Below are positions 1 through 64,000 of a DNA stretch of 64,000 nt, piece after piece; position 1 is the first letter of the stretch; the number at the start of each line of letters is the position of its first letter. The DNA is from Lachnospiraceae bacterium. Lineage in GTDB: Bacteria > Bacillota > Clostridia > Lachnospirales > Lachnospiraceae. The position numbers and the translations under genes are program-made. A model generated the notes under the pieces. It saw nothing but the letters and a program-made list of their open reading frames with translations, was not told the origin of the DNA and ran no database searches. Location: assembly GCA_017432565.1 (NCBI GenBank), contig JAFRIW010000003.1:1-64000 (forward strand), in the 5' to 3' direction.

Positions 1-87
1 ACTTCCCCGGATGATGAAATGAAAAAAGCCCTTCGCCTGCATGTGCACCTGCAGGAAAAGGGCAGCAAAATAGCCGGAAGCTTTTGA
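1..87 (+). CDS. Possible C-terminal end of a rightward ORF (partial)
   Basis: Frame 1 is open from the left edge to a TGA at 85-87, giving 28 codons with a plausible basic-amphipathic ending (ends KIAGSF). It would be the only rightward gene in this part of the element and it overlaps a terminator-like hairpin of the leftward genes. The call may simply be chance; I recognise no family. Confidence 0.15.
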   Translation, partial: TSPDDEMKKALRLHVHLQEKGSKIAGSF

Positions 88-103
88 GCCGCCGGCTATG
101 TAA
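61..103 (-). terminator. Terminator-like hairpin, TATGTAA copy 1
   Basis: TAGCCGG (71-77) pairs with CCGGCTA (92-98). Read leftward it is followed by a TTTT tract (70-67), as in an intrinsic terminator for the small gene at 148-585. On the plus strand the stem runs into TATGTAA (97-103), a signature shared with hairpins near 1.06, 1.51 and 9.28 kb. Confidence 0.55.
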
Positions 104-147
104 GAATCATATTCAGTTTAAGAGAGCGACAAACTGGAATTTGTCTA

Positions 148-585
148 TCACTTCGTATATGGCTCTGTATCTTTACCATCATATACGAACACTTTTATTT
201 CCGTCTTCGTATCAACAGCTGCATGAATACCAACAGTGTATTCTTTATCGGCTGCAACCTGCAAGAATGAATAGCATCCACCTGAAGATATCTTGTCTGA
301 TACGATTTCTGGTTCTCCCTCGCACAGTAAATGCACTACAATATCAAAATCATTTCTATTCTGAATCGTCAAAGCTCCTGTTTTGGATATAACTTTTGAA
401 TCGGCATAATTTATCACATATTTCTCGGATGTTGACGCTTCCATGCAAGTCACAGAGCAATCCCACATTATAGATGCTTTTTTCTTTCTATAAACTTCAG
501 AAGACCTAAACGCTGAAAGTGTAATTCCTATTATTACCACCAATACACATATAGTTACTATCACGATTGTAGCTTTTTTCTTCAC
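148..585 (-). CDS. Hypothetical single-pass membrane protein
   Basis: About 145 residues if translation begins at the GTG at 585, which has a GGAGG seven bases upstream; an ATG further out (645) lacks such a site. The protein starts with basic residues (VKKKAT), then one strong hydrophobic segment of about 20 residues, then a soluble domain that should be extracytoplasmic. The C-terminal part contains two cysteines and beta-like alternation with no motif I recognise. It sits at the end of the visible conjugative gene string, before a terminator-like hairpin, so it may be a cargo or accessory gene. Function unknown. Confidence 0.6.
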   Translation of the reverse strand: MKKKATIVIVTICVLVVIIGITLSAFRSSEVYRKKKASIMWDCSVTCMEASTSEKYVINYADSKVISKTGALTIQNRNDFDIVVHLLCEGEPEIVSDKISSGGCYSFLQVAADKEYTVGIHAAVDTKTEIKVFVYDGKDTEPYTK

Positions 586-687
586 TTTACTCACCTCCAC
601 AAATTCCGATTGTCGCGCTCTTTCATCCCGACTTTCCGCAATCATACCACAGGATCATTAACAAAGTATGTCAGGATCGAAAAAACT

Positions 688-981
688 TCAGGATCGCATC
701 AATAATCCAAGGTTGATGCTGGCTTCCTCCAGAAGTAAATCCAGTATACCGGCACCGGCAGTCACCATGATCAGGACTGCTTCCATGGCAATCAGAATAC
801 ACATGGACGGCCACATCTGCTGAACGATGGCGTAGATGATACAACCAAAGACGATCAGGATCAGTCCGCCGACAATGATGGAAGACAGTTCGATACCGAT
901 CTTAACAAGCACTCTTAGCATGAAGAGGACCAGCATGACTGGCAGTAAGAGGACTTTCATAAGCAGCTTCAGTAAAAACAT
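688..981 (-). CDS. Small membrane protein of the conjugative element
   Basis: 97 residues, almost entirely hydrophobic, with two or three predicted membrane helices (about residues 5-25, 33-53 and 60-80) and a short polar C-terminus. The ATG is preceded by a good GGAGG. It lies downstream of the Maff2 gene among mating-channel genes. Small multi-pass proteins are common in this position in such elements, where they are presumed channel or accessory components; I do not recognise a named family. Confidence 0.65.
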   Translation of the reverse strand: MFLLKLLMKVLLLPVMLVLFMLRVLVKIGIELSSIIVGGLILIVFGCIIYAIVQQMWPSMCILIAMEAVLIMVTAGAGILDLLLEEASINLGLLMRS

Positions 982-1048
982 ATTTGACCTCCGTATCGTA
1001 AGCAGTAAAGAGAGACTGCGGGGATTCTGATTTCATTGTACTTTAGCC

Positions 1049-1106
1049 AGCCGGCATCACAAGGATGTCGCCGGCTATGTAAAGATGCAGGTTTTTAGCC
1101 TGCATC
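1049..1106 (-). terminator. Tandem hairpins with TATGTAA, copy 2
   Basis: Two stems flank TATGTAA (1076-1082). AGCCGGC (1049-1055) pairs with GCCGGCT (1070-1076), and GATGCAGG (1084-1091) pairs with CCTGCATC (1099-1106). Read leftward the second stem comes first after the Maff2 stop and is followed by CTTTACATA, a weak U tract, so it may terminate or process the Maff2 transcript. Confidence 0.5.
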
Positions 1107-1128
1107 CCTTTCCCGGAAGACTGGCCGA

Positions 1129-1344
1129 TCAGCCGAACAGACCGGAAAGAAGCGGTACCAGAGTGATGCCGATGAGGGCGACACCGCCACCGGCCATCAG
1201 CTGCTTCATGCCCTGGGACTTTGCGCCGGGGTTATCGTTGCCATAGCCTTCCAGCAGGTTGATCGCGCCCCAGATACCAAGACCGGCACCGAGTGCCACG
1301 ACGAGAGTCTGCAGTACACCGACTGCGCTGTTGAAAAATGCCAT
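1129..1344 (-). CDS. Maff2 family mobile-element protein (pilin-like)
   Basis: 71 residues from the ATG at 1344, which has AAGGAGG just upstream; longer upstream starts lack this. The sequence begins MAFFNSAVGVLQ and has two hydrophobic helices (about 8-30 and 50-70) separated by a polar stretch containing NDNPGAKSQG. This matches the Maff2 family that is nearly invariant in Clostridia conjugative elements next to the VirD4 gene. Size and topology resemble VirB2/TrbC pilin subunits, so a mating-channel or pilus role is inferred. Confidence 0.85.
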   Translation of the reverse strand: MAFFNSAVGVLQTLVVALGAGLGIWGAINLLEGYGNDNPGAKSQGMKQLMAGGGVALIGITLVPLLSGLFG

Positions 1345-1504
1345 ATAGAGGCCTCCTTTTAGTTTTCCCTTGCGGGAGTAGTGGTGTGTATCGCTGCTGC
1401 AGCGACTGTTCTGTCTGAATTCCCGGTCCGATGGTCGGCCCCATCTTGTTTTCATTTGCCTCTTAAGGCTGTGGGCTCATGCGACTTTTCATCCAGACAA
1501 CACG

Positions 1505-1547
1505 GCGGATCCCTCCGCTATGTAAAGAGGCAGCTTTAGGGCTGCCT
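1505..1547 (-). terminator. Tandem hairpins with TATGTAA, copy 3
   Basis: GCGGA (1505-1509) pairs with TCCGC (1514-1518), followed by TATGTAA (1519-1525), then AGGCAGC (1528-1534) pairs with GCTGCCT (1541-1547). It directly follows the stop codon of the VirD4 gene. Read leftward, the larger stem followed by CTTTACATA resembles a weak intrinsic terminator that would reduce readthrough into the Maff2 gene. Confidence 0.5.
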
Positions 1548-3295
1548 TAAGCCTCCACCACATCAAAGACCTCATCCTTCTTCAGCTTCATCCGCCGATT
1601 CAGGTATTTCTCGATGTCGAAGGTGTATTTCTTATCAAAGTCAGCTGTGTACTTGAAGTTCGGATGCTGGGTCAGGTCATACTTATCCGAGAGGAAAGGC
1701 CTGACACCCCGGAGCTGTAGGATACACTTGCTTCCGTTCATGACTGCCAGCTCATCCCTGCTCATCAGCTCCTTCCCGAGCTTCTGGTAGTTTGTCCCGT
1801 AGCTGGGACTGTTGCCCCTTGTATCGGAAGTATTAAAAGTATCGATCGTTTCCTTGCCCAGGGCTTCCGTCAGTTCCTTCAGCGTTGTCGGCTCCGAGCC
1901 GCCAAGGAAGATCTGGCTGTCACAGTTGCCGATGATGGTATCAGCGTTGTCCTTATAGATGGACTTCAGCTGGCTCCTTGCCTGCAGTACCAGGCATGCT
2001 GAGATCTCACGGCTTCGGATCGTGGCGATCAGCTTCTCCAGATTCGGGATCTGTCCGATGTTCGCCATCTCATCGATCAGGCACCGGACATGAATCGGAA
2101 GCCTGCCGCCGTAAACATCGTCCGCTTTCTCGCAGAGCAGGTTAAAGAGCTGTGTATAGGCCATGGAAATCAGGAAATTGAAGGTGCTGTCCGTATCACT
2201 CATGATCAGAAACAGCGCCGTTTTCTTATCCCCGAGGGTGTCCAGCTCCAGTTCGTCGTAGGCCGTCAGCTCCCTGAGCTCCTGGATATCGAAGACTGCA
2301 AGCCTTGCGCCGCAGGAAATCAGGATCGACTTCGCTGTCTTACCTGCGGCCAATTTGTATTTTTTATATTGGCGGACTGCGAAGTGCTTCGGGTTCTTTT
2401 TCTCCAGGTTTTCAAACATGATGTCGACCGGATTCTGGAACTCTTCATCATCCTCACGGACCTCCATGGCGTTGATAAACTCGATCAACGTAGCGAAGTT
2501 CTGTTCCTCCACAGGCGCTTCATAATGGATATACCCAATCAAAGCACAGTAAAGCAGCGTTTCTGCTTTGGTCCAGAATTCGTCGCCGGACTTGCCGTCG
2601 CCTTTGGTATTTGCAATCAGCGTAGTGACGAGCTTCAGGATGTCCTTTTCACTGTGGATATAAGCGAAGGGGTTGTAGTGCATGCTCTTTTTGAAATTGA
2701 TGGTGTTCAGGATCCGGATCTCATAGCCGTTCTTCTGCAGGGCATGGCCACACTCCAAAACAATGGTGCCCTTTGGGTCAGTAACCACGTAGCTCGAATG
2801 CATCTGGAGAAGGTTCGGTTTCAGCCAAAACCTTGTCTTACCGGAACCGGAACCGCCGACGATCAGGACGTTCTTGTTCCTGGCATTCGCCGGATTCTTC
2901 GGACGGTTCGACATCATCAGACGTTCCGTTGCCGTCAGGATCACGTTATTTTCGAACTTCGGATCCATAAAGGGCTCGATATCGGCATGCGTTCCCCAAC
3001 GGGCGGAACCATATTCCTCGTTATGCCGGTAATGCTTGGCGTTTTTTCCCCGGAGGTAGACTGCAAGACGCAGCCCACCTCCGCAGATCGTTCCTACCAG
3101 CAGGTCCAGAGGATGCAGACTCGGGAGGGGATTCCCGAAAGCAACACCGACCATGCTGAAGAAACTCAGCATCTTTTTCCCCATATCAGCGCCTTCCGCA
3201 AGCCGCCAGGCCTCGCCAAGGTTCGTACAGACGAGGCCAACGATGATATACGGAAGGAGCTTGATCAGGGTCTTCTTTATCTTCGTACTGTTCAT
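1547..3295 (-). CDS. VirD4/TraG-type type IV coupling protein
   Basis: 582 residues. This is the ATPase that couples the relaxosome to the type IV secretion channel at the inner membrane. Two N-terminal membrane helices (about 10-30 and 58-78) precede the Walker A sequence GGSGSGKT (about 147-154) and a DPKG motif shortly after. The Walker B region is CLIDEMANIG (about 410), followed by the IRSREISACLVLQ sensor stretch typical of the family. The gene overlaps pcfB by four bases (ATGA), indicating translational coupling. Family assignment is firm; the partner relaxase is not in the window. Confidence 0.93.
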   Translation of the reverse strand: MNSTKIKKTLIKLLPYIIVGLVCTNLGEAWRLAEGADMGKKMLSFFSMVGVAFGNPLPSLHPLDLLVGTICGGGLRLAVYLRGKNAKHYRHNEEYGSARWGTHADIEPFMDPKFENNVILTATERLMMSNRPKNPANARNKNVLIVGGSGSGKTRFWLKPNLLQMHSSYVVTDPKGTIVLECGHALQKNGYEIRILNTINFKKSMHYNPFAYIHSEKDILKLVTTLIANTKGDGKSGDEFWTKAETLLYCALIGYIHYEAPVEEQNFATLIEFINAMEVREDDEEFQNPVDIMFENLEKKNPKHFAVRQYKKYKLAAGKTAKSILISCGARLAVFDIQELRELTAYDELELDTLGDKKTALFLIMSDTDSTFNFLISMAYTQLFNLLCEKADDVYGGRLPIHVRCLIDEMANIGQIPNLEKLIATIRSREISACLVLQARSQLKSIYKDNADTIIGNCDSQIFLGGSEPTTLKELTEALGKETIDTFNTSDTRGNSPSYGTNYQKLGKELMSRDELAVMNGSKCILQLRGVRPFLSDKYDLTQHPNFKYTADFDKKYTFDIEKYLNRRMKLKKDEVFDVVEA

Positions 3296-3777
3296 CGGTC
3301 AAGCTCCCTCTTTTTATCACGGTTCACGACTTTGCCGGGCAGTTCAGCGATCTTCGCAGCGATCGTTCTCAGCTGTTTCAGGACACTCGGACGTTTTTCC
3401 TTGTTCAGGGCTTTTGCAGAGTACTCGTTAAAAGCAGCTGTCAGTGCATCGGCGTCCTTTGCTTTAAAGAAGACCAGGTATTTCGGCGGATCCACAGAGG
3501 CATCCTTCCGGATGGCATAGTCTACGCCGTATTTCCGGGCGACTCCCTCGAAGCCCCGCAGGTCAGTTTTCGCGATATCGATACTGGAAACGCCCTGCTT
3601 CTGACCGATCAGGTCCTGCACGGACTGCTTTCCGGAAGGAACTTCATTCTTTTTCAGATCCTTTACCAGCTTCCTGTGCCGGAGGTACATCATCCCCGCA
3701 TGGACGATCGTCCGCATCGTCAGCTTCGTTGTGCTGATCGCAAGGTTTACTGTCCTGCTTTCCACTTCCTCCTGCAT
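3292..3777 (-). CDS. PcfB family conjugation protein (DUF3801)
   Basis: 161 residues. PcfB proteins accompany the coupling protein in Gram-positive conjugation systems (named from pCF10). The gene sits immediately upstream of the VirD4 gene, with a four-base overlap. Recognisable features are the N-terminal TVNLAISTTKLTMRTI-like helix, the basic middle, and the GVDYAIRKD...YLVFFKAKDADALTAAF core. It contains no membrane segment. Its start has GGAGG nine bases upstream, inside the end of the preceding ORF. The exact molecular role is uncertain. Confidence 0.85.
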   Translation of the reverse strand: MQEEVESRTVNLAISTTKLTMRTIVHAGMMYLRHRKLVKDLKKNEVPSGKQSVQDLIGQKQGVSSIDIAKTDLRGFEGVARKYGVDYAIRKDASVDPPKYLVFFKAKDADALTAAFNEYSAKALNKEKRPSVLKQLRTIAAKIAELPGKVVNRDKKRELDR

Positions 3778-3892
3778 CGGCCATCACCTCCTTTTCCTTC
3801 TCATTCCAGCGGTTCGCGATCACACAGCACATGGTCAGGATACCGAAGCTTGACCCTGCACAAAAGCTCACAAAAGGTACGACCCATCTCAT
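3644..3892 (-). CDS. Small membrane protein, DUF3789-like N-terminus
   Basis: 82 residues from the ATG at 3892, overlapping the DUF5688 stop by four bases. The first 30 residues form one membrane helix (begins MRWVVPFVSF), as in the tiny DUF3789 proteins found at this spot in related elements. The remaining 50 residues are acidic and low complexity and overlap the start of pcfB for about 130 bases in another frame, which is unusual. The membrane part is believable; the long tail could be an accident of a missing stop codon. Confidence 0.5.
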   Translation of the reverse strand: MRWVVPFVSFCAGSSFGILTMCCVIANRWNEKEKEVMADAGGSGKQDSKPCDQHNEADDADDRPCGDDVPPAQEAGKGSEKE

Positions 3893-5331
3893 CTTGATTC
3901 CTCCTTCGTTTTCTTCGGCTTCTTCGCTGGGGTCTCGGTTTTCTTTTCCTGGCCAGCTTTCTCGGCAACCATCTCTGCAGCCTTCTCCTCCTGGAGTTTC
4001 ACGGCTTCATCCGGCATCGGGAGGGCCATAACACCTTTCCCCATGTGGATGAAGACCTCGGGCTGGTGGAACTGCTGCTCAAACTTCTGCATCTGGTCCG
4101 GGGTCAGGGAGCCGAAGCTCTCTTCGGTAAGGCCCACTACCAGGAAGGATCCTGCGACCACATCGTAGATCTGGCCGTCATCATCACGAAGAGCGCGGTT
4201 CAGGGGCAGTCCTTCCAACTTTCCTTCCTCGTTCATCACAAGGCCGACGTTCTCATCGAAGGGATAGGTGACCTCAATATACCCGCCGACGGCCTTCTGC
4301 AGATCCTCCAGATCCGTCCCGATTTCCACCGGACGGGGGTACTTTTCCGGCTCTACCAGAAGGACGGTCATAGTTTCCTTTGCAGTTTCCGGAGCTGCCG
4401 TCTCATACGCTACGGCAGCCTCCGCCACTCGGGACTCGAAGGTCGTTGCCTTCTCAAAGACCCTTGCCTCGCTGTCGTAGTGATAGACGCTGTCGGAGAG
4501 GAAGTCCGCCGCGCTGACCTCGGTCGCATTGACGCTCTGGACCATTTCCTCCAGCTGGGGACGCTGGAACTCGCCGTCATCCTTGATGAACAGGCATTCA
4601 TGGATGGAAGAAGGCAGCACAAAGAAGTCGCCTCCGAGCCTCTCCGCAGCCTGGTCCATGAATTCCGGGACCTGGACAGCAGCCGCGCCGTTCACGCCGC
4701 CTTCAACCGTTGCCACCCACATGGGAGATTCCGGCATGTCCATCATGCCGCCGGACATTTCCGCCATCATCTCGGACATGTTTTTGAGGGTCGGGGGCCT
4801 GTGAGCCATCTGGGAAGTCACGGCATCCTGATGAAGCTGCTCGGGAGTGATACCGAAATGCTCCATCATCTGATTCGTCACGAGAGTCGAGGCGTTGTGA
4901 TGCCGGGAGTCGCTGACATCGATGCGGTAGACCACCGCGATATCCTCGATGGTCTTATGCGGGATCTGCTCCAGCTTTTCCTTATTCGGTTCCACCGGGA
5001 TGACCTGCATCATGAGGTTTCCCTTCACGTTCCCGTACTCGGTGAACTGCTTCGTATCCACCTGCGGGATCTGCTCGATCGCCTTATCCAAGCCGGAAAG
5101 GAACTCGCTCATAACGGCTGCCAGGCGCTTCGGATTCTCAACCACCTGGTCGTGGAGGTCATGCAGGTTCATAGTCACGGCCGCATTCTGTCCTTCGGGA
5201 CGTACGGAGAGTCCCACATAGGACTCTCCCTGCAGCTTTTCCACCTTCTGGATGGTCACATCAGCTTCCGGATGGCGGGTCTTCGCCGCATCCTTAGCGA
5301 TATCCAGGAAATCTTCGTAGCTCATCGCCAT
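3889..5331 (-). CDS. DUF5688 family protein of conjugative elements
   Basis: 480 residues, soluble. It begins MAMSYEDFLDIAKDA, with a GGAGG site upstream, and has the family's repeated pattern: GLSVRP, NLHDLHDQV, an internal WVATVEGG, and the MTLSPDQMQKF-like segment near the end. The C-terminus is a lysine- and glutamate-rich tail. DUF5688 proteins are found almost only in Firmicutes conjugative elements between the replication genes and the VirD4 gene. Their function is not established. Gene order with pcfB and the coupling protein suggests a role in transfer or its control. Confidence 0.8.
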   Translation of the reverse strand: MAMSYEDFLDIAKDAAKTRHPEADVTIQKVEKLQGESYVGLSVRPEGQNAAVTMNLHDLHDQVVENPKRLAAVMSEFLSGLDKAIEQIPQVDTKQFTEYGNVKGNLMMQVIPVEPNKEKLEQIPHKTIEDIAVVYRIDVSDSRHHNASTLVTNQMMEHFGITPEQLHQDAVTSQMAHRPPTLKNMSEMMAEMSGGMMDMPESPMWVATVEGGVNGAAAVQVPEFMDQAAERLGGDFFVLPSSIHECLFIKDDGEFQRPQLEEMVQSVNATEVSAADFLSDSVYHYDSEARVFEKATTFESRVAEAAVAYETAAPETAKETMTVLLVEPEKYPRPVEIGTDLEDLQKAVGGYIEVTYPFDENVGLVMNEEGKLEGLPLNRALRDDDGQIYDVVAGSFLVVGLTEESFGSLTPDQMQKFEQQFHQPEVFIHMGKGVMALPMPDEAVKLQEEKAAEMVAEKAGQEKKTETPAKKPKKTKEESR

Positions 5332-5345
5332 AGTCAGGCACCTCC

Positions 5346-5987
5346 TTAGTCAAAGCAGAAGACGGATACTTCGCCTTCGCGGGTCTTGAGTTTCGTGGAA
5401 TGCTCCTCAAAGTAACGGGCTGCCGCATAGAGCTGCCTGGCATTGGGGCTCACCACCTCACCGGCTTCCTCATCGATGCCGAAGATCACGGCCGGGGCCT
5501 TGTAATAAGTCTTGTTGCCGCGCTTCAGGGGCTTTTTCTCCGCAATGGTGTAGTAGAGATCCTCGGTACCCGGGATCGGCTGCATGTCGTAGGTCCCGGT
5601 CTGTCCGGCAAAGATATCCCCGATCTCCTCGGCCAGCTCGTCCATGGTCATGATGGTGTTATCGCCGTCAGGGCGGGCTACCAGGACCATGGTGCCGTAG
5701 AAAGAGCCGCAGTCCCCGCTGTAGGGGCAGTTCTCACACTCGTCCTCATCATCCTCATCGGTTTCTGCTTCCATGAGTCCGACCAGGAAGGCTGCCTTTG
5801 CCACCATGACGGAACAGTCCATCAGCATGCCGGCTGTCTGGAGCAGGATATCCGCCGGGGAGTCCTCCTCCGTGTCGATTTCTAATTCAATTTCGGGAAT
5901 CTGCTTCTCCTTGTGCTGTTCCTGCATCAGCTTCTCAAAGGTCTTCATGTCGTTGGTGAGGCTCTTCATCTTGTTGGTTTTCTCCAT
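5346..5987 (-). CDS. Hypothetical conjugative-element protein
   Basis: 213 residues with a GGAG site before the ATG. The N-terminal third is helical and very acidic. The middle carries CENCPYSGDC (about residues 102-111), a clustered three-cysteine motif that could bind metal. The C-terminal half is a compact alpha/beta-looking domain. It is the first gene after the terminator that closes the rep-par operon, so it probably heads the transfer-associated transcription unit with DUF5688, pcfB and VirD4. I do not recognise the family. Confidence 0.7.
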   Translation of the reverse strand: MEKTNKMKSLTNDMKTFEKLMQEQHKEKQIPEIELEIDTEEDSPADILLQTAGMLMDCSVMVAKAAFLVGLMEAETDEDDEDECENCPYSGDCGSFYGTMVLVARPDGDNTIMTMDELAEEIGDIFAGQTGTYDMQPIPGTEDLYYTIAEKKPLKRGNKTYYKAPAVIFGIDEEAGEVVSPNARQLYAAARYFEEHSTKLKTREGEVSVFCFD

Positions 5988-6019
5988 AGGGTTCGTTTCT
6001 CCTTTTTTTGATTTTTGGG

Positions 6020-6053
6020 TAAAAGAAAACGCCTCTGAGAGATCTCAAAGACG
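6020..6053 (-). terminator. Intrinsic terminator after the element's parB
   Basis: CGTCTTTGAG and CTCAGAGGCG form a ten-base stem (with two G-U pairs) around an ATCT loop. Read leftward, TTTTCTTTTA follows (6029-6020). This separates the rep-par operon from the downstream transfer-associated genes. Confidence 0.8.
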
Positions 6054-6082
6054 TCGGCTGTAGGGCTCGTATTCGGTTGTTG

Positions 6083-7021
6083 TTATCGTTCCTGGTCACG
6101 CAGGCGCTTTTTCTGCCACTGTTCCAGGAGCTTGATGATGGTATCCTGCATCTGCTTTGGGGAGTAGGACTTCGGAAAGTACTTCCGGAGCTGCTCACTC
6201 TTGAAAGCGACCCGTTCAAGATCTCCCTTTTTGACTTCACCCAAGATTTCCTGCATGGCTTCCAGGGTACATCCGCCTTCCTGACTGAGTTTTTTGAGCC
6301 GCTGTGCCTGGGAAAGGGAGGGCGCTGCCTGCGTAAAATCCATGGCTTCGATGACATGCTGCTGTTCCTCTGGTGTCAGATAGGAAAGCTCAACCGCAGG
6401 GTTAAAAGAGATCTGCTTCTGATCGACCATATCCAGGAGTTCCGGGATCAGGTTGGTCAGGCGGATGAAGCGACGAACAGTCTCTCGGCTTTGATTATTC
6501 TGTGCTCCAAGTTCCTCATTACTCCTCAACCTCGGCACAACTTGTGTCGATGTCCCAGCCTGCTGAAGATCTGTTCTTGAGCCCTGATGATTCATGGCTT
6601 CCAACTTCATCTTGTAAGCAAAAGCCCGCTCACTTGGAAGAATGCTTTCCCTCTGCAGGTTGGAATCAACCATCAGCACGGTCGCGGCATCATCGTCCAT
6701 GTCCCGGACAATGACTGGAACTTCCGTAAGCCCGGCCGCTTCAGCCGCATGGGCTCTGCGGTGACCGGAGATGATCTCATAGCCGCCATCCTCCAGCGGC
6801 CTTGCAATCAGCGGCGTCAGGACACCGAACTGAGCGATACTTTCGGTTGTTCTCAGCATTGCTTCATCATCGACTACCTTAAATGGATGGTTCTTGAAAG
6901 GAACCAGTTCACTGATCGGTATCTTCTGGACTTTCTCCAGCTGGCTGTCGGCGCGGCTCTCATCAGTCTCAAAGATATCATCGTAGCTGCTCAAGCTGAT
7001 GTTTGCGCCTTTTCTCGGCAT
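6083..7021 (-). CDS. ParB/RepB/Spo0J family partition protein (element-encoded)
   Basis: 312 residues. The ParB N-terminal nucleotide-binding domain shows ISELVPFKNHPF, then ISGHRRAHAA (the GERR-type box with H in place of E) and NLQRE. A helix-turn-helix region follows (about 180-215, ending SRETVRRFIRLTNLI). The start lies inside the parA 3' end (44-base overlap) with its own GGAGG. With ParA it should maintain the excised circular form of the element. It is clearly different from the chromosomal Spo0J at 36 kb. No perfect 16-base chromosomal-type parS is seen within this element. Confidence 0.9.
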   Translation of the reverse strand: MPRKGANISLSSYDDIFETDESRADSQLEKVQKIPISELVPFKNHPFKVVDDEAMLRTTESIAQFGVLTPLIARPLEDGGYEIISGHRRAHAAEAAGLTEVPVIVRDMDDDAATVLMVDSNLQRESILPSERAFAYKMKLEAMNHQGSRTDLQQAGTSTQVVPRLRSNEELGAQNNQSRETVRRFIRLTNLIPELLDMVDQKQISFNPAVELSYLTPEEQQHVIEAMDFTQAAPSLSQAQRLKKLSQEGGCTLEAMQEILGEVKKGDLERVAFKSEQLRKYFPKSYSPKQMQDTIIKLLEQWQKKRLRDQER

Positions 7022-7805
7022 TGTGCATCACCTCCTTCGTGAGCGTCTGATAGGCTTCGGCTACCTTTCCCTTTGGGTCATGGGTAAAGATGCTTTTCCC
7101 TTCGGCAGATATCTCGGCAGCCCGGACAGACCTTGGAATATCCGTGCCATACACTTTGATCTTTCCGCCGTAGGTATCCCGGATCAGCTGGGAGATATCC
7201 TTCGCGTCATTCGTCCTGGCATCCACCATGGTCAGGAGGATCCCTTCGATCCGGAGTTTCGGATTGATCTGGCGGCGGACCTTGTTGATAGTGTTCAGGA
7301 GCTGCTCCAGACCTTTGGCAGAAAGGTAATTCGCCTGGACCGGGATGATCGCCTGATCTGCTGCAGCAAGGGCGTTCACTGTCAGCATTCCCAGAGAGGG
7401 CATGCAGTCGAGGAGAATGAAGTCGTAGTCCTTCTTTACCGTATCCAGATACTGCTTCAGGATCGTTTCCCGGCTCATGGCAGTGACCAGTGAGACTTCC
7501 GTGCCGGCGAGGGCGATGTTTGCCGGTACCAGGTCCACGCCTTCCGGATGATGAAGGATCCCTTCCCCCGGCGCGATCGGCTGGTCCTGTATGACCTTTG
7601 CCATCAGATCCGAGAGAGTAACCGGCAGGTCATCAGGGCGGTTATGTCCCAATGCCACCGTCAGGCTCGCCTGCGGATCCGTGTCGACCAGAAGTACTTT
7701 CTTCCCGGCCATGGCCAGTCCCACACCAAGGTTCTCACAGGTGGTGGTCTTGCCGGTTCCGCCTTTCTGGTTCGTTACTGCCGTAATCACGGCCTTATTC
7801 GACAA
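6978..7805 (-). CDS. ParA family ATPase (element-encoded)
   Basis: 275 residues. A deviant Walker A (QKGGTGKTTT, about residues 13-22), LLVDTDPQASLT and FILLDCMPSLG are diagnostic of ParA/Soj/MinD partition ATPases. The start codon is TTG, placed nine bases after a perfect GGAGG; there is no better start. It is translated between repA and parB and overlaps parB. It should drive segregation of the replicating circular intermediate. It has a longer C-terminus than the chromosomal Soj at 37 kb. Confidence 0.92.
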   Translation of the reverse strand: MSNKAVITAVTNQKGGTGKTTTCENLGVGLAMAGKKVLLVDTDPQASLTVALGHNRPDDLPVTLSDLMAKVIQDQPIAPGEGILHHPEGVDLVPANIALAGTEVSLVTAMSRETILKQYLDTVKKDYDFILLDCMPSLGMLTVNALAAADQAIIPVQANYLSAKGLEQLLNTINKVRRQINPKLRIEGILLTMVDARTNDAKDISQLIRDTYGGKIKVYGTDIPRSVRAAEISAEGKSIFTHDPKGKVAEAYQTLTKEVMHNAEKRRKHQLEQLR

Positions 7806-7819
7806 TAGTGATCACCTCC

Positions 7820-8716
7820 TTAGTCGTGATTCCCGTAAAAATCATAGTTTACTTTGGCCTGATAATAAGGACTGATCGTAGTCGGAGCATTGTACAGGGC
7901 TGCCAGCAGGTACTGCTTGATGTTGCGGACATCCGTTGTATTCTCTTTCAGGCAATCCATTACGTACTGGATATGGGAAGAATTCAGTTTGGCGATCTGG
8001 CTCTTCACCACATCAGCAGGCTTATCATCCCCGGCTACGCGGATATATTTCCTCTTTGAACAGTACGTATCTACCAGAAGATCCAGTATTCCCCGGATGG
8101 TTTCCCTTTCATAAGGGTACTGGTCAAGGAGATAATCGTATTCGATTTGATCCTCAAAAAAGCTTTTACAGATCATCCGGGCCCGCATCTCTTCCTCATC
8201 ACTTCCCGGATAGATAGGATTCTCTGTATATCTATTATCAGTATCATTATTATCAGTATTACTTCCGTGTGATTTTCGAACTTCTTGATGTGTGATTTTC
8301 ACATCTCCAGAAGTGTGATTTTCACATTTCAAGAAATGTGATGGAGAGGAGTTATCCACCTTATCCACCGGACAGATAAAGTTCTTCACGTAGATCAGGT
8401 TCGGTTTGCCAAGTCCCTGCCGTTTCCGCTCGATCAGGCCGATCTTTCCTTCCAGTTCATCCATCAGCTTCACTGCTTTCTGGTTCCCGCAGTTCAGCGT
8501 CTCCATGATCTCCTCCAGGGTGCAGATGATATAGACCCGGCCCTGGTCATCGAACCATCCGTTCTTTGCAGACAGATCCATGCGTTTCAGCAGGATCCCG
8601 TAAAGGACCTTGGCCTCCGGCGAGATGTTTTTGAACTGTTCCTGGCTGAAAAGCACTGTGGGGATCCGTATAAAGGAGAACTGGTCTGCCTGTGCTCCGT
8701 AGAAGTAGTCATACAT
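7820..8716 (-). CDS. repA: Replication initiator protein A (RepA_N family)
   Basis: 298 residues. The first 110 residues match the RepA_N winged-helix initiator (FSFIRIPTVLFSQEQF, SPEAKVLYGILLKRMDLS, GRVYIICTLEEI). A linker follows, then a C-terminal helical domain like DUF6017 (YLLAALYNAPTT). Its presence indicates the element can replicate autonomously after excision. The start overlaps the preceding small gene by eight bases, with a strong GGAGG. The middle linker (about residues 130-170) is low complexity and rich in N, D and S. Confidence 0.9.
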   Translation of the reverse strand: MYDYFYGAQADQFSFIRIPTVLFSQEQFKNISPEAKVLYGILLKRMDLSAKNGWFDDQGRVYIICTLEEIMETLNCGNQKAVKLMDELEGKIGLIERKRQGLGKPNLIYVKNFICPVDKVDNSSPSHFLKCENHTSGDVKITHQEVRKSHGSNTDNNDTDNRYTENPIYPGSDEEEMRARMICKSFFEDQIEYDYLLDQYPYERETIRGILDLLVDTYCSKRKYIRVAGDDKPADVVKSQIAKLNSSHIQYVMDCLKENTTDVRNIKQYLLAALYNAPTTISPYYQAKVNYDFYGNHD

Positions 8717-8948
8717 TCATACCACCACCTCCTGCCACGATCTTTTCGCTCTTAAGGGGCCTTCTCCGGAACGCGGTATTGCGATCCTTTCCGTAGGGGC
8801 AGGCTGCATACAGGCACTTCCGATACCGGAACTCCGGCTGATAGTACGGACAGAGCCGGCACTTCGGCGGTTCCCTGTTCCGGTCCACCTTCGGCGGCGT
8901 CTCAAGCAGCTTCTTACAGCGATTCAGCTTTGCATCATTCTCACGCAT
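8709..8948 (-). CDS. Small cysteine-rich protein, probable zinc-binding
   Basis: 79 residues from the ATG at 8948, which overlaps the upstream stop and has GGAGG ten bases before it; the earlier in-frame start at 8972 has none. The core is CRLCPYYQ...RKCLYAACPYG, four cysteines in two pairs, flanked by basic residues. This suggests a small metal-binding, possibly nucleic-acid-binding, protein. It is cotranscribed with repA. Family not recognised. Confidence 0.6.
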   Translation of the reverse strand: MRENDAKLNRCKKLLETPPKVDRNREPPKCRLCPYYQPEFRYRKCLYAACPYGKDRNTAFRRRPLKSEKIVAGGGGMNV

Positions 8949-9186
8949 TGGCCGGTACCTCCTTCTGCCCAAGGACTTTCTTCATGCAGAAGCTGACACA
9001 GGGTCCGTAGCAGCAGCCTTCACAGGGGTTTTTCTTCTTCGGTGACTCTGCCAGGTAATAGCAGTTCTCCCTGCCGAGGGTGCAGCCGACTTTGCGATTC
9101 TTCCAGAAGTAGCACTGGCGGCAGCTTGCAGGCCGGTCCTTATGGTAACGAACACCGTCGATCAGGATTGTTTTGTTGTTATTCAT
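8941..9186 (-). CDS. Small cysteine-rich protein at the head of the rep operon
   Basis: 81 residues from the ATG at 9186 behind AAGGAGG. It carries ten cysteines in about 50 residues, including CRQC, CTLGRENC and a dense CEGCCYGPCVSFC cluster. This pattern would suit two zinc sites or an iron-sulfur cluster. It is the first gene of the rep-par transcription unit, directly downstream of a leader hairpin, and overlaps the next Cys-rich gene. It may act as a regulator of replication or transfer, but that is inference. Confidence 0.6.
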   Translation of the reverse strand: MNNNKTILIDGVRYHKDRPASCRQCYFWKNRKVGCTLGRENCYYLAESPKKKNPCEGCCYGPCVSFCMKKVLGQKEVPANA

Positions 9187-9243
9187 GGGGATCCTCCTTA
9201 TCCGTAGATGTGATCCGCTCCGGGGATCCCGGAGACGACAAAA

Positions 9244-9287
9244 CGCCACCGATGAAAGTGTTTCATTTCATCAGTGGCGATATGTAA
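9244..9287 (-). terminator. Leader hairpin, TATGTAA copy 4 (attenuator-like)
   Basis: A 14-base arm (9244-9257) pairs with 9266-9279 with one mismatch, and TATGTAA follows on the plus strand (9281-9287). Read leftward, the hairpin is followed by TTTTGTC. It lies in the leader just upstream of the first rep-operon gene, so it could act as an attenuator for rep-par expression or as a terminator of transcripts entering from the chromosome. Confidence 0.55.
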
Positions 9288-9301
9288 GTGGATATGGAGT
9301 T

Positions 9302-9634
9302 GTCTAATGATGGCGGCAGAAAAGCCGTCTAATAGGATATGTTAGCCATGGGCCTTTTCCTGGCTAATGGGTTTTAGCAGCGATTTTCTAAAACAAATAT
9401 TCAGAGAGGTAAACAGCAGCATTTTACTGTAAATACGACCGAACGCGCATTTTAGACGCCCTTACGCCTCGTTTAGCCGAAAATCGCTCCGAATCGGCCT
9501 TTTAGCAAACCGGGGGTAAATATTAGACAGGCCATCGATTTCTGCTAATATTTTTAGCCAGGTTTTCGGCCTTCGGGCTTTCGGGACGAAAAAAGCGGAA
9601 GTCCATCTAGCTAAAATCGGTACCGATCTGCTAA
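9302..9634. repeat. Phased array of TTAGC/GCTAA and GTCTAA/TTAGAC motifs
   Basis: Within about 330 bases there are nine TTAGC or GCTAA sites (starts 9342, 9363, 9374, 9473, 9502, 9544, 9554, 9610, 9630) and four GTCTAA or TTAGAC sites (9302, 9327, 9452, 9523). Several neighbours are spaced 20-21 or 10-11 bases apart, that is on one helical face. Uniform random sequence would give less than one TTAGC/GCTAA site here. The position between the rep operon and the tRNA junction suits either initiator iterons or integrase and excisionase arm sites. No convincing gene lies in 9187-9656. Confidence 0.5.
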
Positions 9635-9656
9635 TGAAATTCCGCTGAAAAGTCAA

Positions 9657-9730
9657 CGTCCGCGAGGTGACTCGAACACCCGACCTACCGCTTAGGAGGC
9701 GGTCGCTCTATCCAACTGAGCTACGCAGAC
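9657..9730 (-). tRNA. tRNA-Arg (anticodon CCU)
   Basis: Full cloverleaf. The acceptor GTCTGCG pairs with CGCGGAC, the D arm is GCTC...GAGC, the anticodon stem ACCGC/GCGGT holds the loop CTCCTAA (anticodon CCT), and the T loop is TTCGAGT. The discriminator base is G and CCA is not encoded. The conjugative element lies directly on the 3' side, so this gene is probably its integration target, with the 3' end restored by the att core. Confidence 0.93.
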
Positions 9731-9873
9731 ATATTCAATTTTTGGCTTATTTCCGGGCTTTTTGAGCCCTCCGGAGCCACCCGTCGTTGCCTCGTTTCTG
9801 TCTAATCAACCAGCTGCGAAGGCACCTATTTTGCAAATATCGACCGACGCCATTTTGGCGTTAGGTGATATTG

Positions 9874-9981
9874 GCTTCCGTCACAATTCGAACTCCGCAC
9901 TCGTTTTTTTAACGACCCCGAGGCGTTAGGTCCTCCCGAAGCTTAGGAGGCGGACGCTCTATCCTGCTGAGCTACAGAAAC
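9874..9981 (-). pseudogene. Degenerate tRNA-Arg-like sequence
   Basis: Read leftward, the 5' part is clearly tRNA-like: a D arm and the anticodon region CCGCCTCCTAAGC match the neighbouring tRNA-Arg(CCU) over about 34 bases (9942-9975 against 9691-9724). The 5' GTTTCTG can pair with CGGAAGC (9874-9880), and a T-loop-like GTTCGAAT is present. The anticodon stem partner GCGGA occurs only after about 50 extra bases, and the T stem does not pair. It is therefore a pseudogene, a relic of integration, or a non-canonical tRNA-like RNA. Bases 9731-9873 hold small hairpins but no gene. Confidence 0.5.
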
Positions 9982-10215
9982 ATACTATAAATATACCACA
10001 GATCGTCCGGCAAAATCTGGCGCCTTCTGCCCGCGGCACTCACAAATTATACACTTTACATGCCTGTTTTGAAAGTCCTTTTTGCCCCCTCTGTCTACAG
10101 CAGACCGTGGCCTGTGGTACAATGTTTTCAGGACAGCCGGCACCGCAGGCTGCGAAATACAGTAAGAACATGCAGGCAATATTGATTATTATACTGAAAA
10201 ATACAGGGGGGAAGC

Positions 10216-13200
10216 ATGACTTCATTCAGATTATCAGCACAAGACCTGAGAGTAAACGGCCTGGTACACCCAATCAACATCGATTCGCCTCAGCCTGTTT
10301 TCAGCTGGCGCATGGACTGCGGCCGGACCGGCGCGCGGCAGACCGCTTATCAGCTCACCGTCTCTGCCCGGGACACCGTTCTCTGGGACAGCGGCAAAGT
10401 CGAAAGCGATGCATGTTTTGACATTCCTTATCCTGCGGACGCCGCGGCGCTCACGCCGGAAACGGATTACAACTGGAAGGTGACCATCTGGGATGAGACC
10501 GGCGCAAGTGCCTCGTCGGAGGCGGCTTTTTCGACCGGTCTGATGGGGACGGATCTGTCCGCCTGGCACGGGGCAAAATGGATCGGCCCCGAAGAGATCC
10601 AGTTCTGCGCCGCCACGCTGGCAGTGTTCCGGATCCGGTTCCGCATGCAGATCGAGGCGGGCGGGACCTGCGCGGGCATTCTTTTCGGCGCAAACGATCC
10701 GCGGTATGCATCGTCGATCCAGAACAACTATCTGATCCACGGAGAGAACTACATCGCCTACCGGCTGGATGTCAGTCAGATTCCGGCCCGCGTCAATGTG
10801 TCCCGCAAAGGCTATCTGCCCGGAGAGGAAGAGGAAATTCTGCTGGAATCCATGGAAGTTCCCGATTCCGTCATCAGCATGGAAAACCGCTACGGGGAAC
10901 ACGTCTATGAGATCGCGGTCAGCGGCTGCCAGATGGAATTCATGACCGTAGACGGCACAGCGCTTGAGACGGACGAATCCAACCTTGCCATTGTCAGCAA
11001 TCCGCTTCATCCTGTCACGGAGCGCACGCACCTGGTGCTGAATCCCACGAAGGCGATCGGCGACACGCCCGTCTTCCCCCGCCTGTGCGAGGTCGGCTTT
11101 GCAACAGATGCGGAAACCGGGGCTGCTTTCCGCGATTTCCGCATCCACCACTACGGCGGTGAGCAGAATGAGATCTTCGGGGAGCAGACCGGCGCAGGGT
11201 ATTCTGTTTTTGACGGCAAAAAGGGACTCAGGGTTGAAGGATCGGAAATTATTGCCGCCCCCGGAACACTGGTTTACGCAGATCCTTCTTTTGGCTCTGT
11301 TCCCATGCTCCGCAGGGATCTGACGGTGAAAGGCCCGGTCGCCGGTGCAAAGATTTACGCCGCGGGCAAGGGCATTTTTGAGCTGTCCCTGAACGGACAG
11401 AAGGTCGGGGACGAATACCTCAGCGCGGGCGACATGGATTTCCGCAGGCATATCTATTACGAGGCGTTTGACGTCACCGCCCTGCTCCACGCGGGAAAGA
11501 ATACGCTGGGCGCGGTGCTGGCCTCCGGCTGGTTCAACGACCAGGCTTCCTACACACTGGAAACTTACAACTTCTACGGAGACCGGCAGGCGCTGCTGGC
11601 AGTGCTTTGCATTCGTTATGAAGACGGCTCTGTCGAATATGTTCCCACCGACGGAACCTGGCAGTATTTTGGACAGGGACCGATCCGCAATGCGGCGAAT
11701 TTCAACGGCGAGATCTACGACGCCACGCGCGATGACCTGATCTCCGGCTGGGATACGCCGGATTACGCCGAAATCCTTCGCGAACTCTGGGAAAACGTGC
11801 CCGAAGCCGGCAGTATGGTATGCGGGATTGAACCGCAGATCGTCGCCAAGCCGGACCCCGGCATCACAAAATACGGCGAACTGACAGCTGTCTATCACTC
11901 CATGCAGACACGCGGGACCGATCACGACACTGTTTTTATCTATGATATGGGCGTCAACATGGTCGGTGTGCCCGAGATCACCTTCCCGGAGGGAAAACCC
12001 GGACAGGTCGTGACCATCCGGTATGCCGAGATTCTCTATCCTGTGCTCGCAGAGAACAATCCCTACTGCTACGGAGAACTCGGCGGACTGATTCTGACAG
12101 AGAATCTGCGCGGCGCACTGGTCACGGACCGCTATATCATGAAGGGAGAGCCCGGCGAGACCTTCCGGCCGCTGCACACCTTCCACGGGTACCGCTATGT
12201 GGAAATCTCCGGCATCGATAAGCCGATCCCGGCTGAAAACATCCGGGGCCTCCTGCTGAGCTCCGTGAAGCCGACTGCTTTCTATGCGTCTTCCAACCCG
12301 CTGACCAATCAGCTTTTTGAAAACATTAACCGCTCTACGCTCGAGAATCACATCTCAATCCCCACGGACTGCCCGCAGCGGGATGAGCGGCTGGGCTGGG
12401 CCGGCGACGCGCAGGTCTACAGCGAGACCGCAACCTTTATGGCGGATATGCGTACCTTCTACCGGTATTTCTGCATGCTGCAGAAGGAGGCACAGGGGCC
12501 GGACGGCACTTTCCACCTGTTCGCGCCGGGCTATGCGCCGATCGGCGTGGCTTTTGCACTCGGCTACACCTGGAACACCGCGGGTGTTGTCATTCCCTGG
12601 CAGACTTACCTTCAGTACGGTGACCTCACTGTTCTGCGGGAGAATTACCCGGCGATGCGCCTGCATATTTACGGCATGATGGATATGAAGGCAGAGGGAA
12701 GAAACTATCTGACCAGCCATATCGGCTTCCTGGGCGATCACCTCTCCGTGACGGACACAGATCCGTCCCTGATGGACAATGCCCAGTATTACCGGGCTGT
12801 GCGGATTGTGCAGCACACGGCAGAGCTCCTCGGGGAAAAAGAAGACGCGGCCGTCTTTTCGGCGTTCGGTGACGGCCTGCGAAAAGAATGGAATGAAGTT
12901 TTTGTCGGCGCGGATCATCGGACACAGAACGCGGACGGCGTCCTGCAGAACACCCAGGCGTCCTACGCACTGCCGCTGATGTGCGGTGTTTACTCGGATG
13001 AAAACACGCCGTACGCCGGGCAGCTCCTGGAGGATGCCTGCGCCGCAGCCGGCTACACCATGACCACCGGTTTCATGGGCACCGGACCGCTTCTTCCCGC
13101 CCTGACAGAGGGCGGTCATGTGGATGCCGCCTACACGCTGTTTGAACAGACCGGCTATCCTTCCTGGCTGTATCCGGTGCTGAACGGCGCGACGACGGTC

Positions 13201-13647
13201 TGGGAGCGCTGGGGTTCCTATACGATCGAGAACGGCTTCGGCGGTCAGAACGGCATGAACTCCTTCAACCACTACTCGCTCGGTGCCGTCGCCTCCTGGA
13301 TGCTGGAATATCAGGCCGGTATTCAGCGGGGAAGTTCAGAAGACAGCGCCGGATTCAGACGTTTCATCCTGCAGCCCACACCCGGCGGCCATTTCACGCA
13401 TGTCAGAGCGGACTACGACTCGGTCTGCGGAAGGATTTCCTCCGGATGGACCGCGCAGGACGGGGAGCTGCTCACCTATGATGCAGTCGTTCCCGCCAAC
13501 ACCTCTGCGACCCTGTACCTGCCGGTGTCAGAGGAGCGGGCTCTGAAGATGCAGGAAAACGGAGCCGTCTACTGCGGTATGACGGAGCACAACCGCCGGC
13601 AGTGCGCACAATTTGAACTCACCTCCGGAACCTGGCACTTCGAGTGA
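10216..13647 (+). CDS. Glycoside hydrolase family 78 alpha-L-rhamnosidase
   Basis: 1143 residues, no signal peptide, so probably cytoplasmic and acting on imported rhamnosides. The order is an N-terminal Fn3-like domain (about 8-105), beta-sandwich domains with an inserted concanavalin-like region (about 110-330), a further beta domain with GWFNDQ, then the (alpha/alpha)6 catalytic barrel and a C-terminal beta domain. The barrel carries DCPQRDERLGWAGDAQ (about 717-732), whose acidic residues are the GH78 signature, and TTVWERWGSY (about 992-1001). The site GGGGGG stands seven bases or less before the ATG. The 230 bases upstream hold no gene. It converges on the GH2 gene. Confidence 0.92.
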   Translation: MTSFRLSAQDLRVNGLVHPINIDSPQPVFSWRMDCGRTGARQTAYQLTVSARDTVLWDSGKVESDACFDIPYPADAAALTPETDYNWKVTIWDETGASASSEAAFSTGLMGTDLSAWHGAKWIGPEEIQFCAATLAVFRIRFRMQIEAGGTCAGILFGANDPRYASSIQNNYLIHGENYIAYRLDVSQIPARVNVSRKGYLPGEEEEILLESMEVPDSVISMENRYGEHVYEIAVSGCQMEFMTVDGTALETDESNLAIVSNPLHPVTERTHLVLNPTKAIGDTPVFPRLCEVGFATDAETGAAFRDFRIHHYGGEQNEIFGEQTGAGYSVFDGKKGLRVEGSEIIAAPGTLVYADPSFGSVPMLRRDLTVKGPVAGAKIYAAGKGIFELSLNGQKVGDEYLSAGDMDFRRHIYYEAFDVTALLHAGKNTLGAVLASGWFNDQASYTLETYNFYGDRQALLAVLCIRYEDGSVEYVPTDGTWQYFGQGPIRNAANFNGEIYDATRDDLISGWDTPDYAEILRELWENVPEAGSMVCGIEPQIVAKPDPGITKYGELTAVYHSMQTRGTDHDTVFIYDMGVNMVGVPEITFPEGKPGQVVTIRYAEILYPVLAENNPYCYGELGGLILTENLRGALVTDRYIMKGEPGETFRPLHTFHGYRYVEISGIDKPIPAENIRGLLLSSVKPTAFYASSNPLTNQLFENINRSTLENHISIPTDCPQRDERLGWAGDAQVYSETATFMADMRTFYRYFCMLQKEAQGPDGTFHLFAPGYAPIGVAFALGYTWNTAGVVIPWQTYLQYGDLTVLRENYPAMRLHIYGMMDMKAEGRNYLTSHIGFLGDHLSVTDTDPSLMDNAQYYRAVRIVQHTAELLGEKEDAAVFSAFGDGLRKEWNEVFVGADHRTQNADGVLQNTQASYALPLMCGVYSDENTPYAGQLLEDACAAAGYTMTTGFMGTGPLLPALTEGGHVDAAYTLFEQTGYPSWLYPVLNGATTVWERWGSYTIENGFGGQNGMNSFNHYSLGAVASWMLEYQAGIQRGSSEDSAGFRRFILQPTPGGHFTHVRADYDSVCGRISSGWTAQDGELLTYDAVVPANTSATLYLPVSEERALKMQENGAVYCGMTEHNRRQCAQFELTSGTWHFE

Positions 13648-13670
13648 GCATTTTTCTCATCTGATCATTT

Positions 13671-13695
13671 TGCTTCAGCCGCATGCGGCAAAAAA
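13671..13695. terminator. Palindrome between convergent glycosidase genes
   Basis: A perfect 12-base palindrome GCCGCATGCGGC (13678-13689) is flanked by a T-rich side (left) and AAAAAA (right) in the 54 bases between two convergent stop codons. It could act as a weak bidirectional terminator, but the U tracts are on the unfavourable sides of the stem. Confidence 0.35.
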
Positions 13696-13701
13696 GCTCC
13701 T

Positions 13702-16005
13702 TTACGCGGTCACAGGAATCACAGCGCTGGCAGTGTGCTCGCCGTCCGTCGCTTTCACCACAACCTGTCCCGCGTCTCCCGCGCGGACAATTGCCAGCGC
13801 GCGGCCGTAGAAGGTCGTGAAGCTTCCGGTGTGATACTGCTCTTCCGTGCACGGATTTGCGCTGCCGAAGGCCAGGAGCTCACCGCCCTCCACGGTTACG
13901 GTCAGTTTCCGGTCGGCGTTGCTCTCGACGATGCCGTCCGTACCTTCGATGTTCACGGGGACATAGAGGATTTCTCCGGGCGCCGCACTGCTTTTCTCCG
14001 GGCGCACGACCGGTGCATACGAGCCAGCGGCGGAGGTCAGTTCGCTTCGTCCGGTTTCCTTCCCGGCTGCGTCATAGGATGCGGCAGCGAGGGTTCCGGG
14101 CGCATATTTTACTTTAAAGATTGCTTTGCACTCTTTCGTCTTCTTTTTGCCCAGGCTCTGTCCGTTCAGGAACAGCTCGACCTGCGGCTGATCGGAGTAG
14201 ACTTCTACAATGGCCTTGTTTCCTTCACATTTTGCCCAGCTCCAGGAGAGCATCGCGTTGGTGCCGCGCCAGACGGATTTGGACGGACGCACGCCGGGGT
14301 GATTCACGGGGCGCACGCCGATAACCGGCTTGTCCTCCAGGCCCCAGACAGTTGCCGCATATTTGCAGGACGCGTCCGGAATGCCGTTGATATCGATGAC
14401 GCCGGCGCCGGCCAGCAGCCACGGGTACGGGCGGTTGAAGGGCATTCCGCCTGAATAGCTCCAGGCGCCGATGCCGGCCTCACCCAGGTAATCCCAGCTT
14501 GTCCACATGAAGTCGCCCACAAGATACGGGAACTGCTTCACCATCTGCCAGTTTTTATAAATATCCTGCGGGAAAGTCTCCGAGCCGAACACGACGCGGT
14601 CCGGATGGGCCTTTGCTTCCAGCGGATAGCGGCCGCTTCCGTAGTTGTAGCCGGCGATGTCCAGGCTGTCCAGGAAAGGTGTGGTCAGGGCGTCGACCTT
14701 TTTCGAATTGCCGCCCTTGTTCATGCCGGAGCCCACGAAGCTTGCCATGATGTTGAAGGCCAGGCTCGCGTTCTGGTTCTCCTTCTCCTTTTTCGGCTTT
14801 CCGCCGCCGGTCTTCTGCTCGCCGTCCTGATAGATTCCCTGGCCTTTAGCTGCCCTGCTGATGATCATCAGATTCGTGCCGCAGGTGACGGGGCGGGTCG
14901 GATCGATGCGGTGGCACAGATCGACCATGGCGCGGCCGGTCTCGACGCCTTTGGCCTCGGCGGGCTCAGCCACTTCGTTGCCGATGGAATAGAGGATCAC
15001 GGACGGGTGATTGTAGTCGCGCTCAACCATCGCAGCGGTGTCACGCTCCCACCATTCATTGAAATCGACGCCGTAGTCGTGGGGATTCTTGCGGTTGTAC
15101 CACATGTCAAAGGTCTCGTCCATGACGTACATGCCGAGCCGGTCGCAGGCCTCCAGCATCGCCGTCGAGGCGGGGTTGTGTGAGGAGCGGATGGCGTTGA
15201 AGCCGTTCTCCTTCAGGATCCGGACCCGGCGCTCCTCGCTCTCGGCATAGGTCGCCGCGCCGAGAATTCCGCTGTCGTGGTGGACGCAGCCGCCGCGCAG
15301 CAGAGTCTCTCTGCCGTTGATAAACAGGCCTTTGTTCGACCAGGTGATCTGCCGGATTCCGAAGGGAATCTCCATAGTGTCCTCTGCGCCTGCCGTGATC
15401 TTTGCGGTGTACAGATAAGGATTTTCGTCGCTCCACAGCTGTGCGCCGCTGATGGTCAGGTCAAAATCAGACCCTTCGCCGGCTGCGCCTGCTGCCTCTG
15501 CTTTTACCGGCACGTCGGCGTGAATATGGATCACTGCGGGATCGATGGAGACAGTGCTGATTTTCACGCTCTGCGGACGCAGACCGTTTTTCTCACAGAC
15601 ATATACCCAGACCGGGCGGTAGATGCCGGCGCCCGAATACCAGCGGGAGTTGGGGAGCTTCGAGTTGTCGGCGACGACGGTGAGGGTATTCTCCGCACCG
15701 GTCTTCAGATCCTCCAGTTCCACGAAAAAGTTTGTGTAGCCGTAGGGACGGAAGGTCAGCTGTTTTCCGTTCAGGCTGACTGCCGCGTTTTTATAGACAC
15801 CTTCAAATTCAAGGATAATGGCTTTGCCTTCCCATTCCGCGGGAGCCATGAAGACTTTCTCATAGGTATAGACACCGCCGGGAAAATAACCGTGGCCGCC
15901 GTTCGAGGCTTCGGCGCTGCGCTTTTCGGTGATCTGTGCGTCATGCGGCAGCGTGACCGCCTGTCCGTTGCAGCTCCACCCGCTGTTAAAAGAAATCTTT
16001 TTCAT
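13702..16005 (-). CDS. Glycoside hydrolase family 2 (beta-galactosidase/glucuronidase-like)
   Basis: 767 residues, no signal peptide. An N-terminal sugar-binding jelly roll (about 1-140, with SRWYSGAGIYRPVWV) precedes an immunoglobulin-like domain and the TIM barrel. The barrel shows LRGGCVHHDSG and RSSHNPAS, the acid/base SIGNEV (Glu near 344) and the nucleophile GSETFP (Glu near 474). C-terminal beta domains follow, one like DUF4982. The length fits short GH2 enzymes of gut Firmicutes rather than LacZ. Substrate cannot be assigned. It follows the AraC gene on the same strand, and with the facing rhamnosidase suggests degradation of a plant or host glycan. Confidence 0.92.
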   Translation of the reverse strand: MKKISFNSGWSCNGQAVTLPHDAQITEKRSAEASNGGHGYFPGGVYTYEKVFMAPAEWEGKAIILEFEGVYKNAAVSLNGKQLTFRPYGYTNFFVELEDLKTGAENTLTVVADNSKLPNSRWYSGAGIYRPVWVYVCEKNGLRPQSVKISTVSIDPAVIHIHADVPVKAEAAGAAGEGSDFDLTISGAQLWSDENPYLYTAKITAGAEDTMEIPFGIRQITWSNKGLFINGRETLLRGGCVHHDSGILGAATYAESEERRVRILKENGFNAIRSSHNPASTAMLEACDRLGMYVMDETFDMWYNRKNPHDYGVDFNEWWERDTAAMVERDYNHPSVILYSIGNEVAEPAEAKGVETGRAMVDLCHRIDPTRPVTCGTNLMIISRAAKGQGIYQDGEQKTGGGKPKKEKENQNASLAFNIMASFVGSGMNKGGNSKKVDALTTPFLDSLDIAGYNYGSGRYPLEAKAHPDRVVFGSETFPQDIYKNWQMVKQFPYLVGDFMWTSWDYLGEAGIGAWSYSGGMPFNRPYPWLLAGAGVIDINGIPDASCKYAATVWGLEDKPVIGVRPVNHPGVRPSKSVWRGTNAMLSWSWAKCEGNKAIVEVYSDQPQVELFLNGQSLGKKKTKECKAIFKVKYAPGTLAAASYDAAGKETGRSELTSAAGSYAPVVRPEKSSAAPGEILYVPVNIEGTDGIVESNADRKLTVTVEGGELLAFGSANPCTEEQYHTGSFTTFYGRALAIVRAGDAGQVVVKATDGEHTASAVIPVTA

Positions 16006-16222
16006 GATCTGACCCGCTCCTTCCTGCCTTGTACTTTCTCTTTATCTGCCTGCTGATCCGGCGGGCAGAATACCTTCTGCAGCTTCACTGTCTGCAGTAT
16101 AGCAGGATTCGGGCGATCACTATATCGTAAATCCATCAATAATTATCACGGATGTATCTTTTTTTGTGCCAGACGTGCCCTGCGGACGCCGGTTTTGCCG
16201 CCTCCGCCGCCCGGACGGCTTT

Positions 16223-17041
16223 TCAGACCACCGATTTCTTGTATTCTGAGGGGCTCATGGAAACATAACTGCGGAAAACGCGGTTGAAGGACTGAAGACT
16301 GGAAAACCCGGTCTGCCAGGCGATCTCCGTCACGGGGATATCCGTGGCGCGAAGCAGCTCTCTGGCGCGCTCCACGCGCTGAATATTCAGATATTCCAGG
16401 AAATTCATGCCGCATTTGCGTTTGATGTACTTGGAACAATAACTGGGAGAAAAGCCAAGATACGCCGCCAGACCCTCCAGAGTGATTTTCTCACCCAGGT
16501 GCTTCCGGATATATTCCTCCATACTGTTCAGCGTCTCAGAGGATTCGTTTCGCTGCGCCGTGATGCGCTCCGCAATAAGAGACGGATCCGCGGCGAGCAG
16601 TCCCAGCAGCTCCAGGGCTCTGCCGGTCAGACCTGCCTCGATCGAGACGTCGCTTTCATTTTCAAAAAAAGCGGGTTCAATATGGAGCAGGCCGCGGACT
16701 CTCCGGTCGTCCCGGAGCCGCAGCACTTCCTGCAGCAGACACGTGTAATATTCCTTCGCCTGCGGGCTGAGGGTATTCAGAAAAGTGTCGGAGAACCGGA
16801 CCACCACGATTCTTTTCTCCTCGGAAGTCTCCGGATAATCGTGGGTCACGCCCGGACCGATAATCAGTGATTCGCCCCGGTGAACCTTCAGGTCCTGATC
16901 GCTCACCTGCACCTCGCACAGGCCGCGGACGACATAGAGAAATTCATACTCGTTGTGCCAGTGCTTCTTGGAAATATACTGGTCGCGAAGTGCGATAAAC
17001 CAGCAGCTTCCCGTTTTCTCATAGCGGATGATCTCAGACAT
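16223..17041 (-). CDS. AraC family transcriptional regulator
   Basis: About 272 residues from the ATG at 17041, preceded by GGGGGC; the longer frame to 17122 has an implausible hydrophobic extension. A cupin-type sensor domain (KKHWHNEYEFLYVVRG, about 30-110) precedes a C-terminal double helix-turn-helix (about 170-270: ITLEGLAAYLGFSPSYCSKYIKR, then TEIAWQTGFSSLQSFNRVFR). It lies upstream of the GH2 gene in the same direction and is the likely sugar-responsive activator of the glycosidase genes. The 217 bases between them contain a TCTGCC/GGCAGA hairpin (16043-16068) and presumably the GH2 promoter. Confidence 0.88.
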   Translation of the reverse strand: MSEIIRYEKTGSCWFIALRDQYISKKHWHNEYEFLYVVRGLCEVQVSDQDLKVHRGESLIIGPGVTHDYPETSEEKRIVVVRFSDTFLNTLSPQAKEYYTCLLQEVLRLRDDRRVRGLLHIEPAFFENESDVSIEAGLTGRALELLGLLAADPSLIAERITAQRNESSETLNSMEEYIRKHLGEKITLEGLAAYLGFSPSYCSKYIKRKCGMNFLEYLNIQRVERARELLRATDIPVTEIAWQTGFSSLQSFNRVFRSYVSMSPSEYKKSVV

Positions 17042-17069
17042 GCACGGTGCCCCCGAAAAAGTGTACCCG

Positions 17070-17113
17070 GACAAAAACACTGCGAAGATCCCGAATCTGA
17101 TCCCCGCAGTGTT
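17070..17113 (-). terminator. Intrinsic terminator of the keto-acid operon
   Basis: AACACTGCG (17076-17084) pairs with CGCAGTGTT (17105-17113). The inner GATCC-type bases pair further, and read leftward the stem is followed by TTTTT. It lies 45 bases past the rpiB-like stop codon and closes the five-gene operon. Confidence 0.8.
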
Positions 17114-17157
17114 AGCGTACACCTTTTCAGTTTCTGCGTAAACAGTGCAGCCGGTTC

Positions 17158-17622
17158 TTATGTCTCCGGGTGCTCCGCAAGCAGGTCCGCCTCGAGTTCA
17201 TCCAGCTTTTTCAGCCGGATCCGGAACTCCTCCTCGCCGCAGAACTCCGCATTCAGGAAGGCGCGGATGACTTCCTTCGCCGTGTAGATTCCGATCACCT
17301 CTCCGCCGATCGCCAGGACCTGGACATCGTCGTGCTCCACGCACTGGTGTGCGCAGTAGGTGTCGTGGCAGAGCGCCGCGCGAATTCCCCGGATTTTGTT
17401 GCAGGCAATGACCGCCCCGCACCCGGTGGAGCAGAACAGAATTCCTCTGTCCGCCTCGCCGCGCAGGATTGCGCCGCAGACCAGCCGCGCGATATCCGGA
17501 AAATCCACCATGTCAGTCGAATAACAGCCGTAATCCGTCACTTCATGCTGCTCTTTCAAGAGCGGCAGCAGCTGCATTTTCATTGTATAGCCGCAGTGAT
17601 CCGAACCAATTGCAATCCGCAT
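17158..17622 (-). CDS. RpiB/LacAB family sugar-phosphate isomerase
   Basis: 154 residues. The family's GSDHCGY (Asp8/His9 region), the active-site CSTGCGAVIACNKIRGIRAA (about 64-83; the catalytic Cys-x-Thr is kept) and the HDTYCA...VLAIGG segment are all present. The residue before the GxG motif (Cys in place of the usual Ile/Val) departs from housekeeping RpiB. Its place at the end of a catabolic operon favours a specialised isomerase of aldose or ketose phosphates over pentose-phosphate metabolism. Confidence 0.85.
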   Translation of the reverse strand: MRIAIGSDHCGYTMKMQLLPLLKEQHEVTDYGCYSTDMVDFPDIARLVCGAILRGEADRGILFCSTGCGAVIACNKIRGIRAALCHDTYCAHQCVEHDDVQVLAIGGEVIGIYTAKEVIRAFLNAEFCGEEEFRIRLKKLDELEADLLAEHPET

Positions 17623-17656
17623 ATTTACTCCTTTACCGCTTTTCTTACCGCTTCCT

Positions 17657-18607
17657 TCACTGATTCAGATCCCCGTACAGGCAGTCCGAGACCTTCAGGA
17701 ACATTTTGTCGCGGTACGCGATCATCTCTTTGTCGCGGCCGTCCGCGTACTCATAGTACCCCTTGCCGCTCTTGACGCCGAATTCTCCGTTGTTGTAGTG
17801 ATCCGCCAGCAGCGCGTGGACCTCGCCGGTGTCAGACAGATCCGCAAACAGGTAGCTCGCGATCTTGTAAAAAGTATCCAGGCCGCCGAGATCAGCGATC
17901 TCGAAGGGACCCAGGCACGCGTAGCGCAGGCCGAGGCCGTACTTGAAGACGTTGTCGATGTCCTCCATGGAAGCGACGCCCGACTCCACCAGGCTCATCG
18001 CCTCGCGCAGGATCGCGAACTGGAACCGGTTGACCAGGAAGCCCGGCACCTCGCGGTTCAAGGTGACCGGAAAATGCCGGATGTCCAGTGCCATGGCCCG
18101 GACCGTCTCCATTGTCTCTTCGTCCGTCTCCTTCGCCCGGATCACTTCGATCAGTGGGCAGATATGCGGCGGATTCAGCCAGTGCATGCCGCAGAAGCGC
18201 CCCGGCAGCCGGACCGCTTCCGCCATTTCAGTGAGGGAAAGGCCCGACGTGTTGCTGGTCAGGATCGCCGTTTCCTTCACGATCGCGGAAATCTGGCTCC
18301 AGAATTTCTTCTTGATCTCCATGTTCTCGATGATGGCCTCGACCACGTAGTCCGCCCGGGCAAAATCCTGAGGGTCCTGCGTGTATCCGATTCCGGCGCG
18401 GATCTTCTGCGCCGTCTCCGGGCTCATCCGGCCGGTCTCCACTGCCGCGCCGAGGTTGACTTCCATCAGCTCCCGGCTTTTCACAAGCGCCTGCTCACTG
18501 ACGTCGTAAAGCGTGACCTGATAGCCGCATTTTGCAAAAAGCTGTGCCATGGAGGAGCCCATCACGCCGGCTCCCGCGATAAACACGTTCTGAATATTCT
18601 CCAGCAT
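17657..18607 (-). CDS. NAD-dependent 3-hydroxyacid/3-hydroxyacyl-CoA dehydrogenase family protein
   Basis: 316 residues, with the Rossmann motif GAGVMGSS (about 11-18), the SNTSGLSLTEM catalytic-region segment and a C-terminal helical domain. It has HWLNPPH (about 163) in place of the HFFNP-A/V-P of short-chain 3-hydroxybutyryl-CoA dehydrogenases, and KYGLGLRYACLGPFE near 230. From memory, both resemble lambda-crystallin/L-gulonate 3-dehydrogenase and carnitine dehydrogenase. The neighbouring beta-keto acid cleavage enzyme makes oxidation of a 3-hydroxy acid to the 3-keto acid the likely role. Confidence 0.85.
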   Translation of the reverse strand: MLENIQNVFIAGAGVMGSSMAQLFAKCGYQVTLYDVSEQALVKSRELMEVNLGAAVETGRMSPETAQKIRAGIGYTQDPQDFARADYVVEAIIENMEIKKKFWSQISAIVKETAILTSNTSGLSLTEMAEAVRLPGRFCGMHWLNPPHICPLIEVIRAKETDEETMETVRAMALDIRHFPVTLNREVPGFLVNRFQFAILREAMSLVESGVASMEDIDNVFKYGLGLRYACLGPFEIADLGGLDTFYKIASYLFADLSDTGEVHALLADHYNNGEFGVKSGKGYYEYADGRDKEMIAYRDKMFLKVSDCLYGDLNQ

Positions 18608-18654
18608 CTCTTTTCTCCTTGAAAAAGATCTGTACAGCAGGGCTCCGAACCGGA

Positions 18655-19590
18655 TCAGAACCGGACTTTGTCCAGCCCCTTTAAGTGCAGCATCTGCCGC
18701 GCCTCGTCACTGGAGGCGATCTCGAAGTCCAGATCCTCCAGAATCCGGCGGATCTTCGTCACCTGCTCCGCGTTGTTCTTCGCCAGCGTGCCGTCCGGAT
18801 GAATATAGAGCCCGTCCTCGAGACCGACGCGGACGTTTCCGCCGTTTAAGGCCATCATGGCGCCCAGCTTGAACATTTTGCGCCCGATTCCGACAGTGCT
18901 GTACTGGATGTCTTCACCGAGCATCTTTTTCGCCTGATCGATCATGAACATCAGCGTGGTGTTGTTGGCCGGCATACCGCCCTGCACGCCCGGAACAAAC
19001 TGAATGTACACAGGCTGTGTGATCACGCCGTACTTCTTCAGGATCTTCAGGTTGTTCAGCTGACCGTAGTCGAAGATCTCAAACTCCGGCATGGTCCCGC
19101 AGCGGTTCATCGCATTGATGCAGTACTCCATGTCCCGGAAGGTGTTTTTGAACACATTGTCCCAGGTCCGCTCCACATATTCCCGCTCCCAGTCGTAGAG
19201 CGGGTTTTCCACATCCGCCAGCAGCCGGTTGTAGCAGAAATTCATGGACCCGCCGTTGGCGGACGCCATTTCCGGAGCGAATTCCTCTATGACGGCAAAA
19301 CGCTCTTCCATACTCATGCCGTTCGCGCCGCCGGTCGTGATGCCGATGACCGCGTTGCACTCCTGCTTGATCCCGGAGAGAATATAGCGGAAAACGGCAG
19401 GATCTCCGGTGGGCTCGCCGTTTTCGGCCCGCGCGTGGATATGGACGACCGCCGCACCCGCTTTGTGCGCGTCGACCGCATTCCGGATGATTTCATCCGG
19501 GTTTTTCGGCAGATACGGCGACAGGCTCGGCACCATTGTCGCACCGGTGATCGCCGCGCTGATTACAACTTTTCTGTCCTTTATGAACAT
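18655..19590 (-). CDS. Beta-keto acid cleavage enzyme (BKACE, DUF849)
   Basis: 311 residues. BKACE proteins use zinc and acetyl-CoA to cleave beta-keto acids into acetoacetate and an acyl-CoA, as in lysine fermentation (Kce) and carnitine breakdown. Seen here are VVHIHAR (His50 and His52, zinc ligands), STGG-like ITTGGANG, IQFVPGVQGGMP, TVGIGR and VRVGLEDG (zinc-ligand Glu). The residue matching the amine-binding Glu of Kce (TGAE) appears to be Thr18 here, which argues against an amino or trimethylamino substrate. It lies between the RraA-like and dehydrogenase genes. Confidence 0.9.
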   Translation of the reverse strand: MFIKDRKVVISAAITGATMVPSLSPYLPKNPDEIIRNAVDAHKAGAAVVHIHARAENGEPTGDPAVFRYILSGIKQECNAVIGITTGGANGMSMEERFAVIEEFAPEMASANGGSMNFCYNRLLADVENPLYDWEREYVERTWDNVFKNTFRDMEYCINAMNRCGTMPEFEIFDYGQLNNLKILKKYGVITQPVYIQFVPGVQGGMPANNTTLMFMIDQAKKMLGEDIQYSTVGIGRKMFKLGAMMALNGGNVRVGLEDGLYIHPDGTLAKNNAEQVTKIRRILEDLDFEIASSDEARQMLHLKGLDKVRF

Positions 19591-19628
19591 GGTCTCCCCC
19601 TGTTCTCCTGCCTTTCCGGAAGGTCCGC

Positions 19629-20351
19629 TTACCCTCTGTAGACCTTCTGATCGTTTACGACAGAACTGTTCAGCTCCCAGCCGAGCTTTTCAAAATGTGC
19701 CTTGCGGGTATTTTTGTCGTTGAAAAGCTCTCTGTGCGCATATTTGGCCACATCCTTCGCAATACCTCTCGGCACGACAATCACACCGTCGCCGTCCGCC
19801 ACGATGATGTCCCCGGGGACGATCGTCACGCCGCCGATCGCGATTTTGCAGTCCTTGGCGTCAAACTGAAGTCTCGTCTGGTCCATCTTCTGGGAGACAA
19901 AATAACTCCAGACCGGGATTTTCTCCATGATGACTTCATCCGTGTCGCGGATACCGCCGCCGTTGGTCACCATGCCGCGGACACCGGCGATCTTGGCACC
20001 GAGCGAATTCTCCGAGCCCATCAGGCCGACATCAACGCCGGACACATCCAGCGCCACAAAGTCGCCTTCCTCCAGATCCTGCATCCAGGGATAGATACAG
20101 ATCTCTTTATAGAAATGGTTGGACCACTCGGTATATTCGTCGCCGATCACGCGCGGATCCGGTCCCTCGTAGGGAAGGTAGCGCGCCGTTCTCGCGATGC
20201 CGACCGCTTTGGTCCGCTCCAGCGGGCGGATCCGGTAATCCAGCGAGCCGTAGTGATGATAGCCCATCCAGTCCATTCCGTCTCTCACATCTGCGACGCG
20301 GAGCGGCTCAAACAGCTCGAGCAGTTCATTATCTTCAGGGTTTTTTCTCAT
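19629..20351 (-). CDS. RraA-like protein (class II aldolase/decarboxylase superfamily)
   Basis: 240 residues from the ATG at 20351, placed eight bases after GGAGG; the upstream start at 20387 lacks a site. The RraA fold is shown by VRGMVTNGGGIRDTDE (about 118-133; the RD pair binds divalent metal), VDVGLMGSENSLGAK and the VVPGDIIVADGDGVIVVP strand. Relatives include 4-hydroxy-4-methyl-2-oxoglutarate aldolases and oxaloacetate decarboxylases. Its length exceeds the RNase E inhibitor RraA, and the neighbours point to a catabolic lyase or decarboxylase. Confidence 0.85.
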   Translation of the reverse strand: MRKNPEDNELLELFEPLRVADVRDGMDWMGYHHYGSLDYRIRPLERTKAVGIARTARYLPYEGPDPRVIGDEYTEWSNHFYKEICIYPWMQDLEEGDFVALDVSGVDVGLMGSENSLGAKIAGVRGMVTNGGGIRDTDEVIMEKIPVWSYFVSQKMDQTRLQFDAKDCKIAIGGVTIVPGDIIVADGDGVIVVPRGIAKDVAKYAHRELFNDKNTRKAHFEKLGWELNSSVVNDQKVYRG

Positions 20352-20560
20352 GTCCGATTCCTCCGTTTTTTCAGTGTATTTAAGCATGGCACCGGTTTCC
20401 CGGTGTCATGCAGTATCCCGAAGCGCTTCACCGGGCCGCGTCCCGGCGAAAATCTCTTCTGTTTTAACTTTAGAATCGGAGGTTAAATGAGACTACTCAG
20501 CTTTTGCCTTAAGCAAAACGTTTTTTGACCTTTTACTATGACCCTGCGCTGCGTACTTTT

Positions 20561-21712
20561 TCAGCGGATCAGTACATGCAGCAGCACAAGCACAGCGAGA
20601 AAAACAAGGTTGGTCAGCGTGAAGTACGCAAGATACCGGCCTTTTTCGACGCCGGGCTCTCGGGTGATAATCTTGAAGCTGATCAGGCTCGCCATGGAGG
20701 CGATCAGGGTGCCGAGTCCGCCCAGATTGGTGCCAATAATCAGCGAATCGATCCGGTCTGTGAAGCCGGACAGGAGAATGGCGGCAGGAACATTGCTCAT
20801 GAACTGGCTGGCCGCGATCGCCGTAAAGACCTCGTGGCCTTCCACGATGCGCAGCAGGGCATCCCGGAAGGCGGGAATCCGGCCCAGGTTTCCGATAAAG
20901 ATAAACAGTGCCAGAAACGTCCCCAGCAGCGCATAGTCCACCTCCCGAAGCGTTTCCCGGTCTGCGGCGAGCGCATAAAGCAGCACTGCCGCGAACGGGA
21001 CAGGCCAGGGCAGGAGCCGTACCACCGTGGTCAGGCACAGTATAAACAAAATCATGTAAGCGCCGATTTTGTGCCGGTCCTTCACCTCGTCCGCGCCGGT
21101 TTCCGATGCGTCGGATCCGGCCGGATTCTGTCCGCTGACAGCGATGCCGACGCGGCGTCCGCGCACCCGGATCCAGATCAGCAGCAGAAGGAGCGATAAG
21201 AGGGTATAAGGCAGGATCAGCAGGAAAAACCGGGGCAGCGGCATGTCGGAAATGCCGTAAAGATAGAGATTCTGCGGATTGCCGACCGGCGTCGCCATGC
21301 TGCCCAGATTCGCCGCGACGGTCTCGAGGACGACGGCGGGGATCAGCCAGCCTCTGCGGACCTCCGGCGCGAATTTTCCGATGCAGAGGATGGTCAGCGG
21401 GACGAGGGTGATCAGCGCGACATCGTTGGTGATCAGCATACTCAGGAAGAAGGAGACCAGCACCAGCATCGTCACCGTCCCGGACACGCTCCGGCTTCCG
21501 GCGGTCATGCGGCCGGCGAGGTACGTGAAGAAGCCGGTTCTGCGCACTCCGGAGGAGATCGTCATCAGGCAGAAGAGCAGTCCCAGTGTCCGGAAATCAA
21601 TATAACCGATATACGCCCGGTCGGGCGGAATGACCGGCATGGAGAGGACCGCCAGGACGGCGGCGACGGAAAGGACGGTGTCTTTCCGGATAAACGCGAT
21701 AAGTTTCTGCAT
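20561..21712 (-). CDS. SLC13/ArsB-type anion permease
   Basis: About 383 residues with 10-11 membrane helices. The start is taken as the ATG at 21712 (MQKLIAFIRKD), preceded by AGGAG; a TTG 19 codons upstream (21769) is also open. Typical features of the ion transporter superfamily are LITNDVALITLVPL and ATPVGNPQNLYLYG in the first half, and QFMSNVPAAILLSGF and GTNLGGLGTLIASMASL in the second. It is the first gene of the leftward operon, so it probably imports the carboxylate the enzymes degrade. The 209 bases between it and the RraA gene hold a small TTTTGC/GCAAAA hairpin only. Confidence 0.85.
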   Translation of the reverse strand: MQKLIAFIRKDTVLSVAAVLAVLSMPVIPPDRAYIGYIDFRTLGLLFCLMTISSGVRRTGFFTYLAGRMTAGSRSVSGTVTMLVLVSFFLSMLITNDVALITLVPLTILCIGKFAPEVRRGWLIPAVVLETVAANLGSMATPVGNPQNLYLYGISDMPLPRFFLLILPYTLLSLLLLLIWIRVRGRRVGIAVSGQNPAGSDASETGADEVKDRHKIGAYMILFILCLTTVVRLLPWPVPFAAVLLYALAADRETLREVDYALLGTFLALFIFIGNLGRIPAFRDALLRIVEGHEVFTAIAASQFMSNVPAAILLSGFTDRIDSLIIGTNLGGLGTLIASMASLISFKIITREPGVEKGRYLAYFTLTNLVFLAVLVLLHVLIR

Positions 21713-21792
21713 GATACGGGACTCCTGAAATATATTGTGCACTTGTTTTTTCGGCCGCTTAGGATACAATCTCCTATGGAGGGCTTCAGTAA

Positions 21793-22902
21793 ATGCATCA
21801 TACGGATAATTCCTTTAATATTCAAGCATATATGACCAAAGGTGTCGAGCGGGTTGTGGCGGACGCGCTAAAAGCGACGCTGAAGGACCCGCGGGAGAGC
21901 GCCTTTATGGTGAAATTTGCGGCGGCGTCCCGGGCGGCTTCCGCGAAAAGAAAGCGCGCCGAGGAGGCGGGGGAGCATATTCCGCCGTTTCTGATCGCCA
22001 GCATCACCAGCAGCTGCAATCTGCACTGCAGCGGCTGCTATTCCCGCTGCAATCACGCGACGGTCGACGCGGAGCCGGTCAGCCAGCTCACCGGCGCGGA
22101 GTGGCTGCGGATCTTTGAGGAAGCGGACGAGCTGGGCATCAGCTTTATTCTGCTGGCGGGCGGCGAGCCCATGCTGCGCCGGGATATTATTGAGGCGGCG
22201 GCGGAAAGGCCGGGCATTCTGTTTCCGATTTTTACAAACGGGACTTTCATGGACGCGCGTTATTTTGACCTGTTTGACCGGAGCAGGAACCTGCTGCCCG
22301 TCATGAGCATCGAGGGAGAGCGCGAGATCACGGACAGCCGGCGCGGCGCCGGCATCTACGACCGGCTGATCGCCAACATGGACGAGCTGCACCGGCGCGG
22401 CCTGTTTTTCGGCGCCTCTGTCACGGTGACCACAGAGAATCTGAAGGAGGTCACTTCCGGGGCATTTCTGAAAAGTCTCTCCGACCGGGGCTGCAAAGCA
22501 GTTGTTTTCGTCGAGTTTGTGCCGGTCACGGAGGAGAGCACACATCTCGCGCCCGGCGATGAGGAGCGGGAATATCTCCGGTCCGAAATCGCACGGCTGC
22601 GCGCGGAGCATCCGGAAATGGTCTACATCTCCTTCCCGGGCGATGAAAAAAGCTCCGGCGGCTGTGTGGCTGCGGGCCGGGGCTTCTTCCATATCAATTC
22701 GCACGGCTGCGCGGAGCCCTGCCCCTTCTCGCCGTATTCGGACATCAATGTGCGGAATACATCTCTTCGCGAGGCGCTGCATTCTCCGCTGTTTCTGGCG
22801 CTTCAGTCCGGCGATATCCTGCTGGATGATCACGACGGCGGCTGCGTTCTGTATGAGAAGCGGGAGCTGGTGGAACAGCTTCTGGCAGGGTCAGGCACGT
22901 GA
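21793..22902 (+). CDS. Radical SAM protein
   Basis: 369 residues. The cluster motif is CNLHCSGC (Cys at about 75, 79 and 82, CxxxCxxC), followed by LLAGGEPMLR, the SAM-contacting GGEP motif, and MSIEG. The C-terminal part has HGCAEPCPFSPY plus a late GGCV, which could hold an auxiliary iron-sulfur cluster as in SPASM or Twitch domains. GGAGGG lies nine bases before the ATG. The gene is divergent from the permease operon, 80 bases away, and may share its control. No peptide substrate ORF was found next to it. Function unassigned. Confidence 0.88.
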   Translation: MHHTDNSFNIQAYMTKGVERVVADALKATLKDPRESAFMVKFAAASRAASAKRKRAEEAGEHIPPFLIASITSSCNLHCSGCYSRCNHATVDAEPVSQLTGAEWLRIFEEADELGISFILLAGGEPMLRRDIIEAAAERPGILFPIFTNGTFMDARYFDLFDRSRNLLPVMSIEGEREITDSRRGAGIYDRLIANMDELHRRGLFFGASVTVTTENLKEVTSGAFLKSLSDRGCKAVVFVEFVPVTEESTHLAPGDEEREYLRSEIARLRAEHPEMVYISFPGDEKSSGGCVAAGRGFFHINSHGCAEPCPFSPYSDINVRNTSLREALHSPLFLALQSGDILLDDHDGGCVLYEKRELVEQLLAGSGT

Positions 22903-22944
22903 CAGAGCCGGATTTTGCCCGGTTATCTCACAAGTTCCGGAAAA

Positions 22945-22973
22945 TTACTTGAATGTTGAAGCTAGTTCCGCAT
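22945..22973 (+). repeat. IS30 left terminal inverted repeat
   Basis: It starts TTACTTGAATGTTGAAG and ends GTTCCGCAT. It matches the opposite strand of 24879-24907 with about five mismatches. A second inverted copy of its inner half follows 18 bases further in. Confidence 0.75.
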
Positions 22974-23185
22974 AGGGATAAAGCTATATTCTATGCGGGA
23001 TTAACTTCTGTTTTCCTCTTCATTTGTGATTGTTTTTATACTATAATCATCTCTGCCAGAGGCAGTTTTTCTCGTTTTCAGGCATGCCAAAACGGCATCT
23101 GGGAACAGTGTGCGAGACTGACTTCCACATGCCAGATTTTACCCTTGCCTGTTTTTCGTGAAAGCCTGCCTGTGCGTATCGTTTT

Positions 23186-24502
23186 TTATTTCAATAATTC
23201 TGGCGTAAGTTTTACTTCGTCCGGCATGATCTCATGGTAGTTCATGGCAGTGAGAAGTTTTTCGTCCAGAAGCAGCTGAGACAGTTTGAAGGGGCTGAGA
23301 CCGTTCAGACTGTCTCTTTTTGTACTGTTGATGTGATTCGCAAGAAGATTTGTTTTTTCCTGCGTCAGGTCGTCAAAGGTTTCTCCCTTTTTGCGGACAT
23401 ATCGGATATACTCATAATTCTTTTCACAACAGCCCTTTTGCCAGAAGGAATACGGATCACAGTAGAAAACGGTCGTCCGCCGGCCTTTTACAGATGAGGC
23501 CTCCAGGTATTCACGACCCGAAAATTCTCCGCCGCCATCCGTTAGGATCACTTCAAAGAGTTTCCTGAAAACCTCTGTACCCAGCTTCTCTTCCAGCCAG
23601 TCAACGACTCTGTGCACTTCCTCCTTTGTCTGAGCCTCCAGAAGAAAGATCAGCATGAGCGCAGTCCGGCGGAATGTAAATGTCAGGAGTACCTTTTTCC
23701 CATTCTTTTTTCCTTCGACACAGTCCATTTCAACGATGCTGGCATCCGGATGCTTCTCGACAAAGAGGCGGAAGTCTTCGTAGTTGTGTCCGACCCGGTA
23801 TTTTCGGTCCTTAGCTCCTGTCTCTGTCGGTTTCTTGCGCTTCTTATACTTCACCTTTCGCCTCAGATCGATGTTGCGAACATCAAAAACGCCTGCATCA
23901 ATATACGTATACATCGTTCTGCGGGAACATTTCAGCTCACCCGCATGCGTAGCATAAATATGCGCAAGCGATTGGCCCTGTTTTATAAGCGGTGTCAGGA
24001 TATCATTCATCCGCTGTATGCTTTCAGGAGTCTGATTGATTCCTTCACGTGTTGACACTAACAGATCCCGGTAGCGATCTTCTGCATACTTGGAAGAATA
24101 GATCCGCTTTTCCATCATACAGTTAACTCTTTTTCCACAGCCATTGCATACGTAAGGTGCTTTCAAAAGTTTTGCGCATTGCTGCGGCCGGTATGCCTTG
24201 CAGATATCACTGCAGCGGAACTTCCGACATGTACGGCACGTCTGGAGGCACTCCCGGTCGCCGCAGACATGCATGATCACGCAGCGGTTGTGTATATCCC
24301 GGTTCGCTTCACAGGGAATGTTTCCAAAGCCCTTATACTCCTTGATCTGAGCATTACGGCGGACCTCCTTTGAAACAGTTGTCGGATCTTTCCGTATGCT
24401 CCGTCCGATTTCGGCGAAGGAATCGTTATTGATAAGCCCTTTTTCAATGTTGATCCGATCTGACAAGGTCAGATGTTTCTGATTACCTTTTTCTTTGTTC
24501 AT
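23186..24502 (-). CDS. IS30 family transposase
   Basis: 438 residues from the ATG at 24502, with AGAGGAG upstream; the 51-base extension lacks a site. The N-terminal helix-turn-helix is HLTLSDRINIEKGL...SFAEIGRSIRKDPTTVSKEV. A cysteine-rich segment with several CxxC pairs (about residues 73-130) follows. The DDE core has VEMDCVEG, VILTDGGGEF and QKGCCEKNYEYIR as the D, D and E blocks. All catalytic blocks are intact, so the enzyme may be active. Confidence 0.92.
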   Translation of the reverse strand: MNKEKGNQKHLTLSDRINIEKGLINNDSFAEIGRSIRKDPTTVSKEVRRNAQIKEYKGFGNIPCEANRDIHNRCVIMHVCGDRECLQTCRTCRKFRCSDICKAYRPQQCAKLLKAPYVCNGCGKRVNCMMEKRIYSSKYAEDRYRDLLVSTREGINQTPESIQRMNDILTPLIKQGQSLAHIYATHAGELKCSRRTMYTYIDAGVFDVRNIDLRRKVKYKKRKKPTETGAKDRKYRVGHNYEDFRLFVEKHPDASIVEMDCVEGKKNGKKVLLTFTFRRTALMLIFLLEAQTKEEVHRVVDWLEEKLGTEVFRKLFEVILTDGGGEFSGREYLEASSVKGRRTTVFYCDPYSFWQKGCCEKNYEYIRYVRKKGETFDDLTQEKTNLLANHINSTKRDSLNGLSPFKLSQLLLDEKLLTAMNYHEIMPDEVKLTPELLK

Positions 24503-24878
24503 AGCTCCTCTTTCTGCACAGGCCAGGCAATCAGTAACCAGTACAGTATACAATAGAGAAGCGGAGCCTGCGTGGTATTACAAACAGAAACAAGGCTATT
24601 CGCATCCGCCAGCCTTGACAGCCGGCATCAGCGTGGGTGCTCTATTTTGGCGACGGGAACTCAGGGATATCGGTACATCAGGAATTCCCGTCGGACTGCC
24701 GATCATACCACGCAGAAGCCGTCGGTCAAGGCCAAGCCGCTGACGCGGTGGCTGACTTCTTGGTTGTCATTGGATTGTTGGCTCAGGAGAATCTAGGAAT
24801 ATCGCCTGAGACCGTGCAATCATAAAAGACTCGATGTATGCGGAGGTAATGTCAGCTACTGTGGAATTTACTTCTGCA
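24503..24878. other. Non-coding right segment of the IS element
   Basis: About 375 bases between the transposase start and the right repeat. Three overlapping short rightward frames exist (60-80 codons), but none has a good ribosome site or recognisable motif. The segment must include the transposase promoter (read leftward); otherwise I see nothing convincing in it. Confidence 0.4.
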
Positions 24879-24907
24879 ATGCGGAAGTTAGTTCAGCATT
24901 CAAGTAA
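24879..24907 (-). repeat. IS30 right terminal inverted repeat
   Basis: Its reverse strand starts TTACTTGAATGCTGAACTAA and ends TTCCGCAT. It is the partner of 22945-22973. Confidence 0.75.
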
Positions 24908-24944
24908 ATATTAATTTTGACCGCGAAGAAGGCGTCTTTCCCTC

Positions 24945-24973
24945 TTGAAAATCGAACATATGTTTGGTATTAT
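24945..24973 (+). promoter_or_regulatory. SOS promoter with LexA (DinR) box
   Basis: TTGAAA (24945-24950), a 17-base spacer and TATTAT (24968-24973) form a promoter. The spacer contains CGAACATATGTTTG (24953-24966), the Gram-positive LexA consensus CGAAC-N4-GTTCG with one change. LexA binding here would block RNA polymerase, so the three genes that follow should be induced by DNA damage. Confidence 0.88.
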
Positions 24974-25012
24974 GAGGTCCCGGGAAGGAGGAATCCGGGA
25001 GGGAGGACAGCC

Positions 25013-26410
25013 ATGGAGCGGACCTACATCTGTATTGATTTAAAGTCCTACTACGCTTCTGTTGAATGTGTTTACCGCGGTCTGGATCCTCTGAAAGCCA
25101 ATCTGCTGGTGGCGGACCCGTCCCGCTCCGACCAGACGATCTGCCTGGCCGTCTCGCCTTCCCTGAAGGCGATCGGCGTGCCCGCAAGGCCGAGGCTTTT
25201 TGAGGCGAAGCAGCGGATCCGGGAATACGAAATGCTGCACCGCACCCGGGTCCGGTACATTATCGCCGTTCCGCGGATGGCGGAGTATGAGCGGATCTCG
25301 GCGCAGATCTACGGGATTTATCTCCGGTACGCCGCGCCGGAGGATGTACATATTTATTCCATTGACGAGTGCTTCATCGACTGCACCGGGTATCTTCACC
25401 TGTACCGGAAGGAAGCGGAAGACACCGGCACGAATCCCGCCCATGTCATGGCCATGACGATGATCCGCGACGTGCTCCGGACCACCGGCATCACGGCGAC
25501 CGTCGGCATCGGGACCAACCTGTATCTGGCGAAGGTCGCCATGGACATCGTCGCCAAGAAATGCCCTGCGGACCGGGACGGCGTGCGGATCGCGGAGCTC
25601 AATGAGGATTCCTACAAGTTTCTTCTGTGGGACCACCGCCCGCTGACGGATTTCTGGCAGATCGGCCCCGGCAAGGCGCGGCGGCTCTATAAGGCCTGCA
25701 TGTTCACCATGGGCGATATCGCCCAGCGGACGCAGTGGGATGAAGAGTATTTCTATAAGACCTTCGGCATCGACGGGGAAATCCTGATCGATCACGCCTG
25801 GGGCATCGAGCCGGTCACGATGCAGGATATCAAGAACTACCGGAGCACCAGCCGCAGCCTGTCCAACGGACAGGTCCTGCCCCGGCCCTACCGGTATCCC
25901 GAGGCGCGGCTGGTCTTCCGGGAAATGATCGAAGTACTCGTCAGTGATCTGTTTACGAAGAATCTGGTGACGAGAGGCTGCTCCTGGTGGGTGTCCTACG
26001 ACCACAAGAGTCTGGAAGTCTGTCCGAATTACGAGGGCCCCGTGACGCCCGACTTCTACGGCCGGCTCCATCCGAAGCACACGGGCGGCGCCGTCCGCTT
26101 TCCAACCTTCATCAGCAGTCTGCCGGACATCGCGGATCCGCTGGTGGCGCAGTTTGATGCCCGGACCGACCACCGTCTTCTGTTCCGGCGGCTCGGCGTG
26201 TGCGCACAGGATATCTCGGAAGACCTGGGCATTTACCAGCTGGATCTGTTCACGGACTACGACGCACAGGAACGGGACCGGCGGCTCATGCAGGCAATGC
26301 TGGAGGTGCGCAGAAAATACGGCCCGAACGTGGTCTTCAAGGGCCTGAACCTGCTGGACGGCGCGACGACACTGGAGCGGAATCAGCAGATCGGTGGACA
26401 CAGAGCCTGA
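25013..26410 (+). CDS. Y-family DNA polymerase (UmuC/DinB-like)
   Basis: 465 residues from the ATG at 25013 behind GGGAGGA. It is a translesion polymerase. CIDLKSYYASVECV (about 5-18) supplies the first metal-binding Asp and steric-gate region. YSIDECFID (about 115-123) carries the catalytic SIDE motif, and ATVGIGTNLYLAKVAMD is the conserved palm segment. A helix-hairpin-helix thumb (FWQIGPGKARRL) and a little-finger domain follow. It reads like the UmuC-type proteins of Firmicutes that are encoded with YolD. The SOS box 47 bases upstream supports damage induction. Confidence 0.92.
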   Translation: MERTYICIDLKSYYASVECVYRGLDPLKANLLVADPSRSDQTICLAVSPSLKAIGVPARPRLFEAKQRIREYEMLHRTRVRYIIAVPRMAEYERISAQIYGIYLRYAAPEDVHIYSIDECFIDCTGYLHLYRKEAEDTGTNPAHVMAMTMIRDVLRTTGITATVGIGTNLYLAKVAMDIVAKKCPADRDGVRIAELNEDSYKFLLWDHRPLTDFWQIGPGKARRLYKACMFTMGDIAQRTQWDEEYFYKTFGIDGEILIDHAWGIEPVTMQDIKNYRSTSRSLSNGQVLPRPYRYPEARLVFREMIEVLVSDLFTKNLVTRGCSWWVSYDHKSLEVCPNYEGPVTPDFYGRLHPKHTGGAVRFPTFISSLPDIADPLVAQFDARTDHRLLFRRLGVCAQDISEDLGIYQLDLFTDYDAQERDRRLMQAMLEVRRKYGPNVVFKGLNLLDGATTLERNQQIGGHRA

Positions 26411-26475
26411 ACGCGGTATGCCGCAGGGGGGCAGAATCCGGCTGCCGGTGTTCAAAAGGCGAAAGGGGGTATAAG

Positions 26476-26727
26476 ATGTATGCAATCGGAGCAATGCAGG
26501 TGCCGGCGGATTTCCGGTATCTGGATGTCTTTCTGAAGGGAAAGCCGCAGCATGACCGCGACGATCCTTTCCGGATCCGGCATCCGAAAATGCCGTGTGA
26601 TAAAAGAGCGAAGATTTTCTCTCCCTTTGACGCGCTGAAAGGCTTCAGTGAGGCGCTGGCCGCCCAGGAAGCCCTGAAGGAGGACGAATGTGCTGCAGAT
26701 ACTGGACTGAAGAATCCCCGGAGCTGA
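26476..26727 (+). CDS. YolD-like protein
   Basis: 83 residues from the ATG at 26476, with AAAGGGGG upstream. The core MPCDKRAKIFSPFDALKGF followed by an acidic helix is the YolD-like pattern. These small proteins are encoded beside Y-family polymerases and are suspected to act with them like UmuD. It overlaps the next gene by 40 bases in another frame, suggesting coupled translation. Confidence 0.75.
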   Translation: MYAIGAMQVPADFRYLDVFLKGKPQHDRDDPFRIRHPKMPCDKRAKIFSPFDALKGFSEALAAQEALKEDECAADTGLKNPRS

Positions 26728-27290
26728 GGGAAATTGTAGAAGAAATGAACCGGTCGCCCCTGGTGGAACGGTGGCAGAAGACGAAGGGCATCACCGCCTA
26801 CGGCGAAATCCGGCCGTCCGATATTGTTCCGGTCATCGCGCCGAACCGCGCGGGAAACCGGGCTGTCTACCCCATGAAGTGGGGTTTTTCCGGAAAATCC
26901 CTGCTGATGAATGCCCGTGTGGAATCAGCCGCGTCCAAGCCGACCTTCCGGGAGGCGTGGGAGAAACACCGCTGTATCGTACCGGCTTCCTGGTACTACG
27001 AATGGGAGCATCGCCGCGGCAGCGACGGCAAAGTCTACACCGGCGACAAATACATGATTCAGCCGAAGAATTCCACCATGACCTGGCTCTGCGGGCTGTA
27101 CCGGATCGAGGAAGGCCTGCCGGTCTTTGTTGTCCTGACGCGGGAGCCGGGGGAGGAAATCCGGTTTATTCACGACCGGATGCCGCTGATCCTGCCGGAA
27201 AATCTGGTCGGACAATGGATCAGGCCGGATACCCGGCCTGAGAGTCTGCTTGAATATGCACTGACAGAGATGGTTTACGAAAAGGTCTGA
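26688..27290 (+). CDS. SOS response-associated peptidase (SRAP/YedK/HMCES)
   Basis: 200 residues. SRAP proteins form a covalent crosslink through Cys2 with abasic sites in single-stranded DNA. Present are Cys2 (in MCCRY; the family norm is MCGR), NARVES (Asn and Glu), the PASWYYEW glutamate and the HDRMP histidine, so all key residues are kept. It is third in the LexA-controlled operon after the polymerase and the YolD-like gene. The Gly3-to-Cys change next to the nucleophile is uncommon. Confidence 0.9.
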   Translation: MCCRYWTEESPELREIVEEMNRSPLVERWQKTKGITAYGEIRPSDIVPVIAPNRAGNRAVYPMKWGFSGKSLLMNARVESAASKPTFREAWEKHRCIVPASWYYEWEHRRGSDGKVYTGDKYMIQPKNSTMTWLCGLYRIEEGLPVFVVLTREPGEEIRFIHDRMPLILPENLVGQWIRPDTRPESLLEYALTEMVYEKV

Positions 27291-27303
27291 CTTCCCCGGC
27301 GTC

Positions 27304-28980
27304 TTACCAGGTACTCGTGTATCTGTCGCTGAGAATATCCTGGATGTCATCGTAATACAGGACTTCCCGGAGCTGGGAATCACTTCCCTCGTACATGTTC
27401 CGCGGCATCCAGAGCTCCAGATAATCATAGGTATAATTGAAGCCGATGCCCTCCGGCTCGGGCGCTTCCAGCACCTTCCGAAGGTACGCGGGGAAGGCGT
27501 CGGAGTGCACAAATTTTCCTGAATCATTGTGCGTGCCGTAATGGCTGAACACCTCCATCAGTACATCGTAAACCGCATCCGTGTCGGTAAACAGATCGCT
27601 CACACAGAGAATTTCTCCCGTATCCACATCAATGTTGTACCGCACAGATCCGTATTCTCCGAAGCCAAAATCTCCCACGCCCAGGGAATTGGCCTCTCCG
27701 GTAGAAACGGTAAAGCTGAAAATGTTGCGGCTGAGACTCCACCTGTCCACGGCATAGAGGGAGTAGCAGTACAGGCGGTCCGCCTTTTTCCAGACAGATT
27801 TCGGGACCTTTTCCATGACCTGGTAATGCTTTTCCAGCGTATCTTCCGCAATCTGTTTATACTGGGCACTCAGGCTGTCCAGCGTCTTCATCAGAGCAGG
27901 ATACCGTCCCTCCGGATCTGAGAACACGAAATACTTTGTGTCCAGCGAATAGTCATAGGACTTCTCGCGGGTTTCCTTAACAATGATCGTTTCAAGCTGA
28001 ATGCCGGTCTCTTCCCGCCGGAGAGTCTCTTCTCCCTGAATCCGCTTCAGCGGCTTCGTTGAATGAAATTCACCGCTCCAGCCGTTATAACCCGCCTCGG
28101 TGAATGCTTTAAACAGCAGGCGGTGCATGGGCTCCTCAAACCGGATCCAGTTTTCGGGCACATCCGTCCAGTTGGCTGAGGAGCGGATCACCTCTCCGGT
28201 CTTCAGCTCGATTTCGGCCGTGTAACTGATGCTGTCATCGGGCACACCCTCCGTGTGGATATCGATGCCGTTGATCTGACCCAGGTCCGCCTCCCGCGCC
28301 AGTTCCTGCAGTGCTTCCACCTGTTCTTTTGTCAGCTCGATTTCCTGACAGTAGGAGGAAGAGACAAGTCCCGTGCCGTCCTCCAGCACCTCCAGCTCAT
28401 AGGAATAATGATCCGCGTAGGGCAGCGGTCTGGCCATGCTCGAATCCGGGTCATAAGGCTCGCCCTCATCATAGAAGGTGACCTTCATCGTCCTGATGGT
28501 GAAATCATCAAACTCCTTCTGTGCGTCAGGGTCAGACTGATCATCCGCAGGAGGATAGACCGGGGCGGGCGGCGCCACATACGGAGTCCGCCGGAATTCA
28601 AGCCGGTGATGCCCGCCGTCGCCGTCCGTATGAGACATGGTGTAGGCGATGATGATGTCCTCGGCAGGATCGTAGGACATGTCTTCGAAGACATAATATT
28701 CGTCCGTCACCAGCAGGATTTCGCCGCGCTTCTTCCGGGCGGTATAGCCGATTTCAGACTTGTGTCCGCTGCTTTCGAAGGTGTATTCCATGGTTTTTTT
28801 GTCCACCACGAGTGTTCCGCCGGACGGAGTCTGTTCATACCAGGTCCCTATGGGAGAATGGCCGGCCGGAACTGTCACGGACGACCCGCCTGACGGGGCG
28901 GCCGCACCTGTGATAGTTGTACAGCCGGCAGCAAATACTCCGATCATCAGAACAACAGCTGCTGTAAAAAGTCTGAACAT
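27304..28980 (-). CDS. Lipoprotein with DUF3298/RsiV-like C-terminal domain
   Basis: 558 residues. The N-terminus is a lipoprotein signal with lipobox FAAGC (Cys about 20), followed by a Gly/Ser-rich linker, so it should be anchored to the outer face of the membrane. A first domain (about 45-130) reads as a lipocalin-like small beta domain (GTWYEQ...TLVVD...MEYTFE). A middle domain of about 180 residues follows, and the last third has the DUF3298 pattern (NIDVDTGEILCVSDLF). RsiV relatives bind lysozyme, but no sigma factor gene is nearby. Function unknown. Confidence 0.75.
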   Translation of the reverse strand: MFRLFTAAVVLMIGVFAAGCTTITGAAAPSGGSSVTVPAGHSPIGTWYEQTPSGGTLVVDKKTMEYTFESSGHKSEIGYTARKKRGEILLVTDEYYVFEDMSYDPAEDIIIAYTMSHTDGDGGHHRLEFRRTPYVAPPAPVYPPADDQSDPDAQKEFDDFTIRTMKVTFYDEGEPYDPDSSMARPLPYADHYSYELEVLEDGTGLVSSSYCQEIELTKEQVEALQELAREADLGQINGIDIHTEGVPDDSISYTAEIELKTGEVIRSSANWTDVPENWIRFEEPMHRLLFKAFTEAGYNGWSGEFHSTKPLKRIQGEETLRREETGIQLETIIVKETREKSYDYSLDTKYFVFSDPEGRYPALMKTLDSLSAQYKQIAEDTLEKHYQVMEKVPKSVWKKADRLYCYSLYAVDRWSLSRNIFSFTVSTGEANSLGVGDFGFGEYGSVRYNIDVDTGEILCVSDLFTDTDAVYDVLMEVFSHYGTHNDSGKFVHSDAFPAYLRKVLEAPEPEGIGFNYTYDYLELWMPRNMYEGSDSQLREVLYYDDIQDILSDRYTSTW

Positions 28981-29022
28981 ACACGCCTCCTTTTCTTCAT
29001 GCTCCGTCCCTTTCTCAGGACC

Positions 29023-29679
29023 TTAACGCCTCAGGTATTCCGCCGAGACCGGAAAGTCAAAATAAGTCTCCGGGTACGGCTCGTTATTCAGACAGAAGTG
29101 CCACCACTCACAGTCAATCGGCCCGAAGCCGTTCCGCAACATGGCGCGCCGCAGGATCATGCGGTTGTCATACTGTTCCTGCGTAATCCCGCGATAATCC
29201 GGGTGAGAGACCTCGCTGAAAAAGTCAAACGGACCGCCCATGTCCACTTCTCTGCCGGTCTGCATGTCCAGCAGCGTCAGATCCACCGCACTGCCGCGGC
29301 TGTGGCTGGACTGTTTTGCGATATAGCCCTCGGAAAACAACGCCTGCTTCTCCAGATCCGGATAAAAATACGGCTTCATGCGGATGTCCTGATCCTCGAT
29401 TCCCCACAGGACAAACTGCTTGACCGCGCGGGCAGGCCGGTAGGCGTCGAACACCTTCAGCCTGTATCCCTGCACAATCAGCTCATTGCTGGCTTCCTTC
29501 AGCGCCCGGGCGGCTTCTCTGGTCATCAGCGCGCAGGGCTCCTCATACCCGTTGATCCGCTCTCCGATAAAATTGTAGGAGGAATGATAGCGGATTTCCT
29601 GGATGATATAGGGATCGTAGTCTGCCAGAATCACGAACCCTGACGGGTCCATCTCTTCACTCTTAAAGTCTCTTCTCAT
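29023..29679 (-). CDS. VanX/DdpX-type D-Ala-D-Ala dipeptidase
   Basis: About 218 residues from the ATG at 29679; the frame extends further but the extra part is promoter-like. Zinc-site motifs are SSHSRGSAVDLTL (SxHxxGxAxD) and CEWWHF (ExxWH), and VFDAYRPARAV is the substrate-side motif of M15D peptidases. No signal peptide, so probably cytoplasmic. No vanS, vanR, vanH or ligase is nearby, which argues for peptidoglycan turnover or dipeptide use rather than vancomycin resistance. Confidence 0.88.
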   Translation of the reverse strand: MRRDFKSEEMDPSGFVILADYDPYIIQEIRYHSSYNFIGERINGYEEPCALMTREAARALKEASNELIVQGYRLKVFDAYRPARAVKQFVLWGIEDQDIRMKPYFYPDLEKQALFSEGYIAKQSSHSRGSAVDLTLLDMQTGREVDMGGPFDFFSEVSHPDYRGITQEQYDNRMILRRAMLRNGFGPIDCEWWHFCLNNEPYPETYFDFPVSAEYLRR

Positions 29680-29805
29680 GATGGTCTGCCTGAACTTCGT
29701 AATTTCGTATAAATTAAAAAACCTGTATTCATTGTACCATCCCGCAGGGCGGTTTTTCACTATTATCTGCGCTTCTGTGATAGAATCGGTTCCGGAGGAT
29801 CTGTT

Positions 29806-30297
29806 ATGAAACATCAGACTATTCATCTTCACGAATCTGCTTTTCTTGCGCCGGGCGCTGTGGCGGTCGGCGACGTGGAAATCGGCGAAAACGCGAGCGT
29901 CTGGTACAATGCGACGCTCAGAGGAGACAGCCCGCTCCGGATCGGCGCCCGCACGAATATTCAGGACAATGCCGTCCTGCACGCGGAGCCCGGCCACGAA
30001 GTCCATGTGGGAGAGGACGTCAGTATCGGACACGGAGCGATCGTGCACGGCTGCAGGGTCGGCAGCAACACGCTGATCGGCATGGGCGCCATCATCTTAA
30101 ACGACGCGGTCATCGGCAGCAACTGCCTGATCGGTGCCGGCGCGCTGGTGACCCAGGGAAAAGTCATCCCGGACGGCTCCCTAGTAATCGGAAGCCCCGC
30201 CGTCGTCAAACGGGCGCTGAACGAAGAGGAAATCGCGGCCATCCGCGAAAATGCCGTTGAATATCTCCGGCTGATGAAGGAATACAAAGAGGCATAG
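29806..30297 (+). CDS. Gamma-carbonic anhydrase-like hexapeptide-repeat protein
   Basis: 163 residues forming a left-handed beta helix, visible as repeated [IV]G-type hexapeptides between residues 15 and 140. Family features are VWYNATLRGDSPLRIGARTNIQDN and the metal-type histidines in HAEPGHEVHVGEDVSIGHGAIVHGC. These match YrdA/PaaY-like gamma carbonic anhydrases. GGAGG precedes the ATG. It ends three bases before recD2 and is probably cotranscribed with it. Enzymatic activity is not certain for this subgroup. Confidence 0.88.
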   Translation: MKHQTIHLHESAFLAPGAVAVGDVEIGENASVWYNATLRGDSPLRIGARTNIQDNAVLHAEPGHEVHVGEDVSIGHGAIVHGCRVGSNTLIGMGAIILNDAVIGSNCLIGAGALVTQGKVIPDGSLVIGSPAVVKRALNEEEIAAIRENAVEYLRLMKEYKEA

Positions 30298-30300
30298 ACC

Positions 30301-32544
30301 ATGGAGCAGCTGCGGTGCGTGGTGGAGCGCATCACCTATCAAAATGCGGAAAACGGCTATGCCGTCATCAAGTGCAGGGCCAAAGGCTATCCGGAGCTGG
30401 TCACGGTCGTCGGCGCAATGCCGGATGTACACGTGGGCAGTGTCTTAAATCTCGGCGGCACCTGGAAGATCAATGCAAAATATGGCCGCCAGTTTAATGT
30501 GGAGACCTTTGAGGAAACGCTGCCGGCGACGGTCTACGGCATAGAAAAATACCTCGGAAGCGGGCTGATCAAGGGGATCGGGCCTGCTTTTGCCTCGCGC
30601 ATCGTTAAACAGTTCGGCGAAAAGACACTGGAAATTATTGAAGAAGACCCCGGGCGGCTGATGGAAATCGAAGGCATCGGCCGTGTGCGCGTGGAGCGGA
30701 TTTTAAAGAGCTGGGAAGAGCAGAAGGAAATCAAAAACATCATGCTTTTCCTGCAAAGCCACGACGTTTCCACCGCCCACGCCGCCAGAATCTTCAAGAC
30801 CTACGGCGCCGACAGCCTCAAGGTCGTGCAGGAAAATCCCTATCGGCTGGCCGACGATATCTGGGGCATCGGCTTTAAGACCGCCGACACCATCGCCGAA
30901 AAGCTGGGCTTTGAGAAGGAAAAATATGTCCGGTTGCGGAGCGGCCTGCTCTATACGCTGAACCGCCTCTCGGAGGAGGGGCACTGCTATGCCACGCGGG
31001 CGCAGCTGCTGAAAACCGGCGCGGAGCTGCTCGGCGTGGATGAGGATGTGCTCTCCATGACATTGGATGAGATGGTCCGTACGGGACAGGTGATCACAGA
31101 AAAAATCCCGGAGAAAGACACCGAAGACGGCGCGGCGCAGGAACCTGCGGAAAAAGCCGCCGAAAAAGCCATTTATCTGCCGCCGTTCTATTTCTCGGAA
31201 GCCGGTACGGCGAAGCGCCTTACGGCCATTTTCAATAATCCCGAGGGCGTGAACGTTCCGACCATCGCACTCGCGGAGCAGATCAGCATGAAGACCGGCA
31301 TTGCCTATGATGAAATCCAGATGCAGGCGATTCTCACGGCTGTTCAGAGCAAAATCCTGCTGCTGACCGGCGGTCCCGGCACCGGCAAAACCACGACGAC
31401 GCTCGGCATCATCACCGCTTTCCGGGCGGCGGGCGCCCGGATTCTGCTGGCAGCGCCCACCGGACGCGCGGCCAAACGTCTCTCCGAGGCGACACATATG
31501 GAGGCGAAGACCATTCACCGCCTCCTGGAAGTCAAGCCGCCGGAAGGTTACCAGAAAAACGAAGAAAACCCGCTGAAGGGTGACGTTCTGATCGTTGACG
31601 AGTGCTCGATGATCGACGTCATGCTGATGTATCATCTCCTGAAAGCCGTTCCGGACACCATGACGCTGATTCTGGTCGGAGATATCGACCAGCTGCCCAG
31701 CGTCGGGGCCGGCAATGTACTGCGGGATCTCATCGACAGCGGCTGTTTTCCGGTCGTGCGCCTCACACGGATTTTCCGACAGGCGATGAAGAGCCGGATC
31801 ATCCTGAACGCCCATCGGATCAACGAAGGCAAGCTCCCGGACATCCGGGGCGGGAGAGAGAGCGATTTCTTCTTCATGGATATGGAAAAGCAGGCGCAGA
31901 AGAAAGGGCTGGATGAGACCGACAGCGCGGTTCTCGCACAGGAAGCGGCTGAGACCATTACAGAGCTGGTCTCCGAAAAGCTCGCCCGCTACTACCATAC
32001 GCCGCCCGCGGAAATTCAGGTTCTGACGCCCATGCAGCGCGGCGTCATCGGCGCCGCCAATCTCAACCTGCTTCTGCAGAGCGCCCTGAACCCGGGAGGC
32101 GACGGCCTCTCAAGAGGCGGCTATCTCTTCAAGGCAGGCGACAAAGTCATGCAGATCCGCAACAATTACGAGAAAGAAGTCTTTAACGGAGATATCGGCT
32201 CCGTCGAGTCCGTCGACCGGGAGGAGCGGACGCTCTCGGTCCGTTTCGACGACCGCTCTGTCACCTACGATGTGTCCGAGCTGGACGAATTGGTGCTGGC
32301 CTATGCCGCCACCATTCATAAGTCCCAGGGATCGGAATATCCGATCGTCGTCATCCCGATTCTCATGAATCACTATGTCATGCTGCAGCGCAATCTTCTC
32401 TATACCGGCATCACAAGGGCCAAAAAAATCCTGGTGCTGGTCGGCACCAGGAAAGCACTCGGTTACGCAGTGCGCAATGTGACGGTTGAAAACCGGAACA
32501 CCATGCTCAGTGACCGGATCCGCAGCCTGCTGCCGCAGCGCTGA
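30301..32544 (+). CDS. recD2: RecD2 family ATP-dependent 5'-3' DNA helicase
   Basis: 747 residues. The long N-terminal OB and helix-hairpin-helix region (IKGIGPAFASRIVKQFG and IEGIGRVRVERIL, about 85-150) separates RecD2 from RecBCD-type RecD. Helicase motifs: LTGGPGTGKTTT (Walker A, about 355-366), VDECSMIDV (Walker B, about 430), GDIDQLPSVGAGNVLRDL (motif III) and TIHKSQGSEYP (motif V/VI region). No RecB or RecC is present. The role is genome maintenance and replication-fork repair. Confidence 0.93.
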   Translation: MEQLRCVVERITYQNAENGYAVIKCRAKGYPELVTVVGAMPDVHVGSVLNLGGTWKINAKYGRQFNVETFEETLPATVYGIEKYLGSGLIKGIGPAFASRIVKQFGEKTLEIIEEDPGRLMEIEGIGRVRVERILKSWEEQKEIKNIMLFLQSHDVSTAHAARIFKTYGADSLKVVQENPYRLADDIWGIGFKTADTIAEKLGFEKEKYVRLRSGLLYTLNRLSEEGHCYATRAQLLKTGAELLGVDEDVLSMTLDEMVRTGQVITEKIPEKDTEDGAAQEPAEKAAEKAIYLPPFYFSEAGTAKRLTAIFNNPEGVNVPTIALAEQISMKTGIAYDEIQMQAILTAVQSKILLLTGGPGTGKTTTTLGIITAFRAAGARILLAAPTGRAAKRLSEATHMEAKTIHRLLEVKPPEGYQKNEENPLKGDVLIVDECSMIDVMLMYHLLKAVPDTMTLILVGDIDQLPSVGAGNVLRDLIDSGCFPVVRLTRIFRQAMKSRIILNAHRINEGKLPDIRGGRESDFFFMDMEKQAQKKGLDETDSAVLAQEAAETITELVSEKLARYYHTPPAEIQVLTPMQRGVIGAANLNLLLQSALNPGGDGLSRGGYLFKAGDKVMQIRNNYEKEVFNGDIGSVESVDREERTLSVRFDDRSVTYDVSELDELVLAYAATIHKSQGSEYPIVVIPILMNHYVMLQRNLLYTGITRAKKILVLVGTRKALGYAVRNVTVENRNTMLSDRIRSLLPQR

Positions 32545-32545
32545 T

Positions 32546-33100
32546 TCAGAGATTTACCTGCGCCGTCTCTGCCGCAGACCTGACTGCCTCGCCGAGCCGC
32601 GCCGCCGCTTCTTCAAACTCCGAAAGCCCCGCCGCCTTCAGACGCGCGGGCAGCCGCACGCTCAGATCCTCCAGATCCCGGCGGATCAGCTCCGCCTTCT
32701 GCACCTCATTGCTCCGGATCATGCCCAGGAACTTTCTGCCGTACAGATCGCTCTCACAGGTCATAAGATAGCGCAGTACGGCGTTGCGGATTTCCAGCAG
32801 AAGCAGCTCTTTCTCCCGATCATCCGCGGCAAATTCCGATCCGTACAGGCCCAGCCCCGCCAGTGCATTGCGCGCATTCCGGCGCTCCAGCACCTTCAGC
32901 GTGCGCGAGGAGCGGGTCAGAAACATCAGATTCAGAATGGCCTGCAGAAACCGGTCCTCCGACAGATCCTCCGAAAACCGGAAGCGGAAAAGCCGCTGCG
33001 CAGTCTCATCAGCCGCGCTCAGCATCTCCCGGCGCTTTTCGGGATCGGTCTCTTCATAAAATGCGGCAAGCTCTGCAGCGCAGTCATCCGGGCCGATCAT
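32546..33100 (-). CDS. Hypothetical helical protein
   Basis: 184 residues, all-alpha in appearance and rich in Glu, Arg, Leu and Ala, with no signal or membrane segment. It overlaps the DUF3881 gene by four bases (ATGA), so the two are one transcription unit, and its stop lies one base past the convergent recD2 stop. Such proteins appear only in relatives of this lineage as far as I know. The codon use and coupling make it a real gene; the function is unknown. Confidence 0.7.
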   Translation of the reverse strand: MIGPDDCAAELAAFYEETDPEKRREMLSAADETAQRLFRFRFSEDLSEDRFLQAILNLMFLTRSSRTLKVLERRNARNALAGLGLYGSEFAADDREKELLLLEIRNAVLRYLMTCESDLYGRKFLGMIRSNEVQKAELIRRDLEDLSVRLPARLKAAGLSEFEEAAARLGEAVRSAAETAQVNL

Positions 33101-33999
33101 AGAAATTCTCCCTCGTCCGGGAATGTGATCCGGCCCTGCAGCCAGATGATTCCCTTAAACCGCCGGCCCACCGCCGGCTCGCCGTACAGATCTTTTTTAT
33201 TGATCAGCAGGTCAAAATACAGCTCATTGCAGTCAATGACCATCCGGTACAGTTCCTGGCCCGTCACGCGATTCTGTACAACTTCGCAGTGATGGATTTC
33301 TCCCATCACGTTGTATAGATCGCACTCCACGCCGGTCGGCATGAAGTGGCTGTCCACCAGGGAATAAACGTCGTTGTCCTGGATTTTGTCCAGAATGACG
33401 GCATACGTATCCATGTCGGAAATCGTCAGATCCTTCATGGCCGCCTCATCGCCGGTCCGCGCCTTATTCATGAGACCTTCCCGGTACTGCTCGACGCGCT
33501 GCTTTTCTCTGCGCTCGCTGGCTGTCTTCCGGATCGGAAGCATAATCGTGCCTTCCGTGGAGAGCGCGGAGAGAGAGACCGTCGTCCCGGCCATCGGCAG
33601 AAGACCCGCCGTCTCGCGCTTTAAGTAATCCACCGTGTTCTGCAGACGGAAGATCAGGGTCACACCGACCTTCAGATCATCGCAGACACAGGCAAAGGAT
33701 TCGTTTTCCAGCCGTTCTTCCACCGTGACATCCTCGGTCGTGCTCACATAGTCTCTGCGCAGGTAGGGAAAATAATATTCCAGAAAGAAGTTCCCTTCTT
33801 CGTCATAGTTTCCGAAGGCACACAGACCAAAGCCCGGCCCGAGTTCCAGACGGTACTCCGCGAGCATGCAGCTGTCGTCGCTGCGATCTGTAATATAGCT
33901 GCGAGAAGTGGGGCGGGTAACGGCATCCCGAAGCAGGTCTCTTACCAGCTTCTGGGAGCCTTCTTCCGGAATACCGACCGCCCTGAGAAATTTATGCAA
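33097..33999 (-). CDS. DUF3881 family protein
   Basis: 300 residues beginning MHKFLRAVGIPE, the usual opening of this Lachnospiraceae-restricted family. It is soluble, with a conserved-looking ECDLYNVMGEIHHCEVVQNRVTG (about 225-248) and an FKGIIWLQGRI segment near the end. It lies downstream of serS on the same strand and is coupled to the small helical gene that follows. No function is known for the family. Confidence 0.8.
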   Translation of the reverse strand: MHKFLRAVGIPEEGSQKLVRDLLRDAVTRPTSRSYITDRSDDSCMLAEYRLELGPGFGLCAFGNYDEEGNFFLEYYFPYLRRDYVSTTEDVTVEERLENESFACVCDDLKVGVTLIFRLQNTVDYLKRETAGLLPMAGTTVSLSALSTEGTIMLPIRKTASERREKQRVEQYREGLMNKARTGDEAAMKDLTISDMDTYAVILDKIQDNDVYSLVDSHFMPTGVECDLYNVMGEIHHCEVVQNRVTGQELYRMVIDCNELYFDLLINKKDLYGEPAVGRRFKGIIWLQGRITFPDEGEFL

Positions 34000-34031
34000 A
34001 TTTTACTCTTTCCTTAATGAATTATTTTATT

Positions 34032-35363
34032 TCAATGCTTCGGAACCAGCAGCTCCTGTCCGCCCATATACGGACGCAGTGCCGCAGGAATGCGAACGGT
34101 TCCGTCCTCCTGCAGATTGTTCTCCAGGAACGCAATCAGCATACGGGGCGTCGCGACCACCGTGTTGTTCAGTGTGTGGGCGAGATACTTCCGGCCGTCC
34201 GCACCCTGCACGCGGATTTTCAGACGTCTTGCCTGCGCATCGCCCAGATTCGAGCAGCTTCCGACTTCAAAGTACTTCTTCTGACGGGGAGACCACGCCT
34301 CTACGTCGCAGGATTTCACCTTCAGATCCGCGAGATCACCGGAGCAGCACTCCAGCTGTCGGACCGGAATATCCATGCTTCTGAACAGCTCCACCGTGTA
34401 CTGCCACAGCTTCTCATACCAGTCCTTTGACTCCTCGGGACGGCAGACCACGATCATTTCCTGCTTCTCAAACTGATGAATCCGGTATACGCCGCGCTCC
34501 TCAATTCCGTGCGCGCCCTTCTCCTTGCGGAAGCAGGGAGAGTAGCTGGTCAGTGCCTTCGGCAGCTGCTCCTCCGGAATAATCTGATCGATGAATTTAC
34601 CGATCATGGAATGCTCGGAGGTTCCGATCAGGTACAGATCCTCGCCTTCGATCTTATACATCATCGCATCCATTTCCGCAAAGCTCATCACGCCCGTGAC
34701 GACGTTTCCGCGGATCATGAACGGCGGAATGTGATAGTTAAAGCCCTTCCCGATCATGAAATCCCGCGCGTAGGAAAGAACGGCGGAGTGCAGTCTTGCG
34801 ATATCGCCCATCAGATAATAGAATCCGTTGCCGGCAACGCGGCCTGCGGAATCCAGGTCGATTCCGTCAAAGCGCTCCATGATCTCCGTGTGATAAGGGA
34901 TTTCAAAATCCGGAACAACCGGCTCTCCGAACCGCTGAACTTCCACGTTCTCACTGTCATCCCGGCCGATCGGAACGGAAGGATCAATGATATTCGGAAT
35001 ACGCATCATGTCCTCCAGAACCTTTTCGGAGGCTTCCTTCTGGATCTGGTCCAGTTCCTCAAGACGCTGTGCATCCGCGGCAACACGGGCTTTGACCTGC
35101 TCGACCTGCTCTGCGAGTTCGCCGGCTTTTGCCGCATCGCCCTGCTTCTCGGCAGCTTTCATCTGGCCCATCAGTGCACCGATCTGCTTGGAGATTTTGT
35201 TTTTCTCCGCGCGGATCGCATCGGATTCCACCTGCGCCTTTCTCGCCTTTTCGTCGAGCTCGATGACCTCGTCCACCAGCGGAAGCTTTTCATCCTGGAA
35301 TTTCTTCCGGATGTTTTCGCGTACTGCCTCGGGATTCTCCCTTAAAAACTTGATATCAATCAT
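34032..35363 (-). CDS. serS: Seryl-tRNA synthetase
   Basis: 443 residues. The N-terminal antiparallel coiled-coil arm (about 30-100, KNKISKQIGALMG) that grips the tRNA-Ser long arm precedes the class II catalytic core. The core shows SEHSMIGKFIDQI, the motif 2 FRKEKGAHGIEERGVYRIHQF, and the motif 3 region ending in an LNNTVVATPRMLIAFLEN-type sequence. Length is typical for bacteria. Only 42 bases separate it from the DUF4446 gene, so there is no room for a T-box leader. Confidence 0.96.
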   Translation of the reverse strand: MIDIKFLRENPEAVRENIRKKFQDEKLPLVDEVIELDEKARKAQVESDAIRAEKNKISKQIGALMGQMKAAEKQGDAAKAGELAEQVEQVKARVAADAQRLEELDQIQKEASEKVLEDMMRIPNIIDPSVPIGRDDSENVEVQRFGEPVVPDFEIPYHTEIMERFDGIDLDSAGRVAGNGFYYLMGDIARLHSAVLSYARDFMIGKGFNYHIPPFMIRGNVVTGVMSFAEMDAMMYKIEGEDLYLIGTSEHSMIGKFIDQIIPEEQLPKALTSYSPCFRKEKGAHGIEERGVYRIHQFEKQEMIVVCRPEESKDWYEKLWQYTVELFRSMDIPVRQLECCSGDLADLKVKSCDVEAWSPRQKKYFEVGSCSNLGDAQARRLKIRVQGADGRKYLAHTLNNTVVATPRMLIAFLENNLQEDGTVRIPAALRPYMGGQELLVPKH

Positions 35364-35405
35364 GACTTCCTCCTTTTTCCGTCACAATATTTTTCACTGA
35401 AAAAA

Positions 35406-35945
35406 TCAGGTGTTGTCTTCTTCGCCGTCGGCTTCATCGGAAAGACCGAGCGCTCTGTTCAGCGCGATCTGTTCTTCCTTTCCGAGATCTACGTCGCTCT
35501 TGCCTCTTTTGACCTGCTTGACATAGGTGTAGCAGCCGTCGACGCTGTGCACTGAGTTCAGGACAAAACCATTGTTGTTCTGATCCAGAAGTGCCAGGGC
35601 GTAGCTCAGCTTACCGCCCATCTGATGGAACGCGTCATATTTGATAATACCGACCTTCTGAAAGACCGTCTCGAGCCGGTAGTAGAGATCGTCAATGTAG
35701 GACTGCTCCGCCTTCATGGCTCTTTTCAGGTTGATATTGTCCTCGTAAATCCGGTCAATATCCTGCTCCAGGCTGGCGCCGGACTTGCCGCGCAGGAACC
35801 GGTCGCACCGGGCAGTCAGATTTCTGACCCGCTTCCACAGAATGACGAGAAAAGCAAGCAGTACCAGGATAAGCAGAAGCAGAATCAGGCACAGAACACC
35901 CAGATCCAGGCCTCCCAGTCCGATCGCCGAAAGAAAATCACTCAC
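35406..35945 (-). CDS. DUF4446 family membrane protein
   Basis: 179 residues. One N-terminal membrane helix (about 15-40) is followed by a coiled-coil stretch (about 40-95) and a compact beta domain with KYDAFHQMGGKLSYALALLDQNNNGFVLNSVH. This is the standard DUF4446 protein found next to spo0J in many Clostridia. The orientation suggests a cytoplasmic C-terminus. Function unknown; its position suggests a link to chromosome or envelope organisation. Confidence 0.88.
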   Translation of the reverse strand: MSDFLSAIGLGGLDLGVLCLILLLLILVLLAFLVILWKRVRNLTARCDRFLRGKSGASLEQDIDRIYEDNINLKRAMKAEQSYIDDLYYRLETVFQKVGIIKYDAFHQMGGKLSYALALLDQNNNGFVLNSVHSVDGCYTYVKQVKRGKSDVDLGKEEQIALNRALGLSDEADGEEDNT

Positions 35946-35978
35946 GTCTGTCTCCTCTCTTTTGAATGGAACTGCGCC

Positions 35979-36884
35979 TTATTTTGCTGATAGAATCGTG
36001 TCAATGATCTTTTCAAGATCCTCGTTGCTGTAAAACTCTATCTCCAGCTTCCCTTTCCCGTTGGCTTTGGCGGAAATGGAAACCTTGGTGCCCAGGCTCG
36101 ATTTCAGACGCTCTTCCAGCGCATGATAGTCGGAAGCGGGAATCTCATTCTTCTCCAGCGTTCTGCGGGGCAGACGGTCCTTGTTCTTCAGAAGCTTTTC
36201 GATGTCGCGGACACTTAAGTGCTCCTCCGCCGCCTTCCGCGCAATTTCCAGCTGCTGCTCCGGATCCTCGATCATTACCAGCGCCCGTGCATGGCCGGCG
36301 GAGATCTTCTCCTCGATCAGCATCTGACGGACCGGCTCGGAGAGCTTTAAGAGACGGAGCGTGTTGGCAACCGTCGCGCGGTTTTTCGAGATGCGGGCGG
36401 CGACCTCTTCCTGTGTGTAGCCGAACTCCTGCATCAGCCGCTGATACCCCTGGGCTTCTTCAATCGGATTGAGGTCAACGCGCTGAATATTCTCCACCAG
36501 CGCGATTTCCGCGATCTCCTTCTCCGTCAGCTTCCGGATGATAATCGGAATTTCCTTCAGTCCGGCCTTCTGCGCGGCGCGCCAGCGGCGCTCACCGGAA
36601 ATGATCCGGTAGTGATCGCCCTCATCCGTCACAATCAGAGGCTCTACGACACCGACGTTGCGGATCGATCCCGCCAGTTCTTCCAGCTTTTCCTCATTGA
36701 ACTCTTTTCTCGGCTGCGTCCGGTCGGGCTCCACCTGACTGATTCTGACGATGAGCGGAGCGGACTGCTCCATTTTGGTCTGCTCTTTCGCGGCGGGGGC
36801 GGAAGAAGACTTGATTTTCTGTCCGTCCGAGGCGGGGATCAGGGCGTCCAGTCCCTTCCCCAGACCGTGTTTTCTTGCTGCCAT
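35979..36884 (-). CDS. parB: Chromosome partitioning protein ParB/Spo0J
   Basis: 301 residues. A basic N-terminus with GLGKGLDALIP (the ParA-activating tail) precedes the CTP-binding domain with ISGERRWRAAQKAG (about 95-108) and VENIQRVDLNPIEEA. A helix-turn-helix DNA-binding domain (YTQEEVAARISKNRATVANTLRLLKL) and a C-terminal dimerisation domain follow. It should load at the two parS sites at 38.6 kb and spread as a CTP clamp. It is downstream of parA in the same direction. Confidence 0.95.
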   Translation of the reverse strand: MAARKHGLGKGLDALIPASDGQKIKSSSAPAAKEQTKMEQSAPLIVRISQVEPDRTQPRKEFNEEKLEELAGSIRNVGVVEPLIVTDEGDHYRIISGERRWRAAQKAGLKEIPIIIRKLTEKEIAEIALVENIQRVDLNPIEEAQGYQRLMQEFGYTQEEVAARISKNRATVANTLRLLKLSEPVRQMLIEEKISAGHARALVMIEDPEQQLEIARKAAEEHLSVRDIEKLLKNKDRLPRRTLEKNEIPASDYHALEERLKSSLGTKVSISAKANGKGKLEIEFYSNEDLEKIIDTILSAK

Positions 36885-36953
36885 TTTTGTTCCCTCTCGT
36901 TCCCTCTTACTGATTTCTTTTTCCTGCCGGGCCCTGCTGCTGCCGGCACGGGT

Positions 36954-37712
36954 TTATCCGCGGATCACTTCCTCCGCCAGCGCTCTGTAAGCCGCGGCGC
37001 CGGAAGAATGCTCGTCATATTCCGTAATCGGAAGGCCGTGGCTCGGCGCTTCGGCCAGCCGCACATTCCTCGGGATGACGGTTTCATAAATTTTCTGCTG
37101 TACATGGGCTTTCACGGTCTCCACGACTTCCGCAGACAGATTGGTGCGCGCATCGTACATCGTGAAAACAATTCCCTCAATATCCAGTGTCTCGTTCAGA
37201 CGCTCCCGCACAAGATTGATCGTGTGAATCAGCTGGCTGAGACCTTCCAGCGCATAGTACTCACACTGAATCGGCACCAGAACCGTATCTGCCGCCACCA
37301 TGGCGTTGACTGTCAGAAGGCTCAGGGACGGAGGGCAGTCCATCAGAATATAATCATATTCGTCCCGGACAAAATCGATCGCATTGCGAAGAATAAATTC
37401 CTTTCCGCGCTGGTCGATCAGCTCAATTTCCGCCGCTGCCAGGTTGACATTGGAGGGGATCAGATCCAGATTCGGGACAACCTCTTTTTTGATTGCTTCC
37501 CGGATGGCGCAGTCGTCCAGCAGAAGCTCGTAGACCGTCATTTCCTCCAGGTTTTTGTTGATTCCGAAGCCGCTGGTGGTATTTCCCTGCGGATCAACAT
37601 CGATTACCAGAACATGCTTTCCCTGTTCAGCCAGTGCTGCGGACAGATTGATCGCCGTCGTGGTTTTGCCGACGCCGCCCTTCTGATTTGCAACCGCTAT
37701 CACTTTGCTCAT
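36954..37712 (-). CDS. parA: Chromosome partitioning ATPase ParA/Soj
   Basis: 252 residues. VANQKGGVGKTTTAINL (deviant Walker A, about 7-23), VLVIDVDPQGNTT and YILMDCPPSLSLLT are diagnostic. It partners ParB in origin segregation and, in Bacillus, regulates DnaA. A leftward promoter is plausible upstream: TATAAT (reverse of 37761-37766) with a weak TAACAA 17 bases away. Confidence 0.95.
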   Translation of the reverse strand: MSKVIAVANQKGGVGKTTTAINLSAALAEQGKHVLVIDVDPQGNTTSGFGINKNLEEMTVYELLLDDCAIREAIKKEVVPNLDLIPSNVNLAAAEIELIDQRGKEFILRNAIDFVRDEYDYILMDCPPSLSLLTVNAMVAADTVLVPIQCEYYALEGLSQLIHTINLVRERLNETLDIEGIVFTMYDARTNLSAEVVETVKAHVQQKIYETVIPRNVRLAEAPSHGLPITEYDEHSSGAAAYRALAEEVIRG

Positions 37713-37811
37713 TTACCACTTCTCCTTTGTAAATATCCCTGCCTCTGTAAAGGCGCGGACATTATATCATATTTTACTGTGTTTTGTTAGTCCCATGCCC
37801 TGCGATGCCGT

Positions 37812-38567
37812 CTAATGCAGAGGCTCTTTCGCCGGCAGCCCGGCCTTCCTCGGATATTTCGCCGGCGTGGGTTTCTTTTTGGGCAAAATCACGAGTGCCC
37901 GGTGATATGCCGTGCCGGGGAGTTCGAATTCCCGCACCTTCGGTCTGCCGGCGCCCAGAATCTCCGGCACGCGGCCCAGCGCATCCATTTCTTCCTGCGC
38001 CTTCTCAGACTTGTAGGCGACGAAGGATCCGCCGGATTTTACAAAAGGAAGACAATACTCCGAGAGGACACTTAAATTCGCGACCGCTCTTGAAACAGCC
38101 AGATCATACTGTTCCCGCTCTTTCCGGTCATGCCCCAGTTCTTCCGCGCGCGCATGAATACACCGGACATTCTCCAGCTTCAGGAGCGCAGCGGTGTCCT
38201 CCAGAAAGCGAATCCGCTTGTTCAGAGAATCCATCAGCGTGACCTGCCACGCAGGAAAAGCGATTGCCAGCACCAGGCCCGGAAAGCCCGCACCGGTTCC
38301 GACATCGATCACACACCGAACCGCAGGCAGGTCATTCAGGATCTCTGAAATACTGAGACTGTCCAGAAAATGCTTCTCATAGACATCTGCCTCTTCCGTG
38401 ATTGCCGTCAGATTCATCACGGCATTCCACCTGACCAGATTCTCATAATACTGATGAAGCTGCTCCAGCTGCTGTGCACTCAGCTGCATGCCCCAATGTT
38501 CCAGCCCGCAGATCAGTTTTTCTTCAGCTGTTCTTCCTTCACCCATTTCAAGATCTTCCCTGTTCAT
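37812..38567 (-). CDS. rsmG: 16S rRNA (guanine-527-N7)-methyltransferase RsmG
   Basis: 251 residues. The SAM-binding motif VIDVGTGAGFPGL (about 85-97) and the substrate-side NLTAIT and VSRAVANLSVLSEYCLPFVK are the RsmG hallmarks. It methylates G527 in 16S rRNA. The C-terminus is extended by a Lys/Pro-rich tail of about 20 residues. The gene lies in its usual place between mnmG and soj. Confidence 0.94.
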   Translation of the reverse strand: MNREDLEMGEGRTAEEKLICGLEHWGMQLSAQQLEQLHQYYENLVRWNAVMNLTAITEEADVYEKHFLDSLSISEILNDLPAVRCVIDVGTGAGFPGLVLAIAFPAWQVTLMDSLNKRIRFLEDTAALLKLENVRCIHARAEELGHDRKEREQYDLAVSRAVANLSVLSEYCLPFVKSGGSFVAYKSEKAQEEMDALGRVPEILGAGRPKVREFELPGTAYHRALVILPKKKPTPAKYPRKAGLPAKEPLH

Positions 38568-38597
38568 TATCCTGTTTTACAACATCTGGTACAAAAA

Positions 38598-38613
38598 TGT
38601 TTCACGTGAAACA
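38598..38613. promoter_or_regulatory. parS site 1
   Basis: A perfect TGTTTCACGTGAAACA palindrome, the Spo0J/ParB binding site, in the 103-base gap between mnmG and rsmG, about 7 kb from dnaA. Confidence 0.96.
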
Positions 38614-38639
38614 TTCCGTGTCGCATTTCGGCCTTTTAG

Positions 38640-38655
38640 TGTTTCACGTGAAACA
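38640..38655. promoter_or_regulatory. parS site 2
   Basis: A second perfect TGTTTCACGTGAAACA, 42 bases from the first (start to start, four helical turns). Together they form an origin-proximal centromere. Confidence 0.96.
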
Positions 38656-38670
38656 TTATATCACACATCC

Positions 38671-40575
38671 TCAAACTCTGTTCTTCTCCAGATAGATCAG
38701 AAGTACGGAAATATCCGCCGGTGTGACGCCGGATAGTCTGGAGGCCTGTCCTATACTAATAGGTAGAAACTCTTTCAGCTTCTGTCTGGCTTCCAGCCGG
38801 AGGCTGCCGACGTCGTCATAGTTGATGTTCGGCGGGATTTTTTTGTTCTCCAGTTTTTCAAACTGCTCTACCTGTTTCTGCTGCCGCTCGATATATCCCT
38901 CGTATTTGATACTGATTTCAACCTGACTCGTCACTTCCTTCGGAAGGTCCGGGCGGTCGGGATCAAGTCCGGCGAGTTTTTCATAATCCAGCTCGGGACG
39001 GCACAGAAGCGCGGCCAGTGTGGCGGCGGTGGAAAGCTCCGCGGAGCCGACGGATTTCAGATATTCCTGGTTTTCCCGCGCGGCGCCGATCCGTATGCTC
39101 TTCAGTCTGCAGATTTCCTCATTGATCAGCCGCTCCTTCTCACACACATGATCATACTGCTCCTGTGTGATGAGTCCGACCCGGTAACCATATCTGCGAA
39201 GCCGCAGATCGGCGTTGTCCTGTCTGAGCAGGAGCCGGTATTCCGCTCTGGAAGTCATCATGCGGTAGGGCTCTCGATTATTTTTGGTCACCAGATCGTC
39301 GATCAGCACGCCGATATAGGCCTCGGACCGATGAAGAATCAGCGGCTCCTTCCCTAAAATCTTCATGGCCGCATTGATGCCGGCAATCAGTCCCTGCGCG
39401 GCCGCTTCCTCATAGCCGCTGCTTCCGTTGAACTGACCGGCGCAGAACAGTCCGTCGACAGCTCGGGTCTCCAGTGTCAGCCGGAGCAGGTTTGCATTGA
39501 TGCAGTCGTATTCGATCGCATAAGCGTTCTTTACGATCACGCAGTTTTCCAGTCCCGGAACCGTGCGGTACATTCTCCACTGTACGTCATCCGGCATGGA
39601 AGAAGACATGCCGTCCACATAAACCTCGTTCGTATCCCTTCCCTCCGGCTCAATAAAGACCTGATGCCGGGTTTTTTCCGCAAATTTGACGACTTTATCT
39701 TCAATGGAAGGGCAGTAGCGCGGTCCGGTTCCCTCGATAATTCCGGCGTAGATCGGGGAGCGGTCAATATTCTCCCGGATGATCTCGTGGGTTTCTTCGT
39801 TCGTGTAGGTGAGATAACAGGGGACCTGCTCAATCTGGACGTCCCGCGGATCCGTGGAGTATGAGAAGGGGATCACTTCCCGGTCTCCCTCCTGAATCTG
39901 CATTTTGGAATAATCCAGGCTGCGGCCGTCCATGCGGGCCGGCGTGCCGGTCTTGAATCGCCGCAGCGGAATTCCCAGGCCGTTTAATGAATCCGTCAGA
40001 TAAGTGGAGCGCTGCATGCCCGACGGGCCGGTTTCCGTAATGGATTCTCCGACCAGACAGCGCGCATTCAGATAAGTTCCGGTGCAGATAATCACCGCTC
40101 TGCAGCAGTAGACCGTTCCGGTGTGAATCCGCACACCTGTGACGCAGGGCCGTCCTTCCTGATCATCCGTGCCGGTCAGTATCTCCGTCACTTCGGCCTG
40201 ACGGATGGTCAGATGTTCCTGGCTTTCAAGCACCTTCCGCATCTCCCGGCTGTACGCAGCCTTGTCCGCCTGTGTGCGCAGAGAGTGAACTGCGGGACCC
40301 TTGGAGACATTCAGCATTTTGGACTGAATAAAGGTTTTGTCGATATTTTTACCCATCTCGCCGCCCAGCGCATCGATTTCCCGCACCAGATGGCCCTTGG
40401 AAGACCCGCCGATATGGGGATTGCAGGGCATCATGGCGATGCTCTCCACGTTCATCGTAAAAATGACGGTCTCAAGACCGAGCCTGGCACAGGCCAGCGC
40501 CGCCTCACAGCCTGCGTGGCCGGCACCGATGACACAGACGTCCGTCTTCAGTTCATATGCTTTTTTCTCACTCAT
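38671..40575 (-). CDS. mnmG: tRNA uridine-5-carboxymethylaminomethyl synthesis protein MnmG (GidA)
   Basis: 634 residues. With MnmE it installs the cmnm5 group at U34 of certain tRNAs. The FAD-binding [20 protein letters not shown] (about 14-33), [27 protein letters not shown] (about 49-75) and the C-terminal helical tRNA/MnmE-binding domain ([17 protein letters not shown]-like) are present. Full length for the family. It directly follows mnmE. Confidence 0.96.
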
Positions 40576-40611
40576 CCGTCGTTCCCTTATTTTTCGAGAC
40601 AGGTCGTCTTT

Positions 40612-42036
40612 TTACTTTCCGAGACAGAAATTGGAAAAGATTTCTTCTACCAGATCATCTTCCACAGCTTCGCCGATAATCGTGCCGAGGCTCCGGTAGG
40701 CATTCATCAGATCAATCGAATAAAAATCTTCGGAGAGACCCTGATCGATACTCTCAAGTGTCAGAGAAACCGCCTCTGCCGCTTCGCACATCGCCTGGGT
40801 CTGCCGGGCATTGGCCAGAAACACTTCATTCCGCTCCAGAATTTCGCCGAGTCTGAACAGTTCGGAAATGGTGCTCTCCAGACTGTCCAGACCTTCTCCG
40901 GTTGTCATGGAACAGCTGATGTGCTCCGCTTTCAGTCCCTCGGACTCAAACAGGCGGATCATGTCCTGCTCCGAAACTTTTTCCCCTAAATCAGATTTGT
41001 TCCGGATTGCGATGCAGCGGATTCTGTCCGCTTCGCTGCGGCCTTCCGCAGTCTGCGCGATTTTACGGACAACCAGCCGGTCTTCCTCCGTCAGCTCCTC
41101 GGAGGAATCCGCGACGAAAAGCACCAGCTCCGCCTCATGAAGTGCGCGGACCGCGCGGTCGATGCCGATCTGCTCGATCCGGTCCGAAGTCTCATGGATT
41201 CCCGCGGTGTCTGTGATGCAGAGCTGTACATTGCCGATTCTCGCCGTCTCCTCGAGAAGATCCCGGGTCGTTCCCGCGATCTCTGTCACAATCGCGCGTT
41301 CTCTGCCGACAAGACGGTTCAGAAGGGAGGACTTTCCGGCATTCGGCTTTCCGGCAATGACGGTCCGGATGCCGCGCTTCAGCGTCTGTCCCCTGCGGCT
41401 CGCAAGAATCAGTTCATTCATTTCAGCAAGCAGTGCTTCGCAGGTTGCCTTCAGTTTCTCCGGATAACCGTCCAGAGAAAAGTTCTCCGGATCATCCAGT
41501 GCGGATTCAATAAAGGCGATTTCGTAAAGAATCTTCTCCCGGAGTGCGCGGACCCGTGCGGAAATGGCTCCTTCCAGCTGAGCAACAGCGGTTTTCCGGG
41601 CAAATTCGCTCTGGGAGGAAATGAGATCCATCACGGCTTCGGCACGGGAGAGATCGATCCGGCCGCCCAGGAAGGCGCGCTTGGTAAACTCGCCGGGCTC
41701 CGCGAGCCGCACGCCGCAGCGAAGAACCAGCTCCAGCACCCGGTTCATCACATAGACACCGCCGTGGGTATTGATTTCCACGGTGTCTTCGGTCGTGTAG
41801 CTGTGAGGTGCTTTCATCACCGTGAGCAGCACTTCATCAATGACTTCTCCGTTTTCAAGAATATAGCCGAAGTGAATGGTGTTCGGGGCAAAATTCGAAA
41901 TGTCCGAGCGTCCGCCCGGTGTGCGGAAGAGTTTCGACGCTGCCTCAAAGGCGTGTTCCCCGCTGATCCGGATAATTCCGATTCCCGCATCCGACGCGCC
42001 GGTCGCAATGGCGGCGATGGTATCCTGAGCGTTCAT
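40612..42036 (-). CDS. mnmE: tRNA modification GTPase MnmE (TrmE)
   Basis: 474 residues. An N-terminal formyl-THF-binding domain (DTIAAIATGASDAGIGIIRISG) and helical domain surround a G domain: GKPNAGKSSLLN (G1, about 225), DTAGIHET (G3) and NKSD (G4). The C-terminus ends FCLGK, the CxGK motif whose cysteine is required for modification. It works with MnmG encoded downstream. Confidence 0.96.
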   Translation of the reverse strand: MNAQDTIAAIATGASDAGIGIIRISGEHAFEAASKLFRTPGGRSDISNFAPNTIHFGYILENGEVIDEVLLTVMKAPHSYTTEDTVEINTHGGVYVMNRVLELVLRCGVRLAEPGEFTKRAFLGGRIDLSRAEAVMDLISSQSEFARKTAVAQLEGAISARVRALREKILYEIAFIESALDDPENFSLDGYPEKLKATCEALLAEMNELILASRRGQTLKRGIRTVIAGKPNAGKSSLLNRLVGRERAIVTEIAGTTRDLLEETARIGNVQLCITDTAGIHETSDRIEQIGIDRAVRALHEAELVLFVADSSEELTEEDRLVVRKIAQTAEGRSEADRIRCIAIRNKSDLGEKVSEQDMIRLFESEGLKAEHISCSMTTGEGLDSLESTISELFRLGEILERNEVFLANARQTQAMCEAAEAVSLTLESIDQGLSEDFYSIDLMNAYRSLGTIIGEAVEDDLVEEIFSNFCLGK

Positions 42037-42064
42037 CCTGTTATTCCTCTGTCCCGAAAGTGAA

Positions 42065-42082
42065 TTTCCTTTATAAAGGAAA
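42065..42082. promoter_or_regulatory. 18-base perfect palindrome upstream of mnmE
   Basis: TTTCCTTTATAAAGGAAA lies 29 bases before the mnmE start. A further stem, CGCC-A-TCGG with CCGA-C-GGCG, lies at about 42100-42122 near the end of jag. The palindrome could be an operator or, with the stem, part of a processing or termination region; there is no strong U tract. Confidence 0.35.
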
Positions 42083-42169
42083 CTCCTCTATATGGGAAAC
42101 GCCATCGGTTTGTGCCGACGGCGCCCATAAGTTTCTGTCAGATATCCGGATTGTATCCGGCTGACTTTT

Positions 42170-43159
42170 TTACTGTTTCTTCAGTGTCACGACCACCTTG
42201 CGGTAAGGCTCCTCGCCTACACTGTAGGTCGTCACGTAACGGTCATTCTGCAGAGCGGAATGAATAATCCTTCTCTCATAAGGATTCATCGGCTCGAGTG
42301 TAACCGGTCTGCGGCCGCGCCGCACCTTGTATGCGATATTCTTCGCAAGGCTCTCCAGCGTCTTCTTTCTGCGTTCACGGTAATTCTCGGTGTCCGCCTT
42401 GACGTGAATATAGCCTTCCACATCCTTATTGATCACCAGAGAAACCAGATACTGCAGAGAATCCAGGGTCTGTCCGCGCTTGCCGATCAGAACACCCATG
42501 TCGTCACCTTCGACGTTCACGGTCAGAATATTTTCCTCTTTGTCAAAGGAAGTCGTAATTTCAACCGGCAGATCCATGGCAGCAAAGACATCCTTTAAGA
42601 AGCTTTCCGCCTTCTCCTGCACGGCTGCGATGGTCTCATCATCGTAATCGACGTGCTTTTCTTCTCTGCGCTTCGGTGCCGGTGTCGGCTCCGGTGCTTC
42701 ATCATAGGCAAAATCAGAAAAATCTTCTCTGCCTCTTTCATTTCTGCGGCCGCCGCGCCCGCCCTTTCTGCGGTCACGGTCACGGCCTCTGCCGCGTCCG
42801 TGGGAATCCTTTTCCCGGTATTCGTGATAATCCTTCGGAGGCTCCTGGCTGTTGTACTTTCCCTCTGCTTCCAGACGGTCCAGCTCCGCTTCGATATCCT
42901 CGAAGGTCTTGACCTTCGGCTCCTGTTCCTGCGCAGGCGCAGCTGCTTCGGACTCGGCGGCGTAGGATCTGGAGGCTCTCTCTGTTTCTTTTACTCTGGC
43001 TTTAATCACTGCAGGTCTTGCGTTGAAGCCCAGAAATCCGGAGCTTCCCTGATCAATGATTTCATATTCCAGTCTGTCACTGGTGACAGACAGTTTTCTG
43101 CACGCGGATGTAATCGCGTCGTCCAGTGTCTTTTCCGACACTTCGATATATTCAGACAT
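42170..43159 (-). CDS. jag: RNA-binding protein Jag/KhpB
   Basis: 329 residues. The Jag_N domain (about 1-52, GSSGFLGFNARPAVIKA) is followed by a long charged linker rich in Arg, Gly, Glu and Asp (about 60-175). Then come a KH domain (MGVLIGKRGQTLDSLQYLVSLVIN, about 230-253) and an R3H domain (MNPYERRIIHSALQNDRYVTTYSVGEEPYRKVVV). It binds RNA and influences cell division and envelope synthesis in Firmicutes. The linker is longer than in Bacillus SpoIIIJ-associated Jag. Confidence 0.94.
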   Translation of the reverse strand: MSEYIEVSEKTLDDAITSACRKLSVTSDRLEYEIIDQGSSGFLGFNARPAVIKARVKETERASRSYAAESEAAAPAQEQEPKVKTFEDIEAELDRLEAEGKYNSQEPPKDYHEYREKDSHGRGRGRDRDRRKGGRGGRRNERGREDFSDFAYDEAPEPTPAPKRREEKHVDYDDETIAAVQEKAESFLKDVFAAMDLPVEITTSFDKEENILTVNVEGDDMGVLIGKRGQTLDSLQYLVSLVINKDVEGYIHVKADTENYRERRKKTLESLAKNIAYKVRRGRRPVTLEPMNPYERRIIHSALQNDRYVTTYSVGEEPYRKVVVTLKKQ

Positions 43160-43218
43160 TGATTATTCCTTTCATATATGAACTTTCGTTCTGAAGAATC
43201 TTATCTTCCGGATTCCGG

Positions 43219-44580
43219 TTATTGGTTCACGTTGTTGTACTTGCTGACCATATTGGCCTTCTCGGCAAGGGAACCTTCCTTATACTTCTTGCCTGCGGTT
43301 TTAGCTTTGGCTTCTTCGAAGTCTTTTTCCATCGACTCGCTGGCCTTTACGCTTCTGGCCTTCTCCGCCGTCGTGGCGCGTCTCTTCGGCTGCTGAGCCT
43401 GCGCCTGTGTGCCTTCCGCACCGACATTCTTGGTATTCATGGCCGAGTACTGCATCATCTTCTCGTAGGCAGTGGGCTTGTCGCCGCGCTTCTCGGCTTT
43501 CTTCTTCTGCTTCTCGAGATTCTTCTGGATCATCTCATCGATATCCATCTTGTCGATGTGACGATTGATGAACACCTGCTGCACGCAGCGGATGACAGAA
43601 CCGGCGACCCAGTAAAGTCCCATACCGGCGGGAAGTGTGAAGCAGAACCACGCGGACATCAGCGGCATCAGCGTGTTCATGGTCTTCATGGACTGCATCA
43701 TCGTGTCCGCCTGCTCGTTTCCGGACTTCTGCGGCGTGTCGGCTGTCGGCATCATTTTGACATTCAGCCACTGCGTCACTGCGGAGAGAACCGGGATGAT
43801 CAGGGCGGCAATCATGACCAGGAAGTTCTTATCAGCCCAGCCTTCCTTAAACATATAGGAAGGAGAATTGCCGATATTGATGCCCAGGAAATTGTTGTAG
43901 TAATTCAGCTTTGTCACAGTCGCTGTGATATCTGAGGAAACAGCGCTGAAATGCTCGGACAGCGCACTCCAGTCCGCAGAGGAGAACTTGTTCAGAACAT
44001 CAATGTACGTATTCTGTACATACTCGGTAACGCCCGAAGTGAAATTCTCATTTGTAAACTGCTTGGAGAACTGCGCGGCAGCCTGCGTTCCCTGGAGATA
44101 TTCACTGCTGCCTTTGATGGCAATCAGATTGTCGACCAGCGGGAAGAAAGCTTCCTTTACCTGGTCAACATAAGCGGGAATGTTGTAAATGACACGATAG
44201 AGAGCAAACAGGATCGGCATCTGGATAATCAGCTGTACACAGCTGCCGGTCGCGGAAGTACCATACTTCTTGTAGACAGCCTGGGTCTCCTGGTTCATCG
44301 CCATCATCGAGTCATTATCTTTTTTATCTTTATACTTTTTCTGTATTGCATTCAGTTCAGGCTGCATCTTTGTCTGCAGCTTGCTGAACTTCTGCTGCTT
44401 GACTGTCAGCGGCATCAGAGCCATGTAAATGACAATCGTGAACAGAATAATAGCGAGACCGATATTCGGCAGACCGATGACATTTAGAAATTTGAAAATA
44501 TAGTTCATCAGAAGGCCGAGGAGTCTGGCGATCGGTCCGAGTATTGCACTCGACTGTTTTGTTAAAAATTCAGGATACAA
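43219..44580 (-). CDS. yidC: Membrane protein insertase YidC (OxaA/SpoIIIJ)
   Basis: 453 residues with five membrane helices of the Oxa1 core, including VIYMALMPLTVKQQKFSKLQ, where the cytoplasmic helical hairpin begins, and PLMSAWFCFTLPAGMGLYWVAGSVI in the last pair. There is an expanded extracellular loop (about 140-230). The C-terminal tail of about 100 residues is basic and probably binds ribosomes. It inserts membrane proteins alone or with SecYEG. Position in the rpmH-rnpA-yidD-yidC-jag string confirms identity. Confidence 0.95.
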   Translation of the reverse strand: MYPEFLTKQSSAILGPIARLLGLLMNYIFKFLNVIGLPNIGLAIILFTIVIYMALMPLTVKQQKFSKLQTKMQPELNAIQKKYKDKKDNDSMMAMNQETQAVYKKYGTSATGSCVQLIIQMPILFALYRVIYNIPAYVDQVKEAFFPLVDNLIAIKGSSEYLQGTQAAAQFSKQFTNENFTSGVTEYVQNTYIDVLNKFSSADWSALSEHFSAVSSDITATVTKLNYYNNFLGINIGNSPSYMFKEGWADKNFLVMIAALIIPVLSAVTQWLNVKMMPTADTPQKSGNEQADTMMQSMKTMNTLMPLMSAWFCFTLPAGMGLYWVAGSVIRCVQQVFINRHIDKMDIDEMIQKNLEKQKKKAEKRGDKPTAYEKMMQYSAMNTKNVGAEGTQAQAQQPKRRATTAEKARSVKASESMEKDFEEAKAKTAGKKYKEGSLAEKANMVSKYNNVNQ

Positions 44581-44604
44581 TGAGAATCCTCCTTATATAC
44601 TGTG

Positions 44605-44814
44605 TTACGGCACCGGATCATAGCCCCCGTGGGAAAAAGGATTACAGCGCAGAATTCTCCACGCGGTAAGTGCTCCTCCTTTCAGGACGCCATACTTTTC
44701 AATCGCCTGTCGCCCGTACTCCGAACAGCTCGGAAAATAGGGGCATTTTGTACCTTTTAAGGGAGACAGATATTTCTGATACATACCGATCATGTGGATC
44801 GCTGTTTTTTTCAT
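44605..44814 (-). CDS. yidD: Membrane protein insertion efficiency factor YidD
   Basis: 69 residues with the family core IGMYQKYLSPLKGTKCPYFPSCSEYGRQAIEKYG (three conserved cysteines) and RILRCNPFSHGGYDPVP. It is a small amphipathic protein at the inner face of the membrane. Its start overlaps the rnpA stop by four bases. Confidence 0.94.
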   Translation of the reverse strand: MKKTAIHMIGMYQKYLSPLKGTKCPYFPSCSEYGRQAIEKYGVLKGGALTAWRILRCNPFSHGGYDPVP

Positions 44815-45164
44815 ACGGATTCCCTTAAAATTCCAGCTTTTTTCGAAAGACTCATAAACGCGCTCTCAATCTCCTGGTAGCCGGCATCTTTTGCGGCACT
44901 GCGCGCCACGACTGCCATATCCAAACCACTATTGAACATGCTTTCATGCAGTCTGTACACTTCTTTTATCCGTCTTCGGATCTTATGACGAATCACACTG
45001 TTTCCGACCTTTTTACTGACTGAAATTCCAAGACGGTTTTGCTGTTCCGAGAGACCTTCCCGCTCCGGTCCCGCACACACATAAAGAACCAGATATCGGT
45101 TTGCATAGGATTTTCCTGTCCTGTAACAACGGCGGAATTCTTCGATCTTCTTAAGTGATTCCAT
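44811..45164 (-). CDS. rnpA: Ribonuclease P protein component
   Basis: 117 residues. The basic RNR-type helix KVGNSVIRHKIRRRIKE (about 53-69) binds the P RNA; its usual Asn-Arg is His-Lys here. RLGISVSKK precedes it and the C-terminal AVVARSAAKD strand is present. It pairs with the RNase P RNA for tRNA 5' maturation. The RNA gene is not in this window. Confidence 0.94.
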   Translation of the reverse strand: MESLKKIEEFRRCYRTGKSYANRYLVLYVCAGPEREGLSEQQNRLGISVSKKVGNSVIRHKIRRRIKEVYRLHESMFNSGLDMAVVARSAAKDAGYQEIESAFMSLSKKAGILRESV

Positions 45165-45170
45165 TACATT

Positions 45171-45198
45171 AAGAAAAAAGCCACATTTCTGCGGCTTT
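45171..45198 (-). terminator. Intrinsic terminator/attenuator between rpmH and rnpA
   Basis: Read leftward, AAGCCGCA pairs with TGTGGCTT around a GAAA tetraloop and runs into TTTTCTT. It would lower rnpA expression relative to rpmH, as seen in other bacteria. Confidence 0.75.
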
Positions 45199-45205
45199 CA
45201 CTTTT

Positions 45206-45343
45206 TTACGCGGTTAATTTCTTTCTGCCTTTAGCTCTTCTTGCTGCGAGAACCTTTCTCCCGCCGGCAGAGCTCATTCTCGCACGAAAACCGTGAACCT
45301 TCGCGCGCTGGCGCTTTTTCGGCTGAAAAGTCATTTTTGCCAT
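45206..45343 (-). CDS. rpmH: 50S ribosomal protein L34
   Basis: 45 residues, with GGAGG upstream of the ATG at 45343. It reads [19 protein letters not shown], continues with the family's [20 protein letters not shown] block and ends in TA. The family usually has 44 residues and begins MKMTFQPK, so one residue has been added near the start. It is the first leftward gene from the origin. Confidence 0.96.
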
Positions 45344-45868
45344 CTGTAAACACCTCCTTGTCCTTCTTTTCTGGTGTGTGCCTTTTCAATAAAAATAAAA
45401 ACTGTCGTCATTTTCATAGAACAGCTCTCATATTATACGAAATAGTAAATTTTCCGTCAAGGAGTTCATTTCCCGTTTTTCCTTTATTTTTAAGGCTTTT
45501 CACACCTGCGGAATGTGAATAAACACCTGTTCGTACAAAATATGGGAAGATAAAATTTTCTTTCCCAACATTTTGTGGCCAGAATGCCCGTGATCGACAT
45601 TTTTCCATTCATTATTTTATTCACACTCTGTGGATAAATTGTGGATAACTGTCGAATTCTGACAATTAGAAGGATTCATTTTCACAGAAAGGCCGTATTT
45701 TGCCGCTTTTTCCGGACTGTGTTTTGTGTGTTTTAAGTTATTCACATTTTCACAATCTGACGGTTTTTCGTTATGTATTTATATAAATGAGCGCTCTTTC
45801 CGGTCATTTGAACTTTTATTTTTTTTATTATAAACTACTTTCACTACGATTTTCCGGAGTACATAAAT
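45344..45868. other. Chromosomal replication origin region (oriC)
   Basis: A 525-base AT-rich gap between divergent rpmH and dnaA. Perfect DnaA boxes TGTGGATAA lie at 45629-45637 and 45640-45648. One-mismatch boxes are TGTGAATAA at 45514-45522 and, reversed, TTATTCACA at 45617-45625 and 45738-45746. A T-rich tract around 45810-45840, just before dnaA, is a good unwinding element. Both replichores carry genes pointing away from it. Confidence 0.88.
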
Positions 45869-47239
45869 ATGAGCGAAGAACTGATCAGATCCCACTGGGA
45901 AGAAATCAAACAGCATGTCCGGGAGGAGTATGGCCTCTCCGATGTTTCTTATAAGACCTGGATTGAAAACCTGCAGGTGTACCGCGTGGAGAATCATGTG
46001 GTCACCATTATGATACCTTCAGACCAGAAATATTCTCTGACATATATTGATTCAAAATACAGAAACTATTTCCGCATCACGATTACCGAGATGATGCAGG
46101 ATGATTACGACGTGGAATTTATTCTGGAAAACAATGCATCCTTCCAGGATTCTTCCGCTCCGAAAAATCGTGTTTCTTCCTATAATATTAACTATGAAAA
46201 TGCAAATCTGAATCCGAAGTATCGTTTTGATACTTTTATTGTCGGCGGCAATAACAAATTTGCACATTCCGCGGCACTGGCGGTTGCCGAGAGCCCGGGT
46301 GAGGCTTACAACCCTCTTTTTATTTACGGCGGCGCAGGTCTTGGCAAAACGCACCTGATGCATTCCATCGGTCATTTTATCCTGGAACAGAATCCGAACA
46401 CCAAGGTTTTATATGTCACCTCCGAAACTTTCACGAACGAAGTGATTGAGTCGATCCGAAGCGGAAATGCATCCTCCATGGCGCGTCTTCGCGATAAATA
46501 CCGGACTGTGGACGTCCTTCTGATCGATGATATCCAGTTTATAATAGGAAAGGATTCGACACAGGAAGAGTTTTTCCACACCTTCAACCAGCTGCACGCC
46601 GCCGGAAAACAGATTGTTCTGTCCTCCGACCGTCCGCCGAAGGAAATCGAGACGCTCGACGAGCGCTTCCGCTCACGCTTTGAGTGGGGACTGATTGCGG
46701 ATATTCAGGTGCCGGACTATGAGACCAGGATGGCGATTCTGTTAAAGAACGCATCGAACTCGGGTCATCATATCGATGATGAGATTCTGGAGTATATTGC
46801 GACAAGCATTAAATCCAATATCCGCGAACTGGAGGGAGCTTTGAACAAAATCATTGCTTACTCCCGTCTGAATAATGTGGAAATCACACTGGAGAATGCA
46901 AAGGAAGCTCTGCGGGACATGGTGTATCCCGAGGCCGGACAGACCATCACGCCGCAGTATATCGCGGAGTCTGTCTGTGAACATTTCGGTGTAAAGCTTG
47001 CGAATATCGCTTCCAAGAAGAAGAATGCGGAATGTGTTCTTCCCCGGCAGATCATCATGTATCTGTGCAGAGAGTACACGGATGCGACGCTGGATCAGAT
47101 TGCAAAGATCCTCGGCAAGAAGGATCATTCCACAGTTATCTACGGAGAAAAGAAAATCAGGGAAGATCTTCACACGAATGATGAACTTAAAAACACTATC
47201 AACATCATTCTGAAAAAAATGAATTTGTATGAAACCTGA
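45869..47239 (+). CDS. dnaA: Chromosomal replication initiator DnaA
   Basis: 456 residues. Domain I (about 1-85) is followed by a short linker, then the AAA+ domain with FIYGGAGLGKTHLMHSIG (Walker A, about 150), LLIDDIQFI (Walker B), and SSDRPPKEIETLDERFRSRFEWGL (sensor region). Domain IV ends with the box-binding KDHSTVIYGEKKI signature (about 420-432). It binds the boxes directly upstream, which also implies autoregulation. Confidence 0.97.
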   Translation: MSEELIRSHWEEIKQHVREEYGLSDVSYKTWIENLQVYRVENHVVTIMIPSDQKYSLTYIDSKYRNYFRITITEMMQDDYDVEFILENNASFQDSSAPKNRVSSYNINYENANLNPKYRFDTFIVGGNNKFAHSAALAVAESPGEAYNPLFIYGGAGLGKTHLMHSIGHFILEQNPNTKVLYVTSETFTNEVIESIRSGNASSMARLRDKYRTVDVLLIDDIQFIIGKDSTQEEFFHTFNQLHAAGKQIVLSSDRPPKEIETLDERFRSRFEWGLIADIQVPDYETRMAILLKNASNSGHHIDDEILEYIATSIKSNIRELEGALNKIIAYSRLNNVEITLENAKEALRDMVYPEAGQTITPQYIAESVCEHFGVKLANIASKKKNAECVLPRQIIMYLCREYTDATLDQIAKILGKKDHSTVIYGEKKIREDLHTNDELKNTINIILKKMNLYET

Positions 47240-47271
47240 TTCTGTTTAAAACTGAACCGATTTTAGCCCGA

Positions 47272-47323
47272 AATCAGCCCCTTTTTCCACTGTGACGTAC
47301 AGGGATATGGAAAGGGGCTGATT
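47272..47323 (+). terminator. Large hairpin between dnaA and dnaN
   Basis: AATCAGCCCC-TTTTT-CCA pairs with TGGAAAGGGGCTGATT (16 pairs with a two-base bulge) around an 18-base loop, followed by ATTGTATTAT. It is the likely dnaA terminator; the U tract is weak. It abuts the -35 of the dnaN promoter. Confidence 0.6.
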
Positions 47324-47324
47324 A

Positions 47325-47353
47325 TTGTATTATCGGGCCGTTTTTTGTATAAT
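47325..47353 (+). promoter_or_regulatory. Promoter of dnaN
   Basis: TTGTAT (47325-47330), a 17-base spacer and TATAAT (47348-47353), 128 bases before the dnaN start. It would drive dnaN-S4-recF-gyrB. Confidence 0.75.
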
Positions 47354-47480
47354 GGTAAAGGCTGTGCAGACACTTTTTCACAATCACACAGTCCCTAATA
47401 CGAAGTATTACGAAATAATCTTATCTTTACATCGCACACCCCCCTCCTGAAAGGGAATGCGTAAACAGAAAGGATCTTGT

Positions 47481-48617
47481 ATGAAACTGGTCATTAACAA
47501 AAATGAACTTGCAGCAGCGATCCAGATTGTCGTCAGAGCTGTTCCTTCCAAAACGACAATGCCGATTCTGGAGTGCATTCTGATTGACGCATCGTCAGAT
47601 CAGATCAAGCTGATTGCGAATGACATGGAGCTTGGCATTGAGACGGTCGTTGAGGGCGTCATTGAGGAGAGAGGTATTGTGGCCATCGATGCCGGTATCT
47701 TCTCCAATCTGGTCCGCAAGCTTCCAGATGCAGATGTCCGGATCAGCACAAATGTGGATCACATCAGCATCGTCTGTGAAAATGCCAGATTTAATATCGT
47801 CGGCCGCGACGGGTCAGATTTTGCCTATCTGCCTGAAATTGAGAGAAGAGAAGGCATCGTGCTTTCGCAGCTCTCTCTGCGTGACATGATCACGAAGACG
47901 ATTTTCTCCATTTCTCAGAATGAGAGCAATAAGATGATGACGGGCGAGCTGCTCGAGATTCACGGCGACACGCTCCGGGTAGTCGCGCTGGACGGGCACA
48001 GAATTTCCATCCGCAAGCTGGAGCTTCCCGAAGTGTATCCGGACAGAAAGGTGATTATTCCCGGAAAGACGCTGAATGAAATCAATAAGATTTTGAACGG
48101 CAGCGCAGATAAACAGGTCAGTATTTTCTTTACGGATAAGCATGTCCTGTTTGAGATTGATCAGTCACTGGTTGTATCCAGACTGATTGAGGGAGATTAT
48201 TTCCGCATTGATCAGATGCTTTCCACCGACTATGAGACCCGGATCCGGATCAATCGTCAGGAGTTTTTGAATTGTATCGACCGCGCGACGCTCCTGGTGA
48301 AGGAAGATGATAAGAAGCCGATTATTCTGCTCATCAAAGACGGCAGTATGGAGCTTCGGATGAACACGACGCTGGGCAGCATGAACGAAGTGATTTCGAT
48401 CGAGAAGAGCGGATCGGACCTGAACATCGGTTTCAATCCCAAATTCCTGATCGATGCATTGCGTGCGATTTCGGATGAGGAAGTGACGATTTATCTGCTG
48501 AGCCAGAAGGCACCCTGCTTTATCCGCAACGATGTGGAGGAGAAGAGCGAAGACAGCACCGAGAAGCAGGAATACTGCTATCTGATCCTTCCCGTAAACT
48601 TTATTTCAATCGACTGA
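47481..48617 (+). CDS. dnaN: DNA polymerase III beta subunit (sliding clamp)
   Basis: 378 residues from the ATG at 47481 (MKLVINKNELAAAIQIV), with GAAAGG upstream; the longer frame from 47457 is less likely. The three-domain clamp pattern is clear: MPILECILIDAS, the central KTIFSISQNESNKMMTGELLEI, and the C-terminal domain ending YLILPVNF, part of the client-binding pocket. Typical length. Confidence 0.96.
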   Translation: MKLVINKNELAAAIQIVVRAVPSKTTMPILECILIDASSDQIKLIANDMELGIETVVEGVIEERGIVAIDAGIFSNLVRKLPDADVRISTNVDHISIVCENARFNIVGRDGSDFAYLPEIERREGIVLSQLSLRDMITKTIFSISQNESNKMMTGELLEIHGDTLRVVALDGHRISIRKLELPEVYPDRKVIIPGKTLNEINKILNGSADKQVSIFFTDKHVLFEIDQSLVVSRLIEGDYFRIDQMLSTDYETRIRINRQEFLNCIDRATLLVKEDDKKPIILLIKDGSMELRMNTTLGSMNEVISIEKSGSDLNIGFNPKFLIDALRAISDEEVTIYLLSQKAPCFIRNDVEEKSEDSTEKQEYCYLILPVNFISID

Positions 48618-48624
48618 TAAGAAA

Positions 48625-48849
48625 ATGGAAATATCAATCAGAGATGAATTTATCAAGCTTGGTCAGGCACTGAAGCTGTCCGGGATGGCACAGACCGGTT
48701 CCGAAGCCAAGATGATGATTGAAGACGGTATTGTCTTTGTCAACGGAGAAGCTGAAACAAGACGCGGCAGAAAGCTGTATGACGGGGATACTTTTGCCGT
48801 GGAGGGCGGTCAGGTCTGCACAGTCCGCTCTGCTTTGAAAAAGAATTGA
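48625..48849 (+). CDS. S4 domain RNA-binding protein (YaaA/RlbA type)
   Basis: 74 residues, nearly all one S4 fold: EFIKLGQALKLSGMAQTGSEAKMMIEDGIVFVNGEAETRRGRKLYDGD. It is found between dnaN and recF in most Firmicutes, where Bacillus YaaA is linked to ribosome function. It lies seven bases after dnaN and four before recF. Confidence 0.9.
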   Translation: MEISIRDEFIKLGQALKLSGMAQTGSEAKMMIEDGIVFVNGEAETRRGRKLYDGDTFAVEGGQVCTVRSALKKN

Positions 48850-48853
48850 TTTT

Positions 48854-52187
<3,334 letters not shown>

Positions 52188-52266
52188 TTCGGCAGATCGT
52201 TTTACGAATGGCACTGACGAATGGATAGAAATAATTCGGCAGCAGTTCTGAGGGAGTATTGAATTT

Positions 52267-54840
52267 ATGGCAGAATTAAACGATACAATTTTTGACCGGA
52301 TTCAGGAAGTGGATCTGCAGAGGACGATGGAGAGCTCCTATATTGATTACGCGATGAGCGTCATCGCGCAGCGGGCTCTTCCGGATGTGCGGGACGGCCT
52401 GAAGCCGGTTCAGCGCAGAATCCTGTACGCGATGGCAGAGCTGAACAACGGACCGGACAAGCCGCATCGTAAATGTGCGCGTATCGTCGGCGATACAATG
52501 GGTAAATATCATCCGCACGGCGACAGCTCAATCTACGGCGCGCTGGTCTATATGGCCCAGCCCTGGTCCATGCGCTATCCGCTGGTGGACGGCCACGGAA
52601 ATTTCGGCTCCGTCGACGGTGACGGCGCGGCGGCCATGCGGTACACTGAGGCGCGCCTGACGAAAATTTCCATGGAGATGCTGGCGGACATCGAGAAGGA
52701 CACGGTCCAGTTTGTCCCCAATTTTGACGAGACGGAGAAAGAGCCCTCTGTTCTTCCCAGCCGATACCCGAACCTGCTTGTCAACGGCACCACCGGCATC
52801 GCGGTCGGTATGGCGACCAACATTCCGCCGCACAATCTGCGTGAAGTAGTCGCCGCGGCGACCAAAATCATCAACAACCGGATCGAAGAGGACCGGGACA
52901 CGGATATCGAAGAAATCCTTTCGATCGTGAAGGCGCCTGATTTTCCGACCGGCGGCATCATCATGGGAACAGCCGGCGCAAACGAAGCTTACCGCACCGG
53001 GCGCGGCAAGGTCATTACCCGCGCCGTCACGGATATTGAACCGATGGCGAACGGTAAAAGCCGGATCGTCGTCACGGAGCTTCCGTATCTGGTCAACAAA
53101 GCCAACCTGATCCAGAAAATCGCAGAGCTGGTCAAAAACAAGAAGATCGAAGGCATCACCGACCTGCGCGATGAGTCTGACCGGGAGGGCATGCGCATCG
53201 TCATCGAGCTGCGGCACGACGTGAACGCCGGAATCGTGCTGAACCATCTGTTCAAGCACACGCAGCTGCAGGATACCTTCGGCATTATCATGCTGGCGCT
53301 GGTCAACAACGAGCCGAAGGTGATGAATCTGCGGGATATGCTGGTCTACTACATCAAGCACCAGGAGGATGTGGTGACCCGGCGGACCAAATATGACCTG
53401 AACAAAGCACAGGAGCGCGATCATATTCTGCAGGGTCTGCTGATCGCACTGGACGATATCGACGAAGTGGTTTCCATTATCCGCCACAGCCCGAATCCCG
53501 CAGAAGCAAAACTTCGCCTGATTGAGCGGTTCGGACTGGATGATGTGCAGGCACAGGCGATCATCGACATGCGTCTGCGCGCCCTGACCGGTCTGGAGCG
53601 CGAGAAGATCGAGCGTGAGCACCAGGAACTGCTGAAGACAATCGCGTATCTTCAGAGCATACTGGCCGATGAAAAGCTGCTGCTGGGCGTGATCCGGGAT
53701 GAAATGAATGTAATCGCGGAGAAATACGGCGACGAGCGGCGAAGCAAAATCGAGATCGACATGTCCCAGATTGATGCGGAGGACCTGATCCCGAACGAAA
53801 ACGTCGTCATTACAAGAACGCAGCTGGGATACATCAAGCGGATGACTGTGGACAATTTCCACGCACAGCACCGCGGCGGCCGCGGCATCAAGGGCATGCA
53901 GAAAATCGAAGAAGATGCTATTCTCGATATTCTGATGACGGCAAATCATAATTACATCATGTTCTTCACCAACAAGGGGCGGGTCTACCGGCTCAAAACC
54001 TATGAGATTCCGGAGAATTCCCGCACCAGCCGCGGAACGGCGATTGTCAATCTGCTGCAGCTTCAGGAGGGGGAAAAGATCTCAGCCGTGATCCCGCTGA
54101 TGGATATGGAGGATAAGGAGAACTTCCTGATGGTAACCCGGAAGGGTATTATCAAGAAGACGCCGATTACCGCCTATGACAACATCCGCAGAAAGGGCCT
54201 GATCGCGGTCGCACTGCGGGAGGACGACGAGCTGATTGATGTCAAGACTACCAATGAGGACAATCAGATCTTCCTGGTGACCAGAAAAGGAATGGCAATC
54301 CGCTTCCGCGAGACAGATGTGCGGCTGACCGGGCGCGATTCCTACGGCGTCAAGGCGATGACCCTCAGCCCCGACGACGAAATCGTCGGCATGCAGATCG
54401 ACACGCAGGGCGATGATCTTCTCATTGCGACCGAAAACGGTATGGGCAAGCGCACGAGATTCGGAGAATTCCGTCTGCAGAACCGCGGCGGAAAGGGCCT
54501 TAAGTGCTATAAGATCACTGAGAAGACTGGTGAGCTGGTCGGTGTCAAGGCCGTGACAGATGACAGCGAACTTCTGATGATCACCACCTCCGGTGTGATT
54601 ATCCAGATCCGGATGAGCGACGTCTCGACAGTCGGCCGGATCACACAGGGCGTGAAGCTGATCAACCTCGCGCCCGGCGTCAAAGTGGTGAAGATCGCGA
54701 AAGTAAGAGAGAGCATGGAAGACGATCCTGCAGAAGAATTATCCGAAGAGGATACAGAGCAGGAAGATCAGCCGGAGCAGACGGAAGAAACTTCGGAAGA
54801 AGCGCAGAACACGGATCAGACAGCTGAAGAACAGCCGTAA
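52267..54840 (+). CDS. gyrA: DNA gyrase subunit A
   Basis: 857 residues. The breakage-reunion domain has the catalytic Tyr126 in [10 protein letters not shown]. The quinolone region reads [13 protein letters not shown] (about 82-94), with Ser87 and Gly91 at the positions of E. coli Ser83 and Asp87. The C-terminal beta-pinwheel has the GyrA-box QNRGGKGLK-type sequence (about 738-746), and a Glu/Gln-rich acidic tail of about 45 residues ends it. It forms A2B2 gyrase with GyrB encoded 79 bases upstream. Confidence 0.96.
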
Positions 54841-54864
54841 GTCTGAAAAAGATCAGAGACAGAG

Positions 54865-54904
54865 ACTCCTGACCGGAAATAAAAACCGGTCAGGAGTTTT
54901 ATTT
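54865..54904 (+). terminator. Intrinsic terminator after gyrA
   Basis: ACTCCTGACCGG pairs perfectly with CCGGTCAGGAGT around a nine-base A-rich loop, followed by TTTATTTTG. It ends the dnaN-gyrA transcription block. Confidence 0.93.
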
Positions 54905-54939
54905 TGCCTTTTTTATCGGCCAAATAAAGAAAATAAAGC

Positions 54940-54992
54940 TTGTATATTCCGAAAAGTTAGCCTATAATAACTTGCGATTAGATGAAGCTAAC
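54940..54992 (+). promoter_or_regulatory. feo promoter with operator-like dyad
   Basis: TTGTAT (54940-54945), a 17-base spacer and TATAAT (54963-54968). The dyad AAGTTA-N8-TAACTT (54954-54973) covers the -10 region. GTTAGC (54956-54961) is also repeated in inverted form as GCTAAC (54987-54992). The half-sites resemble DtxR/IdeR/MntR-type operators, which fits iron repression of ferrous uptake. No regulator gene is adjacent. Confidence 0.7.
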
Positions 54993-55024
54993 CTCAAACA
55001 GGAAACAGCTTCGGGAGGAAAAAC

Positions 55025-55237
55025 ATGCCGGTTACAATGATCAATGCCGGGAAGTCAGTGATTATTCAGCGTATTGCAGGAACCGACGATGTCCGCCAGC
55101 ATCTTGCTGAACTCGGCTTTGTCGTCGGAGAAAAAATCACTGTCGTCAGCAATAATCACGGAAATGTGATTCTTCAGGTCAAGGACGCGCGGATCGCACT
55201 GGATGCGAAAATGGCAAACCGCGTTATTGTTGCATAA
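55025..55237 (+). CDS. feoA: FeoA family protein (first copy)
   Basis: 70 residues with GGGAGG upstream. It has the SH3-like FeoA fold pattern: QRIAGTDDVRQHLAELGFVVGEKITVVSNNHGNVILQVKDARIALDAKMANRVIV. FeoA is a small cytoplasmic partner of the FeoB iron channel. It is the first gene of the operon; a second, divergent FeoA follows 40 bases on. Confidence 0.9.
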   Translation: MPVTMINAGKSVIIQRIAGTDDVRQHLAELGFVVGEKITVVSNNHGNVILQVKDARIALDAKMANRVIVA

Positions 55238-55277
55238 ACAATGTCCGATGAAGAGGGAGAAAGGAGACTGTCAGAGA

Positions 55278-55499
55278 ATGAAAACTTTAAAGGATGTCAG
55301 GGTTGGTGAGACCTGCGTGGTGAAGCGTCTGCACGGGGACGGCCCCGTCAAGCGCCGGATCATGGACATGGGCATCACAAAGGGAGTGGAAATTCAGGTT
55401 CGCAAGGTTGCACCGCTGGGTGATCCGATGGAGCTGAACATCCGCGGCTACGAGCTTTCCGTCCGCAAAGGCGATGCGGAAATGATCGAAGTGGAATAA
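55278..55499 (+). CDS. feoA: FeoA family protein (second copy)
   Basis: 73 residues from the ATG at 55278. The core KRRIMDMGITKGVEIQVRKVAPLGDPMELNIRGYELSVRKGDAEMIEV is classical FeoA, more so than the first copy. It ends 29 bases before feoB. Duplicate feoA genes are common in Clostridia feo operons. Confidence 0.92.
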   Translation: MKTLKDVRVGETCVVKRLHGDGPVKRRIMDMGITKGVEIQVRKVAPLGDPMELNIRGYELSVRKGDAEMIEVE

Positions 55500-55528
55500 G
55501 CATCTTTTTTTTGAGAGAGGAGTTAGTT

Positions 55529-57811
55529 ATGGCAATCAAAATTGCACTGGCCGGCAACCCGAACTGCGGCAAAACAACGCTGTTCAACGCACTTACCGGC
55601 TCCAATCAGTACGTCGGAAACTGGCCCGGCGTCACAGTCGAAAAGAAAGAAGGGCGTCTTAAGAGCAACAAGGAAGTCGTGATCCAGGACCTTCCCGGAA
55701 TCTATTCGCTTTCTCCGTATACACTTGAAGAAGTTGTATCCAGAAATTACCTGGTAGAGGAGAAGCCGGATGCCATTCTCAATATTGTTGACGGAACGAA
55801 TATTGAGCGTAACCTTTATCTGACCACACAGCTTCTGGAAATCGGCCTGCCGGTCGTGGTAGCGATCAACATGATTGACCTGGTCAGGAAGAACGGCGAT
55901 TCCATCGATCTGAAGAAGCTTTCCAAAGCGCTCGGCTGTCCGGTTGTGGAGATGAGCGCGTTAAAGGGCGATTCCACGGAAGCTGCCATTCAGAAAGCAA
56001 TTAAGCTGGCAGAGAGCCGGAAGGCCGGAGAGCTGCCGCATGTCTTCACCGGCAGCGTCGAACACGCAATTGCGCACATTGAGGAATCCATCGAAAACAA
56101 AGTAGACCGCGTCAATCTGCGCTGGTACGCCATCAAGGTCTTCGAGCGCGATGAAAAGATTCTGGAGAAGCTGAATCTGACCGAGGCCGAAAAAGCACAT
56201 ATTGAAGAGCACATTGCCGACTGTGAAAAAGAGATGGATGACGACGCGGAGAGTATTATCACCAACGCGCGTTACAACTACATCACGGAAGTGACGAAGA
56301 CAGCGGTACATAAGCAGGGTGAAAAGCATGAGCTGACCATCTCCGACAAGATCGACCGGATCGTGACGAACAGAGTTCTGGGTCTTCCGATCTTCATTGT
56401 GGTGATGTTCCTGATTTACGCGATTTCCATGGGCGGCTGGAGCATTTCAATCGGTACCGCTGCGACGGACTTTACCAACGACGTGATCTTCGGCGAGTGG
56501 GTGCCTGCCCTGTTTGATACGATCCTCGGCGCACTCGGCGTTGCGGAAGGGTCTGTGGTGTACGGTCTGATTCAGGATGGTATTGTTGCCGGCGTCGGCG
56601 CCGTCCTCGGTTTCGTTCCCCAAATGCTCGTTCTGTTCCTGCTGCTGTCCATTCTGGAAGATATCGGCTATATGGCCAGAGTTGCCTTTGTCATGGACCG
56701 TATCTTCCGTCAGTTCGGTCTGTCCGGCAAATCCTTCATCCCGATGATGGTCGCCACCGGCTGCGGCGTGCCCGGTGTCATGGCGAGCCGCACGATTGAA
56801 AATGACCGCGACCGCAAGCTGACCGTGATGACAACCACCTTTATGCCCTGCGGCGCAAAGCTTCCGATCATTGGACTGATCGGCGGCGCACTGTTCGGCG
56901 GAAGCCCGCTGGTTGCCGTCAGTGCCTACTTCATCGGCATTGCCTCCATTATCATCACAGGTATCATCTTAAAGAAATTCAAGGTTTTCGCAGGCGAGCC
57001 TTCTCCGTTCGTCATGGAGCTGCCCGCCTATCACATTCCGTCTGTCGGAAATGTGCTTCGTGCAACCTGGGAGCGCGGCTGGTCCTTTATCAAGCGCGCG
57101 GGTTCCGTCATCGTACTGTCCTCGATCATTATCTGGTTCCTGTCGAGCTTCGGCAGTGTGAACGGACGGTTCGGGCTGGTTGACAATCTGGCAGAAGACG
57201 AGACGGTCTGGACAGAGGAGTATACGGCGCAGCTCGCTGAGAAAATGGACATTACGGAAGACGAAGTCAACCCGATGGACGCATCTGTACTGGCAGGCGT
57301 AGGAAACGGCGTGTCCTGGATTTTCGATCCTCTGGGATTCGGATCCTGGAAGCCCACGGTGGCGACCGTTACCGGTCTGGTCGCGAAAGAAGAAGTCGTC
57401 GGCACGTTCGGTGTTCTGTACAACTATGATGACTCCGAGGAAGAGCTCAGCGAAGAAGGCGAGCAGATCTGGGAGCGTGTTGCGGCAGATTACACTCCTT
57501 ATTCAGCATACGCATTCATGATCTTCAACCTGCTGTGCGCACCGTGCTTTGCCGCAATCGGCGCAATCAAGCGGGAGATGAATAATGCAAAATGGACCTG
57601 GGCGACCATCGGCTTCCAGTGCCTGTGGGCTTATGTCGTGGCGCTGATTGTCTATCAGCTGGCCGGAGTTATCGGCGGCGCGGTTTCGTTCGGATTCTGG
57701 ACCATTGTCGCGGTCGCACTGCTGGCCGGTGTGCTCTACCTGCTGTTCAGAAAGGGCTATCAGCCGGAAGCAGGCGCAAAGAGTATCACCAGTGTTCAGG
57801 CGGCAAGATAA
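55529..57811 (+). CDS. feoB: Ferrous iron transporter FeoB
   Basis: 760 residues from the ATG at 55529 (MAIKIALAGNPNCGKTTLFNAL), with GAGGAG upstream. The N-terminal G domain has G1 GNPNCGKT, G3 DLPGIYSLSPY and INMIDL (G4-like NxxD). A helical regulatory domain follows, then a membrane domain with two gate regions (GFVPQMLVLFLLLSILEDIGYMARVAFVMDR and MPCGAKLPIIGLIGGALF). About 60 extra acidic residues sit in one loop (about 555-610). Confidence 0.96.
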   Translation: MAIKIALAGNPNCGKTTLFNALTGSNQYVGNWPGVTVEKKEGRLKSNKEVVIQDLPGIYSLSPYTLEEVVSRNYLVEEKPDAILNIVDGTNIERNLYLTTQLLEIGLPVVVAINMIDLVRKNGDSIDLKKLSKALGCPVVEMSALKGDSTEAAIQKAIKLAESRKAGELPHVFTGSVEHAIAHIEESIENKVDRVNLRWYAIKVFERDEKILEKLNLTEAEKAHIEEHIADCEKEMDDDAESIITNARYNYITEVTKTAVHKQGEKHELTISDKIDRIVTNRVLGLPIFIVVMFLIYAISMGGWSISIGTAATDFTNDVIFGEWVPALFDTILGALGVAEGSVVYGLIQDGIVAGVGAVLGFVPQMLVLFLLLSILEDIGYMARVAFVMDRIFRQFGLSGKSFIPMMVATGCGVPGVMASRTIENDRDRKLTVMTTTFMPCGAKLPIIGLIGGALFGGSPLVAVSAYFIGIASIIITGIILKKFKVFAGEPSPFVMELPAYHIPSVGNVLRATWERGWSFIKRAGSVIVLSSIIIWFLSSFGSVNGRFGLVDNLAEDETVWTEEYTAQLAEKMDITEDEVNPMDASVLAGVGNGVSWIFDPLGFGSWKPTVATVTGLVAKEEVVGTFGVLYNYDDSEEELSEEGEQIWERVAADYTPYSAYAFMIFNLLCAPCFAAIGAIKREMNNAKWTWATIGFQCLWAYVVALIVYQLAGVIGGAVSFGFWTIVAVALLAGVLYLLFRKGYQPEAGAKSITSVQAAR

Positions 57812-57863
57812 AAAGAAAAAAGAGTGACTGCACTGAAGCTTTCACCCGGAAAGGAGGTCTGCC

Positions 57864-58073
57864 GTGGGAATCGGAGAAGTGTTTGTCTGGCTTATGCTGG
57901 CGCTGATCGTCTGTCTGTGTATCAGGGATCTTCTTAAAAATATGCGCAGCGGGTCCTGCGGCGGCTGTACTTCCTGCGGAGGCGGCAGCTGCGGAAGCTG
58001 CCACTGTGCAAAGCCGGAGGATGTGCACCGGAATATTCAGGAGGCGCTTCGGAAAAAAGAACAGAATCAGTAA
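57864..58073 (+). CDS. FeoB-associated Cys-rich membrane protein
   Basis: 69 residues starting at a GTG six bases after GGAGG. One N-terminal membrane helix (about 5-24) precedes a cysteine cluster, SCGGCTSCGGGSCGSCHC (seven cysteines), and a basic tail. This is the family found at the end of Clostridia feo operons, thought to be a FeoC substitute or metal-handling partner. Its last seven bases overlap the convergent carboxypeptidase gene. Confidence 0.88.
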   Translation: MGIGEVFVWLMLALIVCLCIRDLLKNMRSGSCGGCTSCGGGSCGSCHCAKPEDVHRNIQEALRKKEQNQ

Positions 58074-59656
58074 TTGGAATCATCGTAGGAGTGATCGTCA
58101 AACCGCCCCGGATGAAAATAAACAGTGTCCTGTTCGAAATAGTCATCATTATTGTAGACGGTGCGGTTTCCGCGCCGTCTGCGTTTTCTGCGGCCGCCGC
58201 CGAAGATATTGAAGGAGCTGATGAAGCTGAAAAGGCTGATGATCAGAGAAATCACAGCGGTGAGAACAAGCACGGTCAGGAAGACATACCGGACGTCAAT
58301 ATAGGTCGTTCCGGTTCTGCTGATCATGTAGAGATGACGGCGGTATTTCTCAAAAGCTTCGGACAGATGAAAACGACGGTTCTCTCCGTCTGCTTCGCCC
58401 TTGAGCGTTTCGGGATCGGCATTTGCACCTTCAATCAGTTCCGGTGTCAAAGCTGAAAAGGCTTCTTCGCTGCGGATCAGGCGGGTGCTGCCGACTTCCG
58501 TATCGTGGAAGGTGTAGCGGATCAGGCCGCCGTCTCCGGAAACAGAGGTCAGCTGCCAGGGCTGCACGGTGATGGGAATCAGTACCGAGTCTGTCTCGGA
58601 TAATGAATAGGGCGTTTCCCTGCTGCCGAGCAGATCCCGTCCCATCCGGAACCAGTCGTCGGTGGAGATGGTATAGGAGGTCTCAAAATCAATGATCGGC
58701 TCTCTCCGGAAATTGGCCGTTCCGTAAGAAAACAGGGCGCGGGTGTCATTAAACTGCTCTCCCGGCGCATCCTTCATGACGACACAGATCAGCCGCAGAT
58801 CCTTGTTCTCCATGCCGGTGACCAGGGTTTCTCCCGCCAGAGAGGTATAGCCGGTTTTGCCGCCCAGGACGCCGGCCACCGGCGTCTCGCCGGTAATCAG
58901 CCGGTGCTTGTTGGCCAGGTAGAAATCATCCGGCTGTGTCGCTGTGGCCGGGAAATGGTAGACAGGCGTGTTGCCGATGACGGCGAGGGTCTCGTCCGCA
59001 AAAAAGGCGCGCGCAATGAGGGCGAGATCATACGCACTGGTATAATGATCGTCGTCGTGATAGCCGTGTGCATTGACAAAATGGGAATCGGTGCAGCCAA
59101 GCTCCGCCGCCTTCTGATTCATCAGTTCGGCAAAAGCCTCGGTGCTTCCGCTGATTTTTTCCGCCACGGCATTGGAGACTTCGTTCGCACTGCCCACCAT
59201 AATTCCGTAAAGAGCCTGCTCTACCGTGATGGTTTCCCCCGTGTCCATGCCGATTTTGGAGCCGTCGGCGGGGACGGAGTGAACAGCGTTCTCGGAGAAG
59301 GTGATCGTGTCACTCAGATCCAGATATTCCGCGGCGAGAAGGCAGGTGAGCAGCTTGGTGGTACTGGCGGGGTACATCCGGCGGTGCATGTCCTTCCCGT
59401 AGAGAATCATGCCGGTGTTCGCCTCAAGCAGCACGGCAGTTTCGGCAGTAATCTCCGGTGCGGGGGGCCAGTCCGGATCCGTGATTTCGTACTGAACAGC
59501 CTGTACCTCTTCCGTGATTTCGGAGACAGACTCCGGGGCGGACGGATCCTGTCCGTCGGCGGGCTCGGCATAAACCGGAAGCGCCGGCAGGCAGGCACTG
59601 AGCAGCACAGAACAAGAGAAGGCGCAGAGGGCCAGCTTGCGGTTTCTTTTCGTCAT
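58067..59656 (-). CDS. D-alanyl-D-alanine carboxypeptidase (PBP5/DacF family)
   Basis: 529 residues from the ATG at 59656, overlapping the trmB stop (ATGA) with AGGAG upstream. A signal peptide ends near VYAEP. The active-site motifs are PASTTK (SxxK, about 107), GSAN (SxN) and GGKTGYT (KTG). A C-terminal membrane helix (about 455-480, YVFLTVLVLTAVISLIISLF) and an Arg-rich cytoplasmic tail follow, so the anchor is a true transmembrane helix rather than the amphipathic one of PBP5. It trims peptidoglycan stem peptides. Confidence 0.92.
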   Translation of the reverse strand: MTKRNRKLALCAFSCSVLLSACLPALPVYAEPADGQDPSAPESVSEITEEVQAVQYEITDPDWPPAPEITAETAVLLEANTGMILYGKDMHRRMYPASTTKLLTCLLAAEYLDLSDTITFSENAVHSVPADGSKIGMDTGETITVEQALYGIMVGSANEVSNAVAEKISGSTEAFAELMNQKAAELGCTDSHFVNAHGYHDDDHYTSAYDLALIARAFFADETLAVIGNTPVYHFPATATQPDDFYLANKHRLITGETPVAGVLGGKTGYTSLAGETLVTGMENKDLRLICVVMKDAPGEQFNDTRALFSYGTANFRREPIIDFETSYTISTDDWFRMGRDLLGSRETPYSLSETDSVLIPITVQPWQLTSVSGDGGLIRYTFHDTEVGSTRLIRSEEAFSALTPELIEGANADPETLKGEADGENRRFHLSEAFEKYRRHLYMISRTGTTYIDVRYVFLTVLVLTAVISLIISLFSFISSFNIFGGGRRKRRRRGNRTVYNNDDYFEQDTVYFHPGRFDDHSYDDSNY

Positions 59657-60336
59657 TCCATGTTCTCCTGCGCGGAGCCGGAGGCGGTCAGGTCTTCCTT
59701 CCGGCACAGAATATACTTGAAAATCGGATTTCCCTTGGCAGAGAACCGGGCTTCATATTCTGTCATGATATTCCCGGCGTTCATTTCAAAATCGTTGTGG
59801 AGATCATAGGTGATCTGATCAATCCGGAAGACGGAGAAAGGGACCTCCTCCACGGCAAAATCGAAAAGGTCCCGGTTGTCGGTCTTGAATTCGATGGTGC
59901 CGCCCTGTTCCAGAATCCCGTCGTAGCGGCGAAGGAATTCCCTGGAGGGAAGCCGGCGCCTTGCGGTCCGTTTTTTAGGCCAGGGATCGGAGAAATTCAG
60001 ATAAATACGGCTGACTTCGCCCTTTCCGAACCAGAGCGTGACCAGTTCCGCGTCGCCGCGGATAAAAACCAGGTTTGAGAGGCCCTTTTCTTCTTTCTTT
60101 TCCAGGGCTTTAATCAGGACGCTGGAGTATTTTTCGATACCGACGTAGTTGATGTCGGGATGCTGCTCGGCCATGGCAGCAATAAAGCGGCCTTTGCCGA
60201 CGCCGATTTCCAGATGGATCGGATTGTCATTTCCGAAATACGCACGCCAGGCGCCCGGACGTTTCTCCGGGTCGTGCACAACATAGGGACTTTCGGCTAT
60301 GGCTTCCATAGAGCCGGGTACGTTGCGAAGTCGCAT
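59653..60336 (-). CDS. trmB: tRNA (guanine-46-N7)-methyltransferase TrmB
   Basis: About 227 residues from the ATG at 60336 (MRLRNVPGS), the usual family start; an ATG eight codons earlier lies too near the TATAAT at 60371-60376 to have a leader. EIGVGKGRFI is the SAM motif, and LNFSDPWPKKRTARRRL (about 140) is the signature tRNA-binding motif. It is translationally coupled to the carboxypeptidase downstream. Confidence 0.92.
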   Translation of the reverse strand: MRLRNVPGSMEAIAESPYVVHDPEKRPGAWRAYFGNDNPIHLEIGVGKGRFIAAMAEQHPDINYVGIEKYSSVLIKALEKKEEKGLSNLVFIRGDAELVTLWFGKGEVSRIYLNFSDPWPKKRTARRRLPSREFLRRYDGILEQGGTIEFKTDNRDLFDFAVEEVPFSVFRIDQITYDLHNDFEMNAGNIMTEYEARFSAKGNPIFKYILCRKEDLTASGSAQENME

Positions 60337-60370
60337 CGGTGTTGAACTGCCTTTCTGCATTTTTGGTATA

Positions 60371-60403
60371 ATTATAGGCCCTCCGGCCGATTCATGCTAT
60401 AAT
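60371..60403. promoter_or_regulatory. Divergent -10 elements between trmB and the FakA-like small gene
   Basis: TATAAT occurs on the minus strand at 60371-60376 (for trmB) and on the plus strand at 60398-60403 (for the gene at 60473). Neither has a good -35. The GGCC-type dyad GGCCctccGGCC lies between them. Confidence 0.5.
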
Positions 60404-60472
60404 AGTTTCGCCCGAAAAGACGTTCTTTATGAATAAACGGGCAGATCAATGGAAAAATGAGGAGCAGATCTT

Positions 60473-60778
60473 ATGGAACAGACAATCGAGTTTCGGTATG
60501 ACACACAGCTGCTGTTGGATAAGTACGGAATTGACGACGATGAGTGCGATGATCTGATTGATGAAATCCGCGATCATATTATCGATACATTCAAGGGCGA
60601 CAGCCTGGTTGTCGCCGGCGATACGGATGAAGATGAATTCGGCGAGAAGGGCACGGTCAAACTTCATTTTCACACCAATGAGCCCTGGCTGGTGCTGGAG
60701 TACTGCCGGAGTCTGGGCGAGATCTATGATATCGTCGTGGAGGATATGGACCGTCAGAGCAGAGGACTGAAGGGCTGA
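60473..60778 (+). CDS. Stand-alone FakA/YloV-like C-terminal domain protein
   Basis: 101 residues. GDSLVVAGD...KGTVKLHFHTNEPWLVLEYCRSLGEIYDIVVEDMDRQ resembles the segment of DAK2-domain fatty-acid kinase FakA/YloV that joins the kinase to its DegV-like part (VHVHTN-P, VLEYALK-GE). The first 30 residues are acidic and helical. There is no kinase domain here and no DegV gene adjacent. It may be a regulatory or lipid-binding remnant. The similarity is from memory. Confidence 0.7.
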   Translation: MEQTIEFRYDTQLLLDKYGIDDDECDDLIDEIRDHIIDTFKGDSLVVAGDTDEDEFGEKGTVKLHFHTNEPWLVLEYCRSLGEIYDIVVEDMDRQSRGLKG

Positions 60779-61392
60779 GCAGAGCGCTGCCGTTTGTTTT
60801 CAATCCATTCATCCAGCGTCAGCGGGGTGTAATCGGAATACATGCAGAAGCAGTTGATCAGCTGACAGGGGATCGCGCGAAGATGGCCGCCGCGATCCTC
60901 TTTTAAAGTCTCGCGGACCTGCGCCTCAAAGCGCTCCACAAGCCGCTGGTCCTGCGTGTCGTGGACATGTCCGTGCAGCATGTAGGTTTTGTCGTTACCG
61001 TCATGGTCCCGGTAATACTGACCGTTATAAAAGTGGATCGGGTAGTGGCACAGAACCACCTTGCGCTGATGATCATGGATTTCCTTATAGGGCAGGATCC
61101 ACTCAAAGCGTTCCGCGAGCGGCGCATAATTTCGGTCGCGCAGGAATTTGTCGTGATTTCCTTCGATCAGAAAGAGCTTACCGTTTAAAAGGGATAAGAG
61201 CTCCTGCGTCTGCTGCGGCGTGCCCAGACACAGATCGCCGAGAATCACCACCTCGTCGCGCTTTCTGACCCGGGCGTTCCACTTTTCGAGCATATGGGCG
61301 TTCATAGCCTCAGCATCCGCAAAGCCCCGGAAATCCATCTCGGTGTTCAGTGCATCATGATAAAAATGACAGTCCGCAATATAATATCTCAT
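60754..61392 (-). CDS. Calcineurin-like metallophosphoesterase
   Basis: About 212 residues from the ATG at 61392. All metal-site blocks are present: ADCHFYHDALN (DxH), VILGDLCLG (GD), IEGNHDKF (GNHD), VLCHYPIH and MLHGHVHD (GHxH). The size and RDREYAPLAERFEWILPY-like middle match the small uncharacterised phosphoesterases of Firmicutes. Substrate unknown. It overlaps the end of the FakA-like gene on the opposite strand by 25 bases. Confidence 0.88.
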   Translation of the reverse strand: MRYYIADCHFYHDALNTEMDFRGFADAEAMNAHMLEKWNARVRKRDEVVILGDLCLGTPQQTQELLSLLNGKLFLIEGNHDKFLRDRNYAPLAERFEWILPYKEIHDHQRKVVLCHYPIHFYNGQYYRDHDGNDKTYMLHGHVHDTQDQRLVERFEAQVRETLKEDRGGHLRAIPCQLINCFCMYSDYTPLTLDEWIENKRQRSAQPFSPLL

Positions 61393-61426
61393 AGCTTCAT
61401 AATACACATAAAGAAGGGAAAATAAA

Positions 61427-64000
61427 ATGGATCAATACACAGTCACCGGTATGAGCTGCGCAGCCTGTCAGGCCCGCGTGGAAAAAGCAGTCTCTGCCGT
61501 TGAGGGCGTCACCTCCTGCTCGGTCAGCCTGCTGACCAACTCCATGGGAGTGGAGGGCAGCGCGGATCCGGCGCAGATTATCGCGGCGGTCGAAAATGCC
61601 GGTTACGGCGCCGCGCCGAAGGAGGCGGCAAAATCCGGCGCAGACCGCAGTCTGTCGGCGAAAATAGCCGCTGAGGAGGAGGCGCTGAAGGACCATGAGA
61701 CCCCGGTTCTGCGCAGACGCCTTCTGAGTTCGATCGGCTTTCTTCTGCTGCTGATGTATGTCACGATGGGGCACGGCATGCTCGGTTTTCCTCTTCCGCA
61801 GTTTCTCTCGGAAAACCCCGTGGCTATGGGCATCCTGGAGATGCTGCTGGCCGGCATTGTCATGGTGATCAACCAGAAATTCTTTATCAGCGGTTTTAAG
61901 AGTCTGTTTCACCGCGCGCCGAATATGGACACGCTGATTGCACTCGGCGCCATGTCCGCTTTTGCCTATTCGACGGTGATGCTGTTTGTCATGTCGGGTG
62001 TGCAGATGAAGAGCGGAAACGAAGCCGCGATGCATTATCTGCATGAGTTTTATTTTGAATCCGCCGCGATGATCCTGACGCTGATCACGGTCGGCAAAAT
62101 GCTGGAGGCCTATTCGAAGGGCAAAACCACTGATGCGCTGAAGAGTCTGATGAAGCTGGCGCCGAAGACGGCCGTTCTGGTCCGGGACGGCGCAGAAGTC
62201 ACGGTTCCGGTGGATGAGGTGAGAATCGGCGACGTGTTTGTGGTGCGCCCCGGCGAAAACATTCCCGTGGACGGCATCGTGCTCGAGGGAATGAGTGCGG
62301 TCAATGAGGCGGCGCTGACCGGCGAGAGTATTCCCGCGGACAAACAGCCGGGCGACAAAGTGAGTTCCGCGACGACAAACCAGTCCGGTTTCCTGAAATG
62401 TCAGGCGACCCGCGTGGGTGAGGACACGACGCTGGCGCAGATTATTCAGATGGTGAGCGATGCTTCGGCGACCAAGGCGCCGGTGGCCCGTCTGGCGGAC
62501 ACCATCTCCGGTTATTTTGTACCCGCCGTCATCGGTATTTCCCTGCTGACCCTGCTGATCTGGCTGCTGCTGGGCCGGCCGGCCGGCTTCGCGCTGGCCC
62601 GGGCGATCTGCGTCCTTGTGGTTTCCTGCCCGTGCGCGCTGGGTCTGGCGACGCCGGTGGCAATCATGGTCGGCAACGGTGTCGGCGCCAGAAACGGAAT
62701 TCTTTTCAAAACGGCGGAGGCACTTCAGGAGTGCGGCAATACGCAGATTGTCTGTCTGGACAAAACCGGGACGATTACAAGCGGACAGCCGAAGGTGACC
62801 GATGTACTGCCGGAGAGCGGCATATCCGAAGAGAACCTGCTGCAGATCGCGGCGGCGTTGGAAAGCCGCAGCGAGCATCCGCTGGCCAGGGCGGTCATGG
62901 ATTACACGAACGGGCTGAGCATCGCGCCGGCCGAAGTGAGGGAATTCACGGCACTGCCGGGGACCGGTCTTAAGGGTACCGTCGGGCTGGATGTCTGTTA
63001 TGCCGGCAGCCGGAGCTTTATCGGAACCCTTGCGGATCTCTCCGCTGAGGCGGAGGCAAAATGTGAAAAGCTGGCAGAGGAAGGCAAAACGCCGCTTCTT
63101 TTCGCCGTTCAGCGCTATGAGCGGCCCAGTTTTCCGCAGATGCGGATGACCGGGGCAGTGACGCTCGGTGAGCAGGAGATGACGGATCAGCCTTCCGTTT
63201 CCGCCGCTGCCGGAAATGCACGTGCACAGCTGCTCGGTATCATCGCGGTGGCGGATACAATCCGCGAAGACAGCGCACAGGCGATCCGCGAACTGCGGGC
63301 GCAGGGCATCCGTGTGGTCATGCTGACCGGAGATAATCAGAAGACGGCCGAGGCCATCGGAAAGCAGGCCGGTGTGGATGAAGTCATTGCCGGCGTTCTT
63401 CCGGAGGGCAAGGAGGAAGCCGTCCGACAGCTGAAAGAAGCAGGCAAAACAGCGATGGTGGGCGACGGCATCAACGATGCGCCGGCACTTTCGCGCGCAG
63501 ATACCGGTATTGCGATCGGCGCGGGCACGGATGTGGCCATCGATACCGCGGATGTGGTGCTGATGAAATCCCGGCTGCTGGATGCGTCCGCGGCAGTCCG
63601 CCTCTCCCGCGCAACTTACCGGAATATCCTGGAGAATCTGTTCTGGGCGCTTTTGTACAACACGCTTCTGATTCCGCTGGCAGCAGGCGCCGGCGCCCGC
63701 TTCGGGCTGGTCATGAACCCGATGCTGGGCGCGCTTGCCATGAGCCTTTCGAGCTTCTGCGTCGTATCGAATGCGCTGCGGCTGAATCTGTTTAAACTCT
63801 ATGACGGATCAAAGGATAAGCCGAAGAAAAATGCCATTTCCGCGCCTGTTCTGAAGCCGGCGGAGCAGGAAGCTGAGAAAAAGCCGGCAGAGAAGGCAGA
63901 AGAAAAAGCGGAAAAAAAGGCACCGGAAACAATAACAGAAAAAGGAGAGACAACAATGACAAAAACGATGAAAATTGAGGGAATGATGTGTGAGCACTGC
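61427..64000 (+). CDS. copA: Copper-translocating P-type ATPase CopA, runs off right edge
   Basis: 858 codons, open to the window end. The N-terminal heavy-metal domain has GMSCAAC (about 8-14). Membrane helices follow, then the actuator TGES (about 304-307), the transmembrane metal site SCPCALG (about 399-405), the phosphorylation site DKTGTIT (about 445-451), SEHPLA, and GDGINDAPAL (about 679-688). After the last helices comes a Lys/Glu/Ala-rich linker of about 50 residues, then MTKTMKIEGMMCEHC, the start of a second heavy-metal domain. GGAG lies before that internal ATG (63957). The gene is incomplete here. Confidence 0.95.
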   Translation, partial: MDQYTVTGMSCAACQARVEKAVSAVEGVTSCSVSLLTNSMGVEGSADPAQIIAAVENAGYGAAPKEAAKSGADRSLSAKIAAEEEALKDHETPVLRRRLLSSIGFLLLLMYVTMGHGMLGFPLPQFLSENPVAMGILEMLLAGIVMVINQKFFISGFKSLFHRAPNMDTLIALGAMSAFAYSTVMLFVMSGVQMKSGNEAAMHYLHEFYFESAAMILTLITVGKMLEAYSKGKTTDALKSLMKLAPKTAVLVRDGAEVTVPVDEVRIGDVFVVRPGENIPVDGIVLEGMSAVNEAALTGESIPADKQPGDKVSSATTNQSGFLKCQATRVGEDTTLAQIIQMVSDASATKAPVARLADTISGYFVPAVIGISLLTLLIWLLLGRPAGFALARAICVLVVSCPCALGLATPVAIMVGNGVGARNGILFKTAEALQECGNTQIVCLDKTGTITSGQPKVTDVLPESGISEENLLQIAAALESRSEHPLARAVMDYTNGLSIAPAEVREFTALPGTGLKGTVGLDVCYAGSRSFIGTLADLSAEAEAKCEKLAEEGKTPLLFAVQRYERPSFPQMRMTGAVTLGEQEMTDQPSVSAAAGNARAQLLGIIAVADTIREDSAQAIRELRAQGIRVVMLTGDNQKTAEAIGKQAGVDEVIAGVLPEGKEEAVRQLKEAGKTAMVGDGINDAPALSRADTGIAIGAGTDVAIDTADVVLMKSRLLDASAAVRLSRATYRNILENLFWALLYNTLLIPLAAGAGARFGLVMNPMLGALAMSLSSFCVVSNALRLNLFKLYDGSKDKPKKNAISAPVLKPAEQEAEKKPAEKAEEKAEKKAPETITEKGETTMTKTMKIEGMMCEHC

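Follow-up and report, generated by a model that had tools for sequence, protein, structure and literature searches.

In the oxidative deoxyribonate pathway of Pseudomonas simiae, a dehydrogenase of the SDR type makes a 3-keto sugar acid, a beta-keto acid cleavage enzyme (BKACE) cleaves it with acetyl-CoA, and the acetoacetate released goes to a thiolase (PMC6365646). The phloroglucinol pathway of Clostridium scatologenes pairs a 3HCDH-family enzyme that acts on a free 3-hydroxy acid (TfD) with a BKACE (TAL) (PMC10470551). RraA-family enzymes have been described elsewhere: FlDet, a 2-keto-3-deoxy-glucarate dehydratase/decarboxylase, serves uronate catabolism (PMC8563752), and enzymes of the RraA fold decarboxylate oxaloacetate (PMC5065237).

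The locus considered here lies in a 64-kb window, the whole stretch of DNA that was analyzed, from a gut-type bacterium. Open reading frames and Pfam profiles across the window confirmed five real genes, all on the minus strand and all of the families named in an earlier note on this DNA. These genes and their surroundings are as follows:

20561..21712, minus strand, anion permease of the CitMHS/IT superfamily (PF03600 3e-32, PF00939 1e-8)
19629..20351, minus strand, RraA-family enzyme (PF03737 9e-22)
18655..19590, minus strand, BKACE (PF05853 7e-92)
17657..18607, minus strand, 3HCDH-family dehydrogenase, HCDH (PF02737 1e-55, PF00725)
17158..17622, minus strand, RpiB/LacAB-family isomerase (PF02502 5e-47)
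17070..17113, minus strand, terminator-like hairpin and U tract 3' of RpiB (by folding energy)
16223..17041, minus strand, AraC-family regulator (cupin and HTH) past the terminator (context; a neighbor in the sister genome L015 too)
13702..16005, minus strand, GH2 glycosidase (context, outside the operon)
10216..13647, plus strand, GH78 alpha-L-rhamnosidase (context, outside the operon)

The genes from RraA through BKACE and HCDH to RpiB are separated by 38, 47 and 34 nt, whereas 209 nt separate RraA from the permease upstream, so that the single operon claimed earlier is firm for this quartet, the permease being only a probable member. The permease, which is 77% identical to its L015 counterpart, is probably the substrate importer. 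RraA most likely starts at the ATG at 20351, behind GGAGGA, and the longer ORF start at 20387 is disfavored. The terminator also stood up: immediately 3' of RpiB is a hairpin of 15 bp with a run of U residues behind it (energy z = -3.46 versus shuffled sequences), and L015 has a strong but different hairpin and T-run at the same position. Because a simple consensus terminator scan did not list the hairpin, this is a fold-based call. The AraC, GH2 and GH78 neighbors are syntenic in L015 and all lie beyond the terminator. The glycan-degrading neighbors are real, but the suggestion that they supply the substrate is not supported, as the terminator intervenes and the loci of wider relatives lack them.

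We propose, tentatively and at somewhat less than an even chance, that the operon serves the catabolism of a free sugar-like 3-hydroxy acid, carrying neither CoA nor phosphate, through steps catalyzed by RpiB, HCDH, BKACE and RraA. The permease, judged by its family, would import an organic anion. The RpiB homologue would then isomerize an aldose or ketose acid sugar that presents its carboxylate roughly at the place taken by the phosphate in ribose 5-phosphate. HCDH, as its residues and tree position suggest, would use NAD(P)+ to oxidize the free acid at the C3 hydroxyl, which gives a 3-keto acid, and BKACE would move the C1-C2 unit to acetyl-CoA, yielding a shortened acyl-CoA together with acetoacetate or the 2-hydroxy analogue of acetoacetate. 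RraA, at the family level, would contribute divalent-metal enolate chemistry, either as a class II aldolase on a 2-keto acid or as a decarboxylase; RpiB and RraA may act on the acid-sugar precursor or on its fragments. The substrate that fits best is a 2-deoxy-hexonate or a 2-deoxy-5-keto-hexonate-like acid, the C6 counterpart of the deoxyribonate route. An inositol connection was considered, 2-deoxy-5-keto-gluconate being a hydroxylated 3-hydroxy-5-oxohexanoate, but no inositol genes were recognized in the clusters and the compound stays a guess at the substrate only. A PF01144 CoA-transferase was not found in the genome, which leaves acetoacetate activation unexplained and counts against our main reading; thiolases occur in the genome, but away from the operon.

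The RpiB step is proposed because the catalytic residues are kept (C64, T66, H97 and D8) while phosphate-binding arginines are lost. In alignments to solved structures, which covered the residues discussed here, the RpiB phosphate anchors are His11, Arg113, Arg137 and Arg141; of these, H9 and R136 are kept, but Arg113 is replaced by E108 and Arg137 by E132, so that two of the three arginines are glutamates; the equivalents of Arg113 and Arg137 are also altered in L015, L017, L018 and L077. These substitutions make a non-phosphorylated acid sugar the likely substrate, in which case the missing kinase is no contradiction. They also speak against the previous idea that RpiB and RraA process phosphorylated fragments.

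HCDH keeps S121, H142, E154 and N193, among them the Ser/His/Asn catalytic set, and carries the signature of enzymes acting on free acids, NPPH (145-148) and GLGLR (224-228); both the GLGLR insertion and NPPH are common to enzymes of this type and missing from the CoA-acting HBD 4kug. The region of HBD Asn221 reads GLGLRY in our enzyme, but the CoA-contacting Lys56 of HBD is replaced by Arg, so HCDH may still bind CoA, a point against our main reading. By these features HCDH would qualify as a 3HCDH enzyme for free 3-hydroxy acids. In the tree it groups with clade-B HCDHs encoded beside BKACE or IlvD and with a paralogue from the same genome, at a support of 89/93 that is under the strict threshold. 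The paralogue sits between ABC-RraA and IlvD-PFOR, a second RraA-HCDH-IlvD cluster, and homologues of the group adjoin BKACE, RraA and IlvD/Edd dehydratases.

BKACE scores 308 bits against PF05853 (cut-off 24.8), and in the alignment its zinc ligands and catalytic motifs are intact (H50, H52, E258, TGG, NGGSMNF, R237), which argues for a competent enzyme whose substrate we infer. Its distal pocket motif is T18-M19-V20 versus HTP in every close relative, so the sister clusters may use another substrate. A reading as a 3-oxoadipate enzyme was dropped, the model falling far below its cut-off. In RraA the catalytic R135-D136 pair is present. The metal/catalytic motif of the HMG/CHA class II aldolases of the RraA fold is D-X20-R-D, and where it opens with Asp our protein has Glu114 and some relatives have Asn, a replacement that counts against our main reading.

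The window BKACE belongs to a clade with L015, L016, L017, L018 and L025 (support 96/89), which spans Anaerocolumna, Massiliimalia and two MAGs. The full five-gene set, whose co-conservation had been anticipated, recurs in one sister genome only; what recurs across relatives is BKACE with RraA and/or RpiB. RraA is found in all clade members except L017, and RpiB in four (the window, L015, L017 and L018). Neither was found in the fetched flanks, some of them short, of seven clade-B and about 30 other BKACE loci, giving a link to the BKACE clade of p ~1e-4 (Fisher, sister pair counted once, some flanks short). Among 391 genomes the RpiB clade occurs in just two and RraA in 13, and in both RpiB-clade genomes RraA is adjacent or within the same operon. 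RraA relatives (57-78% identical) have PCC, ABC, RpiB or BKACE neighbors; a literature search on the role of bacterial PCC/DUF296 proteins returned plant AHL papers only. In all four non-sister members of the BKACE clade, BKACE is followed by a thiolase, a DUF1537 acid-sugar kinase and an SDR. The window operon has none of the three, which also weighs against our main reading, and HCDH was not found in these four SDR-type genomes. In such clusters the SDR would replace the dehydrogenase, and the thiolase and kinase would complete the route. Related BKACE clusters also carry an AP_endonuc_2 protein and a sugar ABC transporter. More broadly, clusters that hold the BKACE, RraA and RpiB clades and the HCDH group repeatedly include sugar ABC transporters, DUF1537, IlvD/Edd dehydratases, aldolases or AP_endonuc_2 isomerases, in line with the hydroxy- or sugar-acid route around BKACE put forward earlier. 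A UlaG-like protein lies beside BKACE and IlvD in L103. An L-ascorbate/3-keto-L-gulonate route was considered on account of that gene and rejected: the window has none, and no paper was found joining ascorbate to BKACE.

Set against the described systems at the pathway level, the locus and its relatives would share with the deoxyribonate route a dehydrogenase that makes a 3-keto sugar acid, the cleavage of this acid by BKACE with acetyl-CoA and the passage of acetoacetate to a thiolase, but that route uses an SDR instead of a 3HCDH enzyme, lacks RraA and RpiB, and has a glycerate kinase in place of DUF1537. FlDet, compared by its description, has the RraA fold, a similar size and a role in uronic acid catabolism, but another gene context. 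Sister clusters also resemble the four-carbon acid-sugar pathways with DUF1537 kinases (D-threonate kinase model NF047819) in having a DUF1537 kinase, an AP_endonuc_2 protein, an aldolase and a sugar transporter. The window operon has no kinase, and to our knowledge no described pathway of this kind includes a BKACE.

Among other explanations, HCDH could oxidize C3 of an aldonate, after which RraA would decarboxylate the 3-keto product, leaving a free ketopentose for RpiB to isomerize, with BKACE serving a side reaction. Such a route would resemble L-gulonate catabolism and also, minus the phosphate, the oxidative steps of the pentose phosphate pathway, and agrees with the occurrence of GLGLR and NPPH in gulonate-dehydrogenase-like members, with oxaloacetate decarboxylation by the RraA fold (PMC5065237), with five genomes in which RraA lies behind a glucose-6-phosphate dehydrogenase-like gene, and with G422, where RpiB adjoins RraA without BKACE. 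We nevertheless consider it unlikely, as it gives no role to BKACE, which no operon of the clade lacks, and RraA precedents are mostly 2-keto acid enzymes. Simple use of 3-hydroxybutyrate or another short 3-hydroxy acid is quite improbable: (S)-3-hydroxybutyrate is accepted by CsTfD as well, and HCDH homologues (44-46%) cluster with 3-hydroxybutyrate dehydrogenase, thiolase, CoA-transferase and a GntP permease, but the HCDHs of those clusters form a separate clade, the genome lacks a detectable PF01144 CoA-transferase, and RraA and RpiB would be superfluous.

A phloroglucinol-type pathway was attractive, since the best NCBIfam model for BKACE is NF053538 (3,5-dioxohexanoate:acetyl-CoA transferase), the TfD-TAL pair is a genuine precedent (PMC10470551) and a GH78 rhamnosidase lies nearby; HCDH would form triacetate and BKACE would act on it as triacetate acetoacetate-lyase, ending polyphenol degradation after the rhamnosidase. 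However, the score of 379 bits is under the 430-bit cut-off, and that pathway requires a phloroglucinol reductase (an SDR) and a cyclase of the PF04199 dihydrophloroglucinol cyclohydrolase family, both missing from the operon, which has no SDR gene. No PF04199 protein was found in the 96.65% complete genome, while control genomes were positive, and the loci of relatives are acid-sugar clusters. We dropped this reading, chiefly on the missing cyclase and the sub-threshold score, as very improbable. Lysine fermentation or carnitine degradation, for which only the families of BKACE and HCDH speak, is barely credible, as judged earlier: the Kce model NF052387 gives 249 of 382 bits and the carnitine dehydrogenase models NF005716 and NF005471 give HCDH 129 bits (cut-off 592) and 116 bits (cut-off 414), and the substrate-amine Glu14 of Kce is Thr18, as had been noted, although NPPH, present as reported, is common to free-acid family members and does not by itself argue against carnitine.

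Returning to the catabolism of a free sugar-like acid, a fuller version has an RpiB-fold enzyme that isomerizes carboxylated sugars without phosphate and supplies a free-acid 3-dehydrogenase, a BKACE splitting the hydroxylated 3-keto acid with acetyl-CoA, and an RraA-fold aldolase or decarboxylase taking the other fragment; as a complete scheme we regard it as possible but on the doubtful side. The single reactions are already known. The searchable literature yielded no description of BKACE, RraA, RpiB and DUF1537 together, and in the literature searched the enzyme combination is undescribed.

The BKACE family is large, and few of its physiological roles are settled. The present locus and those of its relatives connect one subclade of the family with RraA, RpiB, a DUF1537 kinase and sugar transporters, and these ties narrow the enzymes and substrates to a short list that can be tested. 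Furthermore, should the RpiB homologue prove to use acid sugars without phosphate, some genes annotated as ribose 5-phosphate isomerase B would be misnamed, and they could be found by a simple sequence signature, the missing arginines of LGxR and RH.

The five genes that the earlier note placed in an acid pathway around a beta-keto acid cleavage enzyme (BKACE; PF05853) belong to the families it named, and they lie together on the minus strand (21712-17158):

21712-20561, minus strand, CitMHS/IT-superfamily permease
20351-19629, minus strand, RraA-like enzyme
19590-18655, minus strand, BKACE
18607-17657, minus strand, 3HCDH-family dehydrogenase (HCDH)
17622-17158, minus strand, RpiB/LacAB homologue
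17113-17070, 15-bp hairpin and U tract, 3' of the RpiB homologue (z -3.46)

The claim of a single operon stands for RraA, BKACE, HCDH and RpiB, which are tightly packed (spacers of 38, 47 and 34 nt), but cotranscription of the permease, on the same strand 209 nt upstream of RraA, is only probable because of that gap. The hairpin bears out the terminator proposed at the operon's end; at the equivalent site a sister genome, L015 (a roe deer abomasum MAG), has a hairpin of different sequence and a T run. Past the hairpin, AraC (ATG at 17041), GH2 and GH78 genes are syntenic in L015.

Upstream of the permease is a divergent radical SAM protein without a close family model (21793-22902), a relative of which (59%) lies near a BKACE in locus L022. 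A gene resembling a transposase (23186-24553; HTH_38 domain, IS30-like by eye) lies between the operon and the origin and has a near copy in L015 (2899-4266). MnmG, MnmE, DnaA, GyrB and GyrA (38671-54840) mark the probable replication origin, at about 25 kb from the locus. Conjugation and replication genes (TraG-type coupling protein, ParB, RepA_N and DUF3801; 1547-8716), ending near a tRNA (9657-9730), probably represent an integrated conjugative element adjoining the acid-sugar locus.

Co-conservation of the five genes, on which the proposed pathway depends, holds in part: L015 carries the whole set together with AraC, GH2 and GH78, but a BKACE ortholog (91%) was found in only this one other genome among 36 congeners sampled, and at E <= 1e-50 in no other genome of the 391-genome class sample. 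Across GTDB species genomes, a scan recovered 39 loci that hold relatives. The BKACE tree places the window and L015 sequences with L016 (Anaerocolumna sedimenticola), L017 (Massiliimalia timonensis), L018 and L025 (96/89), while seven other Bacillota sequences (L019-L024 and L026) form a second clade (100/96). Clusters of the first clade share RraA (53-78% identical to the window protein) and/or RpiB (58-60%), and their other genes encode a thiolase, a DUF1537 kinase, an SDR, an AP_endonuc_2 protein, PCC-domain proteins and a CUT1-like sugar ABC transporter; second-clade clusters hold HCDH (43-48%), often with an IlvD/Edd dehydratase. The window operon thus joins the RraA/RpiB partners of its own BKACE clade to a dehydrogenase typical of the second. 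A search of the four SDR-type genomes at E <= 1e-40, lacking a positive control among the four, turned up no HCDH homologue; this suggests that SDR and HCDH may replace each other as 3-dehydrogenase. At L103 (6969-10844), a BKACE (53%) has on one side an IlvD dehydratase, 85% identical to its L026 counterpart, and on the other a UlaG-like metallo-beta-lactamase-fold protein.

The catalytic and Zn residues of the BKACE are intact in the alignment. Glu14 of Kce, the lysine-fermentation BKACE, is indeed replaced by Thr (Thr18), as had been noticed from the sequence, and the next residues are Met-Val in place of the His-Thr of nearly all relatives, so the distal pocket is unusual. Scores against cut-offs were 379/430 for NF053538, 249/382 for the lysine Kce model and 184/350 for the 3-oxoadipate model. 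The window genome has two DUF1537 genes outside the operon, one of which adjoins a second BKACE (282 aa; contig C41, L092:7665-9999). This kinase is 47-49% identical to that of the sister clusters, and the pairing is independent, in a different BKACE subfamily. Other neighbours there are an Asp/Glu racemase-family protein, a sugar ABC transporter, GH127 and another GH78.

The solved structures nearest HCDH are FHMPC dehydrogenase (4om8), an enzyme that acts on a free carboxylic acid, and 3-hydroxybutyryl-CoA dehydrogenases (HBDs). HCDH keeps the catalytic S121, H142, E154 and N193, and has Arg at the position of HBD Lys56. The region of HBD Asn221, a residue reported to contact CoA (PMC10470551), reads GLGLRY, an insertion common to other free-acid type members and missing from the HBD 4kug. 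In the tree, HCDH groups with a paralogue from its own genome (91/87; the paralogue branch is long) and with BKACE-linked HCDHs (89/93), separate from HBDs and from the HCDHs of 3-hydroxybutyrate clusters. Relatives in L117-L120, clustered with 3-hydroxybutyrate dehydrogenase, GntP permease, thiolase and 3-oxoacid CoA-transferase, are possibly free (S)-3-hydroxybutyrate dehydrogenases. Contig C47 of the window genome (L116:4235-14618) carries, in order, a sugar ABC transporter, an RraA-like gene, this HCDH paralogue (47%), an IlvD/Edd dehydratase and pyruvate:ferredoxin oxidoreductase; RraA and HCDH are thus paired independently here, again among acid-sugar genes, in what is apparently a second acid-sugar pathway.

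Work on the RpiB of Leishmania donovani assigns the positive charges on the phosphate side to His11, Arg113, Arg137 and Arg141, and a catalytic or substrate-contacting role to Cys69, Thr71, His102 and Asp10 (PMC4783025). Aligned to five solved RpiB sequences, the window homologue keeps D8, H9, C64, T66, H97 and R136, with E108 and E132 replacing Arg113 and Arg137; relatives in L015, L017, L018 and L077 share this change (first position E, Q or D; second position E). On sequence grounds, the replacements speak against the phosphorylated fragments suggested earlier as its substrate and favour an unphosphorylated, probably carboxylated, sugar, in which case an operon without a kinase would no longer be puzzling.

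RraA retains R135-D136 of the aldolase motif, with Glu114 at the first Asp of D-X20-R-D. Class II pyruvate aldolase activity is presumed for most RraA-fold proteins that have this motif (PMC5065237), and in alginate catabolism a member of the family, FlDet, acts as a 2-keto-3-deoxy-glucarate dehydratase/decarboxylase (PMC8563752). In the class sample the RraA clade occurs in 13 of 391 genomes and the RpiB clade in two, the window genome and G422 (L077); in both, RraA adjoins RpiB or shares its operon. In five genomes of one family, RraA directly follows a glucose-6-phosphate dehydrogenase-like gene recognised by eye (L068:7689-10508, L070:7866-10675, L071, L072 and L073), most often with a PCC/DUF296 gene next.

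Based on residues and trees, HCDH would act on a free acid, the BKACE would be competent and the RpiB homologue would not be a normal phosphate isomerase. We propose a scheme, of which the step order, substrate and RraA reaction are inferred: an acid would be imported, isomerised as an unphosphorylated acid sugar by the RpiB homologue, oxidised at C3 by HCDH and cleaved by BKACE with acetyl-CoA as partner, the remaining keto acid passing to RraA as aldolase or decarboxylase. The DUF1537 family is linked to four-carbon acid sugars. By analogy with the deoxyribonate pathway, which takes a C5 acid to glyceryl-CoA and requires a glycerate kinase (PMC6365646), our guess at the substrate is a C6 2-deoxy acid; it would give a C4 acid, which the DUF1537 kinase of the sister clusters could serve. 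The weak point is the fate of acetoacetate, as a PF01144 CoA-transferase was not found in the window genome.

BKACE routes are known for lysine and carnitine. They are also known for deoxyribonate (PMC6365646) and phloroglucinol (PMC10470551), and we found no description joining BKACE, RraA, RpiB and DUF1537 in the open-access literature. We class the window operon as a variant on known BKACE chemistry, whose combination with RraA and RpiB is new as far as that literature shows.
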